Source of the DNA: an uncultured Duganella sp.
Lineage (GTDB): Bacteria > Pseudomonadota > Gammaproteobacteria > Burkholderiales > Burkholderiaceae
Assembly (NCBI GenBank): GCA_946482335.1
Contig: CAMLRG010000057.1
Span: 1-29,276 of the forward strand
Reading direction: 5' to 3'
Length of the DNA stretch: 29,276 nt
The position numbers and the translations under genes were made by a program. Shown here one piece after another: positions 1 to 29,276 of this stretch; the first letter of the stretch is position 1, and each line of letters opens with the position of its first letter. The notes below the pieces were generated by a model. The model worked only from the letters and a program-made list of their open reading frames with translations. It had not been told where the DNA came from and ran no database searches.

Positions 1-2037
1 GCCATCCGTGACCTTGATGCGCCAGTAATCGATCGATGCGGTCAGATCCTTCACCGGTTCGAACACCATGCCGGCCGAATACGAGCGCGACTTCTCGGGC
101 TGCAGGTCCGGATTGCCGCCGCTCTTGCCCGGCTGGACCGAATGGCAGGCCGTGAGCGGATTGACGCCGGGTTTTACCACACCGCCCGGGCACAATACGG
201 GATCGTCGTAGGCGCCCACGGTCATCGTGTCGAAGGTCGGCGAATGCAGCTCGTACAGCGAAGGCGCGCGGAAGCCACTGCTGGCCGAGGCGCGGAACAT
301 CGCCTGCTTTACCGGCTGGAAGCGGATGCCCAGCTTGGGGTTGAACGTGCTGCCGGCATCGCTGTACCTGTCCTCGCGCGCCGCCAGTTGCAGTTCCAGC
401 GTCTTGAACAGCGGCGCCACCACTTCCGCGTACACGGCCGACAAGTTGCGCGAGGCATCCTTGTCCTTTACGCCGAACAGCGCCGTTGCGCGGTAGATCG
501 ACGCCTGGTCGACCGTCGCATGGTTGACGGTATAGCTCGAATTCTCGATGCGGTGTTCCGCCCCGATCGCCAGCGCCAGCGCGCCGCCCGGCAGCGTCAT
601 CACGTCGCGCGAGGCGCGCAGGTCGATCCCCGCATTGCGCGCCTTGGTGTGGAGCGCATTGCCGATCAGGAGTGCATTCTGCAGATAAGCCGCGCCTTGC
701 GCATCCTGCTGGCCAAACGGGTTGAGGATACCGGAATCGATGCCCGGCTGGATCATGGCATCCTTCACGTAGCCGCCCATGAAGTCCTGCGTGACGCGCG
801 TGCGCGCATAGTTGGCGCCGCCCACCCAGTCCCAACCGAAAGCCGCACCTTCCACATTCAGCACGATGCGGTCGGACACGCCGAGATTCTTCGAAGTGCG
901 CTGCCCTGCTTCCAGCGGACGCCAGTTGAACGACAGGTCCTCGCCGGTCAGACCATTCACGGCCGGCGTGCCCCCCGCCCCGCCCGGATACCACTTGTTA
1001 TCGGCACGCATCTTGAGGCCGGTCAGCGGCGGCGGCGCAATGCGGCTGATATTTTCGCTTTCCGAATGCAGGTAATCGAGCGAAGCCAGGCCGTAGGCAC
1101 CAAAACGCAGCGCGCCCTTCACATACGCTGTGGTCTGGCGGGTATCGGGAATATCGTCGACCAGGCGCGCGTAATCCTGGCGGCACGTGCCCATGTCCTT
1201 GACGCCATTGCCCGCCTGCGGCACCGTATCCGGCGCAAAGCAGCCCGACGCAAAGCGCGGGTTGCCGGTGATACCGTTGGCGGAGAAGAAGTTGGCCGGG
1301 AAGGTCGTGCCGCTGGTCTTGTTGATGCCGTAGGCCGGCTGGATGCCGGTCGACGAATAATGCCGGTCAATGGAGCGCACCCGCTTCTGGTCGTGACGGT
1401 CGACCACGCCGAAAATATTGTAGCCATCCTTTTCCAGGTCGCCGTAGCCCAGTGTGACGTTGCCGCGTTTTTCGCGGCCGCCCGCCTGCTGCGGGACAAT
1501 GGCTTCAACCGTGCCGGAAATGCCGGTGAACGAACGCTTGGTGATGAAGTTGATCACGCCGGCCACCGCGTCGGTACCGTAAATATGGGATGCGCCGTCG
1601 CGCAGGATCTCCACGCGGTCAAGCGCCGCGAACGGAATCGCATACAGGTCGACGCTGTTGCCATCGAAAGGATGGTTCGCCAGCCGCCGCCCATTCAGCA
1701 GCACCAGCGTGCGGTCGTCGCCCAGGCCCCGCAGGTTGGCCGACGACTTGCCGCCGCCGTCGAAGCCGATGCTGGTGCTGCCCACCGTCGTTTGCTGGTT
1801 GGCCGATACGGAGTTCAGCACTTCCTCCACCGTGGTCATGCCTTTGCCCACGAATTCCTCGGCCTTCATGACCGTGACGGGCAAGGCGGATTCGCTGGCG
1901 ATGCGCTTGATCGACGAGCCGGTCACCGTTACGCGCTGGACGTCTTTGTCGGGCTCCTGCTGCTCCTGCGCCAGCGCCGGCATCGCGCCGCCGAATGCAA
2001 GCAGAATGGCGAGATGGATGCGATTGATTTGAAACAT
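1..2037 (-). CDS. TonB-dependent outer-membrane receptor (3' end beyond window)
   Basis: Outer-membrane ligand-gated importer of siderophores, cobalamin, glycans or similar, driven by TonB/ExbBD. The gene starts at ATG 2037, with a GGAG ribosome site about 10 bases upstream, and runs off the left edge, leaving 679 residues. Residues 1-24 look like a signal peptide ending in ALAQ. Next come the plug-domain hallmarks VTVTGSSIKR, VLLNGRRLA and VEILRDGASHIYGTDAVAGVINFITK, and then a long barrel region. Close to the window edge is the barrel motif NPDLQPEKSRSYSAG, which usually lies well before the C-terminus, so perhaps 200-300 residues are missing. The receptor is encoded directly downstream of an AraC regulator on the same strand, which may control it. 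The ligand cannot be told from the sequence. Family assignment is secure. Confidence 0.93.
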   Translation of the reverse strand, partial: MFQINRIHLAILLAFGGAMPALAQEQQEPDKDVQRVTVTGSSIKRIASESALPVTVMKAEEFVGKGMTTVEEVLNSVSANQQTTVGSTSIGFDGGGKSSANLRGLGDDRTLVLLNGRRLANHPFDGNSVDLYAIPFAALDRVEILRDGASHIYGTDAVAGVINFITKRSFTGISGTVEAIVPQQAGGREKRGNVTLGYGDLEKDGYNIFGVVDRHDQKRVRSIDRHYSSTGIQPAYGINKTSGTTFPANFFSANGITGNPRFASGCFAPDTVPQAGNGVKDMGTCRQDYARLVDDIPDTRQTTAYVKGALRFGAYGLASLDYLHSESENISRIAPPPLTGLKMRADNKWYPGGAGGTPAVNGLTGEDLSFNWRPLEAGQRTSKNLGVSDRIVLNVEGAAFGWDWVGGANYARTRVTQDFMGGYVKDAMIQPGIDSGILNPFGQQDAQGAAYLQNALLIGNALHTKARNAGIDLRASRDVMTLPGGALALAIGAEHRIENSSYTVNHATVDQASIYRATALFGVKDKDASRNLSAVYAEVVAPLFKTLELQLAAREDRYSDAGSTFNPKLGIRFQPVKQAMFRASASSGFRAPSLYELHSPTFDTMTVGAYDDPVLCPGGVVKPGVNPLTACHSVQPGKSGGNPDLQPEKSRSYSAGMVFEPVKDLTASIDYWRIKVTDG

Positions 2038-2053
2038 TCTCTTGGTCTCCTCT

Positions 2054-2084
2054 TTGAACGACTTATAAAAACTTGTGCGTTCAA
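2054..2084. promoter_or_regulatory. Inverted repeat TTGAACG-N17-CGTTCAA upstream of TonB receptor
   Basis: A perfect 7-bp inverted repeat (arms 2054-2060 and 2078-2084) lies 17-47 bases upstream of the TonB-receptor ATG. The AT-rich spacer holds two ACTTRT direct repeats 10 bp apart (2061 and 2071) and a TATAA-like stretch. The position fits an operator or activator site in the receptor promoter or 5' leader. Which protein binds it is unknown; the adjacent AraC regulator is one candidate. Confidence 0.45.
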
Positions 2085-2144
2085 TCTTGGGATCTTCACG
2101 AGGAGACTGCGCCGCAAATCCTGCGCAACTTGCAAAAAAACGCT

Positions 2145-3074
2145 TCAGGCTGCGATGGTGAGGACGTCGTCCGACGACTGGCGCGCGAGCTGCCTGAACG
2201 CCGCCGGCGCCAGGCCGAAGCGGCGCGCGAAGGCCCGTGAGAAATGGCTGGGGTTCGTGAAGCCGAGTTCGACCGCGACGTCGATGATGCGCGCGTCGCC
2301 CTCCGTCAACATGTCGCGCGCGCGTTCCAGCCGCAGTTTCATCAGGTACTGGTGCGGCGGCATGCCGACCGACTTGTGGAATTCGCGCGAGAAGTGCGAC
2401 TCGCTCATGGCGCAGGCATCGGCCAGCTCCACCACGGGAATGTCCTCCGCCATGCGCTGCGCCATGTACGCCAGTATTTTCTGCAAGCGCGAACCGGCCA
2501 GGCTGCTGGAGGCAGAGGCGGCGGGCAACTGGGCATGCTGCTGCAACAGGTATGCCACCAGCGCCGACGTCAGGTGGTCGCGGAATTGCGGCGCCCAGCT
2601 GCCGGCCAGCGTTTCGGCATCGAGCAGCTTGCGGGTCAGGTCCGTCACCACCCGGTCCGGCGCCACCCAATTGCTGGAAAGCGTGCGCAAATCCTGGCCG
2701 CAGGCCGCCGCCATGGCATGCACCGCCGGCGTCGGGATGAAGATGTTGACGATGTCGCAGCCGCTCAAACGGCGCCAGCGCCCTTTCGCGCCGGGCATGC
2801 AGACGCGGAAGCGGTTGGCGCCAATCACGCCGCTGGAAATGGGCTCGCTATCGTTCCAGATTTCGGACTGGTGGGGTTCCTGCTGGATCGCGAGGCGGTA
2901 GCTGTCGGGATGCGGCACGATGCTGCGGATCGCGTCATCGGGACCATCCGCCGTCCAGCGTACGATCACCGCGCCCGATGTCGGCAGCGGCCCGATACAC
3001 GTACGCAGCGGACCGTTGGCGCCGGTCAGGCGGAACCATTCCTTGAGTGCGGCAATATCCGTGGACTGAGCCAT
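2145..3074 (-). CDS. AraC/XylS-family transcriptional regulator
   Basis: DNA-binding regulator of 309 residues. The C-terminal third is a canonical AraC domain with two helix-turn-helix units: about residues 213-237 (IPVVELADACAMSESHFSRE) and 262-286 (IIDVAVELGFTNPSHFSRAF). The N-terminal 190 residues are a cupin-like effector or oligomerisation region that I cannot assign to a ligand. The start is ATG 3074 with an AGG-type ribosome site. Only 107 bp separate it from the TonB-receptor start on the same strand, so local control of nutrient uptake is likely. This arrangement recalls siderophore- or substrate-responsive AraC regulators next to their receptors, but the inducer is unknown. Confidence 0.92.
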   Translation of the reverse strand: MAQSTDIAALKEWFRLTGANGPLRTCIGPLPTSGAVIVRWTADGPDDAIRSIVPHPDSYRLAIQQEPHQSEIWNDSEPISSGVIGANRFRVCMPGAKGRWRRLSGCDIVNIFIPTPAVHAMAAACGQDLRTLSSNWVAPDRVVTDLTRKLLDAETLAGSWAPQFRDHLTSALVAYLLQQHAQLPAASASSSLAGSRLQKILAYMAQRMAEDIPVVELADACAMSESHFSREFHKSVGMPPHQYLMKLRLERARDMLTEGDARIIDVAVELGFTNPSHFSRAFARRFGLAPAAFRQLARQSSDDVLTIAA

Positions 3075-3103
3075 GATTGACCTATCGACAAATCGTATAC
3101 CGT

Positions 3104-3132
3104 ATAATACTTGAGGATTTCCACTTCAACAA
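3104..3132 (-). promoter_or_regulatory. Candidate promoter for the AraC gene
   Basis: On the minus strand TTGTTG (3132-3127) is followed after exactly 17 bases by TATTAT (3109-3104), about 30 bases upstream of the AraC start. This is a plausible sigma-70 pair. The same AT-rich stretch also reads TATAAT on the plus strand (3103-3108) towards the lipoprotein gene, without a well-spaced -35. Prediction by eye only. Confidence 0.4.
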
Positions 3133-3185
3133 GGCGATGCCGCGCCACGGTCGCCCGGGCGCCACAGGCGGTTATACTGATGCCC

Positions 3186-3722
3186 ATGAAAACTCTGCTT
3201 TCCGCTGCGGTCGTGGCAGCACTCCTGACTGGCTGCGCCGGCATTGGCGCACACGGCTTTTACGCCAATCCATCGGCTGCCAGCACGTTCGAAATGTGCA
3301 AGACGCTCGTCGCCGGGGCGCCCGACATGGATTTTGCCAACGCCCTGCGCATGGAATTGGGCCGCCGCGGCGTGGCCGAATCGTCCTGCCCTGGCATCAT
3401 CAAGCAGCGCGAAAACCTGGTAACCGCCGGTGTTGTTGCGGGCGTGGTAGCGCTGGCGGTCGCAGCCAGCAGGCATAGCGACGTCAGCGTCGGCGTCGGC
3501 GGCACCATCGGCGTCTACGGCGCTTCCGACATCCCGTACGGCCCGGCTTCCGCGCCGCTGGCCGATCGCGACTGGGCCTGGGACCAGTACATTGGCGACA
3601 ATGGCAGCGCCATTTGGGCTTGCCGTGGCATCCAGACCGGCGCCCTGACCGATCCATCCCGCTGCAACGGTAAACCGCTGGTCGACAACATCTGGCCCGG
3701 CCCGGCCGCCCCATTCCGGTAG
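3186..3722 (+). CDS. Putative lipoprotein of unknown function
   Basis: Small exported protein of 178 residues. The N-terminus is a lipoprotein signal (MKTLLSAAVVAALLTGC) with lipobox LTGC, so C17 should be lipidated and the protein anchored in a membrane. A second hydrophobic run near residues 75-95 (TAGVVAGVVALAVAA) may span or associate with the membrane. The following Gly-rich VGVGGTIGVYG stretch and the C-terminal part with WAWDQY and two Cys are not recognised. ATG 3186 is preferred over ATG 3180, two codons upstream, because it gives a normal signal peptide. It is divergent from the AraC regulator and followed by another small envelope gene. No function can be assigned. Confidence 0.75.
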   Translation: MKTLLSAAVVAALLTGCAGIGAHGFYANPSAASTFEMCKTLVAGAPDMDFANALRMELGRRGVAESSCPGIIKQRENLVTAGVVAGVVALAVAASRHSDVSVGVGGTIGVYGASDIPYGPASAPLADRDWAWDQYIGDNGSAIWACRGIQTGALTDPSRCNGKPLVDNIWPGPAAPFR

Positions 3723-3779
3723 AACTTTTTCGCGTGGGCGCGCTCCAAGGTAATGTCCTATATTGAACCTGGAGGCGAC

Positions 3780-4136
3780 ATGGAAACGAATGGCAACGAC
3801 GTGCCCGCACGCATCGATTCCCTGGAGAATCGCGTACGTCATCTGGAAGTCATGACCGGCGAAATCCGGACCAAGGTCGACAGCGTGGCGCATGACATGG
3901 CAAACAATATGGCCACCAAGGCCGATGTCGCCATGCTGATGGCTGAAATGGCCCAGCAAAAAGCCTATGTCTCGGACCGCCTCGAACAGCACCTGAGACT
4001 GGTACTGGTCACCCTTGCCGGCAGCCTCATCGCCGGAATCACCATCATGACCTTCGTGCTCAACTACGCCACGCCCCCGCGCCCGCCGGCAGTGCAGCCC
4101 CAGCCCATCATCATCACCGTGCCGTCGAACAACTAG
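3780..4136 (+). CDS. Small coiled-coil membrane protein, unknown function
   Basis: 118-residue protein starting at ATG 3780, chosen because GGAGG stands 5 bases upstream. Residues about 8-70 are charged with heptad-like hydrophobics (IDSLENRVRHLEVMTGEIRT), suggesting a coiled coil. One transmembrane helix follows at about 75-97 (VLVTLAGSLIAGITIMTFVL), and the tail is short and Pro-rich. The architecture resembles phage XhlA-like and other small coiled-coil/TM proteins, but no phage genes are nearby. The stop codon TAG abuts the stop codon of the convergent otnC-like gene with no base between. Confidence 0.7.
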   Translation: METNGNDVPARIDSLENRVRHLEVMTGEIRTKVDSVAHDMANNMATKADVAMLMAEMAQQKAYVSDRLEQHLRLVLVTLAGSLIAGITIMTFVLNYATPPRPPAVQPQPIIITVPSNN

Positions 4137-4796
4137 CTAGGCAAGCTTGAAGACTGACTTGAGTTCTGCGACCTGCTCCGGGTTCAAAGGGCTGGTCGGC
4201 GTATTGCGCAGCAGCAAGAACAGCTTGGCCGTCTCTTCCAGCTCCTCTGTTGCATGGACGGCAGCTTCGATCGACGTCCCCGAAACAACCGGCCCGTGGT
4301 TGGCGAGCAGCACCGCGCAATGTTTGCGCGCCAGACCACGGATCGCATCGCCCAGCTTCGGATCGCCGGGACGGTGATAGGGAACCAGCGGCAGCCGGCC
4401 TATTTTCATCACGAAGTAAGCGGTCAAGGGCGGCAAGCAATCGTCATGCTTCAGGCCGCACATGCAGGACACCGCGGCGGAATGCGTCGAATGCAAATGC
4501 ACGACTGCGCCTGCCCCAGCACGCTCCTCGTACATCGCACGGTGCAGGAAGGCTTCCTTGGATGGCGCATCGCCGCTGACATGGCGGCCGTTCCAGTCGA
4601 GTTTGGCCAGCCGCGCTGGATCGAGACGCCCGAGGCAGGCGTTGGTCGGCGTCAGCAGCCAGCCGTCATCCAGCCGCACGCTGATATTGCCGCTGCTGCC
4701 GGCGCTCAGGCCACGTTCGAACAGGGAACGGCCGAAAGCGGCGATCTCTTCGCGCAACGCGGCTTCACCGCGGCCGGTGGAAATCATGGTGCTCAT
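4137..4796 (-). CDS. otnC: OtnC-like 3-oxo-tetronate 4-phosphate decarboxylase (class II aldolase family)
   Basis: 219-residue class II aldolase/adducin-family enzyme. OtnC decarboxylates 3-oxo-tetronate 4-phosphate to dihydroxyacetone phosphate. Visible family marks are GNISVRL (36-42), the catalytic Glu in SKEAFLH (E81), metal-ligand histidines H100 and H102 in HLHSTHSAAVS, and H167 in ANHGPVV. The start ATG 4796 overlaps the TGA of the otnK-like gene (ATGA), which decides it over the longer frame. It is the last gene of the six-gene operon. Other class II aldolases such as fuculose- or ribulose-phosphate aldolases share the fold. The coupling to a DUF1537 kinase is what points to OtnC. Confidence 0.85.
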   Translation of the reverse strand: MSTMISTGRGEAALREEIAAFGRSLFERGLSAGSSGNISVRLDDGWLLTPTNACLGRLDPARLAKLDWNGRHVSGDAPSKEAFLHRAMYEERAGAGAVVHLHSTHSAAVSCMCGLKHDDCLPPLTAYFVMKIGRLPLVPYHRPGDPKLGDAIRGLARKHCAVLLANHGPVVSGTSIEAAVHATEELEETAKLFLLLRNTPTSPLNPEQVAELKSVFKLA

Positions 4797-6067
4797 TGCA
4801 GTTTGTCCCAGGCCTTGAGGAAGAAATCCTCGCTGCCAAAATTGCCGGACTTGAGTGCGAGCGCCAGCGGCCGCATGCCGTTGTCGCTCAAGGTACTCGT
4901 CCACGGCACACCGGGATCGATTTCCGGCCCGATGCGCAACCCCGTCACGCCGAGGGCCTTGACGACGGCGCCGGAAGTCTCGCCGCCGGCCACGATCATA
5001 CGGCCCACGCCGGCCTGCACCAGGCCGCGCGCAATCGTCGCCAGCGCATTCTCCACCAGATTGCCGGCTTGTTCGATGCCGAGTTCGGCCTGCACCAGCC
5101 TGACTGCCTCGGGCGTGGCGGTGGCATAGACCAATACCGGTTGTTGCGCGAGGCGGCTGCCTGCCCAGTCAAGCGCTGCCGCAATGACATCGTCGCCGCG
5201 CGCCAGGCGTATGGGATCGACGTGAAAGGAGGGGAAAGACGCGCGCATGACTTCCACTTGCCTTTGCGTGGCCACGGAACAGCTGCCCGAAATCACGGCG
5301 CGCAGGCCGCCACTCTCCGGCAACGCATCGGCGACGGCATGCGCCGCCAGCAGGCCGCGGTGGCGGAAGTTTTGCGGCAAGCCCAGTGCGATGCCCGAAC
5401 CGCCGGTCACCAGCGGCAAGTCGGCACAGGCCGCGCCGATCGCGTCAAGGTCGGCATCGCCGAGCGCGTCGACGATGGCAAGGCCGTGGTCCTGCCGGCG
5501 CAGCGCGTCGAAGCGTTCGCGGATCGCCGCAGCGCCCTGGCACACTATCGTGTGGTCGACCAGTCCGACCTTGCGCTGCGCCTGCTGCTGCAGCACCCGG
5601 ACCAGGTTCGCATCGGTCATCGGCGTCAGCGGATGGTTGCGCATGCCGGACTCGGAGAGCGGCACATTGCCGACAAAGAGATGGCCCTGGTACAAGGTAC
5701 GCCCGTTGGCGGGATAGGCCGGACAGGCGATGGTGAAACCGGCGTCCAGCGCTTGCATCAAGGCTTCGGCGACGGGACCGATATTGCCGCGTGGCGTGGA
5801 ATCAAAGGTCGAGCAATACTTGAAGAAGAACTGCCGGCAACCGGCCGCGCGCAACCAGCGCAACGCCGCCAGTGACTGCGCCACCGCTTCCTCGACCGGA
5901 ATAGTGCGCGACTTCAACGCAATCACCACCGCGTCGACATCATCGGGCAGCGGCGCTTCGGACACACCAATCAATTGCACGGTACGCATTCCCGCCTTCA
6001 CCAGCATGCCGGCGAGATCGGAGCCGCCGGTGAAATCGTCCGCAATACATCCCAACAAAGCGCTCAT
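4793..6067 (-). CDS. otnK: OtnK-like four-carbon acid sugar kinase (DUF1537)
   Basis: 424-residue kinase. OtnK phosphorylates 3-oxo-tetronate at O4 with ATP before OtnC decarboxylates the product. The N-terminal substrate-domain signature is CIADDFTGGSDLAGML (7-22), followed by KYCSTFDSTPRGNIG. The C-terminal nucleotide domain carries VAGGETSGAVVKALG and the conserved GPEIDPGVPW. Start ATG 6067 overlaps the TGA of the upstream oxidoreductase and has GGAGG ahead of it. The related D-threonate kinase DtnK is usually paired with a PdxA2-type dehydrogenase. Here the partner is an OtnC-like decarboxylase, so OtnK is the better call. No OtnI isomerase or LtnD/DenD dehydrogenase is in the operon. 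Confidence 0.87.
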   Translation of the reverse strand: MSALLGCIADDFTGGSDLAGMLVKAGMRTVQLIGVSEAPLPDDVDAVVIALKSRTIPVEEAVAQSLAALRWLRAAGCRQFFFKYCSTFDSTPRGNIGPVAEALMQALDAGFTIACPAYPANGRTLYQGHLFVGNVPLSESGMRNHPLTPMTDANLVRVLQQQAQRKVGLVDHTIVCQGAAAIRERFDALRRQDHGLAIVDALGDADLDAIGAACADLPLVTGGSGIALGLPQNFRHRGLLAAHAVADALPESGGLRAVISGSCSVATQRQVEVMRASFPSFHVDPIRLARGDDVIAAALDWAGSRLAQQPVLVYATATPEAVRLVQAELGIEQAGNLVENALATIARGLVQAGVGRMIVAGGETSGAVVKALGVTGLRIGPEIDPGVPWTSTLSDNGMRPLALALKSGNFGSEDFFLKAWDKLQ

Positions 6068-7239
6068 GGCCTGCCTCCGGCCACGGCGGCCAGCGCCGCC
6101 GCCGGCGCGCACTGCTTGGCGAAACGGGCGATGTGGTATTGCCCGATCGGCGTGCTGGTGGCGCCGGTGTGGATCAGCTCCGCCATCACGCTGCCCACGC
6201 CCGGCCCCAGCTGGAAGCCTTCGCCGGAGAAGCCGAAGGCGTAATACAGGCCCGGTACGCGCGCACTCGGCCCCATGGCCGGCTGGCTGTCCTCCATATA
6301 GCCCTCGATCCCGGCCCAGACGCGGATGATGTTCAACTGCTTGAGTGCCGGTACCACGCGCGGGGCGTTTTTCAGCTTGTACAATGTGCGGCTCGGGTTC
6401 ACATAGGCGCGCACGTTTTCAAGGTCCGCCGGTTCATGGCCTCCGCCGCCGATGATGATATTGCCGCGCGCAACCTGCCGCAGGAATACCACCTTCTCGA
6501 ACACATCAGCCATCGCACCGATGGTTGGCCCGATGGCATAAGGCACGGGTTCAGTGACGCACATCTGCGGCGCTTTGGCGATCATCGGCACCGGTTCGCC
6601 GAAGGCGCTGCTGATACGGTTGCCCCATGCGCCGGTGGTGACGAGCGCCACGGGCGCGCGGAAGGTCCGGCCATCGGCGGCGGTCACGCGGAACTCCTCG
6701 CCATCCTTTTCGACGCTGACGATTTCGGTATTCTCGAATACTTGCGCACCTTCGCGCGCTGCGGCACGGCCGATCGCCGGCGCCGCCAGGCGGGGATTGG
6801 CATGGCCGTCATAAGGGGCATAGCAAGCCGCCGTGATTTCCGGTCCCAGGTAGGGGAAGCGTTCGCGCAGCACCTTTGCGCTCATCATCTCCATGCCCAG
6901 CCCGAAGTCCTTCGCGTCTTCCGTGTATTTCAACATCCGCTCTTCATGCGCCGGTGTGTAGCCGACGCGCAGATGGCCGTTCAACAACAACTCGACATCA
7001 GCGCCGAACAATTCCTTGAACTGCAGCCAGATCTCGCGCGAACGGTTGGACAGTGGCAGCTGGTCGACCGGGCGGCCCATCCGGCGCGTATTGCCGAAGT
7101 TCACGCCGCTGGCCTGCTGACCGATCAGGCCCCGTTCGAGCAAGATCACGGACAGCCCGCGCTTGCGTAAAAAGAAGGCCGATGAAGCCCCCATGATGCC
7201 GCCCCCGACAATGATCACATCCGCTTTTTGCGCATTCAT
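6064..7239 (-). CDS. FAD-dependent oxidoreductase, HcnC / opine-oxidase / hydroxyproline-dehydrogenase beta-subunit type
   Basis: 391-residue DAO-family flavoprotein that normally oxidises a C-N bond of an amino acid or opine. The FAD Rossmann motif is VIIVGGGIMGASSAFFLRKR (GxGxxG 12-17, acidic E35). RMGRP, GHANPRLAAPAIGRAA and the C-terminal FGFSGEGFQLGPGVG are typical of the family. Encoded with the 2Fe-2S small subunit and the pyridine-nucleotide-disulphide-type subunit upstream, it is probably the substrate-oxidising subunit of a heteromeric, membrane- or quinone-linked dehydrogenase. ATG 7239 overlaps the upstream TGA (ATGA) and has GGGAGGAG upstream. Substrate is not defined; the kinase/decarboxylase pair downstream suggests a C4 hydroxylated product. 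Confidence 0.88.
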   Translation of the reverse strand: MNAQKADVIIVGGGIMGASSAFFLRKRGLSVILLERGLIGQQASGVNFGNTRRMGRPVDQLPLSNRSREIWLQFKELFGADVELLLNGHLRVGYTPAHEERMLKYTEDAKDFGLGMEMMSAKVLRERFPYLGPEITAACYAPYDGHANPRLAAPAIGRAAAREGAQVFENTEIVSVEKDGEEFRVTAADGRTFRAPVALVTTGAWGNRISSAFGEPVPMIAKAPQMCVTEPVPYAIGPTIGAMADVFEKVVFLRQVARGNIIIGGGGHEPADLENVRAYVNPSRTLYKLKNAPRVVPALKQLNIIRVWAGIEGYMEDSQPAMGPSARVPGLYYAFGFSGEGFQLGPGVGSVMAELIHTGATSTPIGQYHIARFAKQCAPAAALAAVAGGRP

Positions 7240-8612
7240 TCCATCTCCTCCCCCACCGCCATCCACAGCGGCTTGACCGGCGCCTGTCCCCGCAGGCGCC
7301 CTACCTGTTCCACCGGTACGCTGGCGGCATGAGCGATGACTTCCGCCCCCGCGTGACCGCAATACCGCCCCTGGCAACGCCCCATGCCGACGCGGCACAA
7401 TGCCTTGGCACGGTTTGCCTCCAGTGCGGCCTTTCCGCTCACAGTGCGGCGCAATTCGCCCGCTGTAATCGTTTCGCAACGGCAGACGATGGCGTCGTCC
7501 GGCAGCAGCGCCGCCTGCTGCGCCGGCCACGGAAACGCTTGCGCCAGGCCCCGGCGGAAACGCTCCATGCCTGCCTGTTGCGCCCGCAGCCCCTGCAATT
7601 CGCCTTCCGCCACCGGGAGTTTGAAATCCTTCAGCACCGCCATGGCGGCCAGGCGGCCGCCAATTTCCGCGGCATCCGCACCGAGCACCTTCATGCCGTC
7701 GCCGGCCAGGTAGACGCCTGGCACCGAGCTGCGTCCATCTTCCCCGACCTCGGGCAGCCACTGGCGAGTCTCATGGTCGAAACGGAAGGTGCAACGCGCC
7801 AGGTCAGCCAACTGGGTTTCAGGGCGCAGGTGGTAACCCATGCCCACCGCATCGCATTCGAAGGAACGCTCCTTGCCGTGCCGGTCGCGGATCACCACTC
7901 CCCGCACCCCGGCGTCCGGCGAACCCTTGATTTCGACCGGCGTGATACCGGTCAGCACCGGCACGCCCGCGCGTTTCAGGTTTGCCACCAGCGCCAGGCC
8001 ATCGCGCAGAACCGCAGGGCGCGCCAGCAGTTTCGGCAACGCGGCCACGCGGCGCATGAAGGGCGAAGTGTCGAGCACGCCAGCGACCGTGGCGCCGGCC
8101 TGCACATATTGCGAAGCCACCAGGTACAGCAGCGGCCCGCTGCCGAGAAACACGACTTGCCGGCCGATCGCGCAAGCCTGCGCCTTCAAAGCAATCTGCG
8201 ACGCGCCCAGGCTGTAGGTACCTGCGTAATGCCAGCCCTTGACCGGCATCAGGCGGTCGGTCGCGCCGGCGCAAATCACCAGCGCGTCATAAGGCAGGGC
8301 CTTGTTGCGTCCGGCCTGTACGACGTACAGCTTGCGGTCGGCGATATTCCAGGCCAGCGTCTCAGGCAGGTAATCGACCTTGCCGCGCAGCGCCTCAAAG
8401 CTGCCATGGAGCGCTTGCGCCTTGCCCGCTTCCGTGCCGTACAGTTTGGCATAGGGGCGGGTGAAGTTGCCAGGCTGGCGGCGGTAGATCTGGCCCCCGC
8501 AACTGCGGTTCTCGTCGACCAGGGTCGGGCGCAGGCCGGCGGCAACCAGGGTTTCGGCGCAGCGCACGCCGGAAGGCCCGGCGCCAATGACGATTACGCG
8601 CGGTTGGGCCAT
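7236..8612 (-). CDS. FAD/[2Fe-2S] oxidoreductase, HcnB / opine-oxidase / hydroxyproline-dehydrogenase alpha-subunit type
   Basis: 458-residue subunit with an N-terminal FAD site (VIVIGAGPSGVRCAETLVAA, residues 7-26), the CGGQIYRR motif (38-45) typical of this family, and a second Rossmann-like unit (VVFLGSGPLLYLVASQY). The C-terminus is a BFD-like [2Fe-2S] domain with C377, C379, C413 and C418 (C-x-C then C-x4-C). It presumably passes electrons from the beta-subunit flavin through iron-sulphur centres. Start ATG 8612 has GGAGG 4 bases upstream and overlaps the small-subunit gene by 19 bp. HcnABC homologues occur both as hydrogen cyanide synthases acting on glycine and as opine or D-hydroxyproline dehydrogenases. 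This operon context favours a catabolic role. Confidence 0.88.
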   Translation of the reverse strand: MAQPRVIVIGAGPSGVRCAETLVAAGLRPTLVDENRSCGGQIYRRQPGNFTRPYAKLYGTEAGKAQALHGSFEALRGKVDYLPETLAWNIADRKLYVVQAGRNKALPYDALVICAGATDRLMPVKGWHYAGTYSLGASQIALKAQACAIGRQVVFLGSGPLLYLVASQYVQAGATVAGVLDTSPFMRRVAALPKLLARPAVLRDGLALVANLKRAGVPVLTGITPVEIKGSPDAGVRGVVIRDRHGKERSFECDAVGMGYHLRPETQLADLARCTFRFDHETRQWLPEVGEDGRSSVPGVYLAGDGMKVLGADAAEIGGRLAAMAVLKDFKLPVAEGELQGLRAQQAGMERFRRGLAQAFPWPAQQAALLPDDAIVCRCETITAGELRRTVSGKAALEANRAKALCRVGMGRCQGRYCGHAGAEVIAHAASVPVEQVGRLRGQAPVKPLWMAVGEEME

Positions 8613-8935
8613 GTCGCCTCCGGTTGCGCCGTTACGATATGCATGCCATCTTCCACCACGGTGGTGCAGGCGCGCAAGCGCCCGCCGCCTGCGGCCCAGA
8701 CCCAGCAATCCTGGCAGGCACCCATCAGGCAAAAGCCGGCGCGCTTGCCATCGCCGAATTCGGATGCGCGAAGGTGGCGCGCATTGTTGAGCACCGCGAC
8801 CATCAGTGTGTCGCCGGCAAGGGCTTCCACGGCGTGCCCGTCGATGACCAAGCGTACCCGCTGGCGTCCGGTTTCAGCCAGGCGTGCAAAGCGTCCGCCA
8901 CCCAAGCCGGCGCGCTGTCCTGGAATCTCAATCAT
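8594..8935 (-). CDS. (2Fe-2S)-binding small subunit, HcnA / opine-oxidase gamma type
   Basis: 113-residue ferredoxin-like protein, the third subunit of the HcnABC/opine-oxidase type complex. Cysteines C69, C74, C77 and C90 give the plant-ferredoxin-like pattern C-x4-C-x2-C-x12-C for one [2Fe-2S] cluster. The preceding VRLVIDGHAVEALAGDTLMVAVL is the usual beta-grasp start. Start ATG 8935 has AAGGAGAG about 10 bases upstream. It lies 16 bp after the racemase stop and overlaps the next gene. It relays electrons from the flavin subunits, probably to the respiratory chain (inferred from family). Confidence 0.88.
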   Translation of the reverse strand: MIEIPGQRAGLGGGRFARLAETGRQRVRLVIDGHAVEALAGDTLMVAVLNNARHLRASEFGDGKRAGFCLMGACQDCWVWAAGGGRLRACTTVVEDGMHIVTAQPEATWPNRA

Positions 8936-8951
8936 ATCCACTTCTCTCCTT

Positions 8952-9614
8952 TCAATGAATCTTCGGCGCCGCACCCGCCAGCTCCTGCATCAGCAGTGGC
9001 GGGCTTGCCAGGACCGGGCATGGCAGTTGCGCCGCGAGGGTGTCGCGCAAGTGCGCCAGCGATGCCTGGGCAAGCACCAGCACATCCACTTCCCCTGCAA
9101 TCGCCCTGGCCGCCTCAACAAGCAATGCGTCATGCCGCGCACGGTCGCCCGCCATCAGTGCCTGGTACGCCTCGGCGCGCAGCACCGTCTTGACAATGAT
9201 CTCGCGTCCTTGTTGTGCGGCATGCGCTTGCAGCAATGCGCCGCTCGGTTCCACGGTGCTGGCCGCCGTGCAGAGCAAGCCAATGCGCGTCCCGCTGCGC
9301 ACTGCTTCCGACATCATCGGGTCATCGATCTTCAGGATCGTTTGCGGTGTGAGCCGCCGCGCGATATCGACCGCCGGGGACATCGATGAACAGGTGACGA
9401 CGATCAGGTCCGGTTGCGTTTCGGCCGCCAGTACGATCTGGTCGACCACGCGCCGGTACACCAGCGCCCCAGGCGCGCCGCGCAACAGGTCTTGCAACAG
9501 GCTTTCGTTAAGGATGTGGAAGCAGTCGGCATCGGGCATTTCGGCGCGTAAGCGCGCGCGGAAATCATCGACCAGGAAACCGACGGTATGGACAAAGGCA
9601 ATGCGTTTACTCAT
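8952..9614 (-). CDS. Asp/Glu/hydantoin racemase-family protein
   Basis: 220-residue member of the Asp/Glu racemase fold family and first gene of the operon. The first catalytic-type cysteine is in IVVTCSSMSP (C75). KIDDPMMSEAVRSGTRIGLLCTA matches the conserved middle of the family. At the position of the second catalytic cysteine the sequence is DVLVLAQASLAHL, without Cys, as in a subgroup of the family whose chemistry is not a classical two-base racemisation. It may racemise or isomerise the substrate of the downstream dehydrogenase, but this is inference. Start ATG 9614 has GGGAG 8 bases upstream. A 3-codon frame, ATG-AAT-GAG-TAA (9618-9607), overlaps the start out of frame. Confidence 0.82.
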   Translation of the reverse strand: MSKRIAFVHTVGFLVDDFRARLRAEMPDADCFHILNESLLQDLLRGAPGALVYRRVVDQIVLAAETQPDLIVVTCSSMSPAVDIARRLTPQTILKIDDPMMSEAVRSGTRIGLLCTAASTVEPSGALLQAHAAQQGREIIVKTVLRAEAYQALMAGDRARHDALLVEAARAIAGEVDVLVLAQASLAHLRDTLAAQLPCPVLASPPLLMQELAGAAPKIH

Positions 9615-9650
9615 TCATGACTCTCCCGCAAGCCCCGCGCGTGCGGAGCG

Positions 9651-9687
9651 GATGAGTCATCATATTCGGAATTTGATATCATATAAT
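9651..9687. promoter_or_regulatory. Divergent promoter/operator region, racemase operon and LysR gene
   Basis: The 111-bp gap between the divergent genes holds three short symmetric elements: GATGA-G-TCATC (9651-9661), ATTC-G-GAAT (9664-9672) and TGATATCA (9674-9681). There is also a direct repeat ATCATAT (9659 and 9678). A perfect TATAAT (9682-9687) faces the LysR gene without a good -35. TATGAT on the minus strand (9665-9660) faces the racemase operon. This fits LysR autoregulation and activation of the divergent operon. Confidence 0.5.
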
Positions 9688-9725
9688 TTACATTTTCTAA
9701 CTTCATTCGGTCTCAACCGTTAATA

Positions 9726-10658
9726 ATGGATGGCCTTTCCGATTTATCGTTTTTCGCGCTCGTGGTGAAATGCGGCAGCATGGCTGCCGCCGCCCAGGAC
9801 CTGGGGGTGACGCCGCCGGCGGTCAGCAAACGCCTGGCCGCCATCGAGGCGCGGCTGCGTGTCCGCTTGCTGAACCGCACGACGCGACGGATGAGCTTGA
9901 CCCCGGAAGGCGAAACCTACCTGGCCGAAGGCGAAAGAATCGTTGCCGATCTGGAAGCGCTGGAGCAAAAGATTTCCGGTGCCAGCGTCACCCCGCAAGG
10001 CCTGCTCCGCATCAACGCCACCCTCGGTTTCGGCCGCAAGCAGCTGACACCACTGATTTCCCGCTTCGCCAGGCAGTTTCCGGCAGTCGACGTGCAGCTG
10101 CACCTGAGCGAACGCCCGGTGAACCTGGTGGAGCAGGCCTTCGATCTCGCCATACGTTTTGGCGAGCAGCCGGACGCGCGCATTACGGCGCGCAAGCTGG
10201 CGGACAACCGGCGCTTCTTGTGTGCTTCGCCGAACTACCTTGCCGCACGGGGCACGCCGCAGTCGCCGCGCGACCTGCACAACCACAGCTGCATTGTGCT
10301 GCGTGAAAACGATGAGATTTATGGAAGCTGGCACTTCACGTCCGGCACCCGGCAGGAAGCGGTCAAGGTCAGGGGACCATTGAGCAGCAACGATGGCGAG
10401 ACCGCCCTTGCCTGGGCGCTCGATGGACATGGCATTGTGTTGCGCTCGGAATGGGATGTGGCACCTTACGTGCGATCGGGGCGCCTGCGCCGGCTGCTTC
10501 CAGACTGGGCAGCGCCGCCGGCAGACATTTACATCATGTTCCCCACCAAAAGCCATTTGCAGGCCAGGACGCGTGCCATGGTCGACTTCATGCTGGACGC
10601 GTTTTCCGACAAACGGGGTAACCATCCGGCCACCGGCAATGATGCGCTGAGATGGTGA
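9726..10658 (+). CDS. LysR-family transcriptional regulator (DmlR-like)
   Basis: 310-residue LysR-type regulator. The N-terminal winged HTH covers about residues 4-62 (CGSMAAAAQDLGVTPPAVSK, RLLNRTTRRMSLTPEGETY). The C-terminal part is a periplasmic-binding-protein-like effector domain (LLRINATLGFGRKQLTPLIS, FDLAIRFGE). It is transcribed away from the racemase-dehydrogenase-OtnK-OtnC operon, the classic layout for a LysR activator and its target. It could also act on the plus-strand cluster beginning 188 bp downstream. The sequence style recalls DmlR/TtdR-type regulators of hydroxy-acid catabolism, which would suit a hydroxylated C4 inducer. That subfamily call is from memory and weak. Confidence 0.9.
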   Translation: MDGLSDLSFFALVVKCGSMAAAAQDLGVTPPAVSKRLAAIEARLRVRLLNRTTRRMSLTPEGETYLAEGERIVADLEALEQKISGASVTPQGLLRINATLGFGRKQLTPLISRFARQFPAVDVQLHLSERPVNLVEQAFDLAIRFGEQPDARITARKLADNRRFLCASPNYLAARGTPQSPRDLHNHSCIVLRENDEIYGSWHFTSGTRQEAVKVRGPLSSNDGETALAWALDGHGIVLRSEWDVAPYVRSGRLRRLLPDWAAPPADIYIMFPTKSHLQARTRAMVDFMLDAFSDKRGNHPATGNDALRW

Positions 10659-10672
10659 ACCGCCTCGATACT

Positions 10673-10701
10673 GTGCAGCACGCGCTGCGCCAAGTCTGGC
10701 G
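10673..10701 (+). other. Overlapping hairpins after the LysR gene
   Basis: Two potential stems overlap 15 bases after the LysR stop. GTGCAGC/GCTGCGC (10673-10679 with 10684-10690, one G-U pair) shares bases with CGCCA/TGGCG (10688-10692 with 10697-10701). They cannot form fully together. No T-run follows, so a simple intrinsic terminator is unlikely. The rest of the 188-bp gap shows AGATATCT (10803-10810) and the ribosome site of the next gene, and nothing else I can name. Confidence 0.3.
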
Positions 10702-10846
10702 GCTGTAGAACTGGCGAATAATGCGGTGTAGAGACGAAAGAAAGCCTTATTGTGCTAGCTGCGCCGCTTAGGCTGGCACCTTCGTTCGGGGAATGCTGAG
10801 TAAGATATCTCCAGCTTCTTCACCTCCCCTCCACGAAAGGAAAATC

Positions 10847-11518
10847 ATGAGCATCGTCTACCGGCCCAAATACATCAGCTTCGATTGCTACGGCACTTTG
10901 ACCAACTTCCAAATGGCGCCGATGGCCCGCAAGTTGTTTGCCGACCGTATCCCTGCGGAAGACATGGAACAGTTCTGCAGGGACTTCGCGACGGCCCGCC
11001 TTGACGAAGTGATGGGCGACTGGAAGCCTTACTACGAAGTGATCTTTGACTCGGTGCTGCGTACTGCGAACCGGTGGAAAATTCCATTCCACGAAGCGGA
11101 CGTGCGTGCCATCTACGATGCCGTGCCCACCTGGGGACCGCATCCGGACGTCGTTGAAGGGCTGGCGCGAATCGCCGATAAGATTCCATTGGTGATCATG
11201 TCGAACGCCATGGATCACCAGCTGGTGCATAACGTCGAAAAGCTGAAGGTTCCTTTCCATCGCGTGTTCACCGCTCAACAAGCAAAGGCCTATAAACCGC
11301 GTCATCGTGCATTCGAGTACATGATTGAAAAATTGGGCGCCAAGCCGGAAGATTTCCTGCATGTGTCGTCCAGCATGCGCTACGACCTGATGCCGGCAAA
11401 CGACATGGGCATCAAGAACAAGGTCTTCGTCAATCGTGGCCATGAGCCTGGCACGCCCTACTATGGTTACAGCGAAATCAACGATATCGGCGGATTGGCC
11501 GCCCTTGTCGGTCTCTAA
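10847..11518 (+). CDS. Haloacid dehalogenase type II-like hydrolase (HAD superfamily)
   Basis: 223-residue HAD-fold hydrolase. Motif I FDCYGTLTN has the nucleophile D13 in the D-x-Y-G-T form typical of L-2-haloacid dehalogenases rather than the DxD of phosphatases. Motif II is IMSNAM, motif III AYKPRHRAFEYM (Lys), and motif IV HVSSSMRYDLMPANDMG. 2-Haloacid dehalogenases convert 2-haloalkanoates to 2-hydroxyacids. Many homologues have other, unproven substrates, and the neighbours here suggest a 2-hydroxy- or 2-amino-acid related compound. Start ATG 10847 follows GAAAGGAAAATC. It is the first gene of the plus-strand cluster, 45 bp before the dehydratase. Confidence 0.85.
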   Translation: MSIVYRPKYISFDCYGTLTNFQMAPMARKLFADRIPAEDMEQFCRDFATARLDEVMGDWKPYYEVIFDSVLRTANRWKIPFHEADVRAIYDAVPTWGPHPDVVEGLARIADKIPLVIMSNAMDHQLVHNVEKLKVPFHRVFTAQQAKAYKPRHRAFEYMIEKLGAKPEDFLHVSSSMRYDLMPANDMGIKNKVFVNRGHEPGTPYYGYSEINDIGGLAALVGL

Positions 11519-11563
11519 AGATTGTCAGACACGCCACCAGCCTGCATATTGGAGATTGAACTG

Positions 11564-13318
11564 ATGGACAACAACGAAACTTCGCCCAAACGAACGCTGC
11601 GCAGCGCTCGCTGGTTCCGCAAAGACGACCTGCCCGGCTTTGTGCACCGCTCGACCCTGGCTGCGGCAGGGTGGAGCCGTGAAGACCTCATGACCCGCCC
11701 AGTCGTTGGGATCCTGAACACGTGGTCGGACATCAACCCGTGCAACCTCAACCTGCGCGCGCTGGCGGAGGAGGTACGCACAGGCGTGCTGGAAGCAGGT
11801 GGCATCCCGTTCGAGGTTCCGCTGATGTCAATCAGCGAAAACATCATCAAGCCGACGTCGTTCCCGTTCCGAAACCTGCTGGCGATGGAGGTGGAGGAAA
11901 CACTGCGTGGCTATCCTTTCGATGCCGTCGTCCTCCTCGGCGGCTGCGACAAGACGCAGCCGGCACTGTTGATGGGTGCGGCCAGTGCCAGGATTCCCTT
12001 CGTATTCCTCGCCAGCGGCCCGGCGACACCGCGCTCGGCGAGCGGCGGGCAGTTGGCAAACGCCACTGGCGTCTGGCGCTTGGTCGACCAGCTTCGTGCT
12101 GGCCAGTCGCAATGCGACTTCTCAACTTTCGAAAAAGATGTCATGGGCACGGTAGGCCACTGCGCCGAAATGGGCACGGCCTCGTCAATGGCGGCCCTTT
12201 GCGAGGCGCTGGGTGTGGCGCTGCCCGGCAGCAGCTTCGTGCCGGCCACTGACCGCCGCCGCAGCCATCTCGCCAGGGAGGCGGGCCGACGCTGCGTTCG
12301 CCTGGCAGACGACGGCGCCCCGCGCCCGGAAGAAATCCTCGATGCGCGCGCCTTCGACAACGCCATTACCCTCTTGTGTGCAGTGGGCGGCTCGACCAAC
12401 GCGATCATCCACCTCCTGGCACTTGCCGGCCGCGTCGGCGTTCCTTTGAGCCTGGACCGCTTCGATGAGATAGGCCGCCGCGTGCCACTCATCGCCAACG
12501 TCCAGCCAGCCGGTGAACACTTGACTGAACGGCTGATGACGGCCGGTGGCGTCCCTGCCCTGCTCAAGACACTCAAGCCGCTGCTGCACCTGGACGCACG
12601 GACGGTTGACGGGCGTACGATCGGCGAGATCATCGAGTCGGTTGAAGTTCTCGACCCCGAGGTGATACGGCCGCTGGACCAGCCCGTGAAGACCGGCGAG
12701 ACCCTGATCGTGGTGAAGGGCAATCTTGCGCCGGACGGCGCCGTGATGAAGACTTGCGCCGCCGACCCTAAGCTGTTCCGGCACCGCGGCCGCGCCGTGG
12801 TGTTCGAAGACGTGCAAACCATCGCCAACCGCATCGACGACCCCGCGCTCGATATCGATGAGAACAGCGTGCTGATTCTGCGCAATGCCGGCCCGGTGGG
12901 CGCCGCGATGCCGGAGTGGGGCATGCTGCCCCTGCCCCGTAAGCTCCTCGAGCGCGGCGTGCGCGACATGCTGCGTATCTCGGATGCGCGGATGAGTGGC
13001 ACCGCCTACGGCGCGGCCGTGCTGCACGTCTCGCCGGAAGCCGCAGTGGGCGGCCCGCTCGCCCTGGTGCGCGACGGCGACATCATCGAACTGGACGTGG
13101 CTGAGCGTCGTCTGGAACTGTGCGTCGAGCCGGAAGAGCTCGAACGCCGCCGCCAGGCGTGGCAGCCGCCAGCCCGCACGCACGCACGCGGCTACCGCAA
13201 GCTGTACGATGACCACGTCGAACAGGCGCACCGTGGATGTGACTTCGATTTCTTGCGCGGTGCCGACCAGGAGACGCTCCCTGAGGGCCTGTTCGATGGC
13301 TGGGTAGGGGGCTGGTAA
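11564..13318 (+). CDS. IlvD/Edd-family sugar-acid dehydratase
   Basis: 584-residue [2Fe-2S] dehydratase converting 2,3-dihydroxy acids to 2-oxo-3-deoxy acids. Cluster cysteines are C60 (NTWSDINPCN), C128 (GGCDKTQPA) and C200 (GTVGHCAEMGTASSM). K130, next to D129, is the lysine that is carbamylated in this family. The length and the MGTAS motif resemble pentonate (arabonate/xylonate) dehydratases more than the branched-chain enzyme IlvD or the phosphogluconate enzyme Edd. Start ATG 11564 has GGAG 9 bases upstream; a TTG at 11522 is in frame but poorer. Only 2 bp separate it from ghrA, so dehydration followed by reduction of the 2-oxoacid is a reasonable reading. Exact substrate unknown. Confidence 0.88.
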   Translation: MDNNETSPKRTLRSARWFRKDDLPGFVHRSTLAAAGWSREDLMTRPVVGILNTWSDINPCNLNLRALAEEVRTGVLEAGGIPFEVPLMSISENIIKPTSFPFRNLLAMEVEETLRGYPFDAVVLLGGCDKTQPALLMGAASARIPFVFLASGPATPRSASGGQLANATGVWRLVDQLRAGQSQCDFSTFEKDVMGTVGHCAEMGTASSMAALCEALGVALPGSSFVPATDRRRSHLAREAGRRCVRLADDGAPRPEEILDARAFDNAITLLCAVGGSTNAIIHLLALAGRVGVPLSLDRFDEIGRRVPLIANVQPAGEHLTERLMTAGGVPALLKTLKPLLHLDARTVDGRTIGEIIESVEVLDPEVIRPLDQPVKTGETLIVVKGNLAPDGAVMKTCAADPKLFRHRGRAVVFEDVQTIANRIDDPALDIDENSVLILRNAGPVGAAMPEWGMLPLPRKLLERGVRDMLRISDARMSGTAYGAAVLHVSPEAAVGGPLALVRDGDIIELDVAERRLELCVEPEELERRRQAWQPPARTHARGYRKLYDDHVEQAHRGCDFDFLRGADQETLPEGLFDGWVGGW

Positions 13319-13320
13319 TC

Positions 13321-14247
13321 ATGGCAATTCTTTATCGATCTGACGCCCCGCGGGCAGCGGCTTGGGCGAAGTACTTTTCAGCGCATGCTCCCGACCTCGA
13401 TTTCCGGGTGTGGCCCGACGCCGGAAATCTCGACGAAATTGAATACCTGATCGCCTGGCAGGCGCCGCCGGATTTGCTGGCTGCCCTGCCGCGGCTCAAG
13501 GTGCTGTTCTCCTCAGGCGCCGGGATCGATCACGTCGACTTCTCGACCGTTCCAGCGCACATTCCGATTGTCAGGATGGTCGAACCCGGCATTATCGATG
13601 GCATGGTGGAGTATGTGAGCCTGGCCGTGCTCGCCCTTCACCGCGACTTCTTTGATTATGTGGCGGCGAAAGCGGCGCGTGGCTGGGCCCCCCTGGAGGT
13701 GCCACCGGCGTCGGCGCGCTCCATCGGCGTGATGGGACTTGGCGTGCTGGGACGGGCGGTCCTCGATCGGCTCGCGGCTTATGGATTCAGGCTGCGCGGC
13801 TGGAACCGCTCGCCGCGAGACATTGATGGCGTGGAAATTTTCACCGGTGCCGACCAGCTGCAGCCTTTCCTCGCCGGCTGCGACATCCTGATCTGCCTGT
13901 TGCCGCTGACCTCGGCCACCAAAGGGATCCTGAACGCCGGGCTGTTTTCCGCGCTGCCGCGCGGCGCGGCGCTGATCAATGTGGGCCGCGGCCCGCACCT
14001 GGTCAATGCGGATCTGCTCGAAGCGCTGGATGCCGGCCAGCTATCGCGTGCGATTCTGGACGTGACCGATCCCGAGCCCCTGCCGCCGGAACACCCGCTC
14101 TGGTTGCATCCGCGGGTTTTCCTGACCCCCCATGTGGCGAGCATGACGCAGCCTGAGACCGCAGCTCCAATCCTGCTCGAGAACCTTCGCCGGCACCAGC
14201 GCAGCGAGCCGCTCAAGGATGTCATCGACCGCACCCGTGGCTATTGA
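13321..14247 (+). CDS. ghrA: Glyoxylate/hydroxypyruvate reductase A-type 2-hydroxyacid dehydrogenase
   Basis: 308-residue D-2-hydroxyacid dehydrogenase. GhrA reduces glyoxylate, hydroxypyruvate and related 2-oxoacids, preferring NADPH. The nucleotide motif is GVMGLGVLGRAV (GxGxxG about 139-144), and the catalytic triad is visible as R223 (NVGRGPHLV), E252 (DPEPLPPEHPLW) and H271 (LTPHVASMT). SSGAGIDHV and WNRSPRD are typical of the GhrA subgroup. ATG 13321 stands 2 bp after the dehydratase stop. With the transhydrogenase genes 71 bp downstream, an NADPH-dependent reduction step in the same pathway is plausible. In a general sense it could also act on glyoxylate from elsewhere. Confidence 0.88.
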   Translation: MAILYRSDAPRAAAWAKYFSAHAPDLDFRVWPDAGNLDEIEYLIAWQAPPDLLAALPRLKVLFSSGAGIDHVDFSTVPAHIPIVRMVEPGIIDGMVEYVSLAVLALHRDFFDYVAAKAARGWAPLEVPPASARSIGVMGLGVLGRAVLDRLAAYGFRLRGWNRSPRDIDGVEIFTGADQLQPFLAGCDILICLLPLTSATKGILNAGLFSALPRGAALINVGRGPHLVNADLLEALDAGQLSRAILDVTDPEPLPPEHPLWLHPRVFLTPHVASMTQPETAAPILLENLRRHQRSEPLKDVIDRTRGY

Positions 14248-14318
14248 TTGCTGGTCGACCTGTTAGCGCTAGCCTTTGCTGGGCACAGGGACATCTGACA
14301 GATAAGAAAGAGGAATTA

Positions 14319-15431
14319 ATGAGAATTGGCATTCCTGCCGAGACCTGGGCAGGCGAGACCCGTGTTGCCGCGACTCCCGAGACCGTGAAGAAATTATCGG
14401 TGAATCACAGGGTGATCGTCCAGCATGGCGCGGGTATGGCGGCTTCAGTCACCGACGAGGCATATGCAGCTGCTGGCGCCATCATGGGCAGTGCGGCTGA
14501 GGCATTCAATGCCGATATCGTGCTCAAAGTACGGGCGCCGAATCAGGACGAGCGTGCGCTGATCAAACCGGGAACAGTACTGGTCGGCATGCTCAATCCC
14601 TTCGACGCCGACAACCTTGCCGCAATGGCAGCGTCTGGCCTACGGGCCTTCGCGTTGGAAGCCGTGCCGCGCATCACGCGCACGCAATCGATGGACGTCC
14701 TCTCATCGCAGGCCAACATCGCCGGCTACAAGGCGGTCATGGTGGGGGCACATACCTACCAGCGCTTCATGCCAATGCTGATGACGGCGGCCGGCACGGT
14801 GAAAGCCGCCCGCGTGCTGATCATGGGCGTGGGCGTGGCGGGGCTACAGGCCATTGCAACGGCCAAGCGCCTGGGCGCGGTCATCGAAGCGTCCGATGTA
14901 CGGCCGCCCGTGAAGGAACAGGTGGAGTCGCTGGGCGCGAAGTTTCTCGATGTGCCATACCTGACGGACGAGGAACGCGCGATTGCACAAGGCGCGGGCG
15001 GCTATGCGCGTCCCATGCCGCCGGATTGGATGAAACGCCAGGCGGAACTGGTGCATGAGCGCGCCAAACTCGCCGACATCATCATCACCACCGCCCTGGT
15101 CCCGGGGCGCACCGCGCCCGTGCTGATCAGCGAGGAAACGGTAAAGGCAATGAAGCCGGGCTCTGTGATCGTGGACCTGGCGGTGGCGCAGGGCGGCAAC
15201 TGTCAGCTCTCCGAGCCTGGCAAGACCGTGACCAGGCACGGCGTGCATATCGTGGGCGAGCCGGACCTGGCCTGCCAGGTGGCGGCCGATGCGTCCGCAT
15301 TGTACGCGCGCAATGTGCTCGACTTCCTCAAGCTGATCATCGGCAATGATGGCGCACTGGCCATCGAGCGCCAGGACGAAATCGTTAACGCGACGCTGGT
15401 ATGTGCCGACGGCGCGGTACTGCGCAATTAA
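14319..15431 (+). CDS. pntAA: NAD(P) transhydrogenase alpha subunit, part 1 (NAD-binding)
   Basis: 370-residue soluble dI domain of proton-translocating transhydrogenase, which uses the proton motive force to drive hydride transfer from NADH to NADP. The NAD site is [20 protein letters not shown] (GxGxxG 170-175). The conserved RQD loop is R118, Q123, D126 in [15 protein letters not shown], and [11 protein letters not shown] follows. As in Rhodospirillum rubrum, dI is a separate polypeptide. Start ATG 14319 has AGAGGA 5 bases upstream; longer in-frame extensions lack the family N-terminus MRIGIPAET. The next gene begins 11 bp downstream. Confidence 0.95.
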
Positions 15432-15442
15432 GGAGAAACGCA

Positions 15443-15760
15443 ATGGAAACCAGTCATACCATCATCAATCTGATCATCTTCGTCCTGGCTATCTACGTTG
15501 GCTACCACGTGGTCTGGAACGTGACGCCGGCGCTGCATACGCCATTGATGGCGGTGACCAATGCGGTGTCGGCCATCATCATCGTCGGCGCCATGCTGGC
15601 GGCAGGCTTGACCGAAGGGCTGACGGGCCGTGTGGCGGGCACGTTCGCGGTTGCGCTGGCGGCTGTCAACGTATTCGGCGGCTTCCTGGTCACCCAGCGC
15701 ATGCTGGAGATGTTCAGGAAGAAGCAACCCAGGGCCGCGCTGAAAGGAGGCAAATCGTGA
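15443..15760 (+). CDS. pntAB: NAD(P) transhydrogenase alpha subunit, part 2 (membrane)
   Basis: 105-residue membrane subunit carrying part of the dII proton channel. Three hydrophobic segments are visible (about 8-25, 38-57 and 65-82), with the family motif [19 protein letters not shown]. Start ATG 15443 has AAGGAG 7 bases upstream. It lies between pntAA and pntB, and its TGA overlaps the GTG start of pntB, indicating coupled translation of subunits of one inner-membrane complex. Confidence 0.95.
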
Positions 15761-17244
15761 ACATGGCGTTTGTCAGCATAAACCTGGTGACGATGCTGTA
15801 TCTCGTCGCTTCAGTATGCTTCATCCAGGCGCTGAAGGGGCTCTCCTCTCCCGCCAGCGCGCGCGTGGGCAATGCCTTCGGCATGAGCGGCATGGCCATT
15901 GCCGCCATCACTACCGTGGCGCTGATCCTCAAACTGCGTGCGGATGCCCTGGCTGCCGGGGCGCCCGGCCATGGCGGCACGGGACTGGCCCTGGTGGCCG
16001 TGGGCGTGGCGGCTGGCGGCGGCATCGGCGCCATGCTGGCCAAGCGCGTCGAAATGACCAGGATGCCGGAGCTGGTGGCGGCGATGCACTCGCTGATCGG
16101 CCTTGCCGCCGTATGCATCGCGGTCGCGGCGATCTCCGAGCCCCAGGCTTTCAGCATCGCTGCGCCGGGCCAGGCGCTGCCGCTGGGGAATCGCATCGAA
16201 CTCTGTATCGGCACCTTCGTCGGCGCCATCACTTTCTCCGGATCGGTGATCGCGTTTGGCAAGCTGTCAGGCAAGTACAAGTTCCGCCTGTTCCAGGGCG
16301 CGCCAGTGGTGTTCGGCGGACAGCATTTGCTGAACCTGGGGCTGGCCGCGTGCATGGCCGGCCTGGGCCTGCTCTTCGTCTTCACGCCCGGCACATCGCC
16401 TGCGTGGGCGCCTTTTCTGCTGATGACGGCCATCGCCTTCCTGCTCGGGGTGCTGATCATCATCCCGATCGGCGGTGCGGACATGCCTGTGGTGGTGTCG
16501 ATGCTGAACTCCTATTCCGGCTGGGCAGCGGCAGGCATCGGCTTTTCGCTGAATAACGCCATGCTGATCATTGCCGGCTCGCTGGTCGGCTCCAGTGGCG
16601 CAATCCTTTCCTACATCATGTGCAAGGCGATGAACCGTTCCTTCTTCAACGTGATTCTCGGCGGATTCGGCGGGGAAAGCGCGGGCGGCGGCAGCGCTGG
16701 CGCAGGTGCGCCACCAGCGCGCCCCGTGAATGCCGGCTCCGCCGATGATGCGGCTTTCATCATGACGAATGCGAATTCGGTCATCATCGTTCCTGGCTAT
16801 GGCCTGGCCGTGGCCCGGGCCCAGCATGCGTTGAAGGAACTGGTGGAGAAGCTCACTCACAAAGGCATCAGCGTAAAGTATGCGATCCATCCAGTGGCCG
16901 GGCGTATGCCGGGCCATATGAACGTGCTGCTGGCCGAAGCGGAAGTGCCTTACGACCAGGTATTCGAGATGGAAGATATCAACGGCGAATTCGGCCAGGC
17001 CGATGTCGCATTGGTGCTGGGCGCAAACGACGTGGTCAACCCCGCCGCCAGGGACCCAAAATCGCCGATCGCAGGAATGCCTATCCTGGAGGCGTACAAG
17101 GCGAAAAGCATCATCGTCAACAAGCGCTCGATGGCGTCAGGCTATGCAGGCCTGGACAATGACCTGTTCTATCAGCCAAATACGATGATGGTATTCGGCG
17201 ATGCCAAAAAAGTCATTGAGGATATAGTCAAGGCAACTGAGTGA
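15757..17244 (+). CDS. pntB: NAD(P) transhydrogenase beta subunit (membrane + NADP-binding)
   Basis: 495-residue subunit with several membrane helices of dII (about residues 5-290) and the C-terminal NADP-binding dIII. dIII shows [50 protein letters not shown] and [14 protein letters not shown] 15757 is chosen as start because GGAGG is 6 bases upstream and it overlaps the pntAB stop (GTGA). ATG 15763, two codons later, is the alternative. The three-gene transhydrogenase is inside a catabolic cluster, where it could supply NADPH to the GhrA-type reductase. A T-less hairpin follows the stop. Confidence 0.95.
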
Positions 17245-17254
17245 TTGGCCGGAC

Positions 17255-17269
17255 GCTGCGCGCCGCAGC
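17255..17269 (+). other. Hairpin GCTGCG-CGC-CGCAGC after pntB
   Basis: A perfect 6-bp GC-rich stem with a 3-base loop begins 10 bases after the pntB stop and ends 45 bases before the next start. No T-run follows, so it may stabilise the pnt mRNA end or slow polymerase rather than terminate fully. Confidence 0.4.
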
Positions 17270-17314
17270 AGGCGTGATGTATTGATTCCCAACTCAACCA
17301 ACATAGGAACTGGC

Positions 17315-18586
17315 ATGAAACTTGAATCGTACTGGCTCGATACCGCACCGCCCTTCCAGGCGGCGGCCCAGGGCGCCGTTCCGCCGCGAGCGGACGTAGT
17401 GGTGGTCGGTGGCGGCTTCACCGGTCTTTCAGCAGCCCTGGCACTGGCTGAGCGCGGCGCCACGGTCGTACTGCTGGAGGCCGGCCGCATCGTGGGCGAA
17501 GCATCCGGGCGCAATGGCGGGCATTGCAATACCGGCTTGGCACATGATTATGCTGCGCTCGCCAGCCGCCTCGGCGAGGAACGCGCCCGCGCATATTATG
17601 ACGCCTATAACGAGGCGGTGCGCACGGTCGAGGCCGTCGTGGCGCGTGAAAGGATCGACTGCGACTTCCGCCGCTGCGGTAAGCTGAAGCTGGCCGCCAA
17701 GCCAGAACACTACGATAAGCTGGCGCGCGCCTACGAATACCAATGCAAGGTCGAAACTGACATTAAGCTGGTGCCGCGATCGGAGCTGGCCAGCGAGATC
17801 GGCTCCGAGCAGTATTATGGCGGGCTGCTGCAGCCGCAAGGTGCCCAGATGCATATGGGCAAATTCGGCGTGGGTCTGGCCGAAGCCGCTTCGCGCGCCG
17901 GCGCCCTGCTCTTCCAGCACGCAGCGGTGCAGGACATTGAGCGCATCAGCGGTGGCTACCGCGTGAAGTCGGCGCGCGGCGACATCACGGCCGGCCAGGT
18001 CTTCCTTGCCACCGGCAATTCCAGCCTGGGGCCGTTCGGCCATTTCCGCCGGCGCCTGGTATCGGTCGGCAGCTTCATCATCGCCACCGAACCCCTGCCG
18101 CGCGAAGTGCTGGACCGCATCACGCCGTCGCGCCGCAACTACGTGACGACCAAGAATATCGGCAACTACTTCCGCATCACCCCCGATGAGCGTTTGCTGT
18201 TCGGTGGCCGCGCGCGCTTCGCCCTGTCCAATCCTGCCTCGGACGTCAAGAGTGGCCGTATCCTGCAGCAAGCCATGGCCCAGGTATTCCCCGAACTGGC
18301 GAACACACGCATCGATTACTGCTGGGGAGGCCTGGTGGACATGACCGCCGACCGCCTGCCGCGCGCGGGCCAGCACGAGGGCATGTTCTATTCGCTGGGC
18401 TATAGCGGCCATGGCGTGCAGATGTCCGTGCATATGGGCCGGCAAATGGCGGAAGTGATGGGCGGCCGCGCCGAGAGCAATCCGTGGCGCGACCTGGACT
18501 GGCCGGCGATTCCCGGCTATCACGGCAAGGCGTGGTTCCTCCCATTCGTGGGCGCGTATTACCGCCTGCAGGACATCCTGCACTAA
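17315..18586 (+). CDS. FAD-dependent amine/amino-acid oxidoreductase (PuuB/PauB/DadA-like)
   Basis: 423-residue DAO-family flavoprotein. The FAD motif is VVVVGGGFTGLSAALALAER (GxGxxG 32-37, E55), followed by SGRNGGH (64-70), the signature of gamma-glutamylputrescine oxidase-like proteins. The C-terminus has YSLGYSGHGVQMSVHMGRQM. Such enzymes oxidise secondary or glutamylated amines or D-amino acids to the imine/aldehyde or 2-oxoacid. Start ATG 17315 follows AGGAACTGGC; the shorter-spaced upstream codons add no conserved residues. A class III aminotransferase follows 163 bp downstream, a pairing also seen in polyamine catabolism. No glutamyl-polyamine synthetase or aldehyde dehydrogenase is present, so a polyamine role is unproven. 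Confidence 0.85.
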   Translation: MKLESYWLDTAPPFQAAAQGAVPPRADVVVVGGGFTGLSAALALAERGATVVLLEAGRIVGEASGRNGGHCNTGLAHDYAALASRLGEERARAYYDAYNEAVRTVEAVVARERIDCDFRRCGKLKLAAKPEHYDKLARAYEYQCKVETDIKLVPRSELASEIGSEQYYGGLLQPQGAQMHMGKFGVGLAEAASRAGALLFQHAAVQDIERISGGYRVKSARGDITAGQVFLATGNSSLGPFGHFRRRLVSVGSFIIATEPLPREVLDRITPSRRNYVTTKNIGNYFRITPDERLLFGGRARFALSNPASDVKSGRILQQAMAQVFPELANTRIDYCWGGLVDMTADRLPRAGQHEGMFYSLGYSGHGVQMSVHMGRQMAEVMGGRAESNPWRDLDWPAIPGYHGKAWFLPFVGAYYRLQDILH

Positions 18587-18749
18587 GGAGCGATCAGGCA
18601 CATGGCGCCTGGGATGAACCCGCTCAAGCATTAACTGCCGGGAATGACGCAAATTCGCCCCTTCCGCCGGGTTGGCAGGACATCAATCGACAGTTTCGGC
18701 TTGCGCGCCCGCTCTAACATGATTTCAGGATCACACGACGGAACCCATT

Positions 18750-20129
18750 ATGCAAAACACTTCTCTTACTGAACTTGACCGCAAGCACTTGATTCATCCC
18801 GTAACCAACTTCCGCGCCCATGAAAAGCGCGGTCCCACCATTCTCACTGAAGGAAATGGCGCATGGCTGCGCGACGCTAACGGCAATGAGCTACTCGATG
18901 CCTTTGCCGGCCTGTGGTGCGTGAACACCGGTTATGGACATCAAAGCATCGTCGAAGTAGCGATGGAGCAGATGCGGCGCCTGCCGTATGCGACGGGCTA
19001 TTTCAGCTTCGGCTCCGAGCCAGCTATCAGACTGGCCGCCAAGCTGGTGGAACTTGCGCCGCAGTCGCTCAAGCACGTGTACTTCACGCTGGGCGGTTCG
19101 GATGCCGTTGACGCCGCCATCCGCTATATCAGCTACTACCATCGCGCGCTGGGCAAGCCGGAACGCGACCAGTTCATTTCCCTGCAGCGCGGCTATCACG
19201 GCTCCTCGTCGAACGGCGCGGGCCTGACGGCCCTGCCGGTTTTCCACCGCAATTTCGGCCTGCCTTTGGCAAGCCAGCACTATATCTCTTCGCCCTATCC
19301 TTACCGTCATCCACAGGGGGCGGACCCGCAGGCGCTGATTGCCGCGTCGGTCGCTGAACTGCGCGCCAAGGTGGCGGAGCTCGGTAGCGACCGCGTGGCA
19401 GCGTTCTTCTGCGAGCCGGTGCAAGGCTCGGGTGGCGTAGTGGTGCCGCCGAAAGGCTGGCTGAAGGCGATGTCAGACGCCTGCCGCGAACTGGGCATCC
19501 TGCTCGTGGTCGATGAGGTCATCACCGGCTTTGGCCGCACCGGCCCCCTGTTCGCATGCGAGGCGGAAGGCGTCCAGCCGGACATGATGACCATGGCGAA
19601 AGGCCTGACTGCGGGCTACGCACCGATGGGTGCCCTGATGATGTCCGACGCCATCTACCATGCGATCGCCGAGGGCGCAGGTTCCGATATGCCAGTCGGC
19701 CATGGCCAGACTTACTCCGGACATCCAGTCAGTGCCGCGATCGGCCTCGAAGTGCTTCGCCTTTATCACGAAGGCGGCTTGCTGGCGAATTGCCAGACGC
19801 AGGCGCCACGCTTCGAACAAGGCCTGCGCGACCTGCTCGATCACCCCCTGGTTGGCGATGCCCGTAGCCGCGGGCTGCTCGGCGCGCTGGAACTGGTGTC
19901 CGACAAGGCCAACAAGACCGCGTTCGACCCGTCGCTGCGCATCCATGAGCGCATCAGCCAGGCTGCTGCACAGCAACGCGTGATCTTCCGTGCTTTCAAT
20001 GACGGCAACCTCGGCTTTGCACCAGCCCTTTGCTACACCGAGGCAGAACTCGACTTGCTGTTCAAGCGTTTGCGCACGACGCTGGACCAGGTGCTGGCAC
20101 AGGACGAGGTACGTCAAGCCTTACGCTGA
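18750..20129 (+). CDS. Class III PLP-dependent aminotransferase (omega-amino acid/diamine:pyruvate type)
   Basis: 459-residue fold-type I aminotransferase that moves an omega- or alpha-amino group to pyruvate or another oxoacid. Marks are LIHPVTNFRAHEKRGP at the N-terminus, AFAGLWCVNTGYGH, GGSDAVDAAIR (115-125), the cofactor Asp D255 in LLVVDEVITGFGRTG, and the Schiff-base lysine K284 in TMAKGLTAGYAPMGA. The N-terminal style resembles putrescine/beta-alanine:pyruvate transaminases. The 163-bp leader contains no clear promoter or terminator by eye. It is the last gene of the plus-strand metabolic cluster. The ammonia-lyase PbfA belongs to the same fold class and cannot be excluded from sequence alone. 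Confidence 0.88.
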   Translation: MQNTSLTELDRKHLIHPVTNFRAHEKRGPTILTEGNGAWLRDANGNELLDAFAGLWCVNTGYGHQSIVEVAMEQMRRLPYATGYFSFGSEPAIRLAAKLVELAPQSLKHVYFTLGGSDAVDAAIRYISYYHRALGKPERDQFISLQRGYHGSSSNGAGLTALPVFHRNFGLPLASQHYISSPYPYRHPQGADPQALIAASVAELRAKVAELGSDRVAAFFCEPVQGSGGVVVPPKGWLKAMSDACRELGILLVVDEVITGFGRTGPLFACEAEGVQPDMMTMAKGLTAGYAPMGALMMSDAIYHAIAEGAGSDMPVGHGQTYSGHPVSAAIGLEVLRLYHEGGLLANCQTQAPRFEQGLRDLLDHPLVGDARSRGLLGALELVSDKANKTAFDPSLRIHERISQAAAQQRVIFRAFNDGNLGFAPALCYTEAELDLLFKRLRTTLDQVLAQDEVRQALR

Positions 20130-20140
20130 ATTCTTGGCTA

Positions 20141-20166
20141 GCTATCGTCGCGCACCGCACGATAGC
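20141..20166 (+). terminator. Hairpin GCTATCGT-N10-ACGATAGC after the aminotransferase gene
   Basis: A perfect 8-bp inverted repeat (20141-20148 with 20159-20166) lies 11 bases after the aminotransferase stop. It is probably the end of the metabolic transcript, but no T-run follows, so termination may be factor-dependent. It could also be an operator for the next gene. Confidence 0.4.
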
Positions 20167-20187
20167 GACAGGCTTTCGGCAAATGCG

Positions 20188-20219
20188 CCCCGCGCGGGGA
20201 GAATGATGGCGTTCTCCTC
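20188..20219 (+). promoter_or_regulatory. Palindrome and hairpin in the leader of the PEP-CTERM gene
   Basis: CCCCGCGCGGGG (20188-20199) is a perfect 12-bp palindrome. It overlaps a second stem, GGGGAGAA with TTCTCCTC (20196-20203 with 20212-20219, one G-U pair, 8-base loop), which ends 14 bases before the ATG at 20234. The two structures share the GGGG and are mutually exclusive. This could be a translational switch or an operator. No -24/-12 sigma-54 box of the kind known for some PEP-CTERM genes was found. Confidence 0.35.
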
Positions 20220-20233
20220 GACGGGGCTGCAAA

Positions 20234-21022
20234 ATGAAGACAAGAAACTTTCTGATGTCCGCCGCCATGGTGGCATCGGCGGCAGTGGCCGCGCCGGCTG
20301 CGGCCGGCACCTTTGACGGCGGCGTCCCTGCCGCCTGGCAATGCACCGGCAGTTGCGGGACGTCGGGCGCCAACGGCGTGGTGCCGCTGGCGCCGGGCGG
20401 CGGCAGCGCCTATGGCTGGATCTCGAGCTACGGCAGCACCGCCGAAGTGGCATTGCCTGGCGTCGGCGGCATTGGCGCGGCGGCCAATGGGTCCACCCTG
20501 CGTTCGATCTCCTTCACGGCCGCAGCCGGCGCGGACCTGGACTTCCGCTTCAATTACATCAGCACCGACGGCGCCGGCTACGCCGACTACGCGTGGGCGC
20601 GGCTGCTGGATAGCGGAAATACACAGGTTGCCCTGCTGTTCACCGCCCGCACCAACGAAAACGGCGACGCCATCCCCGGCTTCGACATGCCGGCGCCTGT
20701 GGCAACGCTGACGCCTTTCCCCGTCGCCGTCGCCGCCGGGCAGACCATGTGGGCGCCGCTTGGCCCCGATTCCGACGAGTGCTACGACACCGGTTGCGGC
20801 GCCACCGGCTGGGTGCGTGCCCAGTACCAGATCGCCAACGCGGGCAATTACCGCCTGGAGTTCGGCGTGACCAATTGGGATGACGAAGACTTCGACTCGG
20901 GCCTGGCGTTCGACGCCATCAGCGTCGATGGCGCGCCCCTGCCGATTCCCGAGCCGGGACAGTATGCGATGCTGCTGGCCGGCCTGGCCATGCTCGGCAC
21001 ACTCAGGCGCCGGCCGCGCTGA
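20234..21022 (+). CDS. PEP-CTERM sorting-domain protein (NF038132-like)
   Basis: 262-residue exported protein. Residues 1-24 are a Sec signal peptide ending in AAAG. The middle is Gly/Ala/Asp-rich beta-type sequence with four Cys (WQCTGSCGTSG, CYDTGCGATG). The C-terminus is a textbook PEP-CTERM tag: PIPEPGQ, a hydrophobic helix (YAMLLAGLAMLGTL) and RRRPR. Such tags are recognised by exosortase (XrtA/EpsH), and the proteins are linked to exopolysaccharide and floc or biofilm formation. No exosortase gene lies in the window, so it must be elsewhere. The ribosome site is weak (GGGG about 9 bases upstream) and lies by overlapping hairpins. Confidence 0.88.
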   Translation: MKTRNFLMSAAMVASAAVAAPAAAGTFDGGVPAAWQCTGSCGTSGANGVVPLAPGGGSAYGWISSYGSTAEVALPGVGGIGAAANGSTLRSISFTAAAGADLDFRFNYISTDGAGYADYAWARLLDSGNTQVALLFTARTNENGDAIPGFDMPAPVATLTPFPVAVAAGQTMWAPLGPDSDECYDTGCGATGWVRAQYQIANAGNYRLEFGVTNWDDEDFDSGLAFDAISVDGAPLPIPEPGQYAMLLAGLAMLGTLRRRPR

Positions 21023-21030
21023 CTGCGGGC

Positions 21031-21900
21031 ATGGCCAGGATCCGGATCGGCATTTCCGGCTGGCGCTACACTCCCTGGCGCGGCGTATTCTATCCGCCTG
21101 ACCTGGTGCAGGCGCGCGAGCTGGAATTTGCCTCGCGCGCGGTGCCGACCATCGAAATCAACGGCTCGTTCTACTCGCTGCAGCGGCCGCAAAGCTACCA
21201 GGCCTGGTATGACGCCACGCCGGACGGCTTCGTCTTCGCCCACAAGGGCAACCGCTACATCACCCACATCCGCCGCCTGCGCGAGCCCGAGAAGCCCCTG
21301 GCCAATGTGTTTGCCAGCGGCGTCCTGCTGTTGCGCGAAAAGCTCGGGCCCTTCCTGTGGCAGTTCCCACCCAACTTCAAATTCGACGAGGCGCTGTTCG
21401 AGCACTTCTTCAGCCTGCTGCCGCAGGATACCGAGCAAGCCGCCGCCCTCGCCCGCCGCCACGAGCCGCGCATGGAAGGCCGCGCCGCCACCGAAACCGA
21501 CGCGCGGCGCAAGGTGTTGCACGCCATCGAAATCCGCAATGAATCGTTCGCCGATCCGGTTTTCGTGCGGCTGCTGCGGAAATACAAGGTGGCGCTGGTG
21601 GTCGCCGATACGGCCGGCAAATGGCCGGACTACGAGGACGTCACGGCGGGATTCATGTATCTGCGCCTGCACGGCGAGAAGGAACTCTATGCCAGCGGCT
21701 ACACGCCGGCATCGCTCGAGCGCTGGGCCGACCGCATCCGCGCCTGGTCGGGCGGCGGGCAGCCCGCCGACGCAAAGCTGATCGCCGATAGCGCGCCGCC
21801 GCGGCGCGCCAGCCGCGACGTCTACTGCTACTTCGACAATGACGTGAAAGTCCACGCGCCCTTCGACGCGCAGTCCCTGGCGCAGCGCCTGGCCGCCTAG
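21031..21900 (+). CDS. DUF72 (YecE-like) TIM-barrel protein
   Basis: 289-residue DUF72-family protein of unknown function. Family marks are IRIGISGWRYTPWRGVFYP at the N-terminus, IEINGSFYSLQRPQSYQAW, FVFAHKGNRYITH, FLWQFPPNF, HAIEIRNESF, YLRLHGEKELYASGY and VYCYFDNDVKVHAPFDA. Length is normal for the family. It begins 8 bp after the PEP-CTERM stop and may be cotranscribed, though the two have no known connection. Its last four bases overlap the 3' end of the convergent ClC gene. Confidence 0.9.
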   Translation: MARIRIGISGWRYTPWRGVFYPPDLVQARELEFASRAVPTIEINGSFYSLQRPQSYQAWYDATPDGFVFAHKGNRYITHIRRLREPEKPLANVFASGVLLLREKLGPFLWQFPPNFKFDEALFEHFFSLLPQDTEQAAALARRHEPRMEGRAATETDARRKVLHAIEIRNESFADPVFVRLLRKYKVALVVADTAGKWPDYEDVTAGFMYLRLHGEKELYASGYTPASLERWADRIRAWSGGGQPADAKLIADSAPPRRASRDVYCYFDNDVKVHAPFDAQSLAQRLAA

Positions 21901-23111
21901 TCGCCGACAGTCAAGGGCTTGCGCTGCGCGCGGTAAATTCCCGAGTGGCCGGAGAACATGAAGGATACGACGCATGCCAGCGCCGCATAAGGGCCGATGG
22001 CAGGCCCGAACAATTCCATCGCCATCACGGTGCAGGCCAGCGGCGTATTGGCGGCGCCGGCGAAGACCGCGACAAAGCCGATCGCCGCCAGCAGCGGGAA
22101 TGGCAGGTGCAGGATGGGCGCCAGCACGTTGCCCAGGGTGGCCCCGATATTGAACAGCGGCGTCACTTCGCCGCCCTTGAAACCGGTGCCCAGCGAGCCC
22201 ACGGTAAACACGAATTTGCCAAGCCAGTCCCACCAGTCGAGCGGGACGCGGAACGCTTCCACCATCGGCCCGATGCCGAGGCCAAGGTAACGGTGCAGGT
22301 CGACACCGGACGCGGTGCCGGCGCCGACGACGGCCGCGATGGCAAGGCCGCCCAGGAAGGGCCGCAGCGGCGCGTAAGCGATGCGCGCCTTCATCCAGGC
22401 GGCCAGCCCGTGCGTGGCGGCGGCGAAAGCACGCCCCACCAGGCCGAAGACGATACCGGCCGCCACCACCGCGGCCAGCGCCAGCACCAGGGGACCATCC
22501 GGTGCGCCCAGCATGCCGGCCGGATAATGGGTATGGCCCACACCCCAGGCGCGCGTCACCAGGTCGGCCAATATGGCAGCCAGCATGCACGGAAAAACCG
22601 CGGCCAGGCGCATGCGCCCCACCACCAGCACTTCCAGTCCGAAGATTGCGCCCGCCAACGGCGTGCCGAATACGGAAGCGAAACCGGCACTGATGCCGGC
22701 CATCAGCACCGTGCTGCGGTCTTCGCGCTGCAGCCTGAACACGTGGGTCAATTGGTCGGCCAGTGCGCCGCCCATCTGGACCGCCGTGCCCTCGCGCCCC
22801 ACCGATGCGCCGAACAGGTGCGACACCACGGTGCTGCACAGGATCAGCGGCGCAAGGCGCAAGGGAACCACATTCTTCGGGTCGTGGATTTCGTCGATCA
22901 GCAGGTTGTTGCCCGCTTCGACGCGGCTGCCCACGTGCAGGTAGATCCAGCCGACGGCGAAGCCGGCCAATGGCAGCAGCCACACCACCCAGCGATAAGC
23001 TTCACGCCAGGCGGTGGCCACGTCCAGCGCCACCAGGAAGAAAGCGGAAGCGCTGCCGGCAAGCACCGCGACGATGCCGGCCAGCAGGCTCCATTTCACC
23101 AGGTAGCGCAA
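21897..23111 (-). CDS. ClC-family antiporter, probably fluoride/proton type (CLC-F)
   Basis: 404-residue multi-helix ClC transporter. The selectivity-region motif is GASVGREGTAVQMG, with Thr where chloride-type ClCs have Pro (GK/REGP), and GNNLLIDEIHDP stands where they have GSGIP. From what I recall of the family these differences mark the fluoride-exporting CLC-F branch. The gating Glu is the E of GREGT. FGTPLAGAIFGLEV and GFKGGEVTPLFNIGATLG are also present. The only good start is TTG 23111, 4 bp after the multicopper-oxidase stop; GTG at 23099 is an alternative. It is the last gene of the copper-type operon. No fluoride riboswitch precedes it. An anion or pH-balancing role is an alternative. 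Confidence 0.8.
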   Translation of the reverse strand: MRYLVKWSLLAGIVAVLAGSASAFFLVALDVATAWREAYRWVVWLLPLAGFAVGWIYLHVGSRVEAGNNLLIDEIHDPKNVVPLRLAPLILCSTVVSHLFGASVGREGTAVQMGGALADQLTHVFRLQREDRSTVLMAGISAGFASVFGTPLAGAIFGLEVLVVGRMRLAAVFPCMLAAILADLVTRAWGVGHTHYPAGMLGAPDGPLVLALAAVVAAGIVFGLVGRAFAAATHGLAAWMKARIAYAPLRPFLGGLAIAAVVGAGTASGVDLHRYLGLGIGPMVEAFRVPLDWWDWLGKFVFTVGSLGTGFKGGEVTPLFNIGATLGNVLAPILHLPFPLLAAIGFVAVFAGAANTPLACTVMAMELFGPAIGPYAALACVVSFMFSGHSGIYRAQRKPLTVGD

Positions 23112-23115
23112 CTGC

Positions 23116-24504
23116 TTAATGATGGTCGTGCCCCTTCTTCTCGCGGGTCACTTCCAGCGGCTTGACGCCGGCCGGCGCCGGTTTGCCGGGTGCCGTGACG
23201 GGCGGCGGCAGGTCGCCGGTCCATTCATAAGCTGTGGTGCCTTTCGGCGCCTGGTACCAGCCCGGATCGGTGTAGTCGCCGCGCTTCTGGCCGGGTCGCA
23301 CCTTCATCACCGTGAACATGCCGCCCATCTCGAGGTCGCCGTACGGGCCGGTACCGGTCATCATCGGCAGCGTATTTTCGGGGATTTCCATCTCCATGCC
23401 GCCCATCGAGCCGCCCTTGTCGCCCATCACCATATAGCCCGGCACCAGCTTGCTGATTTTCTCCGCCACGCCGCCATGGTCGACGCCGATCAGGGTCGGC
23501 ACGTCGTGGCCCATGGCATTCATGGTGTGGTGCGACTTGTGGCAGTGGAAGGCCCAGTCGCCGGGATTGTCGGCAATGAACTCGATGGCGCGCATCTGGC
23601 CAACGGCGACGTCGGTCGTCACCTCCGGCCAGCGTGCGGACGGCGGCACCCAGCCGCCATCGGTGCCGGTCACTTCGAACTTGTGGCCGTGGATGTGCAG
23701 CGGATGGTTGGTCATGGTCAGGTTGCCGGCGCGGATGCGCACGCGGTCGCCCTGGCGAACGATCAGCGGGTCGATGCCCGGGAAGGCACGGCTGTTGAAC
23801 GTCCAGATATTAAAGTCCGTCATCGTATTGACCTTGGGGACCATGCTGCCCGGTTCGATATCGTAAGCGCTGAGCAGGAACACGAAGTCGCGGTCCACCG
23901 CATGCTGGCGCGGGTCTTTCGGGTGCGTCACCCAGAAGCCCATCATGCCCATCGCCATCTGCGTCATTTCGTCAGCATGGGGATGGTACATGAAAGTGCC
24001 GGCATGTTTGGCCACAAATTCATAGACGAAGGTCTTGCCCGGCTGGATTGCCGGCTGGCTCAGGCCCGACACGCCATCCATGCCGCTGGGCAGGATCTGG
24101 CCGTGCCAGTGCACGCTGGTGTGTTCCGGCAGCTTGTTGGTGACGAAGATGCGCACGCGGTCGCCCTCCACCACCTCGATGGTCGGGCCGGGGCTCTGGC
24201 CGTTGTAGCCCCACATCTTGGCGAACATGCCCGGCGCGATTTCGCGCAGCACCGGCTCGGCGACCAGATGGAATTCCTTCACGCCATCCTTCATGCGCCA
24301 TGGCAGGCTCCAGCCGTTCAGGGTCACCACCGGGTTGTAGGGACGGCCGTTGGGCGGCAGCAGCGGCGGCGCGGTGGCGGCACTTGGCTGTACGGGGGCT
24401 TCCGGCAGGCCGGCGGCGCCGGCACGGCTGACCAGGCCGGCACCGATCAGTGCGGCGGCGCCATTGGCGAGGAAAGAGCGGCGCTTGTTGACGGGATCAT
24501 TCAT
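23116..24504 (-). CDS. Multicopper oxidase, Tat-exported
   Basis: 462-residue periplasmic copper oxidase that probably oxidises Cu(I) and protects against copper. The N-terminus is a twin-arginine signal (NKRRSFLANGAAALIGAG, RR at 8-9). Copper ligands are all present: HWH (132-134), HPH (174-176), HPLHIHGH (267-274) and HCHKSHHTMNAM (320-331, axial Met M331). A Met-rich stretch follows (MGDKGGSMGGMEMEIPEN, then LPMMTG), and the C-terminus ends GHDHH, both likely copper-binding. Start ATG 24504 overlaps the TGA of the TolC-like gene (ATGA), showing translational coupling. Confidence 0.93.
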   Translation of the reverse strand: MNDPVNKRRSFLANGAAALIGAGLVSRAGAAGLPEAPVQPSAATAPPLLPPNGRPYNPVVTLNGWSLPWRMKDGVKEFHLVAEPVLREIAPGMFAKMWGYNGQSPGPTIEVVEGDRVRIFVTNKLPEHTSVHWHGQILPSGMDGVSGLSQPAIQPGKTFVYEFVAKHAGTFMYHPHADEMTQMAMGMMGFWVTHPKDPRQHAVDRDFVFLLSAYDIEPGSMVPKVNTMTDFNIWTFNSRAFPGIDPLIVRQGDRVRIRAGNLTMTNHPLHIHGHKFEVTGTDGGWVPPSARWPEVTTDVAVGQMRAIEFIADNPGDWAFHCHKSHHTMNAMGHDVPTLIGVDHGGVAEKISKLVPGYMVMGDKGGSMGGMEMEIPENTLPMMTGTGPYGDLEMGGMFTVMKVRPGQKRGDYTDPGWYQAPKGTTAYEWTGDLPPPVTAPGKPAPAGVKPLEVTREKKGHDHH

Positions 24505-25856
24505 TGCTGTACTCCTTTACCGCCAATCGCGGCGTCCAGATTGGCGTCCGCGATCCAGAATTCCTTGAGCGCGGTGATGTAATTGTTGACGGCGGCGGTC
24601 TGTTCGCGGGCATCGGCCAAGAGTTCGAACACCGAGAGCAGCATGCCGTTATAGCGCAGCAGCGTCTCTTCCGAGATCTTCTGGCGCAGCGGGATCACCA
24701 CGTCGCGGTAGTGCCCGGCCAGCTGGTAGGAGGCCTGGTAGTCCGCATAGCTTTCACGCGCTTCGCTGCGGGCGTTGACGGCGGCGGCGGCCAGCAGGTT
24801 GACCGATTGCATATAGGTCGCCTCGGCATGCGCCACGCGCGCGCCGCCCCAGTCGAACAGGGGCACTTCCAGCGAGACCTCATAGCCGCGCGAACGGTGT
24901 TCGCCTTCCCGTTCGCGGATGCCGCTCAGCTCCAGCACGTTGATGAAGCGTGTGGTCCGGGTCAGGCCCAGTGAGTCGGCGGTGTGCTGCGACGACAGGC
25001 GGGCCGCCTGCACGTCGAGGCGGTCGCGCATGGCGGCCGCTTCGGCATCTTCCACCTTGCGCGGGCTCGCCGGCAGTTCAGGCAGGCGCGCCGGCAAGCG
25101 GTAGGACAGCGCCTCGGCGCCGGACAGGCCGAGGATGCGGGTCAGCTTTTCACGGCTGGCGGTGGCTTCCTTGCGGGCGCGCGCCACGTCGGCCATGGCA
25201 TCGGCGTGGAATGCCTGCTCGCGCGCGGCGTCGAACTTGCTCCAGTTGCCGGCCGCCTGCATGCGCTTGGCCAGTTCGCCGCTGGCTTCGGCCGCATCGC
25301 TGATCTGCTGGGCGTACTCCACGCCCTGCTGCGCCGCCACGGCTTCGATCCAGGCCAGGCGCGCCTGGTGCGCCATGCCGACCGCCTCGCCGGCCAGTTC
25401 CAGCTTGACCTGCTCGAAGCGCCTGGACTCGATGCGGTTGGCCAGTGGCAGCGTGAGCAGCTGGATGAAATTCATGCTGAGGGTACGCTCGATGGCGACT
25501 TCGCCGCCGCCGTGCGTGCGCTTGAAGCTGAAGCCGGGATTGGCCAGGCGGCCAGCCTGTACCAGCTCCGCTTCCGCAATGCCGAGGTCCCAGTAGCGCG
25601 CCTGCAAGGTGCGGTTGTTCAGCAAGGCGATCTGGACTGCATGGTCCGCGCCCAGGGGCTCGGCCAGCAGTTTCTTCAACTGCTCGTCCAGCGCGCGCCG
25701 GTCGTCATCGTTGCGCAGCATGCGCGTTTCGGCGCCGCTGCGGGTCTTGGTGGCCTGCGCCACCGCGCCGAAGCCGCCATCGTTCGAGAACGTGGCGCAT
25801 CCGGACAGCAGCGCAGCCGCGGCGGCCATGGCCGCCAGCTTGAATGTCTGGTTCAT
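24501..25856 (-). CDS. TolC-family outer-membrane efflux lipoprotein
   Basis: 451-residue TolC/OprM-type outer-membrane channel. The N-terminus is a lipoprotein signal with lipobox LLSGC (C20), followed by long amphipathic helices and the two-repeat OMF pattern (AVQIALLNNRTLQARYWDLGIAEAEL near 75; RLDVQAARLSSQHTADSLGL near 275). SLEVPLFDWGGARVAHAEA is the conserved barrel/helix turn. It lies between a Cys-rich secreted protein and a multicopper oxidase, a common copper-tolerance layout. No RND pump or membrane-fusion protein gene is nearby, so any partner is encoded elsewhere. Start ATG 25856 follows TTGGAAAAACATT. Confidence 0.9.
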   Translation of the reverse strand: MNQTFKLAAMAAAAALLSGCATFSNDGGFGAVAQATKTRSGAETRMLRNDDDRRALDEQLKKLLAEPLGADHAVQIALLNNRTLQARYWDLGIAEAELVQAGRLANPGFSFKRTHGGGEVAIERTLSMNFIQLLTLPLANRIESRRFEQVKLELAGEAVGMAHQARLAWIEAVAAQQGVEYAQQISDAAEASGELAKRMQAAGNWSKFDAAREQAFHADAMADVARARKEATASREKLTRILGLSGAEALSYRLPARLPELPASPRKVEDAEAAAMRDRLDVQAARLSSQHTADSLGLTRTTRFINVLELSGIREREGEHRSRGYEVSLEVPLFDWGGARVAHAEATYMQSVNLLAAAAVNARSEARESYADYQASYQLAGHYRDVVIPLRQKISEETLLRYNGMLLSVFELLADAREQTAAVNNYITALKEFWIADANLDAAIGGKGVQQ

Positions 25857-25927
25857 AATGTTTTTCCAATGCGTGGTCGACCCGCGCGGGGACGCGGGAT
25901 GGCGCCAGCCGCCACGGCTGGCATGGA

Positions 25928-26299
25928 TCAGGCAAGGATGGCCCGGGGCGGGCGCTTGGGAAGGGCCAGGTCGACCGGTGCGGGCGGCGCCGGTTCGGGA
26001 GGGTGCAGGCGCTCGGCGCGCCGGTGCAGTGCCGCAGGCTGCGGCAAGGCGTGGGCCAGGCCCGCGGCAACGCAGCAATCGCCCTTCATTTCGCCGTGCG
26101 GATTGGCGCTGCAATGCTCCGCATCGCCGCCGGCGGCCTGGACGGCCTGCAGCGCCTCGTGATCCGCCTGCACCGCCGGTGCGCCGGCGCCGCACTGCAG
26201 CATGCTGGCCGAAGCAATGCCCTGGAACGGCAAAGCCACCAGCATCAGCCAAAGCGCAAGAAGACGGATCAAGGATTTCATGATCAGCGATATTACCAT
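25928..26299 (-). CDS. Small Cys/His-containing secreted protein of the copper operon
   Basis: 117-123 residue protein and first gene of the copper-type operon. The N-terminal hydrophobic segment (RLLALWLMLVALPFQGIASA) is a signal peptide. The mature part has one early Cys, then CSANPHGEMKGDCC with several His and Met that could bind copper, and ends in KRPPRA, which I recall as typical of small proteins heading such operons. Two starts are possible, ATG 26299 and ATG 26281; neither has a strong ribosome site, and the shorter gives the cleaner signal peptide. A 71-bp gap follows before the TolC-like gene. Function is unproven. Confidence 0.72.
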   Translation of the reverse strand: MVISLIMKSLIRLLALWLMLVALPFQGIASASMLQCGAGAPAVQADHEALQAVQAAGGDAEHCSANPHGEMKGDCCVAAGLAHALPQPAALHRRAERLHPPEPAPPAPVDLALPKRPPRAILA

Positions 26300-26317
26300 G
26301 GCAAGCGCATACCTGGC

Positions 26318-28252
26318 TTAGAAGCGGCTTATGACCCTGACATAGGCTCCCCGCCCCAGCGCCAGCCTGTTGGTGGTGGTTGCGGCGCCGAATTCCTCAT
26401 GTTCGCGGTCGAGCGCATTGCTGGCCCCGACGGCCAGCTCCAGCCCGGGCTTCAGCTGCCAATTGAGGTTGACATCGAGCGCCGTATAGCCTGCCACCGT
26501 CGTGTAACGCAGCGCGCCGACATAGCGCAAGGTCACGTCCAGGTCGCGGCCTTCCCCCAAAGTCAGCGAAGAGCGCAGCCTGGCGACGCGGCGCGGATCG
26601 ATGTTTTCCCGTACCGAGCGATTATTCACGTCGTTCTCACCGGGCTTGAGGTTGAATTCCTCATGTATCAGGGTCAGTCCGGCACTCAGGCGCCAAGCCT
26701 GCGTCGCCTGGAAATTGCCCCAGGCTTCCACGCCGCGCGTTTCGCCCATCATGCCGTTGCCGATCTCGAACAGCAGCGGGCGCACCTCCTTGATGGTGCG
26801 CAGGCGGTCGTACAGCGCCCGGTACGCCGTCACCGAATAGCTGGCGCGGTTGCCGAACTGCTGGCGCAACCCAAGCTCGAGCACGCGGGCCGTCTCGGAC
26901 TGGAAGTCCGGGCCGCCGGCCAGCGTACCGCGCGGCCCGGCATCGATGTAGATCTCGCGGTCGACGCGCGACGGCGCGCGCACGGTGCGCGAGAGCGACG
27001 TCCACCAGGATGTCGACGGCGTGGCCTTCCATGCCAGGCGCAGGTTGGGCAGCAGTTCCGTGCCGGTGTAGATATTGTGTTCGATCCGCAGCCCGGCCGT
27101 CAGGCTGAAGCGCTCGCCGAGCGCAATGGTGTCCTGACCGAACAGGTTGGTCCAGCGCATGGAGGCGCGTTCGGGCCGGAATCCGGTGCCGCTGACGTTG
27201 GTGACGCGGTCGCGCGCATAGCGGTAGCCCGCCCCGACCGACAAGGTATGGCGTCCCATGGGCGCGAGGTGATAGAGCGCCTGCAGGTCGACAATGTCAA
27301 GCGTTTCCATGAACATGCCGGTGTGGTCACGGTCTGTGCGGTCGTAATAGGCCGCCACCGCAAAGTTGGCGCCCCCTTGCAGCTGGCGGTTCCAGCGCAC
27401 CGTCAGGTTGCCGCCGCGCAGGGCGGCGTTGCGCGGCAATGGGACGGCCGTGGTCGGCAACTGCCCCTTGCCGGTGCGGTACACATCGCCCTGCACCGTA
27501 GCCGAGTCGCTGCCGCGCAGCCAATCGGCGCGGAAACCGGCCTGCGCCGTGTGCCACGCATCGCCCAAGGCCGTACCCACCAAGGTCGCGCCGTGCGGCA
27601 TCGCGTAATCCATGCCGTAGACCCGCCAGGCACCGTCATCCATCGCGGCGCCGTAGCGGAAGGTGCCGCCCGACTGGTCCTGGCCCCAACGCACATCGGC
27701 CAAGCCGCCCAGCGTCGATGCCGCCGGTTTGGTGATCACATTGATCACCCCATTGACCGCATTGGTGCCCCATAAGGTGCCGCCGGGCCCGCTGACCACC
27801 TCGATGCGCTCGATGCTTTCCATGGGCAGTTGCTGCACGTCCCAAAAGACCCCGGAAAACAGCGGCGTATAGACGGAACGCCCATCGATCATGACCAGCT
27901 GCTTGTTGGCGCTGTTGCCGGCGAAGCCGCGCGCGGTGATGGTGTAGTTGCCGGCCGGTGTCGCCGCCACATGGAGGTTGGGCGCCAGGCGCAAGGCTTC
28001 GGGCAAGCTGCGCGCGCCGCTGCGGCGGATATCGTCGGCGGAGATCACGAAGACCGAAGCCGGCGCGTCGCCGAGCCGCTCTTCGCGTTTCGAGACCGAT
28101 ACCACACGCACGTCGCTCAATTCTTCCAGCGACAGGTTGGCGAAATTTTCCGGCGACGCCGCTTCCGCGACCGCTGCCCTGGCAGCCGTGATGCCGCTGC
28201 CGGCGCAGCCCACGACCAGACCCCACATCAGTGAAACGCCTGCTTTGCGCAT
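26318..28252 (-). CDS. TonB-dependent outer-membrane receptor
   Basis: 644-residue receptor, complete. A signal peptide covers about residues 1-27. The plug domain begins LSLEELSDVRVVSVSKREERLGD and contains VFVISADDIRRSGARSLPEALRLAPNL, ARGFAGNSANKQLVMIDGRSVYTPLFSGVFWD and IERIEVVSGPGGTLWGTNAVNGVINVITK. The barrel ends in aromatic VRVISRF. The start is ATG 28252 with GGGAGAGG upstream. It lies immediately downstream of, and on the same strand as, nothing but its own promoter region, and its stop is 18 bp from the upstream end of the copper-type operon, which reads the same way. Read-through from receptor into copper genes is possible. Ligand unknown; copper chelates are a speculation from position only. 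Confidence 0.93.
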   Translation of the reverse strand: MRKAGVSLMWGLVVGCAGSGITAARAAVAEAASPENFANLSLEELSDVRVVSVSKREERLGDAPASVFVISADDIRRSGARSLPEALRLAPNLHVAATPAGNYTITARGFAGNSANKQLVMIDGRSVYTPLFSGVFWDVQQLPMESIERIEVVSGPGGTLWGTNAVNGVINVITKPAASTLGGLADVRWGQDQSGGTFRYGAAMDDGAWRVYGMDYAMPHGATLVGTALGDAWHTAQAGFRADWLRGSDSATVQGDVYRTGKGQLPTTAVPLPRNAALRGGNLTVRWNRQLQGGANFAVAAYYDRTDRDHTGMFMETLDIVDLQALYHLAPMGRHTLSVGAGYRYARDRVTNVSGTGFRPERASMRWTNLFGQDTIALGERFSLTAGLRIEHNIYTGTELLPNLRLAWKATPSTSWWTSLSRTVRAPSRVDREIYIDAGPRGTLAGGPDFQSETARVLELGLRQQFGNRASYSVTAYRALYDRLRTIKEVRPLLFEIGNGMMGETRGVEAWGNFQATQAWRLSAGLTLIHEEFNLKPGENDVNNRSVRENIDPRRVARLRSSLTLGEGRDLDVTLRYVGALRYTTVAGYTALDVNLNWQLKPGLELAVGASNALDREHEEFGAATTTNRLALGRGAYVRVISRF

Positions 28253-28339
28253 GGCTGCCTCTCCCAGGAAGCACTGTGAGGAAATCTTATCATGGCGCCA
28301 CAATTGCACGCCACACTCATCGCTTGCAACGTAAAATGC

Positions 28340-28359
28340 ATATGGCTCGCCCGCCATAT
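28340..28359. promoter_or_regulatory. Inverted repeat ATATGGC-N6-GCCATAT over the -35 region
   Basis: A perfect 7-bp inverted repeat with a 6-base spacer lies 11 bases upstream of a consensus TATAAT and covers the place where the -35 hexamer should be. It fits an operator or activator site controlling the persulfide-dioxygenase-like gene, or the divergent TonB receptor. Confidence 0.55.
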
Positions 28360-28369
28360 CAGGATTCTT

Positions 28370-28401
28370 TATAATGGTAGGGCTTGAATCATCCTACCAT
28401 T
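28370..28401 (+). promoter_or_regulatory. -10 box TATAAT overlapped by inverted repeat AATGGTAGG-N11-CCTACCATT
   Basis: TATAAT (28370-28375) is a perfect -10 without a recognisable -35. A perfect 9-bp inverted repeat (28373-28381 with 28393-28401) starts inside it and spans the expected transcription start near 28382, ending 5 bases before ATG 28407. The geometry is that of a repressor operator. It also makes the upstream ATG 28374 unlikely as a start, since it would lie upstream of the mRNA 5' end. Confidence 0.6.
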
Positions 28402-28406
28402 TTGAA

Positions 28407-29264
28407 ATGAAGCCTGAGATCCAGGGTTTTTTTGACCCCAATACTTCCACCGTCAGCTATGTGGTTTATGAAGCGGACGGCAGCGATTGCGCCATCATCG
28501 ACTCGGTGCTCGATTACGATCCCAAATCCGGGCGCACTTCGACTGGCTCGGCCGACAAGATCATCGCCTTCGTGCGCGCGCACCGGCTGAACGCCAGCTG
28601 GCTGCTCGAAACCCACGCCCACGCCGACCACCTGTCGGCCGCGCCTTACCTGCAGGAGAAGCTGGGCGGCCGCATTGGCATCGGGGCCGCGATCTGCAAG
28701 GTGCAGCACGCGTTCTCGGCGATCTTCAACCGCAAGGATGAAAAGGAAGATGGCTCCCAGTTCGGCCACCTGTTCCAGGCCGACGAAAGCTTCATGATCG
28801 GACGGCTCGAGGCGCGCGCCCTGCACGTGCCGGGCCACACCCCGGCCGACATGGCCTACCAGGTCGGCGATGCGGTGTTCGTGGGCGACACCATGTTCAT
28901 GCCCGATGTGGGCAGCGCCCGCTGTGATTTCCCCGGCGGCTGCGCCAGCGATTTGTACCGCTCGGTGCGCCGGCTGCTGTCGCTGCCGGCCGAAACGCGC
29001 CTGTTCATGTGCCACGACTACCCGCCCACCGGCCGCGAGCCGCGCTGGGAAGTGACGGTGGCCGAGCAACGCGCCGCCAACATCCACATCCGCGACTGCG
29101 TGAGCGAAGAAGAGTTCGTTGCCATGCGCACCAAGCGTGACGCCACGCTGCAGATGCCGGTGCTGATCCTGCCCGCGATCCAGGTCAACCTCAGCGCCGG
29201 CCACCTGCCGGCAGCCGAGGACAACGGCATCCGCTACCTCAAGATCCCACTCAACGCTCTCTGA
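28407..29264 (+). CDS. Metallo-beta-lactamase-fold hydrolase, persulfide dioxygenase (ETHE1/Blh)-like
   Basis: 285-residue MBL-fold enzyme. Homologues oxidise glutathione persulfide to sulfite in sulfide detoxification, using a mononuclear iron. The metal motif is THAHADH (69-75), with H144 in HVPGHTPADMAY and D161 in VFVGDTMF; H70, H144 and D161 match the iron ligands. GSARCDFPGG, FMCHDYPP and the closing region VNLSAGHLP are typical of the ETHE1/Blh branch rather than glyoxalase II. ATG 28407 is preferred to ATG 28374 because a TATAAT at 28370-28375 puts the mRNA start between them; no clear Shine-Dalgarno is present. In other bacteria such genes are repressed by ArsR-type BigR/SqrR. No such regulator is in the window. 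Confidence 0.88.
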   Translation: MKPEIQGFFDPNTSTVSYVVYEADGSDCAIIDSVLDYDPKSGRTSTGSADKIIAFVRAHRLNASWLLETHAHADHLSAAPYLQEKLGGRIGIGAAICKVQHAFSAIFNRKDEKEDGSQFGHLFQADESFMIGRLEARALHVPGHTPADMAYQVGDAVFVGDTMFMPDVGSARCDFPGGCASDLYRSVRRLLSLPAETRLFMCHDYPPTGREPRWEVTVAEQRAANIHIRDCVSEEEFVAMRTKRDATLQMPVLILPAIQVNLSAGHLPAAEDNGIRYLKIPLNAL

Positions 29265-29276
29265 CTTGAAAGTCGG

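Follow-up and report, generated by a model that had tools for sequence, protein, structure and literature searches.

The 29,276-nucleotide stretch of an uncultured Duganella sp. analysed here (the window; contig CAMLRG010000057.1) contains a six-gene operon in which a three-subunit flavo-dehydrogenase and a racemase-fold protein (RAC) stand beside OtnK and OtnC. Sequence comparisons support the view that these genes make up one conserved unit, present in the window and in six further genomes of beta- and gammaproteobacteria (loci L001–L006). The six genes may form the part of a larger catabolic island that deals with acid sugars, the island as a whole serving a nitrogenous compound of four-carbon amino-acid units, a reading that we hold with just under even confidence.

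All six genes lie on the minus strand where an earlier note on this DNA had put them, as confirmed by ORF positions and by domain and curated models. They code for RAC, an Asp/Glu-racemase-fold protein and candidate tetronate isomerase or epimerase (8952..9614; PF01177, 69 bits); the gamma subunit, a small [2Fe-2S] protein (about 8594..8935; PF13510); the alpha subunit, an FAD/NAD(P)-type flavoprotein with a C-terminal CxC...Cx4C (7236..8612; PF07992; PF04324 at 25.3 bits, cut-off 26); the beta subunit, the DAO-type FAD catalytic component of a heteromeric amine/opine-type dehydrogenase (6064..7239; PF01266, 227 bits); OtnK, a 3-oxo-tetronate kinase (DUF1537; 4793..6067); and OtnC, of the Aldolase_II type (4137..4796; PF00596). 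A 16 bp gap separates the racemase from the [2Fe-2S] gene, and the last five genes, not four as first described, are chained by overlaps of 19, 4, 4 and 4 bp. The 111 bp divergent intergenic region (9615..9725), a probable shared control region, leads to a plus-strand gene for a TtdR-like LysR-type regulator (9726..10658; PF00126/PF03466; 239 bits against the TtdR model, below its cut-off of 398), which probably controls both the operon and the divergent block beyond it.

This plus-strand block begins with a HAD type II hydrolase, a candidate azetidine-ring hydrolase (10793..11518; TIGR01428, 163 bits, cut-off 125), followed by an IlvD/EDD-type dehydratase (11522..13318; PF00920; NF004784, 772 bits, cut-off 539) and a GhrA-like 2-hydroxyacid dehydrogenase (13321..14247; PF02826; 234 bits against the GhrA model, below its cut-off of 403). 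The latter gene overlaps by 4 bp that for the transhydrogenase alpha subunit PntA (14244..15431; PF01262, PF05222). PntB, the beta subunit, has a start that is probably overcalled (15346..17244; PF02233 from residue 149), and the block ends with a second FAD oxidoreductase, DAO2 (17282..18586; PF01266; 186 bits against the AmaA model, below its cut-off of 600), and a class III aminotransferase, AT3 (18750..20129; PF00202; NF004625, a model without a named function, 831 bits, cut-off 729). The earlier note placed its genes correctly, but the span it considered, 4137..9614, is too narrow, since 10793–20129 recurs in the same islands. The HAD gene recurs in related islands, the dehydratase is 87% identical in Aromatoleum island L219, the GhrA-like dehydrogenase is 83% identical in L219 and 58% in L002 and L003, DAO2 is 51–76% identical in L181, L182 and L185, and AT3 is 61% identical in a Rhizobium island; many related islands with block genes lie on rhizobial plasmids. 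It is quite probable that 4137–20129 functions as a single island. Compared over its whole length, the window has no relative of the island ABC importer, OCD, Thr-dehydratase-like protein, cupin, SSADH, ALDH or tartrate dehydrogenase.

The identities of OtnK and OtnC are confirmed by curated equivalog models (NF043035, 640 bits, cut-off 350; NF043034, 332 bits, cut-off 250). OtnK has 5dmh as its best PDB relative, and OtnC carries His-Leu-His at 100 and Asn-His-Gly at 166, which we take to be metal ligands. OtnK would phosphorylate 3-oxo-tetronate and OtnC would decarboxylate the product to dihydroxyacetone phosphate (DHAP), following the chemistry described for these families. The canonical L-threonate/D-erythronate pathway, as summarized in PMC12540250 and PMC10580937, comprises LtnD or DenD, OtnI, OtnK and OtnC (Zhang et al. 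2016). The window shares its last two enzymes, and in the OtnK tree the window clade has as its sister the OtnK from a canonical LtnD-OtnI-DenD cluster (L131, G061); however, the window cluster lacks LtnD, DenD and OtnI, and has the flavo-dehydrogenase complex and RAC instead. The absence of LtnD and OtnI noted earlier holds: neither is found in the window by six-frame comparison with one LtnD and one OtnI, and tblastn finds no LtnD, OtnI or DenD within 9 kb of the window OtnK. LtnD (E ≤ 1e-70) and DenD (over cut-off) are likewise missing from the assemblies of five of the six genomes with the unit, so a different enzyme, and hence an entry other than LtnD/DenD, likely feeds OtnK/OtnC; the sixth, G003, carries the two genes in a canonical cluster that stands apart.

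OtnI/Hyi-family genes lie elsewhere in all six genomes, and the G002 and G004 genes that were checked match OtnI better than Hyi, so isomerization could take place in trans. The absence of OtnI from the operon is in itself unremarkable: of 50 otnK loci taken at random from Burkholderiales and with no racemase close by, 33 have no OtnI within 3.5 kb. None of 16 near-racemase otnK loci has OtnI, LtnD or DenD within that distance, versus 17, 19 and 10, respectively, of the 50 random loci (tblastn thresholds of 40% identity for OtnI, 45% for LtnD and DenD and 26% for the racemase, with minimum lengths; several loci stop at contig ends, so some neighbors may be missed). For any of the three genes, the Fisher test gives 6e-4 with kinship ignored; corrected for kinship, six independent pairs give a median p of 0.125. 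Strict exclusion between RAC and OtnI is weakened by Rhizobium island L185, which holds both. In L169, 8.6 kb separate OtnK from a racemase paralogue, and the cluster also contains OtnI, LtnD and DenD; in L160, which duplicates the genome region of L011 and was therefore left uncounted, OtnI is at a distance of 4.2 kb. A three-step L-threonate bypass (Guo et al. 2024, cited through PMC12540250) pairs 2-OtnK with a 2-OtnC of the F_bP_aldolase type. The window resembles it in having no OtnI in the cluster, but its OtnC belongs to Aldolase_II (PF00596), the type that PMC12540250 assigns to the four-step route needing isomerization, and the bypass as outlined there still begins with LtnD. With regard to the 3-oxo-isoapionate pathway, genes resembling OiaK and OiaX are present at the RAC locus L031 of Rhodoferax (409 and 462 bits, both below the cut-off of 700), and none are seen in the window.

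As the earlier note proposed, the flavo-dehydrogenase is of the HcnA/B/C type, with subunits bearing most of the motifs given for the OpnDH/D-HypDH/HCN synthase family in PMC4575208. Like OdhABC, D-hydroxyproline dehydrogenase and HCN synthase as described there, it has three subunits, ADP-binding Gly-x-Gly-x2-Gly motifs (position 12 in beta, 10 in alpha), a gamma [2Fe-2S] motif (C-x4-C-x2-C-x12-C at position 71; family consensus x11~12) and the beta Arg-x-Trp associated with FMN (RVW at 306), which also occurs in four ortholog ORFs called DAO (L001, L003, L005 and L006). Unlike the family consensus for alpha, C-x-C-x15~20-C-x4-C, the window subunit has CxC at 377 and Cx4C at 413, a spacing of 33, and unlike these enzymes the complex is linked to OtnK/OtnC and RAC. 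The best PDB relative of beta is 1y56_B, and the closest named relatives of the complex in NCBIfam and PDB comparisons act on amines. The enzyme would thus be expected from its family to open a C–N bond and, directly or via other island enzymes, to yield a hydroxylated C4 oxo-acid, most likely 2-oxo-tetronate; a 4-hydroxythreonine-like compound or an opine thereof is a possible substrate. A flavin-dependent tetronate dehydrogenase that oxidizes a C–OH bond in place of LtnD would suit the missing LtnD and DenD, and DAO-fold enzymes do include hydroxyacid and glycerol-3-phosphate dehydrogenases, to which there is weak NCBIfam similarity. This role is doubtful given the amine-acting relatives and the occurrence of the complex in stretches that have no OtnK/OtnC but do have HAD or aminotransferase genes together with an ABC transporter of the dipeptide type. 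The hydroxyectoine EutABC pathway was also considered and set aside: in L003, the OCD and Thr-dehydratase-like proteins fall short of the cut-offs for EutC and EutB.

Comparisons across genomes link the dehydrogenase to OtnK/OtnC. The co-occurrence search suggested earlier recovers the flavo-dehydrogenase, racemase, OtnK and OtnC in L001–L006, with beta 81–87% and alpha 71–84% identical to the window subunits and OtnK 86% identical in L003. Gene content is kept in these loci but gene order is permuted; the non-conserved order that the earlier note would have counted against its reading is thus seen only in part. Chance association is excluded by the six further genomes and by the presence of a racemase-family gene no more than 3.5 kb from OtnK in 14 of 31 racemase loci, versus about 0.05 expected by a crude estimate. 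A DAO of more than 50% identity occurs in 3 of 399 genomes in the order of G001, with at most four candidates scored per genome. The Thr-dehydratase-like ortholog was dropped as a whole-genome marker because it is too rare for statistics: at E ≤ 1e-130 none of 385 genomes from G012's class has it (no positive control in that set; at most five candidates scored per genome), and among 369 genomes of its own class G005 is the single hit, although the ortholog occurs on 110 plasmid records at E ≤ 1e-100.

On balance, the dehydrogenase product is somewhat more apt to feed OtnK/OtnC than not. The dehydrogenase and OtnK/OtnC may instead act on different substrates and share only an island, with tetronate arriving from elsewhere, OtnI or Hyi acting in trans and amine catabolism ending elsewhere. 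Window-type complexes do occur without OtnK, OtnC or RAC in stretches of ~19 kb (L181, L182, L207/L208 with two complexes, L209 and L210), and OtnI-family genes are available in all six genomes. Furthermore, a plasmid of Rhizobium sp. N621 carries a RAC relative (39%), another heteromeric complex (25–32% identical) and its own ltnD, otnI and otnK with an OtnC; the objection foreseen in the earlier note, LtnD and OtnI of the same organism working with this pair while the dehydrogenase acts on an unrelated substrate, is thus realized in part, by a related gene set. Separate substrates are nevertheless unlikely, given the 4-bp overlaps between neighboring window genes from the DAO subunit through OtnK to OtnC, the closeness of the modules in six more genomes and the lack of LtnD and over-cut-off DenD in five of six.

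RAC would fill the place that OtnI holds elsewhere, moving a C2 oxo group to C3, or correcting C2/C3 stereochemistry, by one-cysteine enediol chemistry. A single-sequence PDB search with RAC gives no match, a profile search gives weak matches and a fold search strong ones; no NCBIfam model matches at E 0.001, hence none for OtnI (NF043033). Aligned with 1b73, RAC Cys75 falls on the Cys of VVACNTAS, so the N-terminal catalytic cysteine is kept, and Gln183 falls on the Cys of LGCTH, so the C-terminal one is gone. Cys75 is present in 37 of 37 alignment rows and Gln or His at 183 in all 36 readable rows (the L011 and L160 rows are the same genes). RAC lies within 3.5 kb of OtnK in 13 of 31 RAC loci, the fourteenth (L011) being a 28% paralogue; the other 17 have no racemase-family gene within 3.5 kb of OtnK, and L015 has OtnK fragments at a contig end. 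On the 74-row OtnK tree, racemase proximity changes six times by gain or loss, and by our reading two changes rest on the distant paralogues L011 and L122. An FMN_dh protein, from a family that makes 2-oxo acids, lies near OtnK in L122, and its cluster mate is in L160.

Relatives of RAC adjoin OtnK on a number of distinct branches, and some of these settings are plain sugar-acid ones. In Arthrobacter (L030), overlapping RAC, OtnK and OtnC genes accompany an MFS protein, an SDR, an HpaI aldolase and a lactonase-type protein; in Haloarchaea (L184 and L188), RAC occurs with an acid sugar kinase and a class II aldolase; and in Natronosalvus (L189), an SDR overlaps RAC, with a RuBisCO-like protein and a kinase a few kb away. 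No amine genes were noticed at any of these loci. Because RAC lies near OtnK on several branches and keeps one of two catalytic cysteines, the role that the scheme of the earlier note implies, an amino-acid racemase supplying a D-isomer to the flavo-dehydrogenase, is probably wrong. Such a role would fit the PF01177 family and fold, the amine-type FAD enzymes beside RAC in L001–L006 and the pairing of RAC with a DAO-type oxidase without OtnK in L007–L009 and L013, and the E. coli L-Asp/Glu-specific racemase is a one-cysteine member still able to racemize. We nevertheless consider it quite improbable, in view of the lost second cysteine and the kinase and aldolase partners in Arthrobacter and Haloarchaea. 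In the plasmid loci L186 and L190, the annotation includes a racemase and no kinase or aldolase.

RAC thus probably acts on an acid-sugar intermediate, and it may, more tentatively, be the 2-oxo/3-oxo-tetronate isomerase that the earlier note could not place. Epimerization at C2 or C3 of an oxo-tetronate or tetronate, with the dehydrogenase or another enzyme making 3-oxo-tetronate directly, would agree with the racemase fold and with the Tdh-like Zn dehydrogenase or SDR near RAC in L031, L030 and L189, both families being able to act on C3 hydroxyls. However, two-base inversion normally needs two catalytic cysteines and RAC keeps one, and we think epimerization a fairly unlikely role. The literature matches listed, surveyed as titles and abstract starts, contain no paper linking a racemase to OtnK.

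The HAD hydrolase suggests what the island may degrade. Its closest PDB relatives include 8hp5, an (S)-2-haloacid dehalogenase (7e-22), and 3smv/8ywo/9v14 (3e-20), for which one name given is L-azetidine-2-carboxylate hydrolase, pointing to the chelators nicotianamine or mugineic acid. Such a hydrolase is described for Pseudomonas A2C (AC hydrolase) and as AzhA in PMC8016842. The likeness is moderate (76 bits), and (S)-2-haloacid dehalogenase is also among the names given to these PDB sequences; the class III aminotransferase is a candidate to take the 4-amino-2-hydroxybutyrate product of such a hydrolase. It is conceivable, if unlikely as a full scheme, that the island serves catabolism of azetidine-2-carboxylate-containing plant metal chelators (nicotianamine and mugineic-acid phytosiderophores). 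In the complete system, the chelators would enter through a dipeptide/nickel/opine-type ABC importer, FAD dehydrogenases would cut C–N bonds and HAD hydrolases would open the azetidine ring. The plain C4 unit would be routed in the direction of pyruvate by the aminotransferase, SSADH and a tartrate/D-malate dehydrogenase family enzyme; hydroxylated C4 units would pass through the racemase-fold isomerase, an unrelated OtnI replacement repeatedly joined to OtnK, and then OtnK and OtnC to DHAP. A GNAT protein was considered as an Mpr1-like azetidine acetyltransferase and rejected, as none of the PDB matches listed is so named. Among the literature matches listed (titles and abstract starts), at least, no paper names phytosiderophore catabolic genes and no nicotianamine/mugineic-acid catabolic island has a characterized member.

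These soil-bacterium genes appear to break down a nitrogen-containing plant compound, which could be a chelator used by plants for iron, and to pass a four-carbon piece into sugar metabolism through an entrance without the usual enzymes. If the azetidine reading is true, it names candidate genes for phytosiderophore or nicotianamine breakdown, for which a 2021 paper describes the taxa and genes as currently unknown (PMC7786132); PMC7946895 names microbial breakdown in soil as a disadvantage of using mugineic acids as an iron fertilizer. Should the proposed working of the operon hold, the route to DHAP through OtnK/OtnC would be a shared end-module for differing entrances, including amine catabolism, with a racemase-fold protein repeatedly placed next to OtnK. 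A testable function would then fall to the RAC family, which comprises 857 proteins at E ≤ 0.001; the sources that name them call them 'Asp/Glu/hydantoin racemase' or 'hypothetical'.

The six-gene operon proposed in the earlier note is confirmed on the minus strand. It comprises the racemase-family protein RAC (8952–9614), a [2Fe-2S] subunit (about 8594–8935), an alpha-type flavoprotein (7236–8612), a DAO-type subunit (6064–7239), the 3-oxo-tetronate kinase OtnK (4793–6067; NCBIfam equivalog, 640 bits against a cut-off of 350) and its class II partner OtnC (4137–4796; NCBIfam equivalog, 332 bits against a cut-off of 250). The overlap chain is also present, although it joins the last five genes (19, 4, 4 and 4 bp) rather than four, with RAC 16 bp upstream of them. 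A motif search of the dehydrogenase subunits identified the ADP-binding, gamma [2Fe-2S] and Arg-x-Trp motifs, which are among those given for heteromeric flavo-dehydrogenases by Watanabe et al. (PMC4575208). The alpha subunit also contains a CxC...Cx4C motif, with a spacing of 33 versus the 15–20 described.

A profile search of genome contigs with the racemase alignment yielded 31 loci. The window-type complex, OtnK, OtnC and racemase occur together (68–91% identity) in six loci, L001–L006, from Pseudoduganella, Hydrogenophaga, Rhodoferax, Aromatoleum, Pseudomonas borbori and Massilia, in permuted gene order relative to the window and with an added cupin gene. Because the set is kept while its order is permuted, the unit is real and its arrangement mobile. 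The stretches fetched from Burkholderia pyrrocinia, Massilia litorea and genomes G419 and G202 hold window-type complexes but lack OtnK, OtnC and racemase. The same is true of Pseudoduganella G001, where two further copies of the complex (L207 and L208), separated by 14 kb, are accompanied by three HAD type II genes. In Pseudomonas sp. TH31, OtnK (L022, 5348–6597) reads as two adjoining pieces, as it does in genome G022.

The earlier note had suggested that a C4 hydroxy-amino acid or opine feeds OtnK/OtnC, with the canonical dehydrogenases (LtnD/DenD) and the isomerase OtnI missing, and this interpretation is partly supported. In five of the six genomes carrying L001–L006 (G001, G002, G004, G005 and G006), neither LtnD at E 1e-70 nor DenD over its cut-off was found; the LtnD result covers 53 of 57 first-look candidates in G002 and 53 of 61 in G004. 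A new first step into OtnK/OtnC is therefore well supported. In G003 both LtnD and DenD are present, but in a cluster of their own. The missing isomerase, however, is not proved, as OtnI-family genes are present in all six genomes. The sole over-cut-off copy in G005 is flanked by genes for glyoxylate carboligase and tartronate-semialdehyde reductase, and it scores higher as hydroxypyruvate isomerase (417 bits) than as OtnI (390 bits). The copies in G002 (376.6 versus 302.5 bits) and G004 (C217; 402.3 versus 337.5) score better as OtnI, and the two scores are close in G001 (C66; 387.4 versus 379.5).

Among 200 genomes sampled from the order of G001, Burkholderiales, 52 carry OtnK over the cut-off, and 51 gave new loci, G001 being left out as already represented by L001. 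No racemase-family gene lies within 3.5 kb in 50 of these 51 loci; at the same range, OtnI is found in 17 of those 50, LtnD in 19, DenD in 10 and any of the three in 22. A racemase-family gene does lie that close to OtnK at 16 loci (L001–L006, L010, L011, L021, L022, L025, L026, L030, L031, L122 and the window; L160 was dropped as a duplicate of L011), and at this range OtnI, LtnD and DenD are each found in none of them. For any of the three genes, 0/16 versus 22/50 gives a Fisher value of 6e-4 between groups drawn unlike, the 16 mostly via the racemase and the 50 via OtnK. With kinship respected there are six independent pairs; where a pair differs the traits are always opposite, with a median p of 0.125. 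In a 74-row OtnK tree, the racemase-near label takes six changes, and supported branches force six; two loci so labelled, L011 and L122, have racemases that are distant paralogues (28–32%). In G003, G031 and G025, one OtnK lies near OtnI and another near the racemase.

The contexts of RAC relatives lean toward acid sugars. In Arthrobacter (L030), genes for MFS, SDR, IclR, HpaI aldolase and SMP-30/gluconolactonase family proteins precede racemase-OtnK-OtnC, with 4-bp overlaps. Rhodoferax L031 contains RuBisCO-like and OiaK-like proteins (each under its cut-off), a Tdh-like dehydrogenase, racemase and OtnK, and by our reading of gene sizes putative TRAP-type transport. Across Rhodoferax L010, L015, L016, L026 and L031, an OiaK-like kinase is joined to the racemase and, mostly, OtnK, and four of the five include a RuBisCO-like member; these family calls come from L031 only. 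Six annotated plasmid loci with a racemase relative were viewed. Two haloarchaeal plasmids (L184 and L188) combine a four-carbon acid sugar kinase, class II aldolase and racemase (44–45% identical to RAC) amid sugar-related genes; in L189 the racemase relative is a few kb from a kinase and a RuBisCO-like gene, and in L185 it is 8.4 kb from otnK, whereas the viewed annotation of L186 and L190 lists neither kinase nor aldolase. An FMN_dh family protein lies near OtnK-OtnC and the racemase paralogue of L122. Other RAC contexts depart from this pattern. RAC in L012 and its likes accompanies amino-acid-type ABC, PfkB and DeoC/LacD-type proteins. In four Pseudomonas loci (L007, L008, L009 and L013) a DAO-type oxidase adjoins the racemase, with no OtnK at the locus. 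These racemases lie near cellulose-synthesis genes, and OtnK occurs with OtnI and LtnD elsewhere in the genome.

The recurring region extends beyond the six genes to which the operon had been confined. The genes past LysR reappear alongside the operon elsewhere: HAD (10793), IlvD, GhrA, a second FAD oxidase and a class III aminotransferase (ending at 20129). PntAB transhydrogenase genes (14244–17244) lie within the HAD-IlvD-GhrA row, and a search of the other islands did not turn them up. The Aromatoleum loci L219 and L004 are neighbouring stretches of one contig, and matching genes run through both: tartrate dehydrogenase, AsnC, aminotransferase, GhrA, GNAT, ALDH, HAD, IlvD (87%), GhrA (83%), HAD, FAD oxidase and ABC transporter, then the complex, cupin, OtnK, OtnC, racemase, OCD, a Thr-dehydratase-like protein, HAD, APH-type kinase, aminotransferase, AsnC and SSADH. 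The Rhizobium sp. N621 plasmid island (L185) resembles the window in HAD (62%), aminotransferase (61%), OtnC (62%) and OtnK (49%), and L003 in OCD (84%) and the Thr-dehydratase-like protein (89%), both without window counterpart; its heteromeric complex is just 25–32% like that of the window, and ltnD and otnI are present. Its 40-kb stretch holds ltnD-otnI-otnK, OtnC, racemase, a second heteromeric flavoenzyme, tartrate dehydrogenase, HAD and several FAD oxidoreductases. In plasmid stretches of the nodule bacteria Sinorhizobium meliloti and Phyllobacterium (L221 and L222), whose gene tables are incomplete, the core is listed without OtnK, OtnC or racemase, as it is, with the IlvD-GhrA-HAD trio, on a Variovorax plasmid. 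The L221 and L222 core comprises OCD, Thr-dehydratase-like, ABC, aminotransferase, GNAT, HAD, FAD oxidase, SSADH, tartrate dehydrogenase and ALDH, and metal transport genes (ZinT, AztC, DmeF; cation P-type ATPase) lie close to it. No relative of the importer, ALDH, SSADH, tartrate dehydrogenase, OCD, Thr-dehydratase-like protein or cupin turned up in the window; such genes could sit beyond its ends or be missing altogether. Beyond 20129, the minus strand carries genes for a chloride channel, a multicopper oxidase, an outer-membrane efflux protein and a TonB-dependent receptor (21897–28357), possibly metal-related neighbours of the island.

The best solved relatives of the window HAD are 8hp5, an (S)-2-haloacid dehalogenase, and a sequence that also goes by the name L-azetidine-2-carboxylate hydrolase (3smv/8ywo/9v14). 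Likeness to this group is moderate, and the HAD copies from Rhizobium and Rhodoferax likewise have it as their top match. The hydrolase product is 2-hydroxy-4-aminobutyrate, which is then transaminated (PMC8016842). The Rhizobium island encodes SSADH and a tartrate dehydrogenase family protein, both over cut-offs. The latter family has D-malate activity, and together with the class III aminotransferase these enzymes could convert 2-hydroxy-4-aminobutyrate through malate semialdehyde and D-malate to pyruvate. The two-domain ATPase of L003 exceeds the CntD, CntF, NikD and NikE cut-offs, and the nearest family for the Rhizobium binding protein is NikA, whose cut-off it misses by far. Together, the HAD relatives, these enzymes and the Cnt/Nik-like transport suggest, as a sequence-based lead, that the island compound is nicotianamine or mugineic acids. 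The structures of these compounds include hydroxylated units, which could supply tetronate. The GNAT protein bears no recognisable resemblance to Mpr1, and the compound may instead be another chelator or an opine. The chelator-catabolism reading is worth a direct test, since a 2021 paper (PMC7786132) describes the genes behind phytosiderophore metabolism as unknown. The novelty would lie in a new entry to the known OtnK/OtnC route, with RAC a candidate new isomerase.
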